Shown: in pieces, positions 1 to 64,000 of the stretch | Layout: each line of letters opens with the position of its first letter | How positions within the stretch are numbered: position 1 is the first letter of the stretch | Source: Echinicola rosea | GTDB taxonomy: Bacteria; Bacteroidota; Bacteroidia; Cytophagales; Cyclobacteriaceae | Direction of reading: 5' to 3' | DNA: 64,000 nucleotides | Assembly (NCBI RefSeq): GCF_005281475.1 | Contig: NZ_CP040106.1 | Location: 5,446,001-5,510,000, forward strand | The notes under the pieces: model-generated | Told to the model about the DNA's origin: nothing | Database searches by the model: none | What the model saw: the letters and a program-made list of their open reading frames with translations, nothing else | Position numbers and translations under genes: made by a program

Positions 1-828
1 CAGTTTGGAAGCATCGGCGAAGGTTCCCAATTTGGAAGAAAGGGCCGTTTGGATGTCCGACTGCACCTTTGCCAGCTTGTCCCGATATTCCCTTTCGGTG
101 GAAGATATCTGGAGGTCCAGGTTGAGCAGTTCGTTGCGCTGGTTGGTCAATTTGTTTTGCTGTACGGTCACTTTGGCACGTGTTTCCTGTACCTTCAGTT
201 CCTTCTCCTGCAGTTCGGTTAGCGACTTGAGTCCTTTCGAATGCAACTCAGTAGTCCGTTGCAATTGGTTTTCGGCAATGGAAAGATTGGTCTTAAAGGC
301 CACCAGGTCCATGCTGTCCATTTCGACTTTGTTCTGAGCCTGCAGTATCTTGTTGTCCAGCTGCCGGAGCTTAAAGTCAAGTGCTTCTTTCACGGCCTGG
401 TACTGCGAGCGCAGCGCAGCCACCTTCATTTCGTAAGAATCCGCACTTTGGGTCTTTGCGTCCAATTGCTCGGTGGTCCTTTCCAACAGGTTAGGGTCAA
501 AGTATTCACTCTTTGCATCGGAGATATGGACCAGCGTATCGCCCTTTTGGACAAAGTCCCCCTCCTTGACATACCACCGTTCCAACCGACCCGATATCAC
601 TGACTGGATGGCCTGTGGCCGTTGCTCTGGCGACCGGGTGGTGACATAGCCATCGGTTTGGATGTTTTGGGTCCACGGCAAAAACATGGAAGCTCCAAAG
701 ACCACAAAAATGATCAGAAAAGTCCTGCGGGAAAACTGGAAAGCCTTGGCATCTTCCAGTACCTTAAAGGCCTTAAAGTCCTTTTTTTTGATATAATTAT
801 GGATACTGTTTTCAGAGATATTCAGCAT
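1..828 (-). CDS. HlyD-family membrane fusion (periplasmic adaptor) protein, 3'-truncated by window
   Basis: Adaptor subunit of a type I-like secretion or efflux complex, linking an inner-membrane ABC transporter to an outer-membrane channel. The 276 visible codons are open from an ATG at 828 to the window edge, so the C-terminus is missing. About 35 cytosolic residues precede one membrane segment (about 36-52). A lipoyl/biotinyl-like half follows (about 79-102, with GRLERWYVKEGD and FVQKGDTLV). A long Gln/Glu/Lys-rich stretch, predicted coiled coil, runs from about residue 115 to the edge. The start lies 6 nt after the stop of the ABC gene, so the two are surely co-transcribed. The family is clear; the exported substrate cannot be told from the sequence. 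Confidence 0.88.
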   Translation of the reverse strand, partial: MLNISENSIHNYIKKKDFKAFKVLEDAKAFQFSRRTFLIIFVVFGASMFLPWTQNIQTDGYVTTRSPEQRPQAIQSVISGRLERWYVKEGDFVQKGDTLVHISDAKSEYFDPNLLERTTEQLDAKTQSADSYEMKVAALRSQYQAVKEALDFKLRQLDNKILQAQNKVEMDSMDLVAFKTNLSIAENQLQRTTELHSKGLKSLTELQEKELKVQETRAKVTVQQNKLTNQRNELLNLDLQISSTEREYRDKLAKVQSDIQTALSSKLGTFADASKL

Positions 829-834
829 AGCGGA

Positions 835-2466
835 TTACAGCTTCACGGTCATTGTACTTCTTTTCAGCCATTCTTGGTCATCACTGATGACCATCAAGGT
901 CCAAGGCCGCTTTTCATCGGTCAAGTATTGGATCAATTTGACCTTTTCGCCCGTAGGAACATTGACCAAAGGATCTTCCATCAGCAATAACCCGGGACAG
1001 TGGCAAATGGCCCGCGCCAAGTGTATTTTTTGGATCACACACCTCGGGGTCCTTCTTCCCCCACTGTCCATAATGGTTTCCAGCCCTTGGGGTAATCCCT
1101 TAATATAGTCTTCCAAATCCAAGTCTCGCAGTACCTGTAAGAGTTCTTTTTCCGAAACCTCCCTGCCCACCAGGATATTTTCACGGATAGTGGCATTAAA
1201 AATCTGGTTAGAGGCAAAGACGACACCCAACTGCTGATGAAGGCTTTTCCGGCTCAGCACGTTATACGAAATGTCGTTCAGCAAAACATCGCCCGACTCC
1301 AGGTCCTGCACCCCTGCGATGACCTGTAGCAAGGTGGATTTTCCTGATCCCGTCTCGCTATTTAGCACTGCTCTGGCTTTGGCCGGAATGACCAGGTCAA
1401 GATCGCTAAAGACAGGTTCCAAAGCGTCCTTGTGCTTGAAAGTGGCTTTTTTCAAGGTCAGTGAACAATCCGAATTCGGGGAAATTACCTCCTGGCCTTT
1501 GCGCTGTTCAAGTTCCAGATCGGTCACAAAACCAATTTTGTCAAATGCCGTGAGCACATCATATACGCTGTCCCACACCTGTAGTAGCTTTTCCACTGAA
1601 TTGATGATCAGGATGATCACAATTTCCGCAGCCACAAACTGCCCAATATTCATTTGTTGGTTAAACACCAACAGTCCACCCACTACCAGAATACCCGCAG
1701 CAATCAGTATCTTAAAGCCCACAAAAGATTTGAACTGGTCCATCAGCACCTTAAAATGCGACTCCCGACCGTGGATATAATCGGCGGTAATGCTATCGGT
1801 CTTCCTCAAGTGGAATGAAGAGGGATCGTTTATCTGAAAAGTCCTTCTTGCCCGGCCGATTTCTTCCAGCCAGTGGGCCAATCGATACTTGTATTTACTT
1901 TCCTCCAAACTGGTGTCCAGTCCGATTTTTCCGGTAACCTTTACCAAGACATAAAGAATCAGGATCATCACCAATCCCATACCGATAAAATAAAGGCTAT
2001 AAACTGAAAGCAACAGGAGTCCAAATAAAATCTGGAAGGTAGATACGGAAAGGTCAATCAATATCTTCGGCAGGCCTTTCTGAATGGTCAGCGTGTCAAA
2101 AAAACGGTTGGCCAGTTCCGGTGCATGGATGCTATCTACCTCTTTGGCCTTCATTTTCGGAAACCGAAAGGCAAATTCAAAGGCCGACCGGGCAAAAATA
2201 TCTTGCTGGATATTCTCCACCAAACGTAGCTGTAGCACTTGGAGCACCCCTGCCACGGCGATGCCCAGTAATACGACAATGACCAAAATAAACCAAGAGG
2301 AAGACAACTGGCCGGTCTGCAGAAAGTTGATGATGGCCTGAATACCCAGTGGAAGAGACAGGTTTACGACGCCAATGAAAACGGCATAGGTATAAATCTG
2401 CCTTATCTCGGGCTTATAAAGTTTCAGTAGCCGCCACAGCCTCTTCAAAGGTGATAAAGTACTCAT
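835..2466 (-). CDS. ABC transporter: fused membrane and ATP-binding domains, with degenerate nucleotide-binding motifs
   Basis: Half-transporter of 543 aa. The membrane domain occupies about residues 1-315, with hydrophobic segments near 25-48, 58-78, 140-178 and 252-290. The ATPase domain occupies about 335-543. Walker A is nearly normal (SETGSGKST, 370-378, Ser in place of the first Gly). The other motifs deviate. The Q-loop region reads VFASNQ with no Gln at the usual place. The signature is DSGGR (467-471) instead of LSGGQ. Walker B ends MEDP (496-499) instead of the usual Asp-Glu order. The switch His is replaced in VISDD (527-531). The gene precedes a HlyD adaptor, which fits a secretion unit without a peptidase domain. 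Hydrolysis may be weak or asymmetric (inference). Substrate unknown. Confidence 0.85.
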   Translation of the reverse strand: MSTLSPLKRLWRLLKLYKPEIRQIYTYAVFIGVVNLSLPLGIQAIINFLQTGQLSSSWFILVIVVLLGIAVAGVLQVLQLRLVENIQQDIFARSAFEFAFRFPKMKAKEVDSIHAPELANRFFDTLTIQKGLPKILIDLSVSTFQILFGLLLLSVYSLYFIGMGLVMILILYVLVKVTGKIGLDTSLEESKYKYRLAHWLEEIGRARRTFQINDPSSFHLRKTDSITADYIHGRESHFKVLMDQFKSFVGFKILIAAGILVVGGLLVFNQQMNIGQFVAAEIVIILIINSVEKLLQVWDSVYDVLTAFDKIGFVTDLELEQRKGQEVISPNSDCSLTLKKATFKHKDALEPVFSDLDLVIPAKARAVLNSETGSGKSTLLQVIAGVQDLESGDVLLNDISYNVLSRKSLHQQLGVVFASNQIFNATIRENILVGREVSEKELLQVLRDLDLEDYIKGLPQGLETIMDSGGRRTPRCVIQKIHLARAICHCPGLLLMEDPLVNVPTGEKVKLIQYLTDEKRPWTLMVISDDQEWLKRSTMTVKL

Positions 2467-2787
2467 AAAGTTTACTACAGATTAATCGAAATAGTTGGAT
2501 ACCTTTTTCAAAACCATTAAACACCAAAACGGTACTCAAGGTTACTAAAATTTTCAATTCTGATGGCGGTAGGAGTGCGAATTTATAAAATAAACGCTTA
2601 AAACAGCAATTTCATTCGACTTTATGTATAAAAATTCATTTTTTGATAACACCTTAGCAGAAGGTGTGCATCGTGGCATACCCCTAAAAAGCTGGGTAAC
2701 AATCCAAAAAAATCCCTTCCGATAAATTTCGAAAGGGATTCTGCTTTCTGTGCAAGCAATTGTTATTTACATTGATCTTACTTGTAT
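2467..2787. other. Intergenic region between the NHL gene and the ABC transporter gene
   Basis: 321 bp without a credible gene. It contains the intrinsic terminator of the upstream locus (2704-2740) and should contain the promoter of the ABC/HlyD operon, but I found no clear TAnnTTTG box. The segment 2500-2690 is AT-rich. Confidence 0.6.
2704..2740 (-). terminator. Intrinsic terminator of the first PUL
   Basis: On the minus strand the arm AATCCCTT (2740-2733) pairs with AAGGGATT (2718-2711), and a run of T follows immediately (2712-2704). It sits about 50 nt beyond the stop of the NHL lipoprotein gene and closes that operon before the ABC transporter. Confidence 0.8.
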
Positions 2788-4131
2788 CTATTCCTCCTCA
2801 ATTTTCCTTACCCTATGATTTCCCAGATCGGCTACGTAAATCACACCATCGTGGAAAGTCACATCGGTAGGATTGTAAAACTGGGCGGTCACTCCTACCC
2901 CATCAAGGAACCCGCTTACCGATCCTGCAATGGTGATGACTTCTTCATTATCGATCAACCTGACCTTGTGATTGGACAGGTCCGCTATGATCAGTTCACC
3001 GTCATTTCCCACACTAATCCCATAAGGGTTGTTAAACTGGGCATTTGCAGCTTGGCCATCTCGTGTACCTTGTGACCCGTCGCCAGCTACCGTCGTGACT
3101 TGACCAACATTCAGCTCTATTTTTCTGATCAAATGATTGATCCGGTCGGCTACGAAAATGTTGCCCTGCGCATCGATGTCCAAACCAGAAGGGTACCGGA
3201 AAGTCGCTTCTTCCAATGTGCCATTTTGATCGCCTTGCTCACTTCCGGCGATCGTACTGACCGTTCCATCCACATCGATTTTCCGAATGCGGTGGTTACG
3301 GTTGTCTGCGACATAGAGTACCCCTTCCTCAGTCACGACTACATCCAGTGGCTGGTCAAACTGCGCTTCGCCTGCGGCACCGTCATTGAATCCGGCCTCA
3401 CCGGTTCCTGCCACGGTACTTACCGTGCCTTGGGTATCTATTTTCCTGATGACGTGATTATCACGGTCTGCGACATAGATATTGCCTTCCTGGTCCACAC
3501 AGGACTTCCAGGGATAGTCCAACAGCGCACCTGCCACAGGGCCATCCAAATACCCCCTCTGACCAGTTCCCAGCACTGTGGTCACTGTACCATCCAAGGT
3601 CACTTGGCGAATACTGCTATTGCTCCTGTCCGTGATGATAAGAGAGCCATCAGGATGAGCTGCCACCCCTTCGGGATTCCTGAAGGAAGCTCCATTGCCA
3701 ACGCCGTCTACCAAGCCATAGTCACTGTTCCCTGCCAGCGTCGAAACCCTATAATTGGCAGGCCGGACCACATGGCTGAATTCAAGCGAAGCGCCATCGG
3801 CACTGACACCGTTTACGCTCACCTCTATCGTTTGCAGTCCCTCACCTTCGGGGACCACCACCTGAAGCCTACTGTTTGTTGCTTCCAAAACCGTGGCCGA
3901 AATCCCGTTAAAGGAAACGGCATTTGCTTCCCTGTTACCACTGAAATCCCTTCCTTGGATGGTTACCACATCCTTCGCATTACCTTCCTCAGGGCTCATG
4001 GCGTATATAAAAGGAGCCAAGCTGCTTTGGGGTGTCACATCATCATTGTCACAGCCAAGAACCAGCAAGGCCGAAAGGATGATGGCCAACAATGGAAATC
4101 TATACACACTTTTCATTTTTATATCCATCAT
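2788..4131 (-). CDS. IPT/TIG-domain and NHL-repeat lipoprotein
   Basis: A 447-aa secreted lipoprotein. The signal peptide ends in a lipobox with Cys27 (LVLGC). An immunoglobulin-like IPT/TIG domain covers about 38-120, followed by six NHL-type repeats (about 130-447). Each repeat carries an ADxxNHxIRKI-like segment: TDRSNSSIRQ, ADRDNHVIRK, ADNRNHRIRK, ADRINHLIRK, ADLSNHKVRL, ADLGNHRVRK. Six repeats match a closed six-bladed propeller. IPT/NHL lipoproteins are frequent last genes of Bacteroidota PULs, where they probably act as surface glycan-binding proteins (family knowledge). The start directly abuts the stop of the phosphodiester glycosidase gene, so they are translated from one message. 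A second ATG at 4128 or one at 4116 is possible. The bound ligand is unknown. Confidence 0.88.
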   Translation of the reverse strand: MMDIKMKSVYRFPLLAIILSALLVLGCDNDDVTPQSSLAPFIYAMSPEEGNAKDVVTIQGRDFSGNREANAVSFNGISATVLEATNSRLQVVVPEGEGLQTIEVSVNGVSADGASLEFSHVVRPANYRVSTLAGNSDYGLVDGVGNGASFRNPEGVAAHPDGSLIITDRSNSSIRQVTLDGTVTTVLGTGQRGYLDGPVAGALLDYPWKSCVDQEGNIYVADRDNHVIRKIDTQGTVSTVAGTGEAGFNDGAAGEAQFDQPLDVVVTEEGVLYVADNRNHRIRKIDVDGTVSTIAGSEQGDQNGTLEEATFRYPSGLDIDAQGNIFVADRINHLIRKIELNVGQVTTVAGDGSQGTRDGQAANAQFNNPYGISVGNDGELIIADLSNHKVRLIDNEEVITIAGSVSGFLDGVGVTAQFYNPTDVTFHDGVIYVADLGNHRVRKIEEE

Positions 4132-5055
4132 CTATTCGTTTTCGTTTACCAAAATTGCCCAGCCATTTGCCACAGGACGTGGTGTCCCATCAGATGGACG
4201 GTTACGTACATGAAATACATCTTCTAAACTGTGCAAGGTCACAAAAGTAGAAGAGCCGCCCCCATCGAGGTTAGTGGCATCCCGTACACCCAGTGCCTGA
4301 AATACCTCGGCCACTTCCGATAGTGAAAGCCCGTTGGAGTAATCAAACTGCCGACCATCCACTACCATAAAATAAACCTCTTCGGCATCGGTAATACCGA
4401 CCGCAGTCCTTGGATGGATGTCTTCGCTCGGGATAGGTACCAAATTATAATCCTTGATCAGCAAGTCTCCAGCGCCCAAGGCATCGTACAATCCGTCCTG
4501 GAATTCGGGATAATCATCGGAATGCTCTATTACCAATCTCCCGTTTTCGTCCACGCCAAAGAAGGACCTTCCTACCATTGGGGTCGTCTTAATGGCTTCT
4601 CCGTGGAGATGGACTACGCCACGGGGCTCTCCGGTATCCATATTGAAAAAATCGGCATTGACACCGCCCACAACTTTCTTTCCGGGCACATCCACCCATT
4701 CCATCATTTCAGGAATCGGCTGCATTCCAAAACCGCTGCTCGCAAATGGTGTCAACGGAAACAGTTCGACGCCCTCCTCTTTCAGGTCTATCTTAACTAC
4801 AAACATCCGCATGGTAAGTCCCTTCATGGACAAATAATGGATATCCGTCTCCTCCACCCCAGGAGCCACCGTAAAGGTCGTGTCCCAAAAGACTTCGCTG
4901 ACCAATTCCGTACTGTCGGCCAGCCTTTGGGTGATGGCGCTCAGTTCTTTGTCCAGCACTGTCGGCTGGATATCGTCGTTTTTACAGCTGGCGGCCATCA
5001 AAACCATAGAGGTCGCCAACAGAAATGCATAGTAGTAATTGAGGTATTTTTTCAT
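4132..5055 (-). CDS. Phosphodiester glycosidase (NAGPA-domain) lipoprotein
   Basis: A 307-aa lipoprotein with the fold of the mammalian lysosomal 'uncovering enzyme', which removes GlcNAc from a GlcNAc-1-phospho-sugar diester. Lipobox Cys is at residue 24 (MAASC). Family motifs are present in order: GGVNADFFN (about 130-138), PRTAVG (215-220), VDGR (232-235) and the Gly-rich NLDGGGSST (262-270). The start is taken at the ATG at 5055, because the codon before it is GTG. It lies 23 nt after susD and abuts the NHL gene, in a locus controlled by a FecR/ECF pair. I infer that the PUL targets a glycan containing sugar-1-phosphodiester links, such as a teichoic-acid-like or phosphomannan polymer. 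The exact substrate is not shown. Confidence 0.85.
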   Translation of the reverse strand: MKKYLNYYYAFLLATSMVLMAASCKNDDIQPTVLDKELSAITQRLADSTELVSEVFWDTTFTVAPGVEETDIHYLSMKGLTMRMFVVKIDLKEEGVELFPLTPFASSGFGMQPIPEMMEWVDVPGKKVVGGVNADFFNMDTGEPRGVVHLHGEAIKTTPMVGRSFFGVDENGRLVIEHSDDYPEFQDGLYDALGAGDLLIKDYNLVPIPSEDIHPRTAVGITDAEEVYFMVVDGRQFDYSNGLSLSEVAEVFQALGVRDATNLDGGGSSTFVTLHSLEDVFHVRNRPSDGTPRPVANGWAILVNENE

Positions 5056-5077
5056 CACTTTTTTGCCTTTTTAGGGA

Positions 5078-6379
5078 TCAATATCCCGGGTTTTGTTCCA
5101 GTTTTTCATTTAACAACAACTCCGTCTCCGGTATGGGCATGAGGGTTTCGCGCTGCTGTATGCCCAATTCTTCCACGGCCTTTCCCGTCCGTACCAAGTC
5201 CACCCATCTGAAGCCTTCGGCAAAAAGCTCCCTTCTCCTCTCTTCCAAGACCAGCTCAAGGTAGTCCTCCTCGTTGGAAGGTGACACCGGCCCTAGTCCG
5301 CGGGCTTCCCGAAGTTCATTGAGCCGATCGAGTCCTGCCAGTCCCTGCGCCTCTGCACTGATCAAGTACATCTCGGCCAGCCTGCTCACGTTGAGCTGGT
5401 CTGTACCGGTCTGGCCACTGGGGTATTTATTGACCACGTCCAGTCCATCATAGGTATCCACAGAAACTTCCGCCCGTAAATCGGATCCGGAGAACATTTC
5501 CATCGCCCAGGGGTTGGGCTTGAAAACATACGAACCACTCTGGGGATGGGCATAGGTGTAAAACAGCGTGGAAAGGTTGATGCTGGACTCAATGGTGAGA
5601 TTTACAAAAGCAAAAATCAACTCACTGTTATCCTGTCTCCTGAACATTTTATCAAAACTGTCCAAGCTGAGATAGGGCGAATTGATCAGTTCTTCGGACA
5701 AGGTAGCCGCTTCGTCCATTTTTCCCTGCCCCAGCTTGGCACGGGCCATCAGGGCCTTGGCAGCTTGGCTGGACACATAGTTAAAATCACCGCCCAGTTC
5801 CCCGTTGAAATCCGGAGCTTGTTCAATGGCCACCGACAGGTCCTCCTCGATAAATTGCCAAACCTCCTCGGCAGAATTCCTTGGCAACTTTTCCTGGGTA
5901 TTTTCCCTGATGATCGGTACACCGCCAAATTTGATCAATAAATTATAATAGATATAGGCCCTGAAGTAGTGTGCCGTTCCGTTTACCTGATTGATCCTAT
6001 CGGAAGGAGTCATCTCCTTGACATTGGCGATCAAGGTATTTACCTGATAGAGTGCTTCGTAGTATCCTTTCCAGGAACTGTTGACATATCCGTGCTCCGG
6101 GCGAAGGATATTGCTGATAAAGGCATTGGTACCACCGCCATTGGTAGAACCGGCAGAATTGAGGTCTCCCCCCACCAGATCGGGCAAAATGTACGATTCC
6201 CTTCCAGGATCGTTCTGAACAGACTGATAGACACCGATCAGGAACGATTCCACATCATCTTCGGTAAGATCAGATTCGGAAGAGACGGCCGACCGTGGAT
6301 AAAGGTCCAACTGATTACCACAGGCACTGGCAAGCATAAGTACCAGCAGGCCTAGGGACATTATTTTTATATTATTCAT
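5078..6379 (-). CDS. SusD/RagB-family outer-membrane lipoprotein
   Basis: Surface glycan-binding partner of a SusC channel, here 433 aa, slightly shorter than the common 480-550. Lipobox Cys20 follows LMLASA. The N-terminal region begins LDLYPRSAVSSES, as usual for this family. TPR-like helices run through the middle (YFRAYIYYNLLIKFGGVPII, about 138-157). The family C-terminal block is ERRRELFAEGFRWVDLVRTG, and the protein ends EQNPGY. It starts 21 nt after the susC stop and is followed by the phosphodiester glycosidase gene. Function as a nutrient-binding lid of the SusC pore is family knowledge; the ligand is inferred from the neighbouring enzyme only. Confidence 0.92.
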   Translation of the reverse strand: MNNIKIMSLGLLVLMLASACGNQLDLYPRSAVSSESDLTEDDVESFLIGVYQSVQNDPGRESYILPDLVGGDLNSAGSTNGGGTNAFISNILRPEHGYVNSSWKGYYEALYQVNTLIANVKEMTPSDRINQVNGTAHYFRAYIYYNLLIKFGGVPIIRENTQEKLPRNSAEEVWQFIEEDLSVAIEQAPDFNGELGGDFNYVSSQAAKALMARAKLGQGKMDEAATLSEELINSPYLSLDSFDKMFRRQDNSELIFAFVNLTIESSINLSTLFYTYAHPQSGSYVFKPNPWAMEMFSGSDLRAEVSVDTYDGLDVVNKYPSGQTGTDQLNVSRLAEMYLISAEAQGLAGLDRLNELREARGLGPVSPSNEEDYLELVLEERRRELFAEGFRWVDLVRTGKAVEELGIQQRETLMPIPETELLLNEKLEQNPGY

Positions 6380-6400
6380 GATTATCTTCTTTTTTTGGTT

Positions 6401-9400
6401 CTAGAAAGCCGCATTGATCCCCAATCGGATTGTTCTGGGCTGGGGCAGGTTCATGTTGTCATCTGCCATAAAGCGGGCATCGTAATTTTTGGATACCTCA
6501 GGATCCAATCCTGAATAGTTACTGAACAGGTACAGGTTTTCACCTTGGACAAAAACACGTAGCTTGCTCATCTGAAGCTTATCCAAAATGGACTGGGGCA
6601 AAGAATAACCCAAACTCAAGGTCCTCAACCGCAAGAAAGATGCGTCTTCGAGAAACCGGGAAGAGTTATACGTGTTATATCCAGTGCCGTGAATGGCCCT
6701 GGGGACTTCATTGCTGGTACCTGGTCCCGTCCATCGCTCCAGGGCAGGCTCCTCCCTAAATCCTTGTCTTCCATTCCCCAATCGATCCGTCGTAATCCTC
6801 CAGGTGGCATAGATCTCGGACCCTTGGGAAAATGTCAGGAATGCACTGAGGTCAAAGTTCTTGTACTGGAAGGTATTGGACCAGCCACCGTAAAAGTCGG
6901 GGTTGGAAGTACCGATGATCTGGCGGTCGTCCACATTGATGATGCCATCACCATTGACATCTTCATAATGGACGTCTCCTGCACGGACTCCCTGGTCGTA
7001 CAATTGTTCCGGCACTTCCTCGTCCGTTTGGAAGATCCCCAGCATTTTGTACATATAAAAACTGCCCACTTCTTCCCCCACCTGTAGGGTCCTGTTGGCG
7101 CCGATCAGCAGGGGATCATCTCCCAGCAGCGAAGTGAGTTCATTTTGGACAAAGGAAATATTAAAGCTGGACTGCCATTGCAATTCACCAAATTGCTGAT
7201 TGTAATCAAACAAAAATTCCAACCCTGTATTCCTCATGGAACCGATATTACTCGTCACACTGCTAAATCCACTGGTCGCATGGATGGGCATATTGTACAG
7301 CAGGTTTTCGGTATTTTTGATAAAGTAGTCAGCCGAAATATTGGCCTTTCCGCTCCACAGGCCCAGATCTATTCCCACATCAAATTGGTTGGCCGTCTCC
7401 CAGGTAAGGTTGGGGTTTCCAAAAGTGGAAATGGACAGGCCACTGTTTCCGCCATAATTGGCACCTCCACTCATCAGGGCCTGGTAGGCATAGCTCCCTA
7501 TACCATCTTGATTACCCGTAGCACCATAGCTTGCGCGCAGCTTTAGGTCCGTTTGGGAAAATTTCCAAAAGTCCTCGTCCGACACGTTCCATCCGGCGGA
7601 AATGGACGGAAAAGAACCATAGCGTTTTTCGGGCGAGAACTTGGAAGACCCATCCGCTCGGATGGAAAGTGAAAGCAGGTATTTGTCCTCCCAGCTCAGG
7701 TTGGCACGGCTGTAATAGGATTCAAGTGCATTTTCCCCAAAACCAGAGGAGGCGTTGGCAATCTCACTGGCCACTGAAAGGACATCGAAAGAAGGTGAAG
7801 GAAATCCCCTTCCATCAATGTAGTTGGTACTGGTGGTCACTTTTTGGTAGGAATGCCCCACAAGTGCATTCACCGTAAGCTTTCCAAATGTATGGTCAAA
7901 ATACAAGGTGTTTTCAACCAGTCCATTGGTCATCATCCTACGCTCGTCCAACAGACGTCCCTGTCCTGCCCCATAGGGATGCTCATCGGTGTAATAAAGA
8001 TAATCCTCCGTATAGATGGCATCCAGGCCAAAGGTATTTTTCAGATGGAAAGAAGGACTGAACTTGATGTCGGCATAGGCATTTCCCAGCATTCTATAAT
8101 TGTCCAATTTTGTATTTTGCTCGTTGATGATCTGCAGGTTGTTATGGTACACCAATTCATCTGTACCTCCTACATAATAATCACCATTGGGCTTGTATGG
8201 CCTGTCAAACGGCCGCTGCCCCATGCTGCGCAAAAACACCGATGAACCATAGGTACCGTTTGGTACCCGGTGGTTTCTGGAAAAGCTCAGGTTGGTATTG
8301 GTACCGATTTCCAGCCAATTTACCGCTTGGTGGGTCACATTGACCTTGGCATTGTACTTTTTATAATCATTGGTCTTGAGTACTCCTTCCTGGTTTAGGT
8401 AACCACCAGAAATATAAAGTTTCGTTTTCTCACTCCCACTGGAAAAAGAGACGTTGACATTGGAAACCAAGGCATCCCTCAGCACCAAATCCAACCAATC
8501 GGTATCCGGCAGCCCGGGATAAGGATCTTCCATATAATCCACAAAGTTCCCGTCTCCAGGTGAATAGCCATTTTGCTCGTTATAGTTAAAACGAGCTTCA
8601 TTGAGCACCTCTAGGTACAGGTCCGAATCGGCCATTTTTAACTTGTCCAGGTTCGGAAGATACTGGACGCCAAAATTGGTCTGGATATTCAGGCTTGATT
8701 GTCCCACTTTTCCGGACTTGGTGGTGATGATGACCACACCATTGGTGGCCCTTGAACCGTAAATGGCCGCGGACGCCGCATCCTTGAGCACTTCGATGGA
8801 TTCAATGTCATTGGGATTAAGCTCGGACAGCGGGTTCATGCCTTCTCCAAGGTTAAAAAGCGCTGCATTATGGTTGACCAAGGGGATGCCATCTACTACA
8901 TAGAGGGGCTCGTTCTGTCCACTCAGGGAACCGATACCGCGAATACTTACACGGACATTGCTTCCTGGAGTACCGGCACCGGCACCGACATGGACTCCCG
9001 GCATCCTTCCCTGCATCATCTGATCTGGCCCCAGTACCTGTCTGAAGTTCTTTTCATCTGGCCGGAAGTTGGAAATGGCACTGGTCACTTCCTTCCTGTC
9101 CTGCTGACCATAGCCAATGACCACTATTTCGGACAAGTCATTTTCTGACGGCCGGAGGGTGACCGCTATTTTACTGCGCCCATCTACGGGGATTTCTACA
9201 GGATCATATCCGATAAAGGAAATGACCAATATGGCATTTTCGGACAACCCATTGAAGGTGAATTTCCCATCCAAATCAGTGACTGTTCCTTTAGAGCCTC
9301 CCTTCACCCGAACGGTCGCACCGGGCAGCGGCTCCCCGTCCGTGCTGATTACCGTACCAGTAACCGTTATAGCTGCTGGATCATCAGTGGTTTTTGGCTT

Positions 9401-9751
9401 GATGACAATATAGGTTTCCACCAGCTGGTAGGTAAAAGGTTGGTGGCTGAAGATCTCCGTAAGGATCGTTTCAAGTGATCCGCTCTTCACGTCCACATAT
9501 ACGGGACGGGATTGGCTTACTGTTTCATCGTTGAACACAAACCGGTATTCAGATTGCGATTCTATCATTTCCATCACTTCTATCAGGGGAAGCCCCTGGG
9601 CTTTTAGCGTCAGATCCTGGGAATGGACCTTGGCCGTTACCTGAAAGACGAGTGATAAGCATAAGATTAGTGTCCATTTCATAACCAAAAGGTAATTGGG
9701 TGGAGCAAAAGATACCCCTTGTCCACCTTGTCCTAAGTGGGTTAATTTCAT
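6401..9751 (-). CDS. SusC/RagA-family TonB-dependent receptor with N-terminal STN domain
   Basis: Outer-membrane importer of 1116 aa. A signal peptide lies near 24-44. Either the ATG at 9751 or an internal Met at residue 24 could be the start; related receptors often carry the longer form. A secretin/TonB STN domain (about 46-118) follows, then a carboxypeptidase-regulatory-like beta-sandwich (129-205), the VVIGYG linker (210-215), the plug (about 216-345, with SIRGIGSL, YVVDGIP and AIYGSRATNGVV), and the barrel ending in an aromatic Phe. The STN domain is the part that signals to a FecR anti-sigma factor. A FecR gene and an ECF sigma gene sit directly upstream, which supports ligand-triggered self-induction (inference from family). 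Confidence 0.93.
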   Translation of the reverse strand: MKLTHLGQGGQGVSFAPPNYLLVMKWTLILCLSLVFQVTAKVHSQDLTLKAQGLPLIEVMEMIESQSEYRFVFNDETVSQSRPVYVDVKSGSLETILTEIFSHQPFTYQLVETYIVIKPKTTDDPAAITVTGTVISTDGEPLPGATVRVKGGSKGTVTDLDGKFTFNGLSENAILVISFIGYDPVEIPVDGRSKIAVTLRPSENDLSEIVVIGYGQQDRKEVTSAISNFRPDEKNFRQVLGPDQMMQGRMPGVHVGAGAGTPGSNVRVSIRGIGSLSGQNEPLYVVDGIPLVNHNAALFNLGEGMNPLSELNPNDIESIEVLKDAASAAIYGSRATNGVVIITTKSGKVGQSSLNIQTNFGVQYLPNLDKLKMADSDLYLEVLNEARFNYNEQNGYSPGDGNFVDYMEDPYPGLPDTDWLDLVLRDALVSNVNVSFSSGSEKTKLYISGGYLNQEGVLKTNDYKKYNAKVNVTHQAVNWLEIGTNTNLSFSRNHRVPNGTYGSSVFLRSMGQRPFDRPYKPNGDYYVGGTDELVYHNNLQIINEQNTKLDNYRMLGNAYADIKFSPSFHLKNTFGLDAIYTEDYLYYTDEHPYGAGQGRLLDERRMMTNGLVENTLYFDHTFGKLTVNALVGHSYQKVTTSTNYIDGRGFPSPSFDVLSVASEIANASSGFGENALESYYSRANLSWEDKYLLSLSIRADGSSKFSPEKRYGSFPSISAGWNVSDEDFWKFSQTDLKLRASYGATGNQDGIGSYAYQALMSGGANYGGNSGLSISTFGNPNLTWETANQFDVGIDLGLWSGKANISADYFIKNTENLLYNMPIHATSGFSSVTSNIGSMRNTGLEFLFDYNQQFGELQWQSSFNISFVQNELTSLLGDDPLLIGANRTLQVGEEVGSFYMYKMLGIFQTDEEVPEQLYDQGVRAGDVHYEDVNGDGIINVDDRQIIGTSNPDFYGGWSNTFQYKNFDLSAFLTFSQGSEIYATWRITTDRLGNGRQGFREEPALERWTGPGTSNEVPRAIHGTGYNTYNSSRFLEDASFLRLRTLSLGYSLPQSILDKLQMSKLRVFVQGENLYLFSNYSGLDPEVSKNYDARFMADDNMNLPQPRTIRLGINAAF

Positions 9752-9817
9752 AACTTTACAAATTAGATGTTGATCGATAAAATTTTAATGTGAGGTTAAA
9801 AGGCATTGATCAGCCTG

Positions 9818-9852
9818 GCCGGTGGTTTTGCGAGAACCATCGGCTTTTTTTT
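9818..9852 (+). terminator. Plus-oriented hairpin with T-tract at the 3' end of fecR
   Basis: Arms GCCGGTGGTT (9818-9827) and AACCATCGGC (9835-9844) form a 10-bp stem with one G-T pair and a 7-nt loop, followed by eight T residues (9845-9852). In shape it is an ideal intrinsic terminator for plus-strand transcription, but both flanking genes read minus. It touches the fecR stop codon. It may block antisense RNA from the susC side, or act on the minus strand only as a stabilising hairpin. Confidence 0.55.
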
Positions 9853-11041
9853 AGTGGGTGGTGTTTTTTACATAGACTGTTCCGTTTTTTAGTTCAAAAT
9901 CGATTGCTCCTGACATTTCCAGCATGCCCAATACCTTGGACAGATTGGTATCCATCGATATGGTACCACTGAAATGTTTTTCGGGAATATCTCCATCAAA
10001 GGAGACCTTGATGGCATACCATCGTTCCAATTGCCTCAAAATATCCTCAAGCTTGGTGCGCTTGAACATAAAAAGGCCCTCCTTCCAGGCCACCACCTGT
10101 CGGGTGTCTATCTTCCTTACCGAAAGCTGCCCATTTGAGAGTGCTTGTTCTCCAGGTGAGATGACCTTGGTCTTATCTTTATGGGAAACCTCGACGCTCC
10201 CCTCCAATAAGGTGGTCTTTGTCAAGGGCTCGTTTTCATAGGTGTTGATGTTGAAATGCGTGCCCAGTACCTTCACTTCAGTATCGTTGGCCTGAACGAT
10301 AAAAGGTACTTCGGGATCGTGGGCGACTTCAAAATAACCTTCTCCTTTAAGCATCACTGTTCGGGACGGCCCGGTAAAATTGGACGGAAACGCCAAGGAT
10401 GACGCACTGTTAAGCCAGACCTTTGTCCCGTCTGCCAACACCACCTGGTATTTCCCTCCCTTTGGTACAAAAACCCTGTTTACTTTGCTTTCAGGTGTGG
10501 TAAAATCTTTTTCCACATTGAATATCACCTGATCAAGCCGTTTGGCGACGGTAATACCAACATCCTCTTTCAACGTCCCTTCTGCAGCTCCTTCCAGAAG
10601 GATCTCTTCCCCATCCGGGAGGATCAAAATGGCTTTGTCCGTTCCCGGCCCCACATCTACGGTAGCCACCGTTCCTTGATCGGAAGGCGGCGTAATGGGC
10701 AACCATCCACCGTATATCCCCCAGCCCGTTATCACCACTGCCAGAATCGCTGCCGCTGCTGCATAGCGGACCCACCATTTTTTCTCTTGACTTTCCCTCT
10801 TGCCGCTGGATGGAAGGTGCTGCTTCAGCTTGCCAAAGGCCCCTTTGGAATCTATGGAAGAGAAGAAAGCCATCTCTTCTTCCAGTAAATGCTCTTGGCT
10901 GATACGCTCATAAAAATCCCTGCTCTCTTGGCTCTGGGAAAGCCAATCCTCCAAACGGTCGCGCTCGACTTCCTCCAGTGTTCCCTTAAGGCTCTTTAGG
11001 ATAAGCTGAGTATATATATGAATATAATCTTGCTCGTTCAT
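9851..11041 (-). CDS. FecR-family anti-sigma factor
   Basis: Inner-membrane regulator of 396 aa. It transmits the signal from a TonB receptor STN domain to an ECF sigma factor. The cytosolic N-terminal part (1-90) contains the sigma-binding helices. One membrane segment is Ala-rich (about 93-112). The periplasmic FecR domain spans about 185-290 (LPDGEEILLEG and LADGTKVWLNSASSLAFP are typical). The C-terminal DUF4974-type domain covers about 325-396 and ends VYVKNTTH. The gene lies 101 nt after the sigma gene and 99 nt before susC, the usual Bacteroidota order. Its partners are therefore the neighbouring sigma factor (11143-11712) and SusC (6401-9751). Confidence 0.93.
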   Translation of the reverse strand: MNEQDYIHIYTQLILKSLKGTLEEVERDRLEDWLSQSQESRDFYERISQEHLLEEEMAFFSSIDSKGAFGKLKQHLPSSGKRESQEKKWWVRYAAAAAILAVVITGWGIYGGWLPITPPSDQGTVATVDVGPGTDKAILILPDGEEILLEGAAEGTLKEDVGITVAKRLDQVIFNVEKDFTTPESKVNRVFVPKGGKYQVVLADGTKVWLNSASSLAFPSNFTGPSRTVMLKGEGYFEVAHDPEVPFIVQANDTEVKVLGTHFNINTYENEPLTKTTLLEGSVEVSHKDKTKVISPGEQALSNGQLSVRKIDTRQVVAWKEGLFMFKRTKLEDILRQLERWYAIKVSFDGDIPEKHFSGTISMDTNLSKVLGMLEMSGAIDFELKNGTVYVKNTTH

Positions 11042-11142
11042 TTCAGTGTATTTGTCCTTATTACACAGAAATAGAAGAAACGGGTGAAAGAAAATATGGA
11101 TTTTTTATAAAAAAATATTAATTAATATTGAGGTAACACCGA

Positions 11143-11712
11143 TTAACAATTAATTAACAAAACAAGAACGTATAAGACTTCCGGATTTAGGCGTAACCGC
11201 AAGAGTTTAAGTCCCCGTTGCTTTTGGGTTTTTACGGTATTGATCGATACCCCGAGTTGGTCGGCGATTTCCTGGTTGGACTTCCCTTCCAAAAAACCTA
11301 AGGTAGAAATTCTCCTGCACCCCTCAGGAAGTGCCTCCATGGCAGCATAAAGCTCATTCAACACCTCTGAGTGGATCATCCGCTGGACGATGGACTGGTT
11401 TTGGTTCGATATCTCCGCCATTCCATCATCTATTCCCAAATTGTGTTTTTGATCACGAAGGGCATTGATACTCCTGTTCTTGACAGCTTTAAAAAGGTAG
11501 TTTTGGATGTACGGTATTTCATGCTCCAGAAGCTCCTCCTTTTGCGCAAATTGGATGAATACTTCCTGCACGATGTCCTCGGCAAGATCTTTTTCTTGCA
11601 CATATTGGAAACAAAAATAGACCAGCTTTTTATGAAAACCATAAAAGACCTCCTCCAACGTAGGCTTGGTGCCTTTTCGAAATATGCTGGTCTGGTCATT
11701 GTTGTTTTTCAT
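11143..11712 (-). CDS. ECF RNA polymerase sigma factor (FecI-like)
   Basis: A 189-aa extracytoplasmic-function sigma factor. Region 2 lies near 22-90 (AEDIVQEVFIQFA is the conserved -10-recognition helix). Region 4 lies near 125-172 (LPEGCRRISTLGFLEGKSNQEIAD then VSINTVKTQKQRGLKLLR, the helix-turn-helix). The short hydrophobic tail VLYVLVLLINC is common in Bacteroidota PUL sigma factors. It is the first gene of the fecR-susC-susD unit and is expected to drive it once released from FecR. A possible TAATTTTG box on the minus strand at 11765-11758 lies about 46 nt upstream. Confidence 0.94.
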   Translation of the reverse strand: MKNNNDQTSIFRKGTKPTLEEVFYGFHKKLVYFCFQYVQEKDLAEDIVQEVFIQFAQKEELLEHEIPYIQNYLFKAVKNRSINALRDQKHNLGIDDGMAEISNQNQSIVQRMIHSEVLNELYAAMEALPEGCRRISTLGFLEGKSNQEIADQLGVSINTVKTQKQRGLKLLRLRLNPEVLYVLVLLINC

Positions 11713-11846
11713 CGAGGTAATTCATCAGATAAGTATTAAGCCGTGTATCGGATACATCAAAATTAAAGAATAACTGTCCGAAGTTATTTTCTTTAGTTGT
11801 TATCAATTTATTAAAAACCCTTAACAGGTTCACTATACACGCATAA

Positions 11847-11874
11847 AAAAGCCCCAAAACTGGGGCTTTTTTTT
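11847..11874 (-). terminator. Bidirectional intrinsic terminator after the second susD
   Basis: AAAAGCCCC and GGGGCTTTT form a 9-bp stem with a short AAAACT loop (centred near 11858), with A and T tracts on both sides. It lies 25 nt past the susD stop at 11899 and works for minus-strand transcription. It also insulates the sigma gene at 11712. Confidence 0.85.
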
Positions 11875-11898
11875 ATCAATTGACTTTCAGGGCGCTGT

Positions 11899-13374
11899 TC
11901 AATACCCTGGGTTCTGGTCACTGGAAGCATCCATGGCCTGGTTATAGTTCAGTTCGTCCACTGGGATGGGCCATAAATAATGTTTCTCTGCAATGTCGAT
12001 ACCCTTGTTCTCGGACACAAATTCTTCGGCCCTGCCCAGTCGCTTCAGGTCCAGCCATCGTTTTCCTTCAAACTGGAATTCATAGGCACGCTCCTGCAGC
12101 ACCGTATCCAAAAATGCCTCGGGTGACATTTCAGCAAGGCCAAAATCCACTTCATTGGCGGCAGAAGGATCCAGCCCATACCCCCTTCTGTGCACTTGGT
12201 TCAGCGCATCCAATGCCCCGCTGCTCACCGTGCCCGAGGCCCTTGCATCTGCTTCGGCAAAGATCAACAGCACCTCGGCATAACGGTAGATCGGCAGGTC
12301 GTTGCCCGCACCCGTATTGTCCGGGGCTTCCGGTTCCACGTATTTCCCGTTGACCAAGGTGGTGGCCCCCAGGCCAAAATCCACTGGTGTCCATAGCTGC
12401 TTCCTGAGGTCTGCATCATTCCATTGCGCATAGAAAGGATTGGCCGAATCGCCGTAATGCGCATAGGCTCCCCCAAAATTATAAAGCCCGGTACTGGGGT
12501 GGTTCAATATCCAGGGGAGTCCGTTTCCCTGGGCGGTCTGTCTGGTATATTTCAGGTAAAACACCTCTTCTGTACTGTTCACCAGGTCCGGGCCGAAAAC
12601 ATCCCACTGAATGTCCTCTACACCTTGTACCGGCACCAGACCAAACCGCCCGGATTCCATCACTTCCAGGGCTTTGGTGCGGGCCGAATCATACTGCTCC
12701 AGCTGGAGATAGACATCTGCCAACAGTGTCTTGGCCGACCAACTGGTAGGCCTTCCGGGCTGGACAGGATCGGCAGGAAGGCCATCCTCTGCAACCAGTA
12801 GATCCGCCAAGATAAAATCATAGACCTCTTCTACACTGGCCTTCGGCACATCTTTTTGCTCGATGTTTTCAGCTGTCCTCAGCGGCACACCGCCCCAATT
12901 CCTGACCAGGTCAAAATAGGTCAGTGCCCTTAAAAACCTGGCTTCGGCCAAATAACGGCTGCGGATTTCCTGGTCCACTTGTTCGCTCTGCGGGGCATAA
13001 AAGATCACCAAATTGGCATTTCTGATCCCTTCGTAAAACATCGTCCACCGGCTTGCCGCCGCATTCATATTGGTAGCGTTCAAACCATTGAAGTCATTGT
13101 ATTGCGCCCTACTTCCCCTTCCGTATCCCCAATCGGTATGGGCACTCAGTACGGCCACTTGCTCCGGTCTTACATTCCGCAAGGGCGTATAAATGGCGTT
13201 GGTAGCGGCCTCGATATCTGCTGCGGTCTGGTAAAAATTTTCTGCTACGACCGTCTTGGGTTCCTCTTCCAGGAGATCGCTACATCCTGCCAGCATCACC
13301 AGTACCACCGCCATCAGGAGCAGGTTTATGACGGGAAGTGCCTTGTCTTTGGATTTTATGTGATATGTATTCAT
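11899..13374 (-). CDS. SusD/RagB-family outer-membrane lipoprotein (second pair)
   Basis: A 491-aa surface glycan-binding lipoprotein. The lipobox Cys is residue 31 (VMLAGC), and the mature N-terminus reads SDLLEEEPKTV. The N-terminal SusD part has ATNAIYTPLRNVR and EARFLRALTYFDLVRNWGGVP, the hallmark segment near residues 145-165. The C-terminal block QERAYEFQFEGKRWLDLKRL and the end SSDQNPGY are typical. It begins 21 nt after the susC stop and ends before a strong terminator. No degradative enzyme follows, so this two-gene SusCD unit probably serves enzymes encoded elsewhere. Confidence 0.93.
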   Translation of the reverse strand: MNTYHIKSKDKALPVINLLLMAVVLVMLAGCSDLLEEEPKTVVAENFYQTAADIEAATNAIYTPLRNVRPEQVAVLSAHTDWGYGRGSRAQYNDFNGLNATNMNAAASRWTMFYEGIRNANLVIFYAPQSEQVDQEIRSRYLAEARFLRALTYFDLVRNWGGVPLRTAENIEQKDVPKASVEEVYDFILADLLVAEDGLPADPVQPGRPTSWSAKTLLADVYLQLEQYDSARTKALEVMESGRFGLVPVQGVEDIQWDVFGPDLVNSTEEVFYLKYTRQTAQGNGLPWILNHPSTGLYNFGGAYAHYGDSANPFYAQWNDADLRKQLWTPVDFGLGATTLVNGKYVEPEAPDNTGAGNDLPIYRYAEVLLIFAEADARASGTVSSGALDALNQVHRRGYGLDPSAANEVDFGLAEMSPEAFLDTVLQERAYEFQFEGKRWLDLKRLGRAEEFVSENKGIDIAEKHYLWPIPVDELNYNQAMDASSDQNPGY

Positions 13375-13395
13375 GTCTATTGTGCGTTTGGATGG

Positions 13396-16300
13396 TTAGA
13401 AAGTGGCCCTCAGACCCACGGTATATGATTTTGGTATAGGATAACTGTAATGGTCAATGCCCAGGCTGGTATCGCCACCGTTGCTGTTGACCTCTGGATC
13501 CCACCAGGAATAGTCGGTAAATGTCAACAGGTTCTGCCCACTCACATATAGCTTCAGGTTCCCGATCCACTTGGACTGTGGAAAGGAGAAATCGTAGGCC
13601 AGTTGGACGTTTTTGAGGCGCATATAGGAGCCATCCTCCACGTACCGGTCAGAGACCTTCAGGTCATTGTTACGGCTGATCCTGGGATAGGCCGCATCAG
13701 GATTATCCGCCGACCAATGGTCGAGGAGCACCGCTTCGGGCATATTCAAGCCCTGTCCATAGTCCATGGTACTTGATATCGAACTGACGTTGAAGATATC
13801 GTTGCCCTTTGATCCCTGCAGGAAAATATCCAGTTGGAAATTCTTGAAATTCATAGTGGAGTTGATCCCGTAATAAAAATCCGGATTGGGGTCACCGATC
13901 GCCGTCTTGTCCGCTTCGGTGATTTCCCCGTCCCCGTTCAGGTCCCTGTACCGGATATCGCCCTGTTCGGTAAAACCGTCCTCTTGGTAGCCCCAAAACT
14001 GTCCCAGGGGCCTCCCTTCCTCCATAATGGAAAAGTTGTCCGCCACGGTGACCACATTGATGTAATTGGTCAGGATGGGCTCACCATCATTCAGGCTGAT
14101 GACCTTGTTGCGGTTAAAGGAAATGTTTCCACTGAGGTTCCAGCGAAATGCCCTGTTCAGCACAATGGCATCCATGCTGAGTTCCAGTCCTTTGTTCTGG
14201 ACCTCCCCTACATTGGCCACCGTGGTGGTATAGCCATATGAACTCGGCAGTCTAACGGTGCTGAGCAGGTCGCGGGTATTTTTGATATAAAAATCGGCTC
14301 CCAGCATGATCCTTCCCCCGATCAGTCCCACGTCCATTCCCACGTCAAACTGCTCGGTAGTTTCCCACTTCAGGTCACCTGGAAGGACCGCCTGCGGGGC
14401 AAAGGTACTGTACAGCTCATCCCCAAACACCGTATATCCCGGAAACAGCCTGTTCAATGTACTGTAAGGGTCAATGGCCTGGCTTCCGGTCAGCCCCCAG
14501 CTGGTACGGAGCTTTAATGCGGAAATTGCTTTCTGGTCCTTCATAAACCCTTCCTGGGACACCCGCCAAGCCAGTGCTGCGGATGGAAAATGTCCCCATT
14601 TATTGCCTTCACTATAGCGCGAGGAGCCATCCGCCCTCCAAGTGGCCGTAAAGAGGTATTTATCCGCATAATTATAGTTTAGCCGACCGATATAGGAAAG
14701 CAATACCGACTTGGCATATCCTGATGTGGGCACCCCTGGGGTATTGGCCGCGCCCAGGTTATCGGTCTCGAACAGATCGCTCAAAAATCCGGCAGCACTT
14801 CCAGCCAGGTAGCGTGTCTGGAAGTCCTGATAGGTAAATCCGGCCAAGACGTCAAACTTATGCCTTTCGTCCAGTGTGTCCGTATAGGAAATGGTATTTT
14901 CATTGAGCCGGCTGATGTACTGCCGGGTGTTGACGCTGGCATTACCGTCGCTATTGATAAAATCGGTGGTCCGGTAAACATCCGTCCGGTCATCCCTGTT
15001 CTCTATTCCTCCAAGCACCTTGATGGTCAGTTTCGGAACCGGGCTGTAGCTCACCGAGGCATTGGCCAGGACAATATTGGCATTGACCGTATTAAATTCC
15101 TCGTTGATATAGTTAAGTGGATTGATGATATCCGGAGAGACAAATGGAAAATCTTGCGACAATACGGTCAGTGAGCCATCCTGCCCATACGGTGTGGACA
15201 ATGGAGAGGCCACCAGCGCCGCCCCTATCATGGAGTTTCCCCTGGCCCCGCCATCACTGTCCCTTCTGGCCGTGGTCAATTTGGTCAGGTTGGTCGAAAA
15301 GTCAATGGTCAGCTTATCGCTCAGCGAATGGTGGATGGAGGATTGCAGGGCGTAGCGATTATAATCGCTTCCCTTGATGATGCCCTCCTGGTCAAAGATA
15401 CTCCCTCCAACTGAAAACCGGGTACTTTCATTTCCACCGGAAACCCTTATGGAGCTGGACTTGATGGGGGCCTTGTCAAAGACCTGGTCCTGCCAGTCCG
15501 TTCCATTTCCCATGGCCGACAGTTCACTTTCGCTGAAATAGGGGGCCAGGCCATCATTTTCAGCTTGGATGTTCATCAGCTGACCATATTGCCGCCCGTT
15601 CATCAGGTCCAGCTTTTTGCGCAACCGTTGCACACTGTAATAGCTGTCAAACTCCACTTGGGTAGGGGACTGAACGCCTCCTTTCGTCGTGATCAGAACT
15701 ACACCATTTGCACCCCTGGATCCGTATATTGCCGTGGCGGAGGCATCCTTGAGCACTTCGATGCTGGCAATGTCCGAATTGTTGAGGTTGGTCGGGTTGC
15801 CCGAATAGGGAAACCCATCGATCACATAGAGTGGACTGTTGTCACCTTGGATGGAGTTGCTTCCCCTGATACGGATGTTGACACCGCCGCCGGGAGATCC
15901 GTTATTCTGCACGACCTGCACACCAGGAGCCCGACCGGCCATGGCCTGGACCACACTGGTGGTGGGAAAGGCATTGACCTCTTCGGCACTGACCTGGGAA
16001 ATGGCCCCGGTAAGGTCAGCCTTTCTGGCAGAACCATACCCGATGACCACCACTTCTTCCAGTTCTTCCTCTTCACTTGCGAGTGAAACGTCTATCTGAC
16101 TCTGGTTGCCCACAGTGATCTCCTTACCCTCGAATCCGACAAAAGAAAACACCAGCACGGGGCTTTCGTTTTCAGCAGGAAGGCTGATACTGTAATGGCC
16201 GCTATCATCGGTGATCGTTCCATTCGAGGTACCCTTGACCTGTACGGTGGCCCCGGGAAGGGATGCCCCATCTTGATCGGTCACCTTGCCCTTGACGGTT

Positions 16301-16515
16301 TTGGCAGATGCTGGCACCGTATCCCTTTGGTCCGGCACCGTATCCTGTACCAAGGGAGGGACCGGTACGGTATCCTGCAGATAGGATACGCCACGATGGC
16401 CCCCATGTTTTGCTGAAAAGGTCGCGATACTGGCAAAGGCAAAAAGGCAGGGCATTCCCGCCAAGCTCAAGGTCAATACCCATCCGTACAATCTAGTTAA
16501 TGGTATTTTCATCAT
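13396..16515 (-). CDS. SusC/RagA-family TonB-dependent receptor without STN domain (second pair)
   Basis: A 1039-aa outer-membrane importer. The signal peptide is near 10-32. An unusual linker with three DTVP units (48-51, 58-61, 65-68) comes next. The carboxypeptidase-regulatory-like domain spans about 73-150 (VTDQDGASLPGATVQVKG). The VVVIGYG linker (155-161), the plug (SIQGDNSPLYVIDGFP, AIYGSRGANGVV) and the barrel follow. It has no STN domain, so it is not expected to signal to a FecR partner. It is paired with the susD that follows and forms its own transcription unit, with about 290 bp of promoter space upstream. Substrate unknown. Confidence 0.93.
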   Translation of the reverse strand: MMKIPLTRLYGWVLTLSLAGMPCLFAFASIATFSAKHGGHRGVSYLQDTVPVPPLVQDTVPDQRDTVPASAKTVKGKVTDQDGASLPGATVQVKGTSNGTITDDSGHYSISLPAENESPVLVFSFVGFEGKEITVGNQSQIDVSLASEEEELEEVVVIGYGSARKADLTGAISQVSAEEVNAFPTTSVVQAMAGRAPGVQVVQNNGSPGGGVNIRIRGSNSIQGDNSPLYVIDGFPYSGNPTNLNNSDIASIEVLKDASATAIYGSRGANGVVLITTKGGVQSPTQVEFDSYYSVQRLRKKLDLMNGRQYGQLMNIQAENDGLAPYFSESELSAMGNGTDWQDQVFDKAPIKSSSIRVSGGNESTRFSVGGSIFDQEGIIKGSDYNRYALQSSIHHSLSDKLTIDFSTNLTKLTTARRDSDGGARGNSMIGAALVASPLSTPYGQDGSLTVLSQDFPFVSPDIINPLNYINEEFNTVNANIVLANASVSYSPVPKLTIKVLGGIENRDDRTDVYRTTDFINSDGNASVNTRQYISRLNENTISYTDTLDERHKFDVLAGFTYQDFQTRYLAGSAAGFLSDLFETDNLGAANTPGVPTSGYAKSVLLSYIGRLNYNYADKYLFTATWRADGSSRYSEGNKWGHFPSAALAWRVSQEGFMKDQKAISALKLRTSWGLTGSQAIDPYSTLNRLFPGYTVFGDELYSTFAPQAVLPGDLKWETTEQFDVGMDVGLIGGRIMLGADFYIKNTRDLLSTVRLPSSYGYTTTVANVGEVQNKGLELSMDAIVLNRAFRWNLSGNISFNRNKVISLNDGEPILTNYINVVTVADNFSIMEEGRPLGQFWGYQEDGFTEQGDIRYRDLNGDGEITEADKTAIGDPNPDFYYGINSTMNFKNFQLDIFLQGSKGNDIFNVSSISSTMDYGQGLNMPEAVLLDHWSADNPDAAYPRISRNNDLKVSDRYVEDGSYMRLKNVQLAYDFSFPQSKWIGNLKLYVSGQNLLTFTDYSWWDPEVNSNGGDTSLGIDHYSYPIPKSYTVGLRATF

Positions 16516-16596
16516 TTCTGGGTTTAAGGCACCAATGGAAAGACCTTAATTAATCCAATACCCGTTCCACACACTTAAAAAAACACTAAAAAATAA

Positions 16597-16604
16597 CAAA
16601 TATA
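16597..16604 (-). promoter_or_regulatory. Candidate Bacteroidota -7 box upstream of the second susC
   Basis: The minus strand reads TATATTTG (TAnnTTTG consensus) about 82 nt upstream of the susC start. No perfect TTTG -33 element was found at the ideal distance, so this is tentative. The surrounding 16516-16806 segment is AT-rich and carries no gene. Confidence 0.35.
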
Positions 16605-16806
16605 GCCAATCACATAAATTAAAGCAGTGTATTTCGCCTCTCACCAAAAAAGCCTGGGGGCAAAAAATAAATTTATTGGCCAAATTGTAGAATTATTGTA
16701 CCACTATGTAGATAAATTCACAATATCCCACAGGTGGTCCATCCGTGCAAACAGCTTACCGTAAACCCGTTCCCATCGTCCCCCATGTCTTTCAGGGGAA
16801 GTCGGA

Positions 16807-18021
16807 CTATTGGTCTTTGTGCAATTCCTTCCCTTTTGCAATTACACGCGCAATGACATCAAAGGCCTTCTTCGCTTGGCCCACCTGGATTTGCTGTTTT
16901 TCGGTGTAAGCCGCTTGGTCAATGGAAACGGCTACCTTAAACTGTTCAAAGAGCTTGTCAAAGCCCACTGCAAAATTATTCTTGGGCAGCCCCCAAGTGG
17001 CCAAATAGGCATTGAGTTTCTCTACCTTAAGCCCTACGTGGGGTACGGCATAGCTCATCGCGGTAATGGCCCCATGGAGACTGGTTCCCGCATAGCATTT
17101 GGCATTTGCGATCAGGTACATGATGTCCCAGATATTGTCCGCATCAAAATAAGTATGGGGACTGTCCAGCTGCCAGCGTACTTCGGCCAGGGCGAGATGG
17201 TCATCATGGTCCAAGGCTTTGCCGATGGGGCAAAGGCACAGCTCTGTGGCCGATTGTCGATAGACCTGCTCCAGTTGCCCCGCTATCATTGCTTCTTCGC
17301 CCAGGCTATTTTTTCTGTTGATCTGGAAAAACAGGTACTTTCCACGATTGGCCTGCACGTACTCCCTCACGGATGGGGTCACCCGGTCCCTTAGATCGAC
17401 AATGGGATAAAATTCCGACATCAATATGGCCGAATCCGGAAAAAGTTGCGCGGCCACTTGATTGGCCTGTAGGTTTTCGACGGTTTGCCGATCCCTTACC
17501 GCTAGGTATTCCACCCCATCAAGCTTGACCTTCATAAAAGGATATTTCCCAAATACGCTTTTATTGATCCCCGATCCTCCCAGGGAGTTAAGGATTACCG
17601 AGCTCACCTTTCCGAAATCGTCCTTGGTAAACACCAGTGGCAAGGTCGTCTTGCCTTTCAGAAACCTGCGGGCCATGGCGTTCAGGTCAATATACTTGGA
17701 AAGGCGATAGCGGTAGCGGTGCACCTTTTGGTAAGTGGGGTTCAGCGCGGCAAACAGCGAGTGCCAGGTCACGCCCAATGCCTCCCCTCCCGCTACGATG
17801 ACGTGGTTGTTTTCTTCAGTGGCATTGCATGCTTGGTAAAAGGCCTCCAGTCCTTCGGTGGGCTTCCCGCCCACGCGTGAAAGATCACTTTCTACCAATC
17901 CAAAAAAGCGGAACCGGTACCCCTTCCCCAATGTCTCCAACTGCTTTTCGATAATCAAGGGAAAAAGCAGGTCCCCATAATTGTACCGGTCAAATGCACC
18001 GATGATCAAAATATTTTCCAT
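16807..18021 (-). CDS. Polysaccharide pyruvyl transferase family protein (CsaB/WcaK-like)
   Basis: A 404-aa enzyme of the family that adds pyruvate ketals from phosphoenolpyruvate to sugar residues of exopolysaccharides. The N-terminal motif is IGAFDRYNYGDLLFPLII (about 6-23), matching the family NxGD block. The C-terminal conserved segment is CYAGTSLHGAITAMSYAVP (about 308-326), with the Ser-Leu-His-Gly core. It is transcribed away from the flippase/glycosyltransferase cluster, with a 291-bp shared upstream region, so it is likely part of the same pathway. Some members of the family have other transfer activities; the acceptor sugar is unknown. Confidence 0.85.
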   Translation of the reverse strand: MENILIIGAFDRYNYGDLLFPLIIEKQLETLGKGYRFRFFGLVESDLSRVGGKPTEGLEAFYQACNATEENNHVIVAGGEALGVTWHSLFAALNPTYQKVHRYRYRLSKYIDLNAMARRFLKGKTTLPLVFTKDDFGKVSSVILNSLGGSGINKSVFGKYPFMKVKLDGVEYLAVRDRQTVENLQANQVAAQLFPDSAILMSEFYPIVDLRDRVTPSVREYVQANRGKYLFFQINRKNSLGEEAMIAGQLEQVYRQSATELCLCPIGKALDHDDHLALAEVRWQLDSPHTYFDADNIWDIMYLIANAKCYAGTSLHGAITAMSYAVPHVGLKVEKLNAYLATWGLPKNNFAVGFDKLFEQFKVAVSIDQAAYTEKQQIQVGQAKKAFDVIARVIAKGKELHKDQ

Positions 18022-18312
18022 GATGAGGATGCTAACAAAAAACCTACCTTTTTTATAAATTCCATGAAAATCAACCCAAATTGTTTATGGGCAATCGCAG
18101 CAGCCTGTCCCCACGAATGCCGGGAAGGACGGCAGGGACGAAAAAGCCATTTTGGTGACAATTCGCTCTGCGGACTAATCTAGCACTATGATTGCTACAT
18201 CCATTCCTGCGGTTTTTTTCCTGACCTGGTCAATTGGTCTGTTCCAAGGTCTCCATAAAACCTCCAATATCCTTAACTTGGGCTAACATACACCTGATAC
18301 CTTGATCCATCT

Positions 18313-19857
18313 ATGGCGGGACAATCTCCAGTAAAGAAAATCTTCTCCGGCTCAGTCTGGGGCATCGCTGCCAAGGTGCTCGATGCGGTGGCAAAGTTTG
18401 TGACCATTCCACTACTGGTGGGCTACTACGGAAAGTCCGACTATGGGCTTATTGCTCTGGCCTTTTCCCTGAATGCCTATCTCCGCCTGATGGACTTGGG
18501 CATGAACATCGGTTCTGTCCGGTATTTTGCCATGTGGGAGTCCAGGGCCGAATACGGCAAGATCGCCAATGCCTCACGGTCCAGCATGGTATTTTACGGT
18601 CTTATCGGCCTGGCCAATGCCTTGATATTTGTGGTGATGGCCGACTTCGGCCCCGAATTCTTCAATATCAGTCCGGAGCAAGCTCCCACCTACAGGGTAA
18701 TGATGTACATCCTTGCCGCCAGTACGGTGTTCAACTGGCTGTCCAACGTGGTAATCCAGCTCCTTAGTGCCAAGGACGAACTCGGCTACGTCAACCGCAT
18801 CACGGTCATCAGCAGCGTCCTCAACTTCCTCTTCGCCCTGGCGGCCATCCATTTCAAGTGGCCATTGACGGTCTATTTTCTCTTTTACACCCTCTCTCTT
18901 TTGGTGGTCATTCCCTTTAATGTCCACCGGCTCAGGCTGTACCCTGTTCCCTTGGGCACGCTCCTGCTTCCCAAATGGGACGGAAAGGCCTTCAGGCAGA
19001 TCCTCGGCTACAGCGTCGCAATCTTTGCCATGGGGCTGTTCCAGTTTTCCGCCAAGGAACTGAGGCCTATTTTACTGGCCAAATTTGCCAGCGGAATCGA
19101 TGTGCTCACGGACTACCGCGTGATCCAGACCATTGCCAATCTGATCATGTCCTTTGGCAGTATCTTTCTCCAGGTGCTACTCCCTTCGGCCTCCAAGGCC
19201 CATGCAGAAAACGATCATGGGAAGATGGCCAAGATGGTTTTTGAAGCCACACGGTACATTTCCATCTTCCTGACACTGGTAGTCTTTGGCCTTATCCTGA
19301 ATGCCGACAACCTGCTGGTGCTCTACATGGGCGAAAGCTACCTTGACCTCAGCAAATGGCTGATCATCTGGCTACTTACCGTACTGCTGTCGATGCACAA
19401 CACCCCCGTGGCCAGTTTGGTGCTGAGTTCGGGAAAGACCAAAGTGCTGGTATTTTCCGCTGCCATCGGCTGCCTCATCTCGCTGCCGATCACCGTGGTC
19501 TTTGCCAAGGAGATGGGCGTGGGGGCTGCTGTCATTGGCTACTTGGTATATATGCTGATCCAAATGGGCTTCTTCTATTTCTATTATATCCCCAAGGTGT
19601 TGCACCTCAGCAGTACCCGCATCTTTTTCAAAGCCTTCTCCCCTTCGCTTTTGGGCGCAGTTATTGCAATGTTCCTGGCAGGTTTCGCCGGAACCCTTGC
19701 CGACATTGCCCGGCCATATATGGAAATGGCCGTGGAATCCACGGTGTTTTTCATCGTTTTTGCAGGCTTTCACTGGGCCTTTGTCATCAAGCGTTCCGAT
19801 ATCGATTACCTAAAAAGCAACCTTCTAAACCGCTCAAGATCCCATGCAGAGAAATAG
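18313..19857 (+). CDS. Oligosaccharide flippase (Wzx-like, MOP superfamily)
   Basis: A 514-aa integral membrane protein with about 12-14 hydrophobic segments spread over its whole length. It begins KIFSGSVWGIAAKVLDAVAKFV, as in RfbX/Wzx flippases. It is expected to move lipid-linked repeat units across the inner membrane. First gene of the plus-strand polysaccharide cluster. Its stop codon overlaps the start of the next glycosyltransferase gene by 14 nt, so translation is coupled. The presence of Wzx-, Wzy- and priming-transferase-like proteins in one cluster points to a Wzx/Wzy-dependent polymer. Confidence 0.88.
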   Translation: MAGQSPVKKIFSGSVWGIAAKVLDAVAKFVTIPLLVGYYGKSDYGLIALAFSLNAYLRLMDLGMNIGSVRYFAMWESRAEYGKIANASRSSMVFYGLIGLANALIFVVMADFGPEFFNISPEQAPTYRVMMYILAASTVFNWLSNVVIQLLSAKDELGYVNRITVISSVLNFLFALAAIHFKWPLTVYFLFYTLSLLVVIPFNVHRLRLYPVPLGTLLLPKWDGKAFRQILGYSVAIFAMGLFQFSAKELRPILLAKFASGIDVLTDYRVIQTIANLIMSFGSIFLQVLLPSASKAHAENDHGKMAKMVFEATRYISIFLTLVVFGLILNADNLLVLYMGESYLDLSKWLIIWLLTVLLSMHNTPVASLVLSSGKTKVLVFSAAIGCLISLPITVVFAKEMGVGAAVIGYLVYMLIQMGFFYFYYIPKVLHLSSTRIFFKAFSPSLLGAVIAMFLAGFAGTLADIARPYMEMAVESTVFFIVFAGFHWAFVIKRSDIDYLKSNLLNRSRSHAEK

Positions 19858-20800
19858 CCGCATCACCTTCTCCATATGTATCCCTGCCTACAAGAGCAAG
19901 CACCTCAAGGAATGCATTGACAGCATCCTTGCACAGACCATTGGCGACTTTGAGCTGATCATCCTTAACGACTGCTCCCCACAGCCTGTTGAAGAGGTGG
20001 TTTCCCAATTTGATGACAAAAGGATACAGTACCATAAAAACGACAAAAATGTCGGGGCACTTCATTTGGTCCAGAACTGGAACAAATGCCTCTCCCTTGC
20101 CAGCGGGGAGTTTATTGTGATCATGGGAGACGATGACCTCCTTGAGCCCGATTACCTGGAAGCATTCAGCAGGCTTATCGCTGCCCATCCCTCCCTGGAT
20201 GTTTACCATTGCCGAAGCAAGATCATTGACGATAGGGGAACACCATGGCTGCTCACGCCCGCCTGCCCCGAGCTCGAGGATGTCTATGACAGCATCTGGC
20301 ACCGCCTGAACCAATACCGGTCCAATTATATCTCTGATTATATGTACCGCAGTGGGCCACTCCGCGACCAAGGCGGATTTTACCAGCTGCCACTGGCCTG
20401 GGGATCCGATGACATCACCGCCTTTATGGCCACTGGCCAAAAGGGGATCGCCCACAGTCCAGAGGCCGTTTTCCGCTACAGGAGCCATTCCATGTCCATT
20501 TCCTCCACCTCCACAAACGGGCTGGAAAAGTTGGATGCGGACATGGGCTATGCTGCCTGGCTGAAGAAATTCCTGCAGGAAAACCCCATGGGGGAAACCG
20601 AAACGGTCATTTACCGACACTTGGTCGAAAATCAGGACCGCTACATGCATGAACGGAGGGTCTTTACGATCACCAAGATCATGGCCTCCGAAGCCATTCC
20701 CAACGTCTCCAAATGGCTTCGCCACCGAAGAAAGTTCCAGCTTTCGACCAAGGATGTCTTACTGGCCGCTGTGAAAAGCCGAAAAATGAGAAAGGCGTGA
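19844..20800 (+). CDS. Glycosyltransferase family 2 protein
   Basis: A 318-aa GT-A fold glycosyltransferase acting on the cytosolic face. The nucleotide-binding start is SICIPAYKSKHLKECIDSIL (10-29), with LNDCSP (41-46). The metal-binding DxD region is MGDDDLLEPDYLEAF (94-108). The acceptor part is the C-terminal half, with WGSDDITAFMA near 185-195. The gene overlaps the flippase gene by 14 nt. Donor and acceptor sugars cannot be assigned from sequence. Confidence 0.9.
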   Translation: MQRNSRITFSICIPAYKSKHLKECIDSILAQTIGDFELIILNDCSPQPVEEVVSQFDDKRIQYHKNDKNVGALHLVQNWNKCLSLASGEFIVIMGDDDLLEPDYLEAFSRLIAAHPSLDVYHCRSKIIDDRGTPWLLTPACPELEDVYDSIWHRLNQYRSNYISDYMYRSGPLRDQGGFYQLPLAWGSDDITAFMATGQKGIAHSPEAVFRYRSHSMSISSTSTNGLEKLDADMGYAAWLKKFLQENPMGETETVIYRHLVENQDRYMHERRVFTITKIMASEAIPNVSKWLRHRRKFQLSTKDVLLAAVKSRKMRKA

Positions 20801-20874
20801 ACAGCACGAAGATCACCTTAAGGGAAACCGAAAGAAAAAGCCAGGGCAAAAAATCAGCTAACAAGGTTTTGAAC

Positions 20875-21933
20875 ATGGATATCATCTTTAATCCACCCAT
20901 AAACGCCGAAAACAAGTATATCCAGATCATGGTGGATCCCCTCCAGCGGGAGGGATACCGTATCCATGAACTGGACGGTCTGTTTTCCAGCTGGAAGCAC
21001 TTTCGTAGCATCCGCCTGGTCCACCTCAATTGGTTTGAAAATATCGACGACGGCTCGTTATTCAAGGGCTTCAAGAGTTTTTTCCGGAAAACATTTGTGC
21101 TGACAGTCCTCCATCTGAGCGGAAAAAAACTGGTATGGACCATGCACAACAGGATGACCCACGAAAAGAAAACCGGTAAAATGAGCGGTTTGTTGACCAA
21201 CCTACTGCTCGCCTGGTCGGATGCTATTATCATCCACTGTACCCTTTCCAGACAATTGCTACTGGAAAGGTCACCTTCCCTTGCCCAAAAGATCCATTAC
21301 ATCCCACATCCGGACTTTGTGGACAGTTATGGCCCTGCCAAGGCCACTGCCCCCTCTAAGGAAGAACCACTAAAATTGCTGTTTGTGGGCGCGGTCAAAC
21401 CGTATAAAAACATAGAGCTGCTGATGGAAACGGTCGGCGATATGGAAAGGGTCTCCCTGACCATTGCCGGCAAGCCAAAGGATCCCGCCTATGCACATGC
21501 CCTTATCCAATTGGCCCGCAACCGTCCCAATATCAACCTGCAACTGGAATTCATCCCTGACAGCCAGCTTCCTGAGCTGCTTGGGAACACCGATCTGGTG
21601 GTATTGCCCTATGACCTGAACAGCAGCCTGAATTCCGGTACCGTCATATTGGCCTTCAGCTACCAAAAAACCGTGATCTGTCCGGAAATTGGCACATTGG
21701 TTGATATGCAGGAAGCACGTGGAAATTTCTTTGCCTACCGTTACCAAGATGCTGCGGGGCACCGACAGGCGCTCAGGTCGGCCATAAAAAAGGCCATGGC
21801 CTTTAAAAAACAGGATGAAAAGGTACTTGTGGAAATGGGCAAGGCCATGCAGGACCATATCCTGCGGCACCAGCCCAAGTCCCTGGTCGGCAACAAGCTC
21901 AGAAAACTCTACACAAAATTGTCAACGGACTAG
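20875..21933 (+). CDS. Glycosyltransferase (GT-B fold, GT4-like)
   Basis: A GT-B type glycosyltransferase of 352 aa from the ATG at 20875. A GTG at 20797, overlapping the previous stop as GTGA, would add 26 residues without family-like sequence, so the ATG is preferred. The N-terminal domain begins IIFNPPINAENKYIQIM and contains VWTMHNRMTH. The C-terminal domain has LKLLFVGAVKPYKNIELLM (about 165-183) and the donor-site region LVVLPYDLNSSLNSGTVILA. The canonical Glu-x7-Glu of GT4 enzymes is not obvious, so the family match is looser than for the two GT4 genes that follow. It ends just before the repeat-rich gap. Confidence 0.82.
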   Translation: MDIIFNPPINAENKYIQIMVDPLQREGYRIHELDGLFSSWKHFRSIRLVHLNWFENIDDGSLFKGFKSFFRKTFVLTVLHLSGKKLVWTMHNRMTHEKKTGKMSGLLTNLLLAWSDAIIIHCTLSRQLLLERSPSLAQKIHYIPHPDFVDSYGPAKATAPSKEEPLKLLFVGAVKPYKNIELLMETVGDMERVSLTIAGKPKDPAYAHALIQLARNRPNINLQLEFIPDSQLPELLGNTDLVVLPYDLNSSLNSGTVILAFSYQKTVICPEIGTLVDMQEARGNFFAYRYQDAAGHRQALRSAIKKAMAFKKQDEKVLVEMGKAMQDHILRHQPKSLVGNKLRKLYTKLSTD

Positions 21934-22020
21934 GCCAATACCTGCTTTTATCCTATAATTTTGGTAAATTTTAAACTCGGATCATACGTTGGGAATCGTA
22001 GTGAGAGCTGAAAGTGCAAG

Positions 22021-22111
22021 AAAATCAGTTAGTTTGGAGGCATTAGCGTAGCACCGCTACGGTAATGCCGAAAACTAAAGTGAAACGACTGATTTTGTCC
22101 GCCGCGGCGGA
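22021..22111. repeat. REP-like nested palindrome
   Basis: Three nested arms: AAAATCAGT (22021-22029) with ACTGATTTT (22088-22096); AGTTT (22031-22035) with AAACT (22072-22076); and an inner 14-bp stem GGCATTAGCGTAGC / GCTACGGTAATGCC (22039-22052 and 22056-22069, one mismatch, ACC loop). A perfect 14-bp palindrome, TCCGCCGCGGCGGA, follows at 22098-22111. This architecture resembles REP/BIME-type elements. A genome-wide count is needed to prove repetition. Confidence 0.65.
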
Positions 22112-22147
22112 TCAGGTCGCAACAGATAGGCTAAAGCATATTCCGAG

Positions 22148-22558
22148 CAATGTCGTTTAGTTAAAGAGATTTTCCAATACGGATCGTCCATTGAGAAAAT
22201 TATGGTTTTAATCGATGGCCTTATTTAAACATGTATAAAATGGATCCGCCTTGCAGGTATTGGGCGTTAAGAAATTAAAAAGCGGGCGGGCAAAAAGGCA
22301 GGCTTGTTTGACGAAATACTAGCCAAAAAGAATATTGGCAGCTAGAAAAGGAGGAGTTTGCCTGCATGAGGTAAGGTTTTAATTTTAGGCCAATCGATGC
22401 ACACCTGTGCGCCGTGGCGTAGCGGCGGGGTTTTTTGGTTACTTTTTTGACCTGAAGCAAAAAAGTAACAAAGGTAAAGAGATGAAAACCATCTTGGAAT
22501 TTAACAAGAAAAATAATTAAACCAATATTTCCAGATACACGCTAACTAAACGACATTG
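22148..22558. mobile_element. 411-bp MITE-like or IS-remnant element with perfect 16-bp terminal inverted repeats
   Basis: CAATGTCGTTTAGTTA at 22148-22163 is repeated exactly inverted at 22543-22558. The enclosed sequence has no transposase frame, but it carries low-complexity GC-rich stretches and a strong hairpin. Perfect termini around a non-coding core fit a miniature inverted-repeat element mobilised in trans, or a deleted IS. No flanking target duplication was evident to me. Confidence 0.55.
22438..22469. repeat. Perfect 12-bp inverted repeat with 8-nt loop
   Basis: GTTACTTTTTTG (22438-22449) pairs with CAAAAAAGTAAC (22458-22469). It follows a GC-rich segment (22408-22430) inside the 411-bp element. 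Similar GTTACTTTTTT palindromes are, to my recollection, common between genes in Bacteroidota. It could also terminate transcripts. Confidence 0.6.
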
Positions 22559-22620
22559 ATATTCTGGGTTAAACAGAAAGTTCCTTTTTTCCGAGGGGAA
22601 AAGGCCTAAGACCAAATCCT

Positions 22621-23835
22621 ATGAAAATACTCTACATCAATTCACTATACGCCCCTGACATCCGAGGTGGGGCCGAACTTTCGCTCAAACTCATCGTGGA
22701 AGGCATGCAGTCCAAGGGTTTTGATGTAGCCGTATTGTCGATGGCACCTGACGGCGGCCTGCGCTCTTCCACCGTGGATGGCGTAACAGTCTATCGCGCC
22801 GGCCTCAAAAACAGGTATTGGCCATATGACACCTCCCAGCCCCCTGCCTACCAACGGTTGCTTTGGCACGTCAAGGACCGCGAAAACCGGGATATGGCCG
22901 CCTTCGTCCAAGAGGTCTTGGAAAAGGAAAAACCTGATCTTGTTTCCTGCCATAACCTTGCCGGCTGGTCGATTGCGGTCTGGGAGGAGGTTCACGCCAA
23001 GGGCATTCCCATTGTACAAGTCCTGCACGACCTTTACCTGCTTTGCGCCAACAGCAATATGTTCAGGAACGACACGGCCTGCAAAGGCATTTGTATGGAA
23101 TGTAAGCTACTCAGACTTCACCACCAGCGAAAATCCGCACAGGTCAGTACGGTAGTGGGGATCAGCCAAAGTATCCTGTCACGATTTACCGATGAAGGAT
23201 ATTTCCCCAACGCCAAGGGACATGTCATCTACAACACCCGTCACATCCCAGATCCCGGAAGTCCCAGGACCAAGGAGACGGGCAGCCCACTGCGTGTGGG
23301 ATATTTGGGAACTTTGTCGAAGATAAAGGGGGTAGAATGGCTGATCGATACGGTCAAGGAGGCCGATTTCCCTGTTGAACTCTACATTGCCGGCAAGGGC
23401 AAGGATACCTACGAGGCGCACCTCACTGCCATGGGGTCCGGAAATGACAACATTACCTTTATGGGCTATTCAAAACCTGCAGACCTGTTCGCCCAAATCG
23501 ATGTGCTGGTGGTGCCCTCCCTGTGGGAAGAACCGCTGGGCATGGTGGCCATCGAGGCACTCGCCCATCACCTTCCCGTCATCGCCAATCACTCCGGCGG
23601 GCTGAAAGAGACTGTTCAGGACGGCGTAAACGGCCTTTTTTGTTATGCTGAACGCCCAGGCTCACTTGGGAAAGCACTGAAAAAGCTTCAGGAATCTCCG
23701 GCCTACTATGGTCAACTGAGTGCCCAGGCCAGGTCTTCAGTGGCCCCGATCCTGGACCGGGAAAGAATGGTATATGCCTATCGGTCCGTGCTGGAAGAGA
23801 CCTTAAAAAATCATCCTGTAACCTCCATCGCCTGA
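22621..23835 (+). CDS. Glycosyltransferase family 4 protein
   Basis: A 404-aa GT-B glycosyltransferase. The N-terminal acceptor domain begins ILYINSLYAPDIRGGAELS, with the Gly-Gly-Ala-Glu typical of GT4. Cys residues in CKGICMECKLLRLHH (about 158-172) may bind metal. The C-terminal donor domain has LRVGYLGTLSKIKGVEWLI (about 224-242) and the Glu-x7-Glu block EEPLGMVAIEALAHHLPVIA (about 302-321). It is the first gene after the repeat block and probably needs its own promoter or read-through. Its TGA overlaps the ATG of the polymerase gene (TGATG). Confidence 0.9.
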   Translation: MKILYINSLYAPDIRGGAELSLKLIVEGMQSKGFDVAVLSMAPDGGLRSSTVDGVTVYRAGLKNRYWPYDTSQPPAYQRLLWHVKDRENRDMAAFVQEVLEKEKPDLVSCHNLAGWSIAVWEEVHAKGIPIVQVLHDLYLLCANSNMFRNDTACKGICMECKLLRLHHQRKSAQVSTVVGISQSILSRFTDEGYFPNAKGHVIYNTRHIPDPGSPRTKETGSPLRVGYLGTLSKIKGVEWLIDTVKEADFPVELYIAGKGKDTYEAHLTAMGSGNDNITFMGYSKPADLFAQIDVLVVPSLWEEPLGMVAIEALAHHLPVIANHSGGLKETVQDGVNGLFCYAERPGSLGKALKKLQESPAYYGQLSAQARSSVAPILDRERMVYAYRSVLEETLKNHPVTSIA

Positions 23836-25073
23836 TGTCCACGACCCTACAGCAACAAAACAGTGCCCTGCCCCTGCCCGTCCTGGAATGGAAGGACATC
23901 CAACTTTCCGAGTTGGTGTTCTGCATGGCCATTGCGGCTACTTGCCTGCCGGTCAAGGTCTATCCGGCCCTGTTCTTGGCCTCCGCAGCATTTTCCTATT
24001 ACGAATCCGGCAAAAAGTATTTGGCTCCCTGGGTGATCGGCCTTGGGGTGTTCACCCTTTATGCACTGATCAGCTTCTTTCAGGTGTATGAAGGACAGGC
24101 CGTCCTGGTCACTGGGATCATCAAATTGATCATCAACTTTGCCTTTTTATATTGCTCGTTCAACTGGCTTGCGCAGCGAAACAACCAAAATCTGCTCTAC
24201 CTGTTGGACATCACCTTGCACGTGGTATTTGCCCTGCTGCTGTTACAGTTGCTGATCTACCACGAGGCCCTACATTTCCGGTTGATTACCGGTAGCAGTT
24301 CGTCTGGGCAGGCCAGTATGCTCTATGATCCGCAACTGTACTTTTGGGGATTGGCCGACAAGAACATGCTTGGTGCCCGCATTGCCCTGTTGGGATTCCT
24401 GTACCTCCTGATACCCGTCATCCGTTACCGACGGATTGCCCTCTGGCGAATCATCTACATTTTCCTACTTGCCTACCTGTCCCTCTCCAGAACGCCTATC
24501 GTGGCCCTGCTGATCGGCTGTGGCTACCTGCTATGGACAGTGCTCTCCAAAAAATACCGGATCGTCATGTTGGTTGGCTTGGCCATCTTGGTGCCCATTG
24601 TCCTCGAAAAGGTCATCCGCGTGGACCAGCTGACAGCCTCCAATGACGGCATGGGCGTGCGCTTGGTTTATTGGCAGGCATTCTTTGCCCATATTGGCGA
24701 TATTTCGATCTGGGGCAACGGCTTTATGAAGGCCCCTGCCTTCCTGAACCGGTATGCACAATTTTACCATGGCGAGCCCCACATCCACAACACCTTTATG
24801 TCCTGCTATCTGGAACTGGGCATCATCGGGCTGGCATCGTTTGTCCTGTTTTTGGCAGGTTATGCCCGGTCTTGTTTTATCATAAATCCCCACATCCATT
24901 TCTGGATAGCATGCTTTTTGCCATTACTTGCCATCATGTGCATCCTTTACTCGGGATACGATAATGATATCGTGATGTACCTTGTCCTGCTGGTGCCATT
25001 GGGCACATGCCGGGACAATCTCCCCTTTAGCGATGTAAACATTGGGTTATGGAACAAAAAAGAAAAGTATTGA
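23835..25073 (+). CDS. O-antigen polymerase/ligase family protein (Wzy-like)
   Basis: A 412-aa polytopic membrane protein with about 10-11 hydrophobic segments. A periplasmic loop containing the Wzy_C-type block GEPHIHNTFMSCYLELGIIG lies near residues 313-332, where the His-Asn pair is typical of polymerases and ligases. It is expected to join lipid-linked repeats in the periplasm. Start and stop overlap the neighbouring glycosyltransferase genes (1 and 25 nt), indicating tight coupling. Whether it polymerises or ligates is not decided by sequence; the Wzx and priming-transferase neighbours favour polymerase. Confidence 0.85.
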   Translation: MSTTLQQQNSALPLPVLEWKDIQLSELVFCMAIAATCLPVKVYPALFLASAAFSYYESGKKYLAPWVIGLGVFTLYALISFFQVYEGQAVLVTGIIKLIINFAFLYCSFNWLAQRNNQNLLYLLDITLHVVFALLLLQLLIYHEALHFRLITGSSSSGQASMLYDPQLYFWGLADKNMLGARIALLGFLYLLIPVIRYRRIALWRIIYIFLLAYLSLSRTPIVALLIGCGYLLWTVLSKKYRIVMLVGLAILVPIVLEKVIRVDQLTASNDGMGVRLVYWQAFFAHIGDISIWGNGFMKAPAFLNRYAQFYHGEPHIHNTFMSCYLELGIIGLASFVLFLAGYARSCFIINPHIHFWIACFLPLLAIMCILYSGYDNDIVMYLVLLVPLGTCRDNLPFSDVNIGLWNKKEKY

Positions 25074-26041
25074 TTGACGGCCGCTGGGCTGGGGATACAG
25101 GGATCGGAAGGCTATACCGGGAAGTCATGCAGGCTGCGCCCCCACAGGTGGACCGTCACTATGTACAGACCAATGCAGGCCTGGGCAGTATGTTCAGCCC
25201 TATTGCGCTTGCCAAGGACATTGCCAGGTCAGATGGGGAAATTTTCTACAGTCCCTCGTTTATGCCCCCGTTATATTCGAAAATGCCCTATGTTTTCACC
25301 GTGCACGACCTGATGCACCTGTTTTATTATTCGCCCATGCACCGGATATATTACCAGCAGGTAATCGCTCGGCTTGCCAAGCGTGCCAAACAGATCATCA
25401 CCGTTTCCCATTTCAGTAAGGCCCAGCTGGTCACGCTGTTGGGCATTCCCGAAAACCAGGTCACGGTCATCTACAACGGGGTGGACGATCATTTTCTGTC
25501 CAATCAAGATGCCATGTCCCTTGACCGTCCCTATTTCCTGTACATCGGCAACCGTCGGGCCAACAAAAACCTCCCCGCCATGGTGAAGGCCTTTGCCCGC
25601 GCACAAATTCCGGATGACTTTGTCCTTGCGCTGAGCGGAAAGACCGATCCCCAGCTCGATGGGCTGATCCGGGAACTGGGTATTGAAAAAAGGGTGCAGT
25701 TTTTGGGGTATATTCCAGAGGAAGACCTACCGAAGGTTTACAAGGGCGCCCATGCCACGCTGTTTGTTTCCAAAATGGAAGGTTTTGGATTGCCGGTTCT
25801 GGAGTCGATGGCATCAGGAACACCTGTGCTCACCTCTACGGAGAGCAGCCTACCGGAAATCTCAGGTGGTGCCGCGCTATGCGCCGATCCTTCCGATATC
25901 CTGGACATCCAGCGAAGTATCGAGCGGCTTGTTGGCGACCAGGGCATGTACGAAGGGCTTGTCGAGCGGGGACTTCAACGGGCGCGGCAATTCCCCTGGA
26001 GCCGTACGGCAGCACAAACCTGGGAGCTGATACTTTCATAA
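25049..26041 (+). CDS. Glycosyltransferase family 4 protein
   Basis: A 330-aa GT-B enzyme, similar in layout to mannosyltransferases. The N-terminus is VLIDGRWAGDTGIGRLYREV (7-26), with the Gly-Ile-Gly-Arg loop. VFTVHDLMHLFYY follows near 82-94 and ITVSHFSKAQL near 116-126. The donor part contains YLYIGNRRANKNL-like sequence (about 160-175) and a textbook Glu-x7-Glu block, KMEGFGLPVLESMASGTPVL (about 242-261). It begins inside the polymerase gene (25-nt overlap). Donor sugar unknown. Confidence 0.9.
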   Translation: MEQKRKVLIDGRWAGDTGIGRLYREVMQAAPPQVDRHYVQTNAGLGSMFSPIALAKDIARSDGEIFYSPSFMPPLYSKMPYVFTVHDLMHLFYYSPMHRIYYQQVIARLAKRAKQIITVSHFSKAQLVTLLGIPENQVTVIYNGVDDHFLSNQDAMSLDRPYFLYIGNRRANKNLPAMVKAFARAQIPDDFVLALSGKTDPQLDGLIRELGIEKRVQFLGYIPEEDLPKVYKGAHATLFVSKMEGFGLPVLESMASGTPVLTSTESSLPEISGGAALCADPSDILDIQRSIERLVGDQGMYEGLVERGLQRARQFPWSRTAAQTWELILS

Positions 26042-26186
26042 ATAAACCGGAAGATGGCCACCTGAATGATAAAGAGAAGAGCCCTTGACAAACAGAGCGG
26101 TTTATGGGCAAAAAAACAGTCACGGCACAAGTGCCAATTATCACCTACCAACCGCAAAAACCAACGCGTACTGAAAAGTATTTACC

Positions 26187-27923
26187 ATGCCACAAAAGAC
26201 AGAAATTAACAACATAGCACACAACTTGGCCCGGGCCCTGCTGCTGGTTTTGCTGTTCGCTTGGAGTGCTTCCGGCCAGGACACTTCCCTGGAGCCATCG
26301 AAGACGGTAATGTGGAACGTCAAGGACCACCAAGCCCAGGGGGACGGTAAGGCCGATGATACCGAGGCCATCCAACGAACCATCGGAATGGCCAGTGCCG
26401 GAGACACGGTCTGGATTCCCCAAGGCACCTACAAGGTACGGACATTGGGACTAAGGTCTGGCGTGCACATCAAGGCAGAAGGTACCTTGGTCCAGCAATT
26501 GGACAGTACACAGGAATTTACCAAGGGGCATCAGAATTCCACTGCTCCCCTTTTCCGCGGCAAGGACATCTCGAACGTCTCCATTTCCCTTAATGGCCAG
26601 GCCCTCCATGAGGCCATTTACCTGAGCGGCAGCCGTAATGTCACCATTTATGATTCCCATTTCGGGGGCGACAGCACCAAGCTCCGCTCATTTTCCGGCA
26701 TATTGCTGTACAAGTGCGCCGACATTACCATTGAGAAGACCACGGTGACGGGCTTTGGCACCGATCGGCTGCATACCGACAGCTACCAACCCGGGACCGG
26801 CATCAGGATCCTGGAAAGCAAAAGCATTCTGGTCCAAGCGGTCACCATCCGCAAAAACGGGGAGAACGGGGTGTTCATCCATTCCAGCCCTGATGTGCAG
26901 GTGCTCAACTCCACCATCAGCGAAAATGGCATGAGCGGCATCCAGGTTGCTTTCGGTACTACAGGAGTGGAAAAGGACTACCGGTTTGAAAACAATATCC
27001 TCCACGACAACGCCAGTGATGCAGTCGATATCAACAACCCTAGCTCCAAAGGCCCACTGGCCATCCATGCGTCCATCATCAACAACGACAGCAAGGACAA
27101 TGGGTATGTGGACGGAAAGTCCACCCCTGACGGATCGGGCATTGCCACGCTGGTCAATGTATCCGCTGTTGAGGTGATCGCCAACCGGGCCAAAGGAAAC
27201 AACCGTCCGGCCATATACATGGAAGACTGCGGCGAGATCCTGGTCAAGGACAATGTGGGCGACAACCAAGTGGAGCTGGTCGGCAGCCTTCGGCACCTTG
27301 ACATGCTGTCCAATGTATTCTCCAACGTCACCTTTATCAATAATGTGCATGCCCGGTATATCCTTATGGAAAACAACCAGCTGGCCACCCTCCACCTTCC
27401 CAACGGCATACGGACCGATTCGCTTTTGGTCCATAAAAACGAGTTGGGCAATGCATCCCTCAACATCAACCTTCAGGGAAACATCCAGCTCCAGGGCAAT
27501 CGCATCATCAATGAGGGAAAAAACCCGGCGATGCTACTGGTAAAAGCAGATGGTATCCGCATCGCCGACAACCACATCCTCAGCCACCGTGCCCCCGCCC
27601 TGACCATCCACGCCTCCGCCAAGGACGTCCTGGTCAAAGAAAACACGGTCCGGGCGGCCAACACCTGCATCATCGACCAAGGGGCGGCCAACCTACGCAT
27701 AGAGGGCAACAAGCTCACGGCCATGGAAACGGGCAGGCATTACTTTACCCTGAGAAGCAAAAACCCGCAAAACCTCCAGCTTGCTGGGAACGAACATACC
27801 GGCAAGGAGGAATTTCCCGTGATTTTTTTTGAAGGCAAGGGCACTGCCCGACTGAATGCCGAAAAAATCATCCGTGGCACCACTGATTTTGGCGAGGTAA
27901 AAGTAGCCACCAGCAACCTATAA
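26187..27923 (+). CDS. Secreted right-handed beta-helix protein (pectate-lyase-superfamily fold)
   Basis: A 578-aa exported protein with an N-terminal signal peptide (about 14-31, ending ASGQD). The N-terminal block MWNVKDHQAQGDGKADDTEAI and TVWIPQGTYKV (about 42-90) is the start motif of pectate_lyase_3/GH28-like beta-helices. Many parallel-beta-helix (PbH1) coils follow, rich in Asn and Ile (for example VTIRKNGENGVFIHSS and STISENGMSGIQVAF). Such folds include lyases, epimerases and glycosidases of polysaccharides, and some structural proteins. Located among polymer-synthesis genes, it may trim, epimerise or release the exported polysaccharide (inference). No catalytic residues can be assigned. 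Confidence 0.8.
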   Translation: MPQKTEINNIAHNLARALLLVLLFAWSASGQDTSLEPSKTVMWNVKDHQAQGDGKADDTEAIQRTIGMASAGDTVWIPQGTYKVRTLGLRSGVHIKAEGTLVQQLDSTQEFTKGHQNSTAPLFRGKDISNVSISLNGQALHEAIYLSGSRNVTIYDSHFGGDSTKLRSFSGILLYKCADITIEKTTVTGFGTDRLHTDSYQPGTGIRILESKSILVQAVTIRKNGENGVFIHSSPDVQVLNSTISENGMSGIQVAFGTTGVEKDYRFENNILHDNASDAVDINNPSSKGPLAIHASIINNDSKDNGYVDGKSTPDGSGIATLVNVSAVEVIANRAKGNNRPAIYMEDCGEILVKDNVGDNQVELVGSLRHLDMLSNVFSNVTFINNVHARYILMENNQLATLHLPNGIRTDSLLVHKNELGNASLNINLQGNIQLQGNRIINEGKNPAMLLVKADGIRIADNHILSHRAPALTIHASAKDVLVKENTVRAANTCIIDQGAANLRIEGNKLTAMETGRHYFTLRSKNPQNLQLAGNEHTGKEEFPVIFFEGKGTARLNAEKIIRGTTDFGEVKVATSNL

Positions 27924-27934
27924 TCTAACCCTGC

Positions 27935-28855
27935 ATGAAAACCAATCTTTTTATCCCTACGCTCAATGCCGGTGAAAAATGGCACGAAACATTGGAGCAG
28001 CTTGCTGCCCAAGACCTTCCCTTGCACCGAAAGGTGATCATCGACTCAGGATCCACCGATGGCACCTTGGACGATCCACTGTTGAGGGATTATGAAGTGA
28101 TCTCCATCGATAAAAAGGACTTTGACCATGGAGGAACCCGCCAAATGGCCGTGGAGAAATTTCCGGATGCAGATGTGTTTATATTCTTGACCCAAGATGC
28201 CATCCCCGCAGGCCCCTATGCCCTATCGGTGCTGGTGGCCGCCCTGGAAAACCACCCCGAACTCGGCATGGCCTATGGCCGACAGCTCCCCCACCATGGT
28301 GCGACCACCCTGGAATCCCATGCCCGGTTGTTCAATTATCCCAAAAAGAGCGAGACGCGCAGCCTGGAAGAGCGGCACCGGTATGGCATCAAGACGATTT
28401 CCTGTTCCAATTCCTTTGCTGCCTATCGCAAAACAGCCTTTTTCGATGCCGGGGGATTCCCAAAGGGGCTTATCCTCGGCGAGGATGCCTATATAGCAGG
28501 GAAAATGTTGCTAAAAGGATGGGAGATGGCCTATATCGCCACTGCACAGGTCCACCATTCCCATGATTATACGGTAAGGGAAGAATTTAAACGGTATTTC
28601 GATATCGGGGTCTTCCATGCGGACAGTGCTTGGATCTTTGACCATTTTGGTCGCGCCGAAGGCCGTGGAATGGAATACCTTCGATCGGAAATAGGCCATG
28701 TCCTGGAGCATGACCCCAAGGCACTTCCCAAATCCATCGCTTCCCTTTTCGCCAAATGGAGCGGTTATAAAATAGGCCTGGCGCACAAGCGGTTGCCAAC
28801 ATCTTTTAACAAATTTTTCTCCATGCACAAGCACTTTTGGCATTCCACACAGTGA
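27935..28855 (+). CDS. Glycosyltransferase family 2 protein (rhamnosyltransferase-like)
   Basis: A 306-aa GT-A glycosyltransferase. The first block is NLFIPTLNAGEKWHETLEQL (3-22), with IIDSGSTDGTLDDPL (about 35-49) and FDHGGTRQMAVEKFPDADVF. The last two are typical of the rhamnosyltransferase-like branch, whose members carry a DHGGTR segment. The acceptor/catalytic block is ILGEDAYIAGKMLLKGWEMAY (about 184-204), with ED as putative base. It starts 12 nt after the beta-helix gene and ends before a terminator at 28897. Confidence 0.88.
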   Translation: MKTNLFIPTLNAGEKWHETLEQLAAQDLPLHRKVIIDSGSTDGTLDDPLLRDYEVISIDKKDFDHGGTRQMAVEKFPDADVFIFLTQDAIPAGPYALSVLVAALENHPELGMAYGRQLPHHGATTLESHARLFNYPKKSETRSLEERHRYGIKTISCSNSFAAYRKTAFFDAGGFPKGLILGEDAYIAGKMLLKGWEMAYIATAQVHHSHDYTVREEFKRYFDIGVFHADSAWIFDHFGRAEGRGMEYLRSEIGHVLEHDPKALPKSIASLFAKWSGYKIGLAHKRLPTSFNKFFSMHKHFWHSTQ

Positions 28856-28896
28856 GTAAGCCTTCCCCATAAAACCACCACAAAATCAGCATTTAG

Positions 28897-28916
28897 AGCC
28901 TTTTAAAGGCTTTTTT
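28897..28916 (+). terminator. Intrinsic terminator after the glycosyltransferase cluster
   Basis: AGCCTTT and AAAGGCT pair across a two-base centre and are followed by a T-run (28911-28916). It lies 42 nt past the GT2 stop and separates it from the priming transferase gene. Confidence 0.75.
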
Positions 28917-28953
28917 GGGGCAATCCACCCCTTGGCATATATGTTGGCTTATG

Positions 28954-28987
28954 TTAGTCAGGTTTATTTTACTGATTTACTGACTAA
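28954..28987. promoter_or_regulatory. Inverted repeat upstream of the priming sugar transferase
   Basis: TTAGTCAG (28954-28961) and CTGACTAA (28980-28987) are perfectly inverted with an 18-bp spacer, which contains a second ACTGA copy. The right arm ends 12 nt before the ATG at 29000. It could be an operator overlapping the leader, or a small leader hairpin. Confidence 0.35.
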
Positions 28988-28999
28988 ACAACCAACAAG

Positions 29000-29719
29000 A
29001 TGGCTAACCATAATCAAGAAATCATTTATAACAGGACGCTGACCACGACGGCAGCGATACCCGATCTTTTCACCCTTTCGGACATGATCTCCAGGGACCG
29101 TCTCCAAAACGGTATCCTGCACATGCAGATGGACAGCACTACCAAGATCATGAAAAGGATGTTTGACATCTTCTTTTCTGCCATGGTACTGATCTTGGGT
29201 GCTCCGGTATATGTGGCCCTGATGGCCATCACCAAACTGACTTCCAAAGGACCGGTCTTCTATAAACAGGAACGTATCGGTGAAAACGGGACTCCTTTTG
29301 AGATATATAAGTTCAGGAGCATGTATATCGATGCCGAGAAAAACGGTCCTCAGCTCACAAGCGGCAACGATCCCAGGGTCACCAAATGGGGCAGTTTCAT
29401 GCGCAAGACCCACTTGGACGAAATCCCCCAGTTCTTCAATGTACTGAAAGGTGACATGTCCATCGTGGGGCCAAGACCGGAAAGGGAGCACTTTATCAAC
29501 CAGATTGTCAGTGTGTCTCCCAGTTATAAGAAACTACAGGGCATCAAACCCGGGATTACTTCCATCGGCCAGGTATATTATGGCTATGCCGAGACCGTGC
29601 AGGAAATGGTCGAACGGATGAAATACGACCTGCTTTACCTTACTGGTCCCAGCCTGAAGACCGATATGTTCATCATCTACCAAACCGTCAAGGTAATGGT
29701 AAATGGCAAAGGCCAATAA
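29000..29719 (+). CDS. Undecaprenyl-phosphate sugar-1-phosphate transferase (priming glycosyltransferase)
   Basis: Monotopic enzyme of 239 aa that starts polymer synthesis by moving a sugar-1-phosphate onto undecaprenyl phosphate at the inner membrane. About 50 polar residues precede KRMFDIFFSAMVLI, the single re-entrant hydrophobic segment (about 52-75). The family signatures follow in order: SKGPVFYKQERIG (81-93), FEIYKFRSM (about 99-107), then MRKTHLDEIPQFFNVLKGDM and SIVGPRPER. It is the catalytic (PglC/WbaP C-terminal) part only, without the N-terminal sensor half of long homologues. It stands as its own unit between two terminators at the end of the polysaccharide cluster. Confidence 0.92.
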   Translation: MANHNQEIIYNRTLTTTAAIPDLFTLSDMISRDRLQNGILHMQMDSTTKIMKRMFDIFFSAMVLILGAPVYVALMAITKLTSKGPVFYKQERIGENGTPFEIYKFRSMYIDAEKNGPQLTSGNDPRVTKWGSFMRKTHLDEIPQFFNVLKGDMSIVGPRPEREHFINQIVSVSPSYKKLQGIKPGITSIGQVYYGYAETVQEMVERMKYDLLYLTGPSLKTDMFIIYQTVKVMVNGKGQ

Positions 29720-29759
29720 AAGCACAACCAACTAACCACTATACATAAACCACAGCCTG

Positions 29760-29858
29760 ACCGGCTCACCTTTCCCTGAAACGTCCCGTTTCTGCTACAA
29801 TCCAACATCGCTAATAACTGTTTGAAAAGGGATTTGGGAAAGGTGATCCGGTTTTTTT
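29760..29858 (+). terminator. Large interrupted-stem terminator with internal hairpin
   Basis: ACCGG-CT-CACCTTTCCC (29760-29776) pairs with GGGAAAGGTG-AT-CCGGT (29836-29852), interrupted only by one 2x2 internal loop, and a T-run (29852-29858) follows. The 59-nt loop contains its own perfect stem, GAAACG/CGTTTC (29778-29792). It lies 40 nt past the priming transferase stop. Confidence 0.65.
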
Positions 29859-29902
29859 GTGCAGGCAGGCAACAATGTTTTCGAGGAATAGTTTCTATAT
29901 TA

Positions 29903-29926
29903 CCCCCTAGCCCCCTAAAAGGGGGA
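29903..29926. repeat. C-rich/G-rich palindrome of a common intergenic type
   Basis: CCCCC-TAAAA-GGGGG (29911-29925), preceded by CCCCCTAG. To my recollection this motif recurs between genes in many bacterial genomes. The hairpin lacks a T-tract on either side. Confidence 0.5.
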
Positions 29927-30073
29927 ACTGTTTCGTTTAACATTTATGATAAAGATTAGAGGGCCCGTACCGGAATATATTGGGAAAGGCATCCTATATT
30001 TTAAAAACAGATGGCTTCTTCCCTCCGTCCATCGCATTGACGGATTGGTTTCGGTTTCAGAATCGAATTCAAG

Positions 30074-31624
30074 TTAGTAAGCCAATGAAAAGGAATCAAA
30101 CACCGCATTACCATCTCCTTCGACGAAAAGCCCGGGTTTTACGCCCCACTGCCAGAACTCCAGAAATTCTCCCTTAAGCAGGTCACTTCCTGTTCCGTCC
30201 ACCGACAGCTGTTGCCATTCACCATCTTCTCTTTGATAGGCAAAACGTACTTCATGGCCGTTTTCTACCTGTGCTTTGAGGGCGATCTGTTCACGCTCCA
30301 CTGTCACACCTTTTCCCAGTGCGGTATATTTTCCGTCCCTGACCTCAAAAACCGCCAGTTTGCCGTCTTTCAACCCCGCTCCGAGCATATTGGCATGGGT
30401 ACCGTATAGCATCAGCCCTTTGAGGTGATCGTCCTCGTTGGGCAATTCCGCCACCACTTGATAGGCCGGCTTTTCGGGCACCACACAAAGTGCCGTGGCC
30501 CAGGCCTCCTGCTTCAGGCTGCCCGACAACTGCAACTGTCCATCCTCCACCCTTGTGGAGGGTTCGTTACTGGCCAGGTCCCAGCGCCACCAACCCTTGA
30601 GCTGATCCCCATCAAAGTCATCGTCAATGGAAAGTGGGGAGACACCACCAGTACTGTCCGCCATCAGGTCCACCGTCTTAAAATATGGCCAACCCGTCTT
30701 TTCGTCCCAATAAAACGGGCTGAGCAATGCCGACCTGCCCATATACGGAAAGCCCTCCTTGGCATAGGCATGGAAGAGGTAATACCAACGGTCACTGCCT
30801 GTGGAAACAGGTGTGCCGTGTCCCGGGCATTTCCAGTTGCCAAAATCGGTCAAAATGGGGTTTCCGCTATATTTTTCCCAAGGCCCTTCCATCTGCTTTG
30901 CCCTGGCCACGCCGACCTTGTAGTCGCAGCCACCACCACAACAGGCCGCACCCGAGTAAAGCAAGTACAGGTACTCCCCGTGCCGTACAATGGACTGCCC
31001 TTCGATCCCGCCACGCTCCCAGTTGTCCGTTTCGGCGGTCACCACGGGAAAAGCCTCCCCTTCAAGCGACAGGCCATCCCCGGAAAGCTTGGATCCCAGC
31101 AGCTGGATAGGCTTATCGGGATTGAGCCCGTAGGCCTTCCAAGTAATATAAAGCTGTCCCTTCTGGTCAAACACATAGGCATCGATGCTTTCCGAGCCCC
31201 ATTCGATCAGCTCGCCATGGTCGGTAAAGCCCTTGCTGATATCAGCGGTACTGGCCACGCCGATGCAGGAGATGCCGTCCTTTCGGCGCGCGGTATAATA
31301 ACAGAAAAACTTCCCGTCAAGATAAAACAGCTCCGGAGCCCAAAAGCTCCCCATCGTCCAATCGGGTGCCTCCATGAACACATAACTTTCAAACTGCCAA
31401 GTTTCAAGGTCGGTAGAGGAATAAATGGGATAGATCGGCGCCCAGTCATTGGAGGTGCCACAGGCATAATAGGTCCCGTCCACTTCGATCACCGAAGGGT
31501 CGGGAAACTCCCCGCGGATGATGGGGTTTTGGATGGAAACAGGCTGATGGGAAGCTTCTTCCTGCTTGGTTCCCCCGCAAGCACACAGCAGGGCAAGGCA
31601 TAAAAATAGAATAGGTCTGTTCAT
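30074..31624 (-). CDS. Glycoside hydrolase family 43 lipoprotein
   Basis: A 516-aa predicted surface or periplasmic lipoprotein (Cys14/Cys16 in ALLCACGG). The five-bladed GH43 propeller covers about 30-330. Likely catalytic residues are Asp42 as base in FPDPSV, Asp148 as pKa modulator in SIDAYVF, and Glu208 as acid in GIEGQSIV. A Cys-rich loop, CCGGGCDY (228-235), is present. A second beta-sandwich, about 345-516, resembles the C-terminal accessory domain of GH43 xylosidase/arabinofuranosidase-type enzymes. The activity is probably on beta-xylosides, alpha-arabinosides or galactans, but subfamily is not decided. It is transcribed alone, convergent with the priming transferase gene and divergent from the sigma gene at 32003. 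Confidence 0.88.
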   Translation of the reverse strand: MNRPILFLCLALLCACGGTKQEEASHQPVSIQNPIIRGEFPDPSVIEVDGTYYACGTSNDWAPIYPIYSSTDLETWQFESYVFMEAPDWTMGSFWAPELFYLDGKFFCYYTARRKDGISCIGVASTADISKGFTDHGELIEWGSESIDAYVFDQKGQLYITWKAYGLNPDKPIQLLGSKLSGDGLSLEGEAFPVVTAETDNWERGGIEGQSIVRHGEYLYLLYSGAACCGGGCDYKVGVARAKQMEGPWEKYSGNPILTDFGNWKCPGHGTPVSTGSDRWYYLFHAYAKEGFPYMGRSALLSPFYWDEKTGWPYFKTVDLMADSTGGVSPLSIDDDFDGDQLKGWWRWDLASNEPSTRVEDGQLQLSGSLKQEAWATALCVVPEKPAYQVVAELPNEDDHLKGLMLYGTHANMLGAGLKDGKLAVFEVRDGKYTALGKGVTVEREQIALKAQVENGHEVRFAYQREDGEWQQLSVDGTGSDLLKGEFLEFWQWGVKPGLFVEGDGNAVFDSFSLAY

Positions 31625-32002
31625 AGGTTTATCGATTTAGTAAGTAAATATAAAGATATCCCGCCAAACTGCAACAACTTAAGATCCCTGGTCACGAGAA
31701 AAGCCCCCCCTTGAACCGTTCCTGTTTTCCGGTAGTAACTTTCAAGGTTGTGGCCGGGAATTCACAAAGACCATATTATGTATATCCGCAAATGCACCAG
31801 TGGCCAAATAAACCAACAGCAACAATGGCAATAGGTTGTTTATGTTGCTGGGGCCAATAAATTATAGGATCCGGTACCATGGTACGGACCTGTTCTGCAC
31901 CGGCTATCTCCCAAGAATGGAATCTTTAATAAATACTTAACTGTCATAGGTACGTGTTTTTCATGATTATGGGCTTTATTTGAAAATATAAAATCCCCAC
32001 CC
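31625..32002. other. Divergent intergenic region between GH43 and ECF sigma genes
   Basis: 378 bp without a gene, expected to hold two divergent promoters. A 12-bp palindrome, GTACCATGGTAC (31874-31885), and an 8-base inverted pair, CCTTGAAA/TTTCAAGG-like, near 31711-31756 were seen. No convincing TAnnTTTG box was found. Confidence 0.5.
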
Positions 32003-32572
32003 ATGACCCTTGACCATTGTTCAGACCAGGAACTGCTACTCCTTGTAAAAGAGGGGAACACCCTTGCCTTTGACGAGCTGTTCAACAGGCATTGGGAAGT
32101 GCTGTACCTTAGGTCCTTCAGTCTGCTACGTGACCCTGCGACCTGCGAGGACATCGTCCAGGATGTTTTTTTGAAAATATGGCAGAACCGCGACACCATC
32201 CAGATCAGCCACTTCAACAGCTACCTGCAAACGAGCGCCCGCAATGGTGCCCTTAAGTTCCTTGCCAAACAAAAACTGGAGGCACGGCACCTCAACACCA
32301 TTTCAACATTGGAACTGCTCTACCATACCGAAGATGAAATGGATGCAAAGGAGCTGGAAAGCGAGGTTTTGGCCTCTTTGGAACACCTGCCCAAAAGGTG
32401 CAGGGAAATCTTTGTGCTCAGCAGGTTCAACAACATGTCCAATGGCGAAATTGCCAAAAAACTAATGCTCAGCCACCGGACAGTGGAAAACCAACTGTAC
32501 AGGGCCATCAAGCACCTACGTGAGGTCCTTCCCCATATCCTGTGCTGGCACATTTTCAATGGCTGGTATTAA
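32003..32572 (+). CDS. ECF RNA polymerase sigma factor (FecI-like)
   Basis: A 189-aa ECF sigma factor. Region 2 covers about 10-80 (LAFDELFNRHWEVLYLRSF, then CEDIVQDVFLKIWQNRD). Region 4 covers about 125-178 (LPKRCREIFVLSRFNNMSNG, then LSHRTVENQLYRAIKHLRE). It heads a unit with the FecR gene 97 nt downstream, a TonB receptor and a phosphatase. It should bind the neighbouring FecR and transcribe the receptor operon on induction (family knowledge). Confidence 0.94.
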   Translation: MTLDHCSDQELLLLVKEGNTLAFDELFNRHWEVLYLRSFSLLRDPATCEDIVQDVFLKIWQNRDTIQISHFNSYLQTSARNGALKFLAKQKLEARHLNTISTLELLYHTEDEMDAKELESEVLASLEHLPKRCREIFVLSRFNNMSNGEIAKKLMLSHRTVENQLYRAIKHLREVLPHILCWHIFNGWY

Positions 32573-32669
32573 GGTAAGGTTACCCAGGTTAAACAATGGT
32601 TAATTCCACCATTCACCATGAGTGCATTGCCTGCCAAACCGGTCTATATAGTTGAACAGGGCAAGTACC

Positions 32670-33623
32670 ATGAAGCGCAAAGAACAGCAATTATTTGAAA
32701 ATTACCTGAAGGGAAGGTTATCGGAAAACCGGAAAAAGCTGGTTGAGGAATTCTATGAAATGGAGTCCCGGCGGACCACTGGGTGGGACACCCTTCGAAT
32801 GGGAAATAAAGAGGATGTCAAAAGGCGGATAAAGCCCCGTCCGGTCTCCGGTAACAGCAGGCGCCGAATACCCATTGTCAATATCGCCGCGTCATTGTTG
32901 CTGGCATTGGCTGTTTCCTTTATCGTTTTTGTTTCCCTTCCCAAAAATCCCCCGGTGGAGATGGTCGAAAAGACAACCGCCTATGGACAGACCTCAACGA
33001 TCCATTTGGAGGACGGCTCCACCATATGGCTTAACGCAGGAAGCACGGTAAGTTATCCAAAGCATTTTCCTTCCGGATCACGGCAGGTCAACTTGGTCGG
33101 GGAAGCCTTTTTCGAGATCCGGCCCGATGTTTCACGGCCTTTTGTGGTCAGTACCCCAACGATGACGACCACCGTACTGGGCACTTCCTTTAACATTACC
33201 GCCTACCACAGGGACCCTACGACCATTACGGTTAGCACGGGCAAGGTTCTGGTCCAACGGCTTCCCGCAGCACCACTCTCCCCGTCCAAGAGGGAAATGA
33301 TCCTCTACCCGAACGAACAGGTGGTCCTGAAGGGCTACGACTCCCCCATGTCCAGGGCATCCGTGAATGCCGAAAGGTACAGTTCCTGGAGGACCGGGGA
33401 GTACTTTTTGGACCAGATGACCATGGGTACGCTTGCCGGGACATTGGAAAGGAGGTTCGGTGTCAGGTTCATCTTCCATGATGAACAGCTCAAGGACTGC
33501 CAATTGTCGGGAAGGGTAAAAAAACAGTCCCTGTCCGCATTGATGGAACTACTGGCCACCACCCTGGCCATAGAATATAAAATAGATGGAAAAAAAGTAC
33601 ACCTGTATGGCCGTAGTTGTTGA
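32670..33623 (+). CDS. FecR-family anti-sigma factor
   Basis: A 317-aa inner-membrane anti-sigma regulator. The ATG at 32670 is chosen over an in-frame TTG at 32652. A basic N-terminal cytosolic part (about 1-65) precedes one membrane segment (about 67-88, VNIAASLLLALAVSFIVFV). The FecR domain follows (about 105-200, with IHLEDGSTIWLNAGSTVSYP and VNLVGEAFFEI), then a C-terminal DUF4974-type domain (about 245-317, LAGTLERRFGVRFIF). Its partners are the sigma factor upstream and the STN domain of the TonB receptor downstream. Confidence 0.92.
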   Translation: MKRKEQQLFENYLKGRLSENRKKLVEEFYEMESRRTTGWDTLRMGNKEDVKRRIKPRPVSGNSRRRIPIVNIAASLLLALAVSFIVFVSLPKNPPVEMVEKTTAYGQTSTIHLEDGSTIWLNAGSTVSYPKHFPSGSRQVNLVGEAFFEIRPDVSRPFVVSTPTMTTTVLGTSFNITAYHRDPTTITVSTGKVLVQRLPAAPLSPSKREMILYPNEQVVLKGYDSPMSRASVNAERYSSWRTGEYFLDQMTMGTLAGTLERRFGVRFIFHDEQLKDCQLSGRVKKQSLSALMELLATTLAIEYKIDGKKVHLYGRSC

Positions 33624-33662
33624 ACCTCAAGCACATTGCCTATGTAACACCCATGAAAAAAG

Positions 33663-33711
33663 GGTGCCGGACATGTTCGCACCACGTCCAGCACCTCGCT
33701 TTGTACAAAGC
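33663..33711. promoter_or_regulatory. Hairpin plus 14-bp palindrome between fecR and the TonB receptor gene
   Basis: An imperfect stem, GGTGC-C-GGAC-A-TG / CA-C-GTCC-A-GCACC (33663-33695), is followed by a perfect palindrome, GCTTTGTACAAAGC (33698-33711), whose right edge is 41 nt before the receptor ATG. The first may attenuate read-through from fecR. The second has the form of a dimeric operator. The function is inferred. Confidence 0.4.
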
Positions 33712-33752
33712 AACCGTTTCAAATCATTCCAATTCAAAACTTTCTCAAAACT

Positions 33753-36700
33753 ATGAAATTATTTACAAAAAAGGGCATTGCCATGATAGTTGGCGCAATG
33801 TTTTTGTTCCTTTTCCACCCTTTTGCCTCCCAGGCAGGGGCCATCGGTCTATTGAACAGGGAAATTTCCGTTTCAGTTGCTGACCAATCCTTGCGGGCCG
33901 TTCTGGAGAAAATCGACAGGGACTACCAGATCGGCTTTATTTACAATGACCAATTGCCCGGCCTTGAAAGGCATATCTCCCTTTCGGTATCGGCCACTCC
34001 CCTGTCCCAGGTGCTTGACAGGATACTCCTGCCCAATGGACTCGGTTACAAGCTGGTTTCCGATCAGATTGCCGTGGTCCGGCACAGCCCCCCCCTCCCT
34101 GCTACGGGAAGCCTAAAGGGAACGGTCACGGGACTTCCCGACCACATGCCCCTTCCCCATGCCACGGTCCAGTTCAAAGGATCCGATAAATACACCTTGA
34201 CCAATGAACTGGGCAAGTTCTATTTTCCCGAAGTACCCACGGGTACGCAAACCCTGCTGATCAGCTACATGGGGTATGAACCTACAGAAAAAAACGTGTC
34301 CATCTCCCCCGAGGGGACCGCAGAAATCAAGGTCCAGTTGCATTCCACGGTCAGCGAGCTGGAAGGTGTCACCATTACGGGTATCAGGCGTGGGGAAGTA
34401 AAGGCACTCAACAGCATGAAAAATGCCGAGAACATCAAATATGTCATGTCCCAGGAGCAGATCGAACGTTTTCCCGACCTTACCGTCAGTGAGTCCCTCC
34501 AACGGGTTCCCGGCGTGGCGGTAGGCTACAGTTATGGCATCCCACGGGACATCATCATCCGTGGCCTGAGCCAGGACCTCAGTTCCATGACCCTGAACGG
34601 CACGCGCCTCCCCTCCACCGGTGCGGGAGGAAGGGACACCGACCTGAACGGCATTCTTGCAAATTCCATTGAGAGCATCGAGGTCATCAAGACCTTGACC
34701 CCGGACAGGGATGCCGATGGCACGGGCGGGGCGGTAAACATCATCACCAAGTCCCCCGCCAAGGACGAAAAGCTGTTCGATGCAAAACTGGCCGGAGGGT
34801 ACAACGGCCTGGTAAACAGGGCAACTTATGATGCAGGGCTGACCTTTGGGGAGCGAAAGGGCAGGACCAGTTATATTATCGGTGCCAGTTATGCCCGCAA
34901 CTGGCGGGGAGAAGACCGGGTGGAAAAGGATTATGACACGTATACCGTAAACGGGACCGAATCCACTTACCTGAGCAACCTCGACCTAGACGGTTATGAG
35001 ATCAAACGTGACAACCTGGCCATCAACGGCGAGTTCAAGTATTACCCCAATGACAGGTCCGAGCTTTACCTCCGCGGTTCCTATAACCTGTACTATGAAA
35101 TCCAAAACCGCCTGGAACGCATCTTCAATATTGGCGAATACACCAGTGCCGACCGGGTAGAGGACCTGCGCATCACCCAATCGGGCAACTGGCGGGACTA
35201 CCACAAGAACCTTTTGCAGGCATCATTGGGAGGCAAAAGCTATTTCGGAGACATGAAGCTGGAGTACGATCTAACCCTGTCCCAGGGAAAGTACGACCAG
35301 CCCATCTATTACAGTGCAGCATTTGAACGCAACGGCCTCTCTGCGGGCCTGGACCTACGGGATCCCGTTACCCCGCAATTTGAATTCAGCGAAGCGGATC
35401 CCTATGATACGGATGAATTCACCACGGGCAGGTACATCAACCGCCACGACAAATCCATTGACCGGGACGGCCAGCTGACCCTGAACATCAACAAACCCTA
35501 CCAACTGGGAAGGCACAAGGGAAATGTAAAGTTTGGCGGACGTGGAAAGCTCAAATATAACGACCGGTCAAGGAACTATTTCCTCCATGACCTGGACGCG
35601 GGGAAATTTGTCCTGAGCGACTATCTTTCCGGTTACAGCAAGGAAGACCATTATGGGGGTGCCTATAATATGGGACGCTTTCCGGAGGCAGAGGCCATGG
35701 AGGAATACTACAACGGGCACCCCGAGCTGTTCAGTGACAACGAGACCTATACCCGGCAGAACACGGATCCGGATTCCTTCGAGGGAACCGAGTACCTTGC
35801 CGCCGCCTATGCCATGACCGAGCTCAATATCGACGACCTTCAGGTGATAACAGGGATCCGTTACGAAAAGACAGGCTTTGACTATGAGGGTAACCGCGTG
35901 AACTTTGATGACCAGGGCAATTATGTGAGCACCTCCCCGGCATCGACCGACCGGACCTTCGACGGATGGTTCCCATCGATCAACCTGCGTTATGCCATTG
36001 GCAGCAGGACCAATATCAGGGGAGCGGTAACAAGGTCCCTTTCCCGGCCCAGTTATTATGACCTGGTCCCTTGGGAAGAGGTGGAGACCCGTAGAAGCCG
36101 TGTCAAGATGGGCAATCCGGAGTTGACCCAGTCCACTGCCGTCAATTTCGATATCCTCTTTGAGCATTATTTCAAATCGGTGGGCATCCTGTCAGGGGGC
36201 GTATTTTTAAAGAACATCAACGACTATATCTACGAAAGCTCCTACATCCAGGAAGGCGGCACTTATGACGGCTATACGATCAACCAGACGGTCAACGGTG
36301 CCAATGCCGTTGCCAGGGGATTCGAGCTTGCCTGGCAGCAGCAGCTCACCTTCCTCCCAGGTATCTGGAACGGCCTGGGCATCTACGCCAACTACACCTA
36401 TGTAAACAGTGAATTTGAAATCCCCGGGGCACAGTCTACAAGAACCGTCAAGCTTCCCGAGATGCGTCCCCATGTAGGCAATGTATCCGTTTCCTATGAA
36501 AAGTTCGGTTTTTCCGGCAGGATATCCATGTACTTTTACGGCACTTTCAATTCCGAACTGGCCGAAAACCCTGACAACGACCTTCAGGAGAAGGGCAGAA
36601 ACCAATTGGATTTCTCTGCCTCCCAGCAGTTGACCGAACGATTGAGCCTTTTTGTTGGGGTCAACAACCTTACCAACGAACCCATTTCGGACATCTATCG

Positions 36701-36773
36701 GGACGGGCGTCCACAAAACGATGCCGTTTACGGTAGATGGGGACAGGTGGGCCTGAGATTTAAAACCTACTGA
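33753..36773 (+). CDS. TonB-dependent receptor with STN domain (TonB-Xanth-Caul type)
   Basis: A 1006-aa outer-membrane receptor. The signal peptide is near 8-30. The STN signalling domain covers about 36-110 and a carboxypeptidase-regulatory-like domain about 118-198. The plug begins MSQEQIERFPDLTVSESLQRV (about 232-252) and continues IIIRGLSQDLSSMTLNGTRLP. This resembles the TIGR01782-type receptors rather than SusC, and no SusD gene is present. The barrel runs to a C-terminal aromatic stretch (GLRFKTY). It is regulated by the upstream ECF/FecR pair (inference) and followed 21 nt later by a secreted phosphatase, so a phosphorylated nutrient is a plausible ligand. Confidence 0.92.
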   Translation: MKLFTKKGIAMIVGAMFLFLFHPFASQAGAIGLLNREISVSVADQSLRAVLEKIDRDYQIGFIYNDQLPGLERHISLSVSATPLSQVLDRILLPNGLGYKLVSDQIAVVRHSPPLPATGSLKGTVTGLPDHMPLPHATVQFKGSDKYTLTNELGKFYFPEVPTGTQTLLISYMGYEPTEKNVSISPEGTAEIKVQLHSTVSELEGVTITGIRRGEVKALNSMKNAENIKYVMSQEQIERFPDLTVSESLQRVPGVAVGYSYGIPRDIIIRGLSQDLSSMTLNGTRLPSTGAGGRDTDLNGILANSIESIEVIKTLTPDRDADGTGGAVNIITKSPAKDEKLFDAKLAGGYNGLVNRATYDAGLTFGERKGRTSYIIGASYARNWRGEDRVEKDYDTYTVNGTESTYLSNLDLDGYEIKRDNLAINGEFKYYPNDRSELYLRGSYNLYYEIQNRLERIFNIGEYTSADRVEDLRITQSGNWRDYHKNLLQASLGGKSYFGDMKLEYDLTLSQGKYDQPIYYSAAFERNGLSAGLDLRDPVTPQFEFSEADPYDTDEFTTGRYINRHDKSIDRDGQLTLNINKPYQLGRHKGNVKFGGRGKLKYNDRSRNYFLHDLDAGKFVLSDYLSGYSKEDHYGGAYNMGRFPEAEAMEEYYNGHPELFSDNETYTRQNTDPDSFEGTEYLAAAYAMTELNIDDLQVITGIRYEKTGFDYEGNRVNFDDQGNYVSTSPASTDRTFDGWFPSINLRYAIGSRTNIRGAVTRSLSRPSYYDLVPWEEVETRRSRVKMGNPELTQSTAVNFDILFEHYFKSVGILSGGVFLKNINDYIYESSYIQEGGTYDGYTINQTVNGANAVARGFELAWQQQLTFLPGIWNGLGIYANYTYVNSEFEIPGAQSTRTVKLPEMRPHVGNVSVSYEKFGFSGRISMYFYGTFNSELAENPDNDLQEKGRNQLDFSASQQLTERLSLFVGVNNLTNEPISDIYRDGRPQNDAVYGRWGQVGLRFKTY

Positions 36774-36794
36774 TCAATAATTGAATAAAACAAC

Positions 36795-38156
36795 ATGAAG
36801 TCAATTCCACTCCTAACCATCCTCGCCCTTGTAATGGGCCTTGGCCAATTAACTGCCCAGGATTTTGCCCCCAGCCCTTTTCCGGACCGGATCGTACTGA
36901 CCTGGAACGGCGACCCTCGCCACAGCCAGGCGGTTTCCTGGCGGACCGACACACAGGTTCCACAGGGAGTCGCCGAGCTTACCGTGGCTCCCGACTCTCC
37001 CCATCTCGAAGGGCCTGCAAAAAGTTTTCCGGCTACAGTGGAGCTGCTGGTCCAGCAGGGTGACAGCTCGCTATACCATACCGTTTCCTTCGATAACCTG
37101 ACGCCCGGAACGCTATATGCCTACCGGGTAGGTTCTGAAAACCACTGGAGCGAGTGGTTCCACTTCAAAACGGCCCCCGAAGTACCAGGGGAATTCTCCT
37201 TTATCTATTTTGGGGATGCCCAGAACGACCTCAAGTCCCGCTGGTCCAGGGTCATCAGGCAGGCCTATAGCTCGATGTCCGATGCCGCATTCATGCTCCA
37301 TGCCGGTGACCTGATCAACCGGACACATTCCGATCCGGAATGGGGCGAATGGAACCATGCCGGTGGCTTTATCCATGCCATGGTCCCCAGTATCCCCACC
37401 CCTGGAAACCATGAGTATGACAGGGACGAACAAGGAAAGCTTGAGCTGGACATCCATTGGCGAAAACAGTTCAACCTTCCCCTCAACGGCCCAACAGGCT
37501 TCGAGGAAACGGTCTACTATACCGACTATGGCAATGCCAGGATCATTTCGCTCAATTCACAGGAAATCGTACTGAACGACAGCTCACTTCACAGGCAAAA
37601 GGAATGGCTGGAAAGGGTCCTTCAGGAAAATCCCCGGGACTGGACGGTCATCACCTTCCACCATCCCATTTACTCGTCGAGTTCGGGAAGGGACAACCGG
37701 GAGTTCAGGGAGGCCTTTCGGCCCTTGTTCGAAGCGTACGGTGTGGATTTGGTATTGCAGGGCCATGACCATACCTATGGGCGGGGGCAAAACCTCCCCA
37801 CGGGGGTCTCCGGGAAGTCCGGCAAGGGAAATGGACCGGTATATGTGGTCTCCGTCAGTGGTCCAAAGATGTACGAGCTGACCACCGATAAGTGGATGGA
37901 CCGTGCCGCTTCGGAAACCCAGCTCTACCAATACATCACCATCAAGGAAAATAAGTTGACCTACCGTGCCCATACGGCCACCGGAAAACTGTATGATGCC
38001 TTTTACCTGGTAAAGGACAGGGAGGGCAACAATTCCTTTACCGATGAGGCCTCGATGGCCATTGAGCAGCGTACCGACCTCCCACCCCGGAAGCTAAAGG
38101 AGAAAAGCCCGGCGGAACTGGAGGAATATGAAAAAGTATATCCCAAAAAACACTGA
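36795..38156 (+). CDS. Purple-acid-phosphatase-like secreted metallophosphoesterase
   Basis: A 453-aa exported phosphatase with a signal peptide (about 1-21, ending LTAQD). An N-terminal fibronectin-III-like purple acid phosphatase domain covers about 27-128 (ILTWNGD-like start, YAYRVGSENHWSEWFHFKT). The two-metal catalytic domain covers about 133-400. Visible ligands are Asp141 (GDAQ), Asp172 (GDLIN), Asn205-His206 (GNHEYD), His289/290 (FHHP) and His324-Asp-His326 (GHDHTYGR). The Tyr that gives true purple enzymes their charge-transfer colour (GDxxY) is replaced by Asn175, so the metal pair may differ. It follows the TonB receptor directly and probably releases phosphate from imported or surface-bound organic phosphate. 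Confidence 0.9.
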   Translation: MKSIPLLTILALVMGLGQLTAQDFAPSPFPDRIVLTWNGDPRHSQAVSWRTDTQVPQGVAELTVAPDSPHLEGPAKSFPATVELLVQQGDSSLYHTVSFDNLTPGTLYAYRVGSENHWSEWFHFKTAPEVPGEFSFIYFGDAQNDLKSRWSRVIRQAYSSMSDAAFMLHAGDLINRTHSDPEWGEWNHAGGFIHAMVPSIPTPGNHEYDRDEQGKLELDIHWRKQFNLPLNGPTGFEETVYYTDYGNARIISLNSQEIVLNDSSLHRQKEWLERVLQENPRDWTVITFHHPIYSSSSGRDNREFREAFRPLFEAYGVDLVLQGHDHTYGRGQNLPTGVSGKSGKGNGPVYVVSVSGPKMYELTTDKWMDRAASETQLYQYITIKENKLTYRAHTATGKLYDAFYLVKDREGNNSFTDEASMAIEQRTDLPPRKLKEKSPAELEEYEKVYPKKH

Positions 38157-38191
38157 AGGATTCCCCTATTGTAAGGATTTGCCTATTTTTT

Positions 38192-38228
38192 ACCTGAAAG
38201 TTGTGCCCAACAGGCACAACTTTCAGGT
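38192..38228. repeat. Perfect 16-bp inverted repeat with 5-nt loop
   Basis: ACCTGAAAGTTGTGCC (38192-38207), loop CAACA, then GGCACAACTTTCAGGT (38213-38228). It lies 35 nt after the phosphatase stop. There is no T-tract on either strand, so it is not a standard intrinsic terminator. A stabilising 3' hairpin or a protein-binding palindrome are alternatives. Confidence 0.7.
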
Positions 38229-38381
38229 TATCCCAAACCGACCGCCCCTTCGGCCAATACAGTTTTTTTGCTGAGGAACACCGGGCAGTGGACTGGGAGT
38301 GTATTCCTTGGCACAATGTCCAGGGACCTGATTTACATCAAGGCCACAGGGACCTCCAAACTCCCCCGCTACCCGAAGGCA

Positions 38382-38888
38382 TCAACTGCTACTACAGGCA
38401 CCCTTAACTGCCGAGCCTGCCCGCTCCGTGACCTGCCTACCATATAAACAGAACAAGGACCTGGAATCAAAACGGTAAACCTCCCCTTTGAACGGCAATG
38501 GGCAATCTTCCGGGGCATGCAGCATTATTTCGTACAACAAACCGGAAGTCAGGGCAGGAAAGGTGAAGGACAGAAAGGTGGGCAACGGAAAACAACCGAT
38601 ATCATTTCCCACATAATCGTCTTCCATGTGCAATTCTCCACATCCATAAACACGGTCGAGCAAATAAATATACTGTCCTGCCCTGTCCAGCCATTCCTTC
38701 AGGACAGGCCTATAGTGACGCGACCTGTCCACTTTAAGACAGATCAGGAGCTGACCGTTGATTCGGAACAGTTTTTTCTGCATGATCCCGGCGGCCAAAT
38801 GGTCGGTTTTCCTGTCCGGAAAGCACCTGAGCAGGTCCCGGACGGAACCGTCCCATAGGATAAGGTAAAGTTTGGTAGTATTCTCCAA
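38382..38888 (-). CDS. Hypothetical protein (uncertain)
   Basis: An open minus-strand frame of 168 codons. The only upstream start is a TTG at 38888; the first in-frame Met is at residue 36 (MQKKLFRINGQ). Composition is protein-like (LICLKVDRSRHYRPVLKEWL, YIYLLDRVYGCGELHMEDDY), but no domain is recognised and no neighbour shares its strand. It may be a real orphan gene, a decayed gene or chance. Confidence 0.3.
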   Translation of the reverse strand: MENTTKLYLILWDGSVRDLLRCFPDRKTDHLAAGIMQKKLFRINGQLLICLKVDRSRHYRPVLKEWLDRAGQYIYLLDRVYGCGELHMEDDYVGNDIGCFPLPTFLSFTFPALTSGLLYEIMLHAPEDCPLPFKGEVYRFDSRSLFCLYGRQVTERAGSAVKGACSSS

Positions 38889-39574
38889 TTCTATAAACTA
38901 TTGTGGTTCAACAATCAATCATTTGGGCAATTGCAGGACCGGGGGCGAACGGAGGACCGTAAAAGCAAAATCAGGACTTTGCCTCTCAGAAAAGGTGCCC
39001 CAGGTCCGACCGGACGCTGCCAATGGGAAAACCAGCAATTTCCATGGCAGTCCTGTCCGGATAACCGACTCTGTTTTCAGCTTCCCGGTAAAAGGAAGGG
39101 CAGTGGCCAGTTCCCTCTTTGTACCAGCCCTGCCCCCAACGGATGCCCGCTAACCCAAGCACGTTGGCCTACGGGGCCGGCCACACTTTTTTCCCGGTCA
39201 AACCGGAAACCAGAGGGCTGGCTTCCGGAAACGACAATGTGCAGTCCCTTCACAAAATCTGGAAAGCAATATGGGGGCTGCCATATGCTGGTTTTACAGT
39301 CCCCGTTCAGATAACATGTGCAGGCTGAAATTAAGAAAAAACCATGTAAACATTGGCAAAACAACATGAAAACAAACAGTAAAAAATGACTATATTTCAA
39401 AAAAATTAACCCGATCATCCCTATAGGTCAATTGACCTTAGGTAAAACATAATAAATATCCCATTAAAATATGTCCGTTCCTTACATTTTACCGTACCCC
39501 GCTTACAAATATCGGCACATGACAAAATCAACACCAAAATCACTTAACTTCCATGCCCGAACACCATTGCCCAA
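38889..39574. other. Gene-poor region
   Basis: 686 bp in which the frames open on both strands are short, overlap each other and lack protein-like composition or domains. I see no RNA gene or clear repeat. The AT-rich part (39320-39550) probably contains the promoter of the membrane protein gene at 39575. Confidence 0.5.
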
Positions 39575-40060
39575 ATGCATTTCATTAACGGTATTTTCCT
39601 CGCCCTCCTCACCCATGTATTTTCACTGTTTTGCGGGACCTTCATCCTGTACAGGCTTTCCCCTTCAAAAATGTTCAAACGGTACGGAAGGCGTTATCTG
39701 TTCAAGGGACAAGGGGGATACCGGAAAATTGGTCTCCACCTTTTCAGGACCTTGCTGTCGATAGGGCCTTTGCGATACCTGGACCACCATTTGCTCTATC
39801 CTCCAAAACGCCATGCCCATTCCCTTGAAGAGGCCATGTACCTCCACTTTGCAAGGGAAGCCGAACACCTGTTCGCTTTTCTGTTGATTCTTGTCATGGT
39901 GGTGGCAGCTTTTTTTGCAGCGAACTCATGGGCGTATGCTTCTTTCCTCCTTTTCCTCAACTTTCTTTTTAACTTTTACCCCTTTTTGCACCACCAATCC
40001 GTTCGCCTGCGGATTGATGGCTTGATGGACCGCCCTGGTTTCCAGTCCGGGGACAACTGA
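39575..40060 (+). CDS. Small integral membrane protein, possibly CrtO-like acyltransferase family
   Basis: A 161-aa protein with an N-terminal hydrophobic segment (about 4-27) and a hydrophobic hairpin near 95-135. The basic cytosolic stretch FKRYGRRYLFKGQGGYRKIG lies between them, with HSLEEAMYLHFAREAEHL near 81-98. The C-terminal FNFYPFLHHQSVRLRID resembles the Asn-x-Tyr-Pro...Arg-x-Arg block of glycosyl-4,4'-diaponeurosporenoate acyltransferase-like (CrtO) proteins; that assignment is from memory and weak. It stands alone in a gene-poor stretch, so context gives no further clue. Confidence 0.6.
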   Translation: MHFINGIFLALLTHVFSLFCGTFILYRLSPSKMFKRYGRRYLFKGQGGYRKIGLHLFRTLLSIGPLRYLDHHLLYPPKRHAHSLEEAMYLHFAREAEHLFAFLLILVMVVAAFFAANSWAYASFLLFLNFLFNFYPFLHHQSVRLRIDGLMDRPGFQSGDN

Positions 40061-41006
40061 TCCGGTCCCGAGGCACATTTACGGATTACACGTCCGGGCC
40101 CAACGCCCCCTTCCATGTGATCTAATCGGCAATCCAACACCACCGGTGCCTTCATGTGGGACATGGGGTCTTCCCACATCCGCCCCTCACTGCCCTGTCC
40201 CCCTGCTGGGCGGGGATTCGTGGAAGTTCAAAAAAGGGAATCCATCCTGATCGGAAATAGCGATTCCCGGGAAAGCGGTTTTGTGACATAATCCACCGGC
40301 ACATTGCCATGGGGCTTCCGTCGATCCAGGTCGCTTGGACCAACGGACGGGGATACGGTAAAAACGGCCGTCAATCATGAGCCCCTTCCCTATCCCTCCC
40401 TTCCGGGAAATCCCAATCCGATATTTCGGCAAACGGACATCAAAAAACAGTGGCCTCCCCTTGGAAGTACCCTTGTTCAGGGTGGCCAGGCAATTCCACG
40501 GTGGGGAAAATAAAGCCAGGGCAATGTCCGGAGAAACGTTCTGATCATTTCACCATGGGCCAGGTTGATTGCCAGACCATCATCCAACAATGACATTTCA
40601 GGATCATGCACTGGCCAAGTCCGTTTAACTCGGTCCATGCATTGGTTTATCTACGGCAAGCACAAGCATATGGAGCTGAAACCGATTCATAATCAGCCGC
40701 TTCGCCTTACAATCTGGAAACTGGACAGGGTAAGCGTAGCGGTACTACCGCCCAAAACTCCAAACCAACCGATTTTATTGCAAATGGACAAAAAGCTTCG
40801 ACAGGTTGCTTCTTTCCAAGACGGATAATCATCTCAAATAACGTTTTAAGCCATATACATACATAAAATTTATTTTCAGACAGTGATTGTTTTGGCCTGA
40901 TTTTCGATCTGACCATGGTTATCCTTTAATTATGGCATAATTCTACCCTTGGATCATCAAAAATTCCAGTCAAAATACCATTAAAGGATATTGAAAGTCA
41001 GTGAAC
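40061..41006. other. Gene-poor region with a possible decayed REP-like palindrome
   Basis: 946 bp without a convincing gene; short frames on both strands are unrelated to known families. GCGGTACTACCGC (40739-40751), preceded by TAAGCGTA and followed by AAAACT and GATTTTA, is loosely similar in layout to the palindrome at 22021-22111. Otherwise I see nothing definable. Confidence 0.45.
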
Positions 41007-41403
41007 ATGGACAAGATAACAGCTACTGCCCTAGAGCTTCTTCGACTTGATAACGGGGTCATCCACTGTAAAGCAGTTCCTATGGCGTAGTGACCGGCAG
41101 AAAAACCTCCGGGCAGTTGCTGCTTTGTCCCTTGGCAAACGAGCGGCAGTCTTGGTAGATATCAGCAGGGCTTCCGGTGTTTCACAGGAATGCAGGGAGC
41201 TTTTTGCCAGTCCACAATGTGCAGATTTACAGTACGCCGTGGGGATTGTTGCAAATAGCAGGGTAGGCCATCTCATTGGCAATTTCTTTTTAGGATTCAA
41301 CCAGCCCCTCTTTCCATTAAAAATATTTACTGAAAACTCAACAGCCATGGAATGGTTGACATCGATCAAAAATAATGAAAAAAAACAGCCAACATACCGA
41401 TAA
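41007..41403 (+). pseudogene. Frameshifted STAS-like small protein (DUF7793-type, from memory)
   Basis: Two overlapping frames together give one protein. Frame 1 starts at ATG 41007 (MDKITATALELLRLDNGVIHCKAVP) and stops at 41088. Frame 2, with no ATG, continues from about 41070 (RQKNLRAVAALSLGKRAAVL) to 41403. The joined sequence resembles small Bacteroidota proteins related to STAS domains. Family-like parts are VLVDISRASGVSQECRELFA, HLIGNFFLGFNQPLFPLKIF and AMEWL. A single extra base between about 41050 and 41088 explains the break. The end overlaps the histidine kinase start by 29 nt, so the two were probably one operon. A sequencing error is possible. Confidence 0.65.
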
Positions 41404-42250
41404 CGATCATGATAAATCAATGGAACTTGTACAATTGGTATCCAGGATTGCAAGTTTTGACTTTCCCTGCAGGGTAAAAACAGCATCAACGGACGAACCG
41501 CTGGATGTGCTGGCCACCGGTCTGAACATGCTCGGGGAGGAAGTAGAGAAAAAAATAGGGGAAATTGCTGCCCTCAGGGAAGCCAACCTTAAACTTGGGA
41601 ACTTCTCCCACACGTTGGCACATGATATCAAATCCCCCTTGAACACCACCGCTGGTATCCTGGAACTGCTGGACTCCGAGATCAAGGGCGGTGATCTTTC
41701 AAATTTGGACGAATATATCGAAATGCTGAAATCCCTGAACAGAAACAGCCTTGAAATGGTAAACGGTATTTTGGAGTATTCCAAAACCACCGTAAAATCC
41801 AGTAAGCGCGAAAAGATCGCTTTGAAGGAGATGTGTTCCAACATCGTGGATGGCCTATCCTTTGTCCAGCCGGTCAGCATATCCTATCAGATTGGGGTTC
41901 CCTATGTCCATTATAATGCTACCGCACTTTACCAGATCCTCTCGAACCTGATCAACAATGCCATCAAGTTCAACGATAAGGACAAATGCCAATTGGTTGT
42001 CAGCAGCATCCAACGGGAAAATGACATCTTGATCTCGGTCCAGGACAATGGCCCGGGGATCCCGGAGGAATACAGGGAAAATATATACGACCTCTTCTAC
42101 CGCCTGAACAGGGACAACCAGCCAACAGGTACAGGACTGGGACTGGCAATCATCAAAACCATCCTCCTGGAAAACAATGGAAGGGTATGGACGGAATCCC
42201 CTGTGGGCGAAGGCACCATTTTCCATTTTACCGTACCCTTGGAGCAGTAA
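41375..42250 (+). CDS. Soluble sensor histidine kinase
   Basis: A 291-aa cytosolic kinase with no membrane segment. The N-terminal segment (17-62, with SFDFPCR and GLNMLGEEVEKK) resembles the HAMP-like linker common in Bacteroidota PAS kinases. A coiled region leads to the H-box FSHTLAHDIKSPLN, with phospho-acceptor His83. The ATP-binding domain covers about 150-290, with N-box NLINNAIKF (191-199), G1 DNGPGIP (224-230) and G2 TGTGLGLAI (251-259). No response regulator gene is adjacent, so it is an orphan kinase. The frameshifted STAS-like gene directly before it may have been its partner. Confidence 0.92.
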   Translation: MKKNSQHTDNDHDKSMELVQLVSRIASFDFPCRVKTASTDEPLDVLATGLNMLGEEVEKKIGEIAALREANLKLGNFSHTLAHDIKSPLNTTAGILELLDSEIKGGDLSNLDEYIEMLKSLNRNSLEMVNGILEYSKTTVKSSKREKIALKEMCSNIVDGLSFVQPVSISYQIGVPYVHYNATALYQILSNLINNAIKFNDKDKCQLVVSSIQRENDILISVQDNGPGIPEEYRENIYDLFYRLNRDNQPTGTGLGLAIIKTILLENNGRVWTESPVGEGTIFHFTVPLEQ

Positions 42251-42664
42251 TGTGCATATCCATATCGCATTGGCATTCAAACGTAGGCATTCCTGGTCCA
42301 TAAGGGACACCACCTTGGGGCCTAAATGTCCATTACCTGTCGCCCAGGATCTCTTTGGACCAGTCAGAACCCCATTACCCCAAATCAGCTCCTGCAGGCA
42401 GACGGAGTGCCAACCCCCCGGACCATTGATCACAAAAATCCCCATGGCACATATTGATCCCCCGTGCACGCGACCGGTTTGCCCTACGTGCTGTCCACTG
42501 GGGCAATGGGGCCATTTATGATGGCCCCCACTCCATTGACCAGTTATTTCCAACCCCTGATCCAGTTCATGTCAATCCGTAAATGTTCTGGTCCATACAA
42601 AAAACGGGATGGCTTCCCAATTTTGACAAAGCAATATTGCTGAAACATAACCATTACCAAAACT
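42251..42664. other. Intergenic region between the kinase and mini-thioredoxin genes
   Basis: 414 bp with no credible gene on either strand; long minus frames here are shadows of the kinase gene. No clear terminator or promoter box was recognised. Confidence 0.5.
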
Positions 42665-42892
42665 ATGGCTAAATCAACATTCTACCACGCAGGATGTCCT
42701 GTATGTGTAAACGCAGAAGAAGAATTACTGCGGCTGATCGACAAATCAGAGGTGGACATCATCCATTTGGGTGAGTCAAAAGACCGGATGGCAGATGCGG
42801 AAAAAGCCGGGGTAAAATCAGTGCCTGCACTTGTCACCCCAACGGGAAACGTTTTACACATCAACTTTGGCGCAAGCCTGGAAGATGTCTAA
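42665..42892 (+). CDS. Small thioredoxin/glutaredoxin-like protein
   Basis: A 75-aa thioredoxin-fold protein with the redox pair Cys11-Pro-Val-Cys14 just after the first strand (STFYHAGCPVC). The cis-Pro loop is SVPALVTPTGNVLHINFG. No signal peptide, so cytosolic. Such mini-thioredoxins reduce disulfides or act as single-domain electron carriers; the partner is unknown. The gene ends convergent with the MocR gene. Confidence 0.8.
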   Translation: MAKSTFYHAGCPVCVNAEEELLRLIDKSEVDIIHLGESKDRMADAEKAGVKSVPALVTPTGNVLHINFGASLEDV

Positions 42893-43012
42893 GACCAAGT
42901 GGAGAGGGGGCAATCCCTCTCCATTGTTATTGGACTGGGGCCATACAACATCACGCAATCCATTAAATACGTTTTCCATCTTATTGATACAGTTGATCCT
43001 GGTATTAAAACT

Positions 43013-44437
43013 TCATTGTTCCCCCAGCGCCATGGCAATAGCCCTGACACCAATTTCCAACTGCTCTTCATCCAATGAACCAAAGCCAAGTCGCAAACCG
43101 TTAATTGGCTGTCCATAGCTGAACTTATCAGGGGTAATGAGCTGAATGCCTTTTTGCATAAGGCTTTCGAGCATCCCAAACAAGTCCACATCTTCATGAA
43201 AGCCGACCCAATAGGACAAGCCACCACCTGGCTTCACATAACCTGCTTTCCCTTCAAGGTAATGGGTAAGGATTTGATGTAGCATATCCCGTTTCACCCT
43301 GTAATGGTTGGTCGCCTTTCTGAGGTGCCTTTTAATTTCACCTGATGTAATTAATTCAAGGACGGCCAGCTCCATAATAACATCTCCCTGGACATCAATA
43401 ACACTTCTTAGTTGCCCAATTTTTTTTATCGTTTCCTGGCTCCCCGCAAGATAACCAACCCTTAATGCAGGCGCTACTACTTTACTCAGGCTTCCAACAT
43501 ACAGAAAACTATTGAGGTCTTTGTAACTGCTCAAGGGGAGCAGTGGTCTTTGCTGGTAATGGAACTCATGATCGTAATCGTCTTCTATCAGTGTAATTCC
43601 AAAGGTATTACAGAGCTCTATAATCCTTAGCCTTCTTGGCAATGATAGGGAAACGGTAGTAGGGTACTGATGGTGGGGCGTAACATAAATGGCCTTGATC
43701 GGTCGCTTCATCGCAATGGACATTACCTGCTCTACATTTATGCCTTCGGCATCCACATCAACCGGAACGATAGATGCCCCACTGGCCTCAAAGGCCCTCC
43801 ATGCCGGTTTATATCCTGGGTTCTCAACAATGACCGCATCTTTTGGCCCTAGCAGCACCTGAGCAGCCAAATACATCCCCATTTGACTGCCCCTCGTTAC
43901 GCAAAGCTGTTCAGTAGAGAGGTGCATGCCCCTGTTGAAATTCAACATCCGCACCAATGCTTCCCTGAAACGCAAATCCCCCAGGGGATTTGAATACCCC
44001 ATCATCTTCCACCGAGCTGTTCGGTTGAATATCTGACGGTAAGCCCTGGATAATGCCTCTATCGGTGCCAGTTTACTGTCCGGGAAACCATCATCGAAAA
44101 CAATCGTAGGCTTGGGCTTTTGGACTGGATCCGGAACGGGGTCTTTCCTTCCGGAATTTTTTGCTTTGGCGGTTTCCTGTATCGAATCCGAAACAAATGT
44201 CCCCTTGCGTGCTTTGGAGGTCAACCACCCTTCGGCCAACAAAACATCGAGTGCCTGTACAATGGTATTCCTGTTGACTTTCAGTGATCCCGCCAATAGT
44301 CGGCTGCCAGGCAAAGCATCTCCGGGTTTCAGTTTTCCTTCCCGAATGTCCACAATAATGGCATCCGCAATTTGAAGGTACACCGCTTTGTCACAGTCAA
44401 AGTTGGGTTCTATCTGTAGTTTCCATGGACGGAGCAT
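43013..44437 (-). CDS. MocR/GntR-family transcriptional regulator with aminotransferase-like domain
   Basis: A 474-aa regulator. The N-terminal GntR winged helix covers about 12-85 (VYLQIADAIIVDIREGKLKPGDALPGSR, split across the two HTH helices, and GWLTSKARKGTFV). A linker is followed by a fold-type I aminotransferase domain (about 120-470). Lys319 in VGSLSKVVAPALRVG is the predicted pyridoxal-phosphate lysine; IEDDYDHEF (284-292) holds the cofactor-binding Asp and NPGYKPAW the substrate arm. MocR proteins sense PLP adducts of amino compounds and control adjacent divergent genes. Here the divergent unit is cupin, DHDPS-like and amidotransferase, separated by 99 bp. Confidence 0.93.
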   Translation of the reverse strand: MLRPWKLQIEPNFDCDKAVYLQIADAIIVDIREGKLKPGDALPGSRLLAGSLKVNRNTIVQALDVLLAEGWLTSKARKGTFVSDSIQETAKAKNSGRKDPVPDPVQKPKPTIVFDDGFPDSKLAPIEALSRAYRQIFNRTARWKMMGYSNPLGDLRFREALVRMLNFNRGMHLSTEQLCVTRGSQMGMYLAAQVLLGPKDAVIVENPGYKPAWRAFEASGASIVPVDVDAEGINVEQVMSIAMKRPIKAIYVTPHHQYPTTVSLSLPRRLRIIELCNTFGITLIEDDYDHEFHYQQRPLLPLSSYKDLNSFLYVGSLSKVVAPALRVGYLAGSQETIKKIGQLRSVIDVQGDVIMELAVLELITSGEIKRHLRKATNHYRVKRDMLHQILTHYLEGKAGYVKPGGGLSYWVGFHEDVDLFGMLESLMQKGIQLITPDKFSYGQPINGLRLGFGSLDEEQLEIGVRAIAMALGEQ

Positions 44438-44480
44438 CTGGACTATCTGGTTTTATTAAATCTGCACTAGTTAAACAGTC

Positions 44481-44507
44481 CAAATATAAGGTTTATTTGT
44501 AATGCAA
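44481..44507 (-). promoter_or_regulatory. Candidate promoter of the mocR gene
   Basis: The minus strand reads TTG, 16 nt, TATATTTG; the -7 box TATATTTG is at 44488-44481, 44 nt from the start codon. It matches the Bacteroidota TAnnTTTG consensus, but the spacing to the upstream TTG is slightly short. The same 99-bp gap must also hold the cupin promoter. Confidence 0.4.
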
Positions 44508-44536
44508 TTTCGCATAACACCAAAAAAAACAATCCA

Positions 44537-44998
44537 ATGGAAACAACGGAGAAAAAGTACACATCAAAAGATTTTCACCGGACATTTGCCCGGCCCAATT
44601 ACGAAAAGGTGGGAAAACTCATTCACAGGGACGTGGAACACTCAGGTGAGCATGACCAGTTTTCAACCGAACGAAAACACCCTGTTTTCTTTGTAGACCT
44701 GCCCACCAAAAATATCAGCATGACACTGGGCGGACTGCTTCCCGGGCAGGTGACCAACAGGCACCGTCACACCTATGAAACGGTCCTTTATGTGATAGAA
44801 GGCAGCGGCTGGACCGAGATCGAGGGAGAACGGGTAAAGTGGAAAGCAGGCGACGCAGTATATATTCCATGTTGGGCTTGGCACAGCCATGGCAATTTTA
44901 GCCGAACAGGAAGGGCCAGGTACATTGCATGTGAAAATGCCCCGCAACTACAAAACCTGGGGGTGGCCCTTAGGGAAGAAGAAGGACGCGACCTATAA
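44537..44998 (+). CDS. Cupin-domain protein
   Basis: A 153-aa single-domain cupin. Motif 1 is GLLPGQVTNRHRHTYETVLYV (about 66-86), with the His-x-His and downstream Glu metal ligands. Motif 2 is AGDAVYIPCWAWHSHGN (about 104-120), with the last His ligand. The domain is preceded by about 60 residues containing FVDLPTKNISMTLG. Cytosolic. It is the first gene of the unit divergent from mocR and probably co-transcribed with the DHDPS-family gene 59 nt later. Cupins of this size include dioxygenases, isomerases and binding proteins, so the reaction is open. Confidence 0.87.
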   Translation: METTEKKYTSKDFHRTFARPNYEKVGKLIHRDVEHSGEHDQFSTERKHPVFFVDLPTKNISMTLGGLLPGQVTNRHRHTYETVLYVIEGSGWTEIEGERVKWKAGDAVYIPCWAWHSHGNFSRTGRARYIACENAPQLQNLGVALREEEGRDL

Positions 44999-45056
44999 TT
45001 CAACAGCCCCTGTTCCAAGGGACTGTCCATATATTTAAACCCATAAACTTACTACA

Positions 45057-45962
45057 ATGAATGTACCCTTCAATGGCATCATTGCCTATCCAATCACCCC
45101 CTTTGATGAGAAGGAAAGAGTGGACATTACAGTATTCAAAAACCAGGTGGAAAGACTTGTAACCAGCGGTACTCATGGAATAGCACCTTTGGGGAGTACC
45201 GGGGTACTTCCCTATCTATCAGATGAGGAAAAAGAGGCAGTTACCGAAGCAACCATCAAACAGGTCAATAAACGTGTCCCGATTCTCGTGGGTGTTTCCT
45301 GCCTTACCACTGAACGTACTATTTATCATGCCAAGTTTGCGGAATCGGCGGGAGCTACTGCGGTCATGGTCATACCAATGAGCTATTGGAAACTGACCGA
45401 TGAGGAGATATTCAGCCATTATGATGCTGTGGCAAGTAAAATAACCATCCCGATCATGGCCTATAACAACCCTGCCACAGCTGGGATTGATATGTCCCCA
45501 GATCTACTCAGGCGACTTTTGGAAATTCCAAATGTAACGATGGTCAAGGAAAGTACAGGGGATGTCCAGCGAATGCACTATTTGAGGAAAGAAATCGGAG
45601 AAGAGGTGGCATTCTTTAACGGGGCCAACCCCTTGGCGCTGGCGGCATTTGCGGCAGGGGCAAATGGATGGTGTACAGCTGCACCCAATTTGATCCCCGA
45701 ATTAAACCTCGGGTTGTACGCAGCAATCCGGGACAACGACCTGGTCAGGGCCCAAGGGACTTTTTACAAACAGCTAAAGCTGCTAAAGTTTATTGTGGAG
45801 AAAGGATTGCCCAGGAGCATCAAGGAAGGGTTGAACTTACTTGGTGAGGAAGGTGGCCAGTTAAGGTCTCCCCTGAAACAATTGTCCCAAATGGAAATCA
45901 ACGAGTTGGCCATATTGATGGAGGAATGTGGAAAGGACATACAACCTACTGCTATGGTTTAA
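45057..45962 (+). CDS. DHDPS/NAL-family aldolase (dihydrodipicolinate synthase family)
   Basis: A 301-aa TIM-barrel class I aldolase. Signatures: PLGSTGVLPYLSDEEK (45-60), catalytic Tyr136 in MAYNNPA, and Schiff-base Lys164 in TMVKESTGD. It is distinct from the NanA-like gene at 60441-61370: the pocket loop reads GSTG rather than GTTGEG, and the Tyr motif YNNP rather than YHIP. As it is grouped with a cupin and a glutamine amidotransferase under a MocR regulator, a catabolic aldolase or deaminase role (for example a hydroxyproline-type pathway) is more likely than lysine synthesis (inference). A stem-loop follows the stop. Confidence 0.9.
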   Translation: MNVPFNGIIAYPITPFDEKERVDITVFKNQVERLVTSGTHGIAPLGSTGVLPYLSDEEKEAVTEATIKQVNKRVPILVGVSCLTTERTIYHAKFAESAGATAVMVIPMSYWKLTDEEIFSHYDAVASKITIPIMAYNNPATAGIDMSPDLLRRLLEIPNVTMVKESTGDVQRMHYLRKEIGEEVAFFNGANPLALAAFAAGANGWCTAAPNLIPELNLGLYAAIRDNDLVRAQGTFYKQLKLLKFIVEKGLPRSIKEGLNLLGEEGGQLRSPLKQLSQMEINELAILMEECGKDIQPTAMV

Positions 45963-45968
45963 CAATTC

Positions 45969-45994
45969 AGCCCCGCGGATTTGGCGGGGCTTTA
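45969..45994 (+). terminator. Stem-loop after the DHDPS-family gene
   Basis: AGCCCCGC (45969-45976) and GCGGGGCT (45984-45991) form an 8-bp GC-rich stem with a 7-nt loop and a short TTT. It starts 6 nt after the stop codon. A partial terminator is possible, as the next gene continues in the same direction. Confidence 0.55.
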
Positions 45995-46042
45995 CCATCG
46001 GCCCCACTGTATATCGGACAAGCAACCAAACCGTATCGCCCC

Positions 46043-46747
46043 ATGAAACAATTACGAATCCACTACCTTCAACATGTGCCCTATGAAGGTTTGGGCACAA
46101 TCAAAAATTGGATTGGAGAACATCAACATATATTAACAGCTACGCGCTTTTACAAAAACGAAAGACTCCCAACTATCGACTCTTTTGATTGGCTTATCAT
46201 AATGGGAGGCCCCATGGGTGTTAATGATGAGAAGGACTATCCCTGGTTAATAAAAGAAAAATCCTATATCAGGAAAGCAATGGATATGGACAAAACGGTG
46301 ATCGGGATATGCCTGGGCGCCCAATTGGTTGCATCTTCCCTTGGGGCAAGGGTATACCAAAACCCTGTGAAAGAGATCGGTTGGTTTCCTGTCCAAAAAT
46401 CCAAGGAAGCTATAGGGAACCCACTTGTTGGGTCCTTGTGCGATACCTTTACGGTGTTTCACTGGCATAGCGAAACATTCGACCTTCCAAGGGGTGCAAC
46501 AAGGTTGATTGAATCACCGGCCTGTAAAAACCAGGCCTTTGTGTACGGTGATAGGATTATTGGTCTCCAGTTTCACCTGGAGATTTCACCACAAGCAATT
46601 AGGGACATGGTAGGCAACGGCAAAGGTGAACTGGCCACTGCTTCGTCCAATATCCAGAAAGGAGATCGTATTATGGCTGAAATAGGGCATTACTCCATTT
46701 GCCATCAGGCCTTGATGGATATTTTGGACAAACTTCGCACCAATTGA
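46043..46747 (+). CDS. Class I glutamine amidotransferase-like protein
   Basis: A 234-aa enzyme with the complete GATase1 triad: Cys90 in the nucleophile elbow GICLGAQL, and His178 and Glu180 in QFHLEIS. LIIMGGPMGV (51-60) forms the oxyanion side. The start is the ATG at 46043; the open frame extends further upstream but without family-like sequence. Stand-alone members of this group (GMP-synthase-like) hydrolyse glutamine or gamma-glutamyl compounds, or act with a separate synthetase. It is the last gene of the cupin/aldolase unit, 80 nt after the aldolase. The substrate is unknown. Confidence 0.9.
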   Translation: MKQLRIHYLQHVPYEGLGTIKNWIGEHQHILTATRFYKNERLPTIDSFDWLIIMGGPMGVNDEKDYPWLIKEKSYIRKAMDMDKTVIGICLGAQLVASSLGARVYQNPVKEIGWFPVQKSKEAIGNPLVGSLCDTFTVFHWHSETFDLPRGATRLIESPACKNQAFVYGDRIIGLQFHLEISPQAIRDMVGNGKGELATASSNIQKGDRIMAEIGHYSICHQALMDILDKLRTN

Positions 46748-46803
46748 CCAACACAAAGGACATCAACGGTTTGGGAAACAAAACCTACACGATAGACATG
46801 ACC

Positions 46804-46826
46804 AAAAAAAGGGGCATCCCCCTTTT
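46804..46826 (-). terminator. Intrinsic terminator of the ArdC-like gene
   Basis: AAAAGGGG (46807-46814) and CCCCTTTT (46819-46826) form an 8-bp stem with a CATC loop. On the minus strand it is followed by seven T, starting 3 nt after the ardC stop. It also faces the amidotransferase gene on the other strand. Confidence 0.75.
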
Positions 46827-46828
46827 CC

Positions 46829-47734
46829 TCATGTCATCTTCCCGGTGAGGTAATCCACGGCTTTCTGTGCCTTTCCGGCAGCTTCCACCAACAGCCGCTT
46901 GTCGTTTTTAAGCTGGGACAGCCAATGCTGGATATAGGCAGAGGAATTATCCTGAAGGTCGTTCTCCCAGATACCGCACAGGTTGCCCAGGTAGCTTGCG
47001 CCCATCTCGGCGATAAGTTCTTCGCGGGCATAAAGGGTCCCATCCATATTGGACGTGTCCCATAGCTCCTTTCGGTCCAGTCTTTTTTGGTGGCCCGTTC
47101 CGTGGACGACTTCATGGTAAAGGGTCTGGTAATAATGCCCTTCACTTCGGAACAGCTCCTTTTTGGGCATGTTGATGTAGTCCTTTCCCGGATGGTAATA
47201 GGCCTGCGCTTCCCCGTGCCTGATCCCGGGAAGGTCCGGGGCTTTTTCCAACAGCTCCTCGCAGGCTTTTATCGGTTGGAAAGGTTTTTCCATGACGGTT
47301 TCGGGGAGGTCCCATTCCACGCCTTCCACTTCTCCTATATGGAAGACATTGTAATACTTCAGGAAGGCGCGCCTGTCCACCAGATCCTTGGGCAGTTTCC
47401 CGGCCTCTTCCCAGGACAGCTTTTTACCTGTTTCTTTGTGACGGTACATTACGTTCCAATATACGACAGGAATGGATCTGGATCCCTTTTTCACCTTCCC
47501 TCCCAGGCTTTCGGCCTGTTTGAAGGTCAGGTAATAGGGTTCGGCATGGCCACAGCTCAACAGCAGCCAGAGGTTGATGCCCCTGTAGGTTTTGCCGGAC
47601 CGGTAGTTTTTGGGCAGTCCCATGACCGACCAGGGCTGTTTCCAAGGGACAACGCCCTTTTCAAGGCCGGCCATGATCCTTTCGTTGACGATCTGGTAAA
47701 CATCTTTTCGGGAATTTTTGCTTTGTCGCTTCAT
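46829..47734 (-). CDS. ArdC-like antirestriction protein (ssDNA-binding and zincin domains)
   Basis: A 301-aa protein of the family found on conjugative plasmids and transposons. The ArdC N-terminal ssDNA-binding domain covers about 8-135 (DVYQIVNERIMAGLEKGVVPW, NYRSGKTYRGINLWLL, YWNVMYRHKETGK). A zinc-metalloprotease-like domain covers about 160-290, with H207-E208-x-x-H211 in YHEVVHGTGH and a downstream REELIAEMGASYLG helix supplying a Glu ligand. Full-length for the family. It is thought to protect incoming DNA from restriction. No other transfer gene is nearby except a truncated ATPase fragment, so it is probably left over from an integrated element. Confidence 0.88.
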   Translation of the reverse strand: MKRQSKNSRKDVYQIVNERIMAGLEKGVVPWKQPWSVMGLPKNYRSGKTYRGINLWLLLSCGHAEPYYLTFKQAESLGGKVKKGSRSIPVVYWNVMYRHKETGKKLSWEEAGKLPKDLVDRRAFLKYYNVFHIGEVEGVEWDLPETVMEKPFQPIKACEELLEKAPDLPGIRHGEAQAYYHPGKDYINMPKKELFRSEGHYYQTLYHEVVHGTGHQKRLDRKELWDTSNMDGTLYAREELIAEMGASYLGNLCGIWENDLQDNSSAYIQHWLSQLKNDKRLLVEAAGKAQKAVDYLTGKMT

Positions 47735-48128
47735 AACGTTTTCGTTTACAGGTTAAAAGATTCAATTATGAAGCACCCCCAGGCTGCAGGGGACATTAAA
47801 GGCAAGGAGGATCGGAATAAACGGGCGGGGCAGGTGGTGATGGCTTTATGCCGAAGTTCCTTGTCCTGTATGGAAACTGACCGCCTAACTTTGCGGGCAA
47901 TTGAATAAAGAAAACAAAAAAGCATTTGTTCCATTAATTTGGAATCCCAGCTCAGTCCATTACATCACAGGACAATAATACCAGCACAAAAACAACATAT
48001 AACCATAACTATTTTGTATATGAATTCACCGGTAATCACAATAATCAGTGAATACAAATTCCGCCTGACAAAACCACCGAAACAATGTACATAAAGACCA
48101 TAAGGCCAACCATTGAAAAAATGTCGGC
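47735..48128. other. Intergenic region upstream of the ArdC-like gene
   Basis: 394 bp with no credible gene; a 62-codon minus frame (47746-47934) is rich in rare residues and is not called. It should contain the ArdC promoter. No terminal repeats or integrase site were recognised. Confidence 0.5.
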
Positions 48129-48323
48129 ATGGAAAAAACCATTATCATTACCGGTCCAAGGCAAGTGGGCAAGACCACCTTGCCCAAGGATATCCTGTCC
48201 GGCATCTCCCATTTGTTCCTAAATAGGTATAACCCAACGCTAGGAAATTTAGTGGACCGACACAAACTTTTCTCGAACCGGTTTTATGAGCATTTGGAAA
48301 AATATTACTGGGATGATGAATAA
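48129..48323 (+). pseudogene. Truncated P-loop ATPase (AAA_14/DUF4143-like) remnant
   Basis: 64 codons beginning KTIIITGPRQVGKTTL, an intact Walker A of the 'Arg-Gln-Val-Gly-Lys-Thr-Thr' type seen in Bacteroidota ATP-binding proteins of about 380-400 aa. Sequence after about residue 25 (LFLNRYNPTLGNLVDRHKLF) is only partly family-like, and the frame ends far before Walker B. It is therefore a decayed or truncated copy. It is convergent with the GH20 gene, 10 nt away, at the edge of the presumed mobile-element scar. Confidence 0.6.
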
Positions 48324-48333
48324 AAAAGGGACC

Positions 48334-50397
48334 TTAAAGCACTCCCATTTTATCATATCCATATGGTAACTTATCTAAAATGGCAAAAGTCACCATACAG
48401 TTTTGGTATTTATTAGCATAGGGAATGGTAATGGTCACCTCATTCATGCCTTTTTCCAAGGACAGTTTATAAGGTTCTCTACGCCAGTATAGTTCTTCTT
48501 GTGCCCAGGAAACTTCTTGGTCCTGTTTGCTCCCCCATCCTTCAATTTTCGAAGGATGCCAGCCGGGGTTTTCCCACTCCGGGGCTGGCAAGGCCTCACC
48601 ATTCACCCATATTTTTCCTCCTTGAACATCCCAGTTGCCTTTTTCGGGAATGCCTCCATAGGTTCTATTGGCCCTTAGGGGTGTTTCAAAAGCAATCCAA
48701 GCCAGCACCTCTCGTTTGTCCTCGCTGAAAACGGAAGTTTTGGCTACCACTGTTTCACCTTTCTGTATGCCAGGGAAATAACCTCCCTGCTGGAATCTAT
48801 CTCGAATGATGATGGTATTTCCCCTGCCCTGAAGGAATTCACCACCTTCACTTATCCATTTGTCGATCGGTCCAATATCGGTCATGGGTTGATCTATCGG
48901 TCCATAAAGCTTCCATGAACGATCATTCTGTCGAAGGTAGGGAAAAGACTTATGCTCGAAAAACCGGTTTTTATGGTCTAAAAGGTAATCTTCAAATATA
49001 TTAAAATAGTCAGCGGCATCGGTATCGCCTGGAGGAAGTGTAACCATATATTCAGCAGGTGCCCCCAAAACATCAGCTGTCCAAGTGGCCCATGCATAGG
49101 TCAGCAGCCCGGGATAAACGGGGTTATTAAGGTACACTTCCTTCTGGTCAGCTACATTGACATCATGCCATAGACATAGTATTCCTCCAAGACAATCATT
49201 TTGGCTCATGGTAGCACCAATGGGCTTGAACAGTAACTTGTTCACAAATGTCATGGGTTCTGCGTTATTGATATAACTGTTACGGGAATCAATCTCCAAA
49301 AAACGGTGGTCTTTTGCCTTAACAGTATCCATCTCTCCCCAAGACTGCCGTAAGACGGAAGGAGACGCAGGAAGCCCGGGGCTCCACATCATGGCCTTTC
49401 TACCATTGGACTCCACTACTGCAACCATCCGCTCCATAAACTCCTTTGGATTTGGCACATGGACCTCATCGGAACCAATGTGGATAATAGGAGCTAGTTC
49501 TTTCGGGATTTCTGAAAAGAATTCCGTCAAAATCACCTTCAAAGCGTCCATACCTTGTTCTGACTCCATCCGGAAGCCCATCGCCTTGGTAAAGGAATCA
49601 CTGTGCCCTGGCATATCTATTTCGGGGATTACTTGGATTTTTCGCTCTTTGGCATAGACTATCAGTTCTCTGATTTCACTATATGTATAATAGCGTCCTG
49701 GATCCCTTCCTTTTCTATGGTTTTCTGCTGCGGTCAGCTGGGGAAAGGCCTTACTTTCTATCCGCCACGCAGGCCTATCGGTCAAGTGCCAGTGAAACAC
49801 ATTCATTTTATAATCAGACATGATATCAAGTTGCTTTTTCAACAGATCTAGCTCCTGATAGTTTCTTCCTACATCAACCATGAACCCGCGAACGGGAAAT
49901 TGGGGCTTATCAACTATTTTGACCTTTGGTATATAATGGACACCCTTTTCTTGAATGATCAATTGGCGAAGTGTTTTCATCCCATAATAAAAGCCTTCTT
50001 CAGTACTTGACTGAACAGTCACTCCATGCTGAGTAATCAATAGATTATAGGCCTCCTTATCCATTTCTGGTATTTCCTCCAATTTAATGGCCAAGCTGTG
50101 CTTTTCGGATGAGGAGAAGCCTTTTTCTCTGACGATGTCTTGGCACTCGTTCTGTAAAGACGCTATGATTTTTGTTTCTCCTTGCAATTTCAAGCCATCA
50201 ATCATGACTCTTCCGCCATCTTCCCACACGATCGAGTCAGGATAAGGTATCAATCTCACAGGGGCTTCCCTAAGTTCCCGTATCGTTTTTTTGGTTACAA
50301 ACCTTTCATTAAGGTCACTTTTCTGCCCCAAAACCTGAAAGTGATTCCCTGTAAAAAGGAGTATTAAAAAGGTAATTAAAAGAGACTTGGTCATCAT
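48334..50397 (-). CDS. Beta-N-acetylhexosaminidase, GH20
   Basis: A 687-aa exported exo-hexosaminidase (signal peptide about 5-24) that removes terminal GlcNAc or GalNAc. The GH20b-like N-domain covers about 45-160. The TIM barrel starts VRGFMVDVGRNYQELDLL (169-186, substrate Arg170). Later blocks are FHWHLTDRPAWRIES (201-215), EIDMPGHSD (259-267) and the catalytic pair Asp310-Glu311 in HIGSDEV. A C-terminal extension of about 200 residues includes a carbohydrate-binding-like beta-sandwich. It is the last gene of the sialoglycan operon, where it would act after sialidase has removed the cap (inference). It starts 5 nt after the sialate esterase stop. Confidence 0.92.
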   Translation of the reverse strand: MMTKSLLITFLILLFTGNHFQVLGQKSDLNERFVTKKTIRELREAPVRLIPYPDSIVWEDGGRVMIDGLKLQGETKIIASLQNECQDIVREKGFSSSEKHSLAIKLEEIPEMDKEAYNLLITQHGVTVQSSTEEGFYYGMKTLRQLIIQEKGVHYIPKVKIVDKPQFPVRGFMVDVGRNYQELDLLKKQLDIMSDYKMNVFHWHLTDRPAWRIESKAFPQLTAAENHRKGRDPGRYYTYSEIRELIVYAKERKIQVIPEIDMPGHSDSFTKAMGFRMESEQGMDALKVILTEFFSEIPKELAPIIHIGSDEVHVPNPKEFMERMVAVVESNGRKAMMWSPGLPASPSVLRQSWGEMDTVKAKDHRFLEIDSRNSYINNAEPMTFVNKLLFKPIGATMSQNDCLGGILCLWHDVNVADQKEVYLNNPVYPGLLTYAWATWTADVLGAPAEYMVTLPPGDTDAADYFNIFEDYLLDHKNRFFEHKSFPYLRQNDRSWKLYGPIDQPMTDIGPIDKWISEGGEFLQGRGNTIIIRDRFQQGGYFPGIQKGETVVAKTSVFSEDKREVLAWIAFETPLRANRTYGGIPEKGNWDVQGGKIWVNGEALPAPEWENPGWHPSKIEGWGSKQDQEVSWAQEELYWRREPYKLSLEKGMNEVTITIPYANKYQNCMVTFAILDKLPYGYDKMGVL

Positions 50398-50401
50398 TAG
50401 C

Positions 50402-52507
50402 TTATTTTAGTTGCTCATTTCTTTTTGATGGTACTTGTATTGACGAAGTACCCATTGGCATTCCAGACGTGTTGGATAAATTCGCCCTGGTAAAGGGTTC
50501 GTATGCATACCTTATTTCCTTCACATGAAAGTCCCTTGGTATAGTTAGCTTTACTTGATCACCAGTTATATTTCCAAGGACTGAAACCGACTGTCCCTTC
50601 CCGTTGACCAATTCAAACCCCATCACTTTTTCTCCATTAAGCGTGCATAGCCCCTCCCCGTGGTCAAAACTTACGAAAATCGCCTCCTGTCCGCATTCCA
50701 CTGAACTCATTTTAGGGGCATCGGCCAATACTTCCATACCATAGGTTTGGGAGAGTGCTTTTAGGGCCAAGCGTTCACCTACTTTCTTCTTATTTGCAGG
50801 ATGTACATCGAGGGAATCTCCCAAGTCCACAGTGACCACCATTTCTGAAAACGAAAGCTCTTGGGCTATTTCCTGCTGCATTTTCCTGAAGTTGGGCCAA
50901 GAGGGCCTGGCCATCCCGGGAAGCTGAACGTACACTATGGGAAGGGATGGATTGTGCCACTTTTGCCTGTAATCCCTGACCATCAGAAAAAACAATCTTT
51001 TGTACAAATCAGGATTATGGGTATTACTTTCCCCTTGGTACCATAGCATTCCCTTGACACCAAAAGGAATGATATTGCTCAATGCCGCATCATAAATATA
51101 GGAAGGTTGATAAGGGTGTCGTTTTCGATTGGAGAATTTATTACTCATATTTACCGTTGCCCTTTCCCTTACCCATGGCATGATATAATCAGAATTTGCC
51201 CAATTCTCTAACAGATTGACCAACAGTGGATCTTCCCAAAGTGCCTTTTTATCCACAAAGGCTTCGATCGGGGCTCCTCCCAAACTTAATTGTACAAGGC
51301 CTATAGGCACGTTAAGCTGACCTTGGACAGATACTCCAAAATGAAAGGCGACTGCGGAAAAGCCTTTTCTTTCAACATTCCAGTCCCCCTTAAAATAGGC
51401 GAGCCCATTGACCTTTTCAAGGGTTAGGCTATCCCATGGGCTGTTATCCGTTGCCTTTATTGCATGGAATTTAAAAAGTCTAATGTTATTGTTTTTTAGC
51501 TGTCTTCCTTCCTCTCCCCAAGACTGGGAAGCTTGCAGAGGGAAATCCATATTGGATTGGCCCATACACAACCATACATCCCCCACCAATACATCTTTCA
51601 AGGTAATGCACTGTTTGGAATGGTTGATTTCCATATCAAATGGCCCTCCCGTTTTGACTCCCGTAAGGTATAGCATCCATTTACCATGTCGATCCACTGT
51701 GGCATGTCTTCTTTTGCCTTGAAAATCTACCGTCACCACCTGATCTGGATTCCCCTTTCCAAAAACAGGAATGCTATCTCCTCGCTGAAGGACCATACCA
51801 TCACCAAATAATTCCGGCATGTGCAATCCTCCAAAATCTTTCAAGAGGTAAGAATAAACGGTTTTCGCCATTAATGCCGCTCCTTCTTTTACGGGGTGGA
51901 TATTGTCAGGAAATAAGTCCGGACGTTTTACTAGCGGGGCAAATAGGTCTATCAACTGTACCTCATTTGCACGGGCCACCTTTACCATCTTGTTATTGAT
52001 GGCCTGATGCCAACGGTGAGTTCCTGACTTGAAGCGCGGATGGCCACTAAAAATAGGGCTTAGCAGAGCTACATAGATTTCAATATTTGGGTTTATCTTC
52101 CTGAATTGTGCTATTAGCCAAGCATAATCAGCTTCGAAAGCAAGCCCATAATCAGGCCAATTCCTCGGGTCTGTATCGTTTAATCCCAAATTGATGACCG
52201 CTATATCCGGCTTATACTTCAATGCACTGTCAAATTCTTCGGTCAAATAATAAGGGCGGTGCCCTTTACGCAGCAGCGTGGCCCCACTGTGACCATAATT
52301 TTTAACTTCATATCCCTCTCCCAATAGCGCTTGGAGCTTGGCGGGGTAAGAAAAAACACTCCTTTTCGGAATCCCCAGACCATAAGTAACTGAATTGCCT
52401 ATACAAGCCACCTTGATTTTAGTTTGACCATTTACATTGATCAGGATCAAAAACAATAGCATCGAAAGTATTGTTGCCCTTGCTGTTCGGTTCTCCAAGG
52501 TATTCAT
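50402..52507 (-). CDS. nanS: Tandem SGNH hydrolase / sialate O-acetylesterase
   Basis: A 701-aa exported protein with two SGNH-fold parts. The ATG at 52507 is chosen over a GTG at 52516; the signal peptide is about 12-28. Domain 1 (about 31-220) is GDSL-like: Ser39 in IGNSVTYG, LGLNDTDP, and a terminal Asp-His pair in DNIHPVKEG. Domain 2 (about 225-640) is the sialate O-acetylesterase/SASA type, with LCMGQSNMDFPL holding the nucleophile Ser and MLWYQGESNTHNP in the second block. Removal of O-acetyl groups lets sialidase and lyase act on acetylated sialic acids (family knowledge). The symbol rests on operon context. Confidence 0.88.
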   Translation of the reverse strand: MNTLENRTARATILSMLLFLILINVNGQTKIKVACIGNSVTYGLGIPKRSVFSYPAKLQALLGEGYEVKNYGHSGATLLRKGHRPYYLTEEFDSALKYKPDIAVINLGLNDTDPRNWPDYGLAFEADYAWLIAQFRKINPNIEIYVALLSPIFSGHPRFKSGTHRWHQAINNKMVKVARANEVQLIDLFAPLVKRPDLFPDNIHPVKEGAALMAKTVYSYLLKDFGGLHMPELFGDGMVLQRGDSIPVFGKGNPDQVVTVDFQGKRRHATVDRHGKWMLYLTGVKTGGPFDMEINHSKQCITLKDVLVGDVWLCMGQSNMDFPLQASQSWGEEGRQLKNNNIRLFKFHAIKATDNSPWDSLTLEKVNGLAYFKGDWNVERKGFSAVAFHFGVSVQGQLNVPIGLVQLSLGGAPIEAFVDKKALWEDPLLVNLLENWANSDYIMPWVRERATVNMSNKFSNRKRHPYQPSYIYDAALSNIIPFGVKGMLWYQGESNTHNPDLYKRLFFLMVRDYRQKWHNPSLPIVYVQLPGMARPSWPNFRKMQQEIAQELSFSEMVVTVDLGDSLDVHPANKKKVGERLALKALSQTYGMEVLADAPKMSSVECGQEAIFVSFDHGEGLCTLNGEKVMGFELVNGKGQSVSVLGNITGDQVKLTIPRDFHVKEIRYAYEPFTRANLSNTSGMPMGTSSIQVPSKRNEQLK

Positions 52508-52522
52508 TCTTTCCACTTGTTC

Positions 52523-53287
52523 TTATTGATAAATATCCATTGGGTTTACCTTATCCAATTCAGTCAGAAACTCCATGGTTCTATCGGTCAAAACATCCAA
52601 AAAACGTTCACCTTTCTTGGAAGAGGCCTTTTGCGGATTGCCAACTCCTGTATCTTCGCTTACTTTCCCCCAATTCCTGGGCGTCCATACCAACTTACTT
52701 TTCAGGCCTCCTAACTTAAATCCCGTCGTTTTCCCTTCACCTGCTTCTTCCAAGGGCAAAACCAGCTCTGGGTAGCAAAACTGCATGATGCTGGTTTCCA
52801 TTTCCCCTGCATGGTCACCGGGCTCATCAAAATAATCTTCATTATTTAGTACTTTAAACCAGTCTATTACTCCAATAAAACAATGTTTAAATTGGATCTG
52901 AAGCTCCCTGATGATCGGTTTAAATTCATTGCCCCCGTGACTGTTGACAATGACCAATTTGTGAATTTTTTGACGATCCAGTGACCCAAGGATATCCTGC
53001 AATATAGCCAACTGGGTAGTTGGTCTCGTATGAATACAAAAAGGATAATCGATCTGCCCCGGATTTTGCACACCCAAAGGAATGGAGGGAAGTACCATAC
53101 ATTTGACCCCATTCCTTTGGGCCTTAGAGGCGGCCATTTCTGCAATTTTTTCAGATTGAAGGGTATCCGTCCCATAAGGTAAGTGATAGTTGTGCGGTTC
53201 TGTGGCTCCCCAGGGCAGTAGGGCAACTGTAAACTTTTCTTCCTTGACCGTTTTCCAATTGGATTGGTTCAATATGTATTTTTTCAT
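52523..53287 (-). CDS. Creatininase-family amidohydrolase
   Basis: A 254-aa cytosolic metal-dependent amidohydrolase fold. Binuclear-metal ligands are visible: Glu30, His35 and Asp41 in LPWGATEPHNYHLPYGTD, His in NSHGGNEF, and Glu in DHAGEMETS. Length is normal for the family, whose members open cyclic amides or hydrolyse formamide or amide bonds. It is embedded between the 2-epimerase (70 nt) and sialate esterase genes of a sialic acid operon, where no standard pathway step needs it. A role on a modified amino sugar, lactam or N-acyl group is a guess. No signal peptide, so it would act after import. Confidence 0.88.
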   Translation of the reverse strand: MKKYILNQSNWKTVKEEKFTVALLPWGATEPHNYHLPYGTDTLQSEKIAEMAASKAQRNGVKCMVLPSIPLGVQNPGQIDYPFCIHTRPTTQLAILQDILGSLDRQKIHKLVIVNSHGGNEFKPIIRELQIQFKHCFIGVIDWFKVLNNEDYFDEPGDHAGEMETSIMQFCYPELVLPLEEAGEGKTTGFKLGGLKSKLVWTPRNWGKVSEDTGVGNPQKASSKKGERFLDVLTDRTMEFLTELDKVNPMDIYQ

Positions 53288-53357
53288 TGTTTATTTGCTT
53301 TGATCAATGATCCCCACTACACCTATCGGCTAGCTTTTCTGACATGGCTAAAATGTC

Positions 53358-54536
53358 CTATTTATCTATCCCACTTTCCATGGTCTTCCAGACCTGATAA
53401 AGTGCCCGCGGAACGTGAAAACAGCCTTTCCATTTTCCTCCTTTGAGATCGAGCAGTACATCTCCACTTCTGTTCAAATACCCGAACCACTCCCCTTCTT
53501 TGGCATCATAAAAATTCCCCCAAGCATATTGGTGTACCTTTTCAAACCACTCCCAACATCGCTTGTTCCCGGTCATTCGGTATCCTTTTGCCAATGCCAC
53601 CAGTGTTTCCAAATGTACCCACCAAAGCTTTTGGTCCCATTCCAGTTGCTGAGGGGGATGACCTTTATGATCCAAGAAATAAAATATCCCTCCGTACTCG
53701 TTGTCCCAGCCATTTTCCAGCTGCCTTATCATTACCGTTACGGCTTTGTCGGCAAGGGATTGGTCTCCCCGTCTTTTTGCTATATCCATCATAAACCACA
53801 TAGCTTCTATAGCGTGCCCGGGATTGAGCAAACGGCCTTCAAAGCTGTCGGAATACCCATTGTTCAATGTCCTGTTTTCGAACATCAACAAAGAGTCCTG
53901 ATCGAGAAAATTCACCATGACCTCTTGCACACAAGTGTCCAGAAGTCCTTCTACCAAACCATTATCCAGTAAGGGCTCCATTTCCAAACAGAGATTGCTA
54001 AGAATCATGGGCAAAGCAAAGTTCTTCAAGGGCCGGGTTCCGGGATAGGATTTGTTGTATCTTCCTTTAGGGTTTTCCTGACGATCCAAAATCCGTTGGA
54101 AAATACCCACGGCTTTGCTACCTAGTTCCTCATTTTGTGAAATCTGTCCATATTTCGCAAAGGCCATTGCCACGAAACAATCTGAGAAGATATTATATGG
54201 CTGTACCAATGGACTTCCCTTTTGTGTCAGGGAAAAGTAATAGTCACCGCTACGGTCACTACCATGTTTTGTTAGAAACTCGATACCAAGTCTGGACATG
54301 GCCAACCATTCCTCCCTTTTATCCACTTCTTGATAGAGTAGGCTAAACATCCAGGCTTGTCTTCCTTGGAGCCATACGAACTTATCGGTATCAAATACCT
54401 TCCCCTTTCTGTCCAAACAGGTAAAATAGCCCCCGTTTTCCCAGTCAGGGGAGTTTCGTTCCCAAAAGGGGATGACATTTTCCAAAAGTGCAGCCTTATA
54501 CTGCTGGCTATAATCACGAATCTTATTTTGGTCCAT
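53358..54536 (-). CDS. N-acylglucosamine 2-epimerase (AGE/RnBP family)
   Basis: A 392-aa cytosolic (alpha/alpha)6-barrel enzyme. In sialic acid pathways it interconverts ManNAc and GlcNAc, replacing the NanK/NanE route. The start is the ATG at 54536; the longer frame begins with TTG. Family blocks include VIPFWERNSPDWENGGYFTC near the N-terminus, KFVWLQGRQAWMFSLLY, YNIFSDCFVAMAFAKY, LLNPGHAIEAMWFMMD (with the active-site His) and WWVHLETLVALAKGYRM. The operon supplies its substrate via NanA. Related family members act on cellobiose or mannose, but the context supports ManNAc. Confidence 0.88.
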   Translation of the reverse strand: MDQNKIRDYSQQYKAALLENVIPFWERNSPDWENGGYFTCLDRKGKVFDTDKFVWLQGRQAWMFSLLYQEVDKREEWLAMSRLGIEFLTKHGSDRSGDYYFSLTQKGSPLVQPYNIFSDCFVAMAFAKYGQISQNEELGSKAVGIFQRILDRQENPKGRYNKSYPGTRPLKNFALPMILSNLCLEMEPLLDNGLVEGLLDTCVQEVMVNFLDQDSLLMFENRTLNNGYSDSFEGRLLNPGHAIEAMWFMMDIAKRRGDQSLADKAVTVMIRQLENGWDNEYGGIFYFLDHKGHPPQQLEWDQKLWWVHLETLVALAKGYRMTGNKRCWEWFEKVHQYAWGNFYDAKEGEWFGYLNRSGDVLLDLKGGKWKGCFHVPRALYQVWKTMESGIDK

Positions 54537-54583
54537 GGTATGCGATGGTATATTTTCTTTATTAGGCAATCTATTTGATATGA

Positions 54584-56116
54584 TTATTTAAAATACTGCA
54601 AGTACTTCCACCTAAAAGTGGAATCTTTAGCATAGGAGTGGTTAGGGAAATGCCTGTTCACTGAATCCACTTCGGCTACAAATCGATCTAAAATACCCTT
54701 GTCATAGAATGGATCATCAGTTTCTTGTTGCCACTTGACCAAGGCTCCAATCATTTCACCTTTTATGGAGACATATTGCGGATTGCCTATTAAGTTCCTG
54801 AACTCATATGGATCTTCCTGTAGGTCATAAAGCTCATATTCGGGTGGATTTTTCCATGTGGCGTAAGCTGCCCTGACCTCATCGGTGCCTTGCATAAGCT
54901 CTCCCTCCTCAGTCCCACCGTCAAAATGCCCATTTAAATGATCAGCATAAAATGAATACTTTGGGTTTTCTCTTGTATACAAAAGGTTATGGATCAGTTT
55001 ATAGCGGTCGTTTCTTACACTTCTTCTCGGGTAAAAAAACAAAGAAGTAGCACCTGCACCTCCGGCAAAAACATACTCTCTCCACTTCCCTTCTGAGCCT
55101 TGGCCCAATAGTGGCAATAACGATCTCCCATCCAAGGAATCGGGGCATTTAGCTCCGGTAATATCCATGATAGTGGGGACAATATCGATGGAAGACACCA
55201 GCTCCTTCCGCATACCAACATGAGGATTTCGGGGTGGATAGCGAATGATCAATGGCACTCTCAGACCCGCTTCATAGTTAGAGCACTTTGCTCTAGAAAA
55301 TTGGGGTCCATGATCTCCCATGTAAATCACCACTGTATTTTCCAATAACTTTTCCTCCTCCAGTTTCTTCAGCAACAATCCCACAGCGATATCCAGACGG
55401 GCCATGCTGTTATAGTAGTTTGCAGTGTACTCTCGTAATCTTCTACTGTCCACACCAATAAAGGGCAGCGTGCCAGTTACATCATCTGCATCCAAAGGCT
55501 GTGGAGGTAATCCATCCACTTGTTTTTGAAGTGGGAAATGGGCATCGGGAAAATTGACCATTAGAAAAAAAGGCTTTCCAGCATCCATTTGGATAAATTC
55601 CAAGGCACTTTCAGCGTATTTTTCCAATTGCACTTTTTCAAAATTGGCACCCTTGATGGCTCCGTAATCCCACTTGAAAGAAGTAGCAGGGTTCACATGC
55701 CGTTTACCGATAATCCCAGTACGGTATCCTACATCATGTAAATACCCCGGGAGGGTCTTCAATGAATCATACATCTGATAATGATGAGTGGCCAATCCAA
55801 TCTGTCCATTTTGGTGAGGATATAATCCTGTAAACAGGGTCGAACGAGATGGACTACAGACCGAATAGGTAACAAATGCATTGTCAAACCTTACACCTGT
55901 TTCAGCAAGCTGGTCAATATTGGGTGTGGAAACATCCTGATTACCGTAACAACCTAGTTCAGGTCCATTATCCTCTGATACGACAAAAAGGACATTCATT
56001 TTTTCCTTTGCTCCGGATCCATTTTTCGCACCTTTATCACATGATGTCAGAAGCAGCACGGCCAATAACCAGCCCCATAGAAAAACACTATTTTCTATTT
56101 CAATGGCTTTTATCAT
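54584..56116 (-). CDS. Type I sulfatase lipoprotein (S1 family)
   Basis: A 510-aa formylglycine-dependent sulfatase. The lipobox Cys is residue 26 (LLLTSC). The N-terminal metal site is VVSEDNGPELG (Asp49, Asn50). The maturation motif is Cys87-Ser-Pro-Ser-Arg91 in SVCSPSRSTLFTG, so Cys87 becomes formylglycine through a maturase encoded elsewhere. The second metal block is YMGDHGPQF (about 265-273). The C-terminal subdomain has ELYDLQEDPYEFRNL. The layout is like heparan N-sulfatase/N-sulfoglucosamine hydrolases. It overlaps the sialidase gene by 4 nt (ATGA), so both act together, suggesting a sulfated sialoglycan target (inference). Confidence 0.9.
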   Translation of the reverse strand: MIKAIEIENSVFLWGWLLAVLLLTSCDKGAKNGSGAKEKMNVLFVVSEDNGPELGCYGNQDVSTPNIDQLAETGVRFDNAFVTYSVCSPSRSTLFTGLYPHQNGQIGLATHHYQMYDSLKTLPGYLHDVGYRTGIIGKRHVNPATSFKWDYGAIKGANFEKVQLEKYAESALEFIQMDAGKPFFLMVNFPDAHFPLQKQVDGLPPQPLDADDVTGTLPFIGVDSRRLREYTANYYNSMARLDIAVGLLLKKLEEEKLLENTVVIYMGDHGPQFSRAKCSNYEAGLRVPLIIRYPPRNPHVGMRKELVSSIDIVPTIMDITGAKCPDSLDGRSLLPLLGQGSEGKWREYVFAGGAGATSLFFYPRRSVRNDRYKLIHNLLYTRENPKYSFYADHLNGHFDGGTEEGELMQGTDEVRAAYATWKNPPEYELYDLQEDPYEFRNLIGNPQYVSIKGEMIGALVKWQQETDDPFYDKGILDRFVAEVDSVNRHFPNHSYAKDSTFRWKYLQYFK

Positions 56117-57672
56117 GGGACCAAGTCGGTAATTGGTATGATCTGGTAGGTCATATGTGCCTGGCTGCTTTCGTACAGGATACCCAGATAATCCTCATCT
56201 ATTACGGTTAGGCAGGAATAGCCCCATCCTTTCCCTTCATCCAGTAACAGTCCGCTAGACCAAGACACTCCTTCATCCTGACTGGATTTAATGGTCATAT
56301 CATACCTACCGTCAGAGACAGCTGGATTGGAAAAAAACAAATGCGAAGCATCCATGGATTGCCTGTTTTCAGGATAAGTAATGAGACTTGCCATACAAAC
56401 TGGCTCGACCAAGGCAGACCTGCTTGAGGGATGTTCCTGCCATGTTTTCCCAAGGTCCTTGGTGACGGCTACCGACCGTGCCCCACCCCTGTTGTCCCTC
56501 ATGTTCAGCATCAGGCTTCCGTTATTGAGCTCGACCACTTGCGCCTCTGTAGTGTTTGACTTGGCTCCAGTACCGATATGCCATGTTTCCCCCTTGTCCT
56601 GACTGTAAATCACCGTACTATGAGGCATGTCATTTTCATCTTTAAACTGTCCAGCAAAGACCAATGTCCCATCCCTCATCGTAATACCTTTTCCTGGCCC
56701 GTTGAACATGAGTTTCCATTCCTTCTTTTTGAGCTGTGCAGTGATATTGATGGGAGCCGACCATGTTTTCCCATCATCTTTGCTCTTGACCATCACCAGC
56801 TGTCCAGTTTCATCTGGGGAAATCCCCTTACCCGAGCTGAGCCATGCTCTTTTCCCCGGTTTTCCATGTAGCCAAAGTGCGACCACATAGATCGTGTTGT
56901 CACTTGGATCCACCAGAATGGCGGGATCCCCAATCCCATTTTCCTTCTGGGGTTTTCCGCCCCACTCCTCCATATCCATGATGATTTTCATTGGCTCCCA
57001 GTTTTCCCCTCCATCAGTGCTCCTGCTCATTCCTACATCAATATCCTCCTGAAGATCCACCGAACTATTGTGCCGCACATCGTACACAGCGATCAAACTA
57101 CCTTCAGTGGTGGTCGCCAATCCGGGAATCCTATAAGCCGCTATCCCATCATCGCCTGCAGTCCTTAGGCTGGTTGCCAAACGCATTGGCATCGAGTTGA
57201 CTTGCTTTGAAAGAGCAGCATTGGACCTGGTAAACGTTATATCTTTTAAGCCAATTTGCAGCGTTTCTTTTAAAGATGCGTTTTCCTTGGGCTGAATGCC
57301 GAGCACCAATTTATGTGAACCAGGTGAAAAGGGCCTGTCCACATCAATCAATACTTTTTTACCTACCTTTACCAGCGCCGCTAGGGGTTGCCGTTTATCA
57401 CCTGCGGCATTTTCCAATTCATGGATCGTTAGTGACTCCAAAATCTCTGCCCCCTCAATAGCCAATGACAATTCCTCCAGTACATCCCCTTCCTTTAGGG
57501 TAAATTCCATAGAAAGCACATCGTTATTTTGCCCTTTGATTACCGGATACGTGTGCTGGTTTACCGTTACCTGTACCTGGGCAGCAGTCCCGGTTGGCCG
57601 TGAAGTACAACTGCCCATCATGATCAATAAGCTTCCCAATAAGAATGCGTGCATTTTGTTGAATGTTATCAT
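56113..57672 (-). CDS. nanH: Exo-alpha-sialidase lipoprotein, GH33
   Basis: A 519-aa sialidase. The ATG at 57672 is chosen over an in-frame TTG two codons earlier. Lipobox Cys22 (IMMGSC). An N-terminal beta-sandwich of about 140 residues precedes the six-bladed propeller. The propeller contains the RIP motif (AYRIPGL, about 179-185). Five Asp-boxes are visible: SRSTDGGENWEP, KSKDDGKTWSAP, YSQDKGETWHIG, VTKDLGKTWQEH, SSQDEGVSWSSG. GIGDPAIL contains the probable acid/base Asp region, and ILYESSQ near the C-terminus holds the nucleophile Tyr. It releases terminal sialic acid outside the cell for uptake by the downstream fused transporter. Confidence 0.94.
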   Translation of the reverse strand: MITFNKMHAFLLGSLLIMMGSCTSRPTGTAAQVQVTVNQHTYPVIKGQNNDVLSMEFTLKEGDVLEELSLAIEGAEILESLTIHELENAAGDKRQPLAALVKVGKKVLIDVDRPFSPGSHKLVLGIQPKENASLKETLQIGLKDITFTRSNAALSKQVNSMPMRLATSLRTAGDDGIAAYRIPGLATTTEGSLIAVYDVRHNSSVDLQEDIDVGMSRSTDGGENWEPMKIIMDMEEWGGKPQKENGIGDPAILVDPSDNTIYVVALWLHGKPGKRAWLSSGKGISPDETGQLVMVKSKDDGKTWSAPINITAQLKKKEWKLMFNGPGKGITMRDGTLVFAGQFKDENDMPHSTVIYSQDKGETWHIGTGAKSNTTEAQVVELNNGSLMLNMRDNRGGARSVAVTKDLGKTWQEHPSSRSALVEPVCMASLITYPENRQSMDASHLFFSNPAVSDGRYDMTIKSSQDEGVSWSSGLLLDEGKGWGYSCLTVIDEDYLGILYESSQAHMTYQIIPITDLVP

Positions 57673-57690
57673 CTCCAATATTTTTCTTAA

Positions 57691-60402
57691 TTAAGCTTTT
57701 TCCAATGTTTTATTTTCCTGTTCCCCCTTCTTATTCCCCAATGAATGGATCGTTAAGCCATCGATATCCCGCTTATCGGTAAAGAAGAAACTACCTATAT
57801 AGGTCATCCCCATGGCACTTACCAGACCGGTCAGGGCATACAAGTGAATACTAAGGTCCGAACCGTATTTTACGGCCACCTGCACCAATGCACTGCACAA
57901 TAGTCCAAGCAATGCGCCCTTCCCATTGACGCTATCCGACAGCATTCCGATCAGAAAGATGCCACCCAAGCCTCCAGCAAAAAGTCCTATGATCATATTG
58001 AACTGGTCCCAAAGTGACGGGAGTCCCAAACTGGCCATCACCAGAGCAAAACCTGTCCCAAAAACCCCAACAATAACGGTTACCCACCGGGCAAATCCCA
58101 GGGTGTTTTTACCGGTGGTATCTTTGGGAAACCACTTCTGGTAAAAATCTGTGGTCACCACTGTGGCCACCGAATTCATGCTACTGTCCAGACTGGACAT
58201 CGCTGCCGCAAAAACTGCGGCAATCAACAACCCGGAAATACCTGTGGGGAGTTGGGTCACAATATAAAAGGGAAAAATACTATCGGTATTTTGGACTGCT
58301 GGGCTAAGCTCTGCAGGGTGCAATTTGTAAAACAGATAAAGTGCCGTCCCCATACTAAAGAAGATCAGGGCTGAGGGTAGTGCCATCAATGCACCAGTAG
58401 CAATCCCGTTAGCTGCCGCCTTCTCATCCTTGGTGGTCAAGTACCGTTGGACCACGGTCTGGTCACTGCCATACTGTACGATATTTGCCGCTATCCCCCC
58501 GATGAGTACTACCCAAAAGCTGGTACCCGTAAAATCCATCCGCATGTCAAAGATCTTTCCTTTTTGGTTTTCCATGACTATGGACATTAATTCGGCTGGA
58601 CTTTCATGGATTTCATAAAAAACAAAACCTAGACATATCAATGCACCACCAAGGAGTACGACCACCTGGATCACATCCGTCCAGATCACTGCTTCGATGC
58701 CACCCAGGACGGTGTATACAATACTCAAAAGTCCCATGATCAAGATACACATAGAGACATCTATCCCAGTCACCACAGTCAGTGCCAGGGACGGAAGGAG
58801 TAATACGATTCCAAGTCTTCCCAGCTGAAGCCCCACATAGATCAAGCTACCGATCAGCCGTACCGATCGGTTATACCTCAATTCCAAATATTCGTAGGCT
58901 GTAGTGATATTCAACCTTCTAAAGAATGGCAGAAATACACCTATGATTATGGGAGCGACAATGATAATGGTCATCAATAAAAAAAACAGGGTCCAGTCTG
59001 TGGCAAAGGTCTTGGCCGGTATGGCCATAAAAGTAATCGCGCTAAGCTGAGTGCCGAATATACTGATGCCAGCCGCCCACCATGGAACCCTTCCACTAGC
59101 CTTAAAAAAGTCCTCAGTGGAATGCTGCTTTCCAGAAATCAAAACCCCCATCAATACCAAGGATCCCAAATAGAGTCCCAAAACGGTATAGTTGACCCAG
59201 CCAAAAGCGCCTTCTTTTTTGAATCCCACTCCATGGATGGATGCGGTCCGCACCCCCGGAGAGATCTCCCCTGATGGCAATATCACCTCCCCGCCCCATG
59301 GTACGGCCGTAGTAGTAACAGGGACCGTGAATGGAAGCCTGCCCATGGTATGCCAACTGTCCGTTATGGTATGATAGACCTGGATATCCCTGTCGAAGCC
59401 AGGATGGTTTTCCATCAAGATGTCCCGTTTTTGTATAAGCTCTTGCCGGGCCAAGGTATCTACAACCTCAGAAAGGGCTGCCGCATACCGCTCGAGTTCA
59501 TTGAAGGTATCTCCACTGACACCACCATAAAACACGATTTGGCCTGCCCCCTGTGCTGCGGCAGTTCCTGCCGATAATGTAAGGGGGGTTCCTTGCTCGT
59601 CCTGTATACTGCTTATTTTTTTCCAACCCTCCTTTTGAGGGTCATAACAGAAGGCATCTGCATACAACTCACTTACACCAGTTTCCTGTAATCGCCGTCC
59701 ACCAAATAAATAAAAACAATCGTTCATCCCATTGTTCTGGACAGCAGAAACGGCATGTGAACGTGGTTTTCCAGGCCATGACGGCAACCTCTCCCAACGC
59801 AGCTTATCTTGATCAAGATCCATACGGAAAAAAGCATCGGAAACCATCTCTCCTTCTCCACCTGCCAGGTACGCGCTAGCCCCTACTAACCCTCCAGTGG
59901 AATTGCTAAGGGCTAAGGGCAAATCAGGCAGGTATTGTAATTCCACTTGCCGTATTACGGGGTCCCACTTCAGTAGAAAAACTTTTTTGAATGTAGCGTT
60001 TTGGTTATTGCCACCGATGCACAAAAGCCCTTTTGGTGTGCTAATACTGGTACCATAGGCGACTGGAAAGGGCAACTTCAGGTCCAGTCCTTCTACCCAA
60101 CGATATCCCCCAGGTGATTTTTCCAAAACGTAAACATGCTGTGAGAAGTGTTTCGTTCCTCCTTTCCACGGTGCTTTGTCTGGAAAATTGGCACCACCTG
60201 CCAAGATCAACACATCCTCGTGCACACCGGCAAACATGCCCGCATACCCTAAGGACACACTGTCTCCCACAGCTGCCGGCATGTCCGGTAGGGCCTCAAA
60301 GGTAAAACTCCCTAGATAGTTATCGAAAAGACCTTGTCCAAGGACGACTTTTCCGAAGAATGTAAAAAACAAGATACTGGCAATATAGGTTATAGCTCTC
60401 AT
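57691..60402 (-). CDS. Fusion: N-acetylneuraminate epimerase (NanM, Kelch) + sodium:solute symporter
   Basis: A single 903-aa protein. After a signal-like N-terminus (1-22), a Kelch six-bladed propeller covers about 25-395 (LPDMPAAVGDSVSLGYAGMF, LLCIGGNNQNATF, DCFYLFGGRR, QIVFYGGVSG), matching NanM mutarotases. From about 400 to 885 there are about 13 hydrophobic segments with SSS-family motifs: DFFKASGRVPWWAAGISIFG, TAYEYLELRYN, VYTVLGGIEAVIWTDVIQ, and IAAVFAAAMSSLDSSMNSVA near the sodium site. The fusion couples alpha/beta anomer conversion in the periplasm to sodium-driven sialic acid import (inference). It lies 38 nt after nanA and 18 nt before nanH. Confidence 0.93.
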   Translation of the reverse strand: MRAITYIASILFFTFFGKVVLGQGLFDNYLGSFTFEALPDMPAAVGDSVSLGYAGMFAGVHEDVLILAGGANFPDKAPWKGGTKHFSQHVYVLEKSPGGYRWVEGLDLKLPFPVAYGTSISTPKGLLCIGGNNQNATFKKVFLLKWDPVIRQVELQYLPDLPLALSNSTGGLVGASAYLAGGEGEMVSDAFFRMDLDQDKLRWERLPSWPGKPRSHAVSAVQNNGMNDCFYLFGGRRLQETGVSELYADAFCYDPQKEGWKKISSIQDEQGTPLTLSAGTAAAQGAGQIVFYGGVSGDTFNELERYAAALSEVVDTLARQELIQKRDILMENHPGFDRDIQVYHTITDSWHTMGRLPFTVPVTTTAVPWGGEVILPSGEISPGVRTASIHGVGFKKEGAFGWVNYTVLGLYLGSLVLMGVLISGKQHSTEDFFKASGRVPWWAAGISIFGTQLSAITFMAIPAKTFATDWTLFFLLMTIIIVAPIIIGVFLPFFRRLNITTAYEYLELRYNRSVRLIGSLIYVGLQLGRLGIVLLLPSLALTVVTGIDVSMCILIMGLLSIVYTVLGGIEAVIWTDVIQVVVLLGGALICLGFVFYEIHESPAELMSIVMENQKGKIFDMRMDFTGTSFWVVLIGGIAANIVQYGSDQTVVQRYLTTKDEKAAANGIATGALMALPSALIFFSMGTALYLFYKLHPAELSPAVQNTDSIFPFYIVTQLPTGISGLLIAAVFAAAMSSLDSSMNSVATVVTTDFYQKWFPKDTTGKNTLGFARWVTVIVGVFGTGFALVMASLGLPSLWDQFNMIIGLFAGGLGGIFLIGMLSDSVNGKGALLGLLCSALVQVAVKYGSDLSIHLYALTGLVSAMGMTYIGSFFFTDKRDIDGLTIHSLGNKKGEQENKTLEKA

Positions 60403-60440
60403 GGATGGATGTTTAATTTACAATGGGAATTTGGCTTGTC

Positions 60441-61370
60441 CTATTGTCCCTGCTTTGCGTGACTACTCCACTGGAAAAAGCCCTGTTGATCGAGATCCTT
60501 TTCCAATTTCATATAATCATTCTTGTCCAGCTGTTGTACGGGATAGCGGAATTGGCCACAGTCAAGACCACATAGTTTCATAATAGCCTTTCCGCAGGCC
60601 GCACCACCATAATGAGCAAATAGGCTGATCAGGTCAATGGACTTTTCTTGCCAATGTCTGGCCGCTTCCATATCCTGCTTATGAAAAGCCTCTATAAGGT
60701 TCTGGTAAAGTGGTGCAGCATAATTATAGGTGCTGCCTACTGCCCCTTTTGCTCCCATGGACAACCCTGCCAGCATGGTCTCATCCCAACCCCAAAGAAT
60801 ATCATATTTACCAGCTTGGTAGCGCAGACATTTGTTAAACTCCATTAGGTCATTGTGCGTGTATTTGATCCCAGCAAAGTTGGGGATTCTTCTCCCCGCC
60901 TCTTCCAAAAAGTCCACCATTGGAAGTTCCACTTTGGAAAGCAAAGGGATATGGTAAAAATAAAATGCCTGATCGGGTGCCGCTGCGGCAATTGGCTCAT
61001 AATAGTCCACCAATTGCTTCACCGAATTGGGCCGCATGTAATAAGGAGCCGTAAGCGCAATCCCGTATAGGCCTAACTCATGGGCCTTCTTTGCCAAAGA
61101 GACGGCTTCTTTCTGGTTGGTCCCTCCCAACATGGCCATCACTTTAAATTGGGGGGAGGAAAAAGGTGCCCATGCCTCAAACAACGATATTTTTTCGTCA
61201 TGGGTCATGGCTGCACCTTCTCCAGTAGTGCCAGCAATAAAAACCCCTGCCATACGATTAGCACTTAAAGAGCGTGCGAGAATAGGGATTTTACGCTCAT
61301 CAAGGGATCCGTTTTCGCAAAATGGTGTAAAAGTGGCCGCAATTAGGCCGTTTATTTTCTTGAACTTCAT
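60441..61370 (-). CDS. nanA: N-acetylneuraminate lyase
   Basis: A 309-aa class I aldolase cleaving N-acetylneuraminate to ManNAc and pyruvate in the cytosol. Signatures: FIAGTTGEGAAMTHDEK (44-60, the carboxylate-binding Thr-Thr-Gly), Tyr139 in FYFYHIP, and Schiff-base Lys169 in FAGIKYTHND. The IKYTHND block and GTTGEG favour the sialic acid lyase branch over DapA. It stands between susD and the NanM-symporter fusion; a strong hairpin at 61385-61412 separates it from susD. Normal length for the family. Confidence 0.94.
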   Translation of the reverse strand: MKFKKINGLIAATFTPFCENGSLDERKIPILARSLSANRMAGVFIAGTTGEGAAMTHDEKISLFEAWAPFSSPQFKVMAMLGGTNQKEAVSLAKKAHELGLYGIALTAPYYMRPNSVKQLVDYYEPIAAAAPDQAFYFYHIPLLSKVELPMVDFLEEAGRRIPNFAGIKYTHNDLMEFNKCLRYQAGKYDILWGWDETMLAGLSMGAKGAVGSTYNYAAPLYQNLIEAFHKQDMEAARHWQEKSIDLISLFAHYGGAACGKAIMKLCGLDCGQFRYPVQQLDKNDYMKLEKDLDQQGFFQWSSHAKQGQ

Positions 61371-61384
61371 GGTTGCTTTTTTAT

Positions 61385-61412
61385 GGACAGGAAGGCAGTT
61401 GCCTTCCTGTCC
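61385..61412 (-). promoter_or_regulatory. Intercistronic hairpin between susD and nanA
   Basis: GGACAGGAAGGCA (61385-61397) and TGCCTTCCTGTCC (61400-61412) form a perfect 13-bp inverted repeat with a 2-nt centre. On the minus strand no T-tract follows (AAAAAA instead), so it is more likely an RNA-stability or processing structure than a full terminator. It begins 8 nt after the susD stop and ends 15 nt before the nanA start. Confidence 0.65.
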
Positions 61413-61420
61413 CCTAACAA

Positions 61421-62914
61421 TTAATTTCCGTATCCTGGATTTTGGGTGATTTTAGAATTGAGACTTATGGTGTTCAACGAGATAGGCCATAAGGTCAAGT
61501 ATTGCTCATTTTCTCTACCTTGGAGGGAGGGTACCAGCTCAAATTCCTTGTCAAACCTCACGAGATCCCACCACCTCTTTCCTTCAAAGGACAGTTCCAA
61601 CAGCCGTTCCTCCAATATGGCCTCATCATTGGCAAGCTGCCCCATGTCCACAAAACGGTGATCTTCAAAGTCCTCTCCATAAGCCCTTAGCCTCACCTTA
61701 TTCATCTCTTCTGATGGATCCATTCCCAAGGCATTTTTTGCCTCGGCGATCATTAACAACAAGTCCGCATAGCGGTACAATACCACATCATCTAAAAACC
61801 TACGTCCAGAAGGGTCGATATATCCCCTTAATTTGGTCACTATATTCGCATAGGGTTCCATTTGTCCATCTTCATTGGGAATGGAAATACTGAGGAAGGT
61901 GGCGTTTTTACGTTGGTCTCCATTGGTATAAGCTGAGGTGACCACTGGCGAAGGGCCCCAACGATTCAATCCACCACCTTGGCCAATTTGGTCAATAACT
62001 TCCGGGTCTGCCCCTGCCGGGATTTGGTCGTCCCTTATGTACATGCCACTGTTGTAGTTTGTCCCGGATTCCAGGTCCCTAAAATGCACGGCCATCAATA
62101 TTTCATTGTTGCCTTTGTTATCATAACGGAAGATATCATCATAATTAGGCAGAAGGTCCAATTCAGCAATATCTGCCTCTTGGAGGGCCTCCAGCGCTGT
62201 CTGCAAATCGGTATTTCCACCGTCCAGCTGCTTGGCCGTCCAAAGGTAAACATCCCCCTTAAGGGCGTTTGCAGCGGGTTTGCTCCACGATACTTTTCCA
62301 GCAGCCAATGAATTATCTGGATAAAGTGATAAGGCCGTATTAAGGTCTTCCTTTACCTGCGCAAATACTGCGTCTACCGAGGAACGCTCCCTAAAAGTCG
62401 TTTCGGCATCATATCCTTCTGTTGGGCTGGTCACCAGTGGGATCCCTCCCCAGGTTTTGGCCATGGTAAAGTAGGCGAACGCCCGCATGGTATAGGCTTC
62501 TGCAAGCATTCTGTTTTTGTCTGCCTCATTGGTAAACCCAATTCCAGGGACATATTCGATCAGAAGATTAGCATCGTGCACCACGGTATACATCCGCAGC
62601 CAGTCTGGGCCGGCAAAATTGGGATCAACCGTATTTTCAAAATACCTTTCCAAGCCCTCGGAAGCCTGAAGTCCATAGGTCAACGTTCCGCTACGTCCCT
62701 CTCCCCAAGTAAAGAGGTTGCTGGCTGACTGGTCTCTAAAGCGCACGTACATCCCGTTAAGCGCACCCTTGGCGTTATCCTCTGTGGTCCAAAACCCGGC
62801 AACAGTGATTTCACTCGTTGGGGTAAGTTCCAAATTCCCCGTACATGAGACTACCGCCAAAAGAACGCCCAAGCATGCCGCTACTTGTATTAATTTATGC
62901 TTTATATTTTTCAT
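61421..62914 (-). CDS. SusD/RagB-family lipoprotein of the sialoglycan operon
   Basis: A surface glycan-binding lipoprotein of 497 aa from the ATG at 62914, chosen because it gives a clean signal peptide ending AVVSC (lipobox Cys23). An ATG at 62944 overlaps the susC stop. SusD features: the N-terminal block LELTPTSEITVAGFWTTEDN, the helical segment AEAYTMRAFAYFTMAKTWGG (about 145-164), and the C-terminal block EERLLELSFEGKRWWDLVRF, ending QNPGYGN. It pairs with the SusC upstream. Its ligand is inferred from the operon to be a sialylated glycan. Confidence 0.93.
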   Translation of the reverse strand: MKNIKHKLIQVAACLGVLLAVVSCTGNLELTPTSEITVAGFWTTEDNAKGALNGMYVRFRDQSASNLFTWGEGRSGTLTYGLQASEGLERYFENTVDPNFAGPDWLRMYTVVHDANLLIEYVPGIGFTNEADKNRMLAEAYTMRAFAYFTMAKTWGGIPLVTSPTEGYDAETTFRERSSVDAVFAQVKEDLNTALSLYPDNSLAAGKVSWSKPAANALKGDVYLWTAKQLDGGNTDLQTALEALQEADIAELDLLPNYDDIFRYDNKGNNEILMAVHFRDLESGTNYNSGMYIRDDQIPAGADPEVIDQIGQGGGLNRWGPSPVVTSAYTNGDQRKNATFLSISIPNEDGQMEPYANIVTKLRGYIDPSGRRFLDDVVLYRYADLLLMIAEAKNALGMDPSEEMNKVRLRAYGEDFEDHRFVDMGQLANDEAILEERLLELSFEGKRWWDLVRFDKEFELVPSLQGRENEQYLTLWPISLNTISLNSKITQNPGYGN

Positions 62915-62930
62915 GATTTTTCGTTTTGGG

Positions 62931-64000
62931 TTAAAAACTGACATTCACACCGAACAAAAAGCTTCGTGGAATGGGGTACCTTCCAGAATCCGTCCCACCT
63001 ACTTCAGGGTTCAGGCCGGTATACTGGGTAAAATAATATAGATTGGACCCTGTCATATAAGTCCTTACATTCCCGATTTTCAGGGCATTCACCCACTTTT
63101 TTGGTAGGGTATAGCTCAATGTCAACTCCCTTATGGCCAAGTAATCTCCCTTCTCATAGTAGAAGGTATTGCCACGGAATGAATTGTTTTGTGCCAATTG
63201 GTCTGCCCAATAATACCGTGATATATCGGTCACATCTCCCTGTTGCTGCCAGGAAGTAGTCGTTTCCTCCAATATCCCTATATCTCCCTGATACTGACCG
63301 TTAAACCTTGCTCTCGTTTCATGGTAAATAGTATGACCCAGTGCAAAATCAGTACGAATGGTGAGCGAAAGCCCCTTGTAGTTAAAGGTATTGGTAAATC
63401 CGCCCGTCCATTTGGGATAGATATTTCCTGCATATACCCTGTCTCTACTATCGATAGAGTCATTTGCGTCCAAGTCTGCCCAATTCACATCCCCTCCAAA
63501 TTTGCTTTTGTCTGTTCCCGGCACCAGTTCATCATAAGGTCCTTCTGCGGCCTCTTGGTCTGTTGCATACACACCAAGTTGTTGATAAGCAAACAAATCA
63601 CCGATATAACCACCTTCCTGCAAGCCTCCTTTCCAAGTGTATTGGCCGGTCACTTGATCATATACCAAGACACCACCTATCCGATTGTTCTCGTTATCAT
63701 TCTCTGGCAGCTCCACTACAGTATTAATGTTGTAGGAGGCGTTTGCAGAAACATTCCAGGCAAAATGCTGTTTTTGGATGATTGCTGCACCTACTTCCAT
63801 TTCTACCCCCTCATTTCGTAGGGAACCCAAATTGGTCAGGATGCTGCTAAAGCCAGTAGACTGTGGCAGTTCCAAATTGGTCAAAAGATTATCTGTCAAT
63901 CGGTTATAATAGTCAGCAATCAAGCTCACCCGGTCGTTGAACAATCCCAAATCCAACCCAATGTCAAATGTTCCTGATCGCTCCCATTGTAGGTCCTGAT
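62931..64000 (-). CDS. SusC/RagA-family TonB-dependent receptor, 5'-truncated by window
   Basis: The C-terminal part of a SusC receptor; the frame is open from the stop at 62931 to the window edge, about 356 codons. Barrel features are typical: LQWERSGTFDIGLDLGLF (close to the edge), LTNLELPQSTGFSSILTNLG, DRVYAGNIYPKWTGGFTNTF and the end SFLFGVNVSF. The N-terminal domains, and so the presence of an STN domain, lie outside. It is paired with the SusD that follows and is the outer-membrane importer of the sialoglycan operon. Confidence 0.93.
   Translation of the reverse strand, partial: QDLQWERSGTFDIGLDLGLFNDRVSLIADYYNRLTDNLLTNLELPQSTGFSSILTNLGSLRNEGVEMEVGAAIIQKQHFAWNVSANASYNINTVVELPENDNENNRIGGVLVYDQVTGQYTWKGGLQEGGYIGDLFAYQQLGVYATDQEAAEGPYDELVPGTDKSKFGGDVNWADLDANDSIDSRDRVYAGNIYPKWTGGFTNTFNYKGLSLTIRTDFALGHTIYHETRARFNGQYQGDIGILEETTTSWQQQGDVTDISRYYWADQLAQNNSFRGNTFYYEKGDYLAIRELTLSYTLPKKWVNALKIGNVRTYMTGSNLYYFTQYTGLNPEVGGTDSGRYPIPRSFLFGVNVSF

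Follow-up and report, generated by a model that had tools for sequence, protein, structure and literature searches.

Sulfatases tied to NanOU-type sialic-acid loci: a candidate sialate O-sulfatase clade represented in Echinicola

The closest known counterpart of the locus studied here is the NanOU/NanL-NanE-II-RokA pathway described in Bacteroides fragilis and Tannerella forsythia. In the accessible part of a 2023 review (PMC10017367), this pathway combines a SusCD pair of the NanOU kind, a lyase, a non-phosphorylating AGE epimerase, a sialidase and an esterase, with NagA and NagB encoded elsewhere, and the Echinicola locus resembles it in all of these respects. Echinicola differs in its NanM-fused symporter, its hybrid two-component regulator and its marine host, and it adds accessory sulfatase and creatininase-family genes. 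According to the available text of PMC9304399, sea urchins and vertebrates both contain sulfated sialic acids, and the sulfotransferases involved are known. In the part of the 2023 review that we could consult, the authors state that they know of no reported microbial sulfatase with activity on sulfated sialic acid. Our literature search, together with that review and with subscription journals mostly outside its coverage, likewise found no microbial sialic-acid sulfatase described, and the word 'sialic' goes unmentioned in the accessible portion of PMC10154612.

The window, a 64,000-nucleotide stretch (positions 5446001-5510000) of a single-contig genome of 6.06 Mb, holds ten minus-strand genes that run from position 48334 to beyond 64000 and form one NanOU-type sialic-acid PUL in Echinicola. 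The position and strand that the original prediction had given for these closely spaced genes were confirmed, and Pfam and NCBIfam profiles bore out the families; intergenic distances range from -14 to 70 bases. The SusC/NanO-like TonB receptor (62931..64000; TIGR04056, 275.7 bits on this C-terminal part) is truncated at the window edge, its gene extending to 66191 in window numbering and encoding 1086 aa as a whole (L008:3932-7192). Upstream of it, beyond the window, lies the divergent gene of a 1416-aa hybrid two-component regulator, which combines Reg_prop, Y_Y_Y, HisKA, HATPase, receiver and AraC-type domains. The NanU-like SusD lipoprotein (61421..62944) has NanU itself (4l7t) as best solved relative (E 9.9e-65) and reaches 287.9 bits with the NanU model, under its cut-off of 425. 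The lyase NanA (60441..61370), of the DHDPS/NanA family, finds its best solved relatives (6h4e, 5afd) among N-acetylneuraminate lyases despite scores below the equivalog cut-offs (PRK04147, 158.9 versus 281; TIGR00683, 133.3 versus 382). It is followed by a 903-aa fusion of a NanM-type mutarotase (Kelch) with a sodium:solute symporter (57691..60402; PF24996, 159.1 bits; PF00474, 169.6 bits).

The GH33 (BNR) sialidase (56113..57678) carries a YRIPGL motif, four Asp-boxes recognized by pattern and full-length matches to proven sialidases, its best matches being nine Bacteroidota-type sialidase sequences (E <= 2.4e-136), 4bbw and 7qy9 among them. The YRIP motif we take to be a mark of GH33 sialidases. 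The gene overlaps by 4 bases that of an S1 sulfatase (54584..56116; PF00884, 169.7 bits), a candidate sialate O-sulfatase with a lipoprotein-like signal (LLTSC). An AGE-type N-acyl-D-glucosamine 2-epimerase of the NanE-II type (53358..54569; NF052547, 635.6 bits, cut-off 600), a creatininase-family amidohydrolase (52523..53287; PF02633, 185.6 bits) and a tandem GDSL and SASA esterase (50402..52516; PF13472, 98.7 bits; PF03629, 75.7 bits) with sialate O-acetylesterases as solved relatives come next. The last gene encodes a 687-aa GH20 beta-hexosaminidase-like protein (48334..50397; PF02838; PF00728, 147.9 bits, with the best stretch spanning profile positions 1-117 of 348), in which a D-E pair aligns with that of solved GH20 enzymes. 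Judged by eye, N-termini suggest lipoproteins for SusD, GH33 and the sulfatase and signal peptides for the NanM-symporter, GH20 and perhaps the esterase; no signal was seen by eye in NanA, AGE or the creatininase-family protein.

SusC is thus paired with a NanU-like SusD, and a lyase, identified through solved relatives and under the NCBIfam cut-off, with an epimerase of the NanE-II type, as in NanOU-type PULs. Together with the GH33 matches, these features support the SusCD-type sialic-acid PUL proposed in the original prediction. On the strength of its sequences, the cluster is well supported as a sialic-acid PUL of a known, ordinary kind that is well conserved in Echinicola. The remainder of the pathway, which had been suggested as a target of search, has candidates elsewhere in the genome. 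A NagA-like gene (207.9 bits, just below the cut-off of 225.65) and a NagB-like gene (L011; 134.7 bits, well below 528) lie away from the PUL and are separated by about 3 kb, in which stand a symporter and a GH20-family gene; ROK kinases are also present, none of the five ROK proteins scanned scoring above an equivalog cut-off or being singled out as the kinase. Another NagB candidate (L010) was rejected as a 6-phosphogluconolactonase (202.4 bits, cut-off 124.45). The genome also encodes FGE-sulfatase family proteins, which are candidate maturases for the sulfatase.

Among named sequences, those closest to the NanM-symporter come from Echinicola species (93% in E. arenosa), and its gene is found in eight of ten other Echinicola genomes. 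The order regulator, SusC, SusD, NanA, NanM-symporter, GH33 and then AGE is kept in all nine Echinicola loci (our own and eight others), the regulator having been read only in part in two of them. Accessory genes vary: the clade sulfatase described below and the creatininase-family gene each occur in five of the nine loci and GH20 in four, one of the four copies being only 34% identical. The nan locus of E. pacifica is without the clade sulfatase. In wider samples, matches to the NanM part at E <= 1e-20 came from 21 genomes in a set of 118 relatives and from 29 in a set of 395 across the phylum, our own genome being counted in both, and the fusion to a symporter is common because many of the matches are frames of 850-930 aa. 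The literature search returned nothing on point about this fusion beyond the accessible part of PMC10017367. The original prediction had also contrasted sialic acid use, best known in host-associated bacteria, with the free-living character suggested by the rest of the window. This contrast is only partly apt: according to the available text of PMC8707317 the genus includes a sea-urchin isolate, E. pacifica, and urchins bear sialic acids in sulfated and O-acetylated forms.

The sulfatase and the creatininase-family gene are the unusual parts of the locus, and neither had been singled out in the earlier reading. The sulfatase has the S1 signature C-x-P/S-x-R (CSPSR, at 87) and the accompanying aligned residues, with D49, C87, R91, K138, H140, H193, D268 and K277 present in all 19 sulfatases of its clade; these residues presumably fill the metal-binding, substrate-binding and catalytic roles of their aligned counterparts. 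Among solved structures, human SGSH (4mhx, 198.7 bits) and the S1_8A/B enzymes (about 155-161 bits) come nearest to it, and they share with all 19 the CxPxR site and the residues aligned at the catalytic positions. The relationship is nevertheless distant (about 199 bits to SGSH); the window clade has its own N142, P190 and A192, which adjoin the aligned catalytic K138, H140 and H193, and it sits in nan-type rather than heparan loci. The GlcNAc-6-sulfatases 5g2v and 7p24 follow behind SGSH and S1_8A/B (140.5 and 127.2 bits), and the window sulfatase is therefore not of the S1_11 kind, which would be closest to these two structures. Such mucin GlcNAc-6-sulfatases likewise have sialidase neighbors in other nan loci (L055), but are only distantly related to it.

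A search at E <= 1e-60 returned 27 sulfatase matches in 343 relatives and 11 in 390 genomes of the phylum, with our own copy in both sets, and the neighborhoods of all of them were read, four only at a final recount. Context was scored as the presence within 9 kb of a SusD (38% identity or more) or a GH33/BNR protein (25% or more), thresholds that were set after the first loci had been seen. In this first set, all 12 sulfatases of at least 42% identity (our own included) have such a context, whereas the 26 rows of at most 40% identity (21 loci) and the four late rows have neither partner. The 12 context-bearing sulfatases fall on one side of a branch with support of 99/98. A context prediction written beforehand was then compared with 199 genomes of another family, where it held for seven of eight new homologues (L229-L235); six of the seven are wholly new, because genome G750 had been partly seen earlier (at the edge of L046). 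The single miss (L236), which has no nan context and an identity of 40.4% (468 aa) or 42.2% (434 aa) according to the alignment used, falls outside the clade, among context-free homologues.

The final clade comprises 19 copies in 16 genomes, and a NanU-like SusD (at least 38%), a GH33/BNR protein (at least 25%) or both stand beside each of the 19. Among more distant sulfatase homologues, none of 31 (26 loci) has a NanU-like SusD or a sialidase-fold neighbor. The 19 clade rows lie on one side of a branch and 27 others on the opposite side (96/93), and in a 50-row tree that takes in the four late rows the SH-aLRT value is 95. Context changes once on the tree, a minimum that none of 500 shuffles reached, although near-copies inflate this significance. 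Note that several tree rows are such near-copies, that L183, L230 and L188 lie on short contigs, and that the tree takes homologues of E <= 1e-30 with at least 380 aligned residues. Consequently it leaves out the more distant sulfatases found in the nan loci L044, L045, L046, L047, L055, L057, L060 and L062, as well as extra sulfatases in L105, L183, L229, L230, L233 and L235. A second distant-family search, among 195 relatives of G224 and with no positive control, gave no sulfatase at E <= 1e-90.

In two loci the association goes as far as gene fusion. A single 882-aa frame in L229 (G750) joins a sulfatase (Pfam residues 48-329) to a sialidase (540-847) with YRIPAL, Asp-boxes and a bacterial sialidase as best solved match. 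In L183 (G067), a 917-aa frame joins a sulfatase to a BNR domain (48.9 bits) in which REP replaces RIP. The two fusions are not sister branches on the sulfatase tree. The link with nan-type loci, fusions included, spans the clade and makes this sulfatase group an extraordinary candidate within an ordinary PUL.

Because its group accompanies or is fused to sialidase-like genes, the sulfatase may remove sulfate from sialic acid. We tentatively propose that the window enzyme desulfates O-sulfated sialic acid, a substrate that we infer from gene context and fusions only and to which we give somewhat less than an even chance. The constant partners of the clade, a sialidase-fold protein or a NanU-like SusD, favor this proposal, and the NanU protein of B. 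fragilis has monomeric Neu5Ac as a ligand (PMC10017367, accessible part). The jelly coat of sea urchins contains Neu5Gc, Neu5GcS, Neu5AcS and many O-acetylated forms, and a set of sulfatase, esterases and sialidase fits this chemistry (PMC9630641, in the text available). With similar reserve, short of calling it probable, we suggest that the clade could be the first sialate O-sulfatase family, directed to O-sulfated sialic acids, for example those present in the gametes of sea urchins, and acting with, or fused to, the sialidase of nan PULs. If so, the clade would name the missing enzyme, supply a tool for glycan analysis and show marine bacterial use of this carbon, and the marine sialic-acid cycle becomes directly testable. 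Against a sialate substrate speak the seven of 19 clade loci in which no YRIP sialidase was seen, the distant sulfatases of nan loci and the E. pacifica locus that is without the gene.

Mucin-type glycans bear sulfates on Gal and HexNAc, and it is a serious, if not quite even, possibility that the PUL serves sialic acid while the sulfatase acts on such sulfates of a sulfated sialoglycan. Some nan loci also carry other types of sulfatase, with 23-31% identity, which makes sulfate on the underlying glycan a possible target. Each of the six loci with extra sulfatases named above contains at least two sulfatases, and that of L055 has 7p24 and 5g2v as its closest relatives. A PDB search with the L045 sulfatase gave no match at E <= 1e-60. 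The GH20 of the window and GH2-like ORFs recognized by eye in L045 and L050 likewise point to glycan trimming. The window clade, however, is nearest to SGSH and S1_8 and not to the GlcNAc-6-sulfatase kind, and it supplies the only sulfatase seen in the Echinicola loci. Its partner is a sialidase-fold protein or a NanU-like SusD, with no fixed galactosidase or hexosaminidase, and one of its members is fused to a sialidase.

A less likely alternative is that the wider clade serves an acidic sugar resembling sialic acid, be it a different nonulosonic acid or a sugar similar to Kdo, with nan loci as one branch. The seven loci in which no YRIP-type sialidase was seen are L182, L183, L184, L199, L200, L230 and L232; of these, six carry a NanU-like SusD (47-53%) and six encode BNR proteins. 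Five of them (L182, L199, L200, L230 and L232) pair a NanU-like SusD (48-53%) with YRIP-less Asp-box proteins and show no NanA of at least 40% in the stretch read; L182 has DHDPS-family, deacylase-like, SDR and PLP enzyme genes instead, and L184 has the SusD but no sialidase-fold gene recognized by Pfam. Yet the copies closest to that of the window and one deep branch (L105, L233-L235) come from loci that have both NanM and a YRIP sialidase and, except for L181, show NanA as well. The YRIP motif was dropped as a test for all BNR partners since it fails in these seven loci, a failure that was counted as evidence against a sialate substrate. Finally, it is very improbable that the cluster is not for sialic acid and its NanA and sialidase homologues use other keto-sugars, since the sub-threshold NanA and seven DHDPS-family stretches in the genome are outweighed by one operon that holds a NanU-like SusD, NanM, NanA, AGE, a strong GH33 and SASA.

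Returning to a sialic-acid PUL with a sialate-directed sulfatase, we built on the observed gene order, families, conserved motifs and conservation a scheme that we hold to be likely as a whole, in which the Echinicola locus serves a sulfated, O-acetylated sialoglycan; activities, locations and, above all, the sulfatase substrate are what we infer. The hybrid two-component regulator beyond the window would control the PUL. Surface or periplasmic enzymes would trim the glycan: the sulfatase would remove sulfate, most likely from sialic acid itself, the two esterase domains O-acetyl groups, GH33 would free sialic acid and GH20 would cut exposed HexNAc. The NanOU-like SusCD would carry sialic acid over the outer membrane, and a periplasmic NanM domain would mutarotate it at the mouth of the fused symporter. 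Inside, NanA would cleave it to pyruvate and ManNAc, AGE would convert the latter to GlcNAc, and a chromosomal ROK kinase, NagA and NagB would complete the pathway.

The creatininase-family protein shares the family fold (PF02633), with 3lub (246.5 bits), a putative and uncharacterised creatinine amidohydrolase, as nearest solved relative, but it scores far under the creatininase (TIGR04448, 60.4 versus 235 bits), MftE and IolN equivalog cut-offs and is not a true creatininase by this measure. As a guess, it probably works in the cytoplasm as an amidohydrolase on an N-acyl intermediate. Searches linking creatininase with sialic acid returned nothing on point beyond the accessible part of PMC10017367. 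The gene follows AGE in five Echinicola, a place taken in L231 by a NagA-type gene, and it is present in such loci of three genera, with relatives adjoining a NanM-symporter in G067 (L058) and SASA in L229. A single clade of all seven nan-linked copies has a p-AU of 0.054, which neither establishes it nor amounts to a firm rejection. Homologues occur in 132 of 343 relatives, and the idea of a plain housekeeping gene was dropped because the PUL copies of the five Echinicola form their own branch (100/100). A second copy in the genome adjoins, by eye, a glutamine synthetase III-like gene.

The sialic acid PUL of Echinicola rosea and its divergent hybrid two-component regulator may be set in a genomic island, since they are flanked on one side by an ArdC-type antirestriction gene (window 46829-47734) and on the other by a RadC-like gene and transposase remnants (L008:12188-14193, L008 being the stretch of the same genome that runs past the window end). 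Past the regulator lie the genes of a further SASA-domain protein and of a GH2 exo-glucosaminidase-like protein (L008:14538-19001). At window 44537-45962 two plus-strand genes, one for a cupin and the other a second member of the DHDPS family, are adjoined by a MocR-like regulator; this pair is apparently unrelated to the PUL.

The clade sulfatase, the S1 sulfatase group that includes the window gene at 54584-56116, was also found in loci of other genomes. In L184 and L200 it is adjoined by three related proteins of 505-536 aa (L184:12889-16108, L200:4776-6368), which are 57-62% identical and none of which has a Pfam match. The nan locus L233 contains six consecutive sulfatase genes adjoining NanA, a NanM-symporter and a sialidase (L233:5087-15265). 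Finally, L182 holds a PUL (L182:3150-15840) that combines a NanU-like SusD, the clade sulfatase and four BNR proteins with a GDSL esterase, an AspA-like deacylase, an SDR, a PLP enzyme and a DHDPS-family aldolase, and that possibly represents a different route for an acidic amino sugar.
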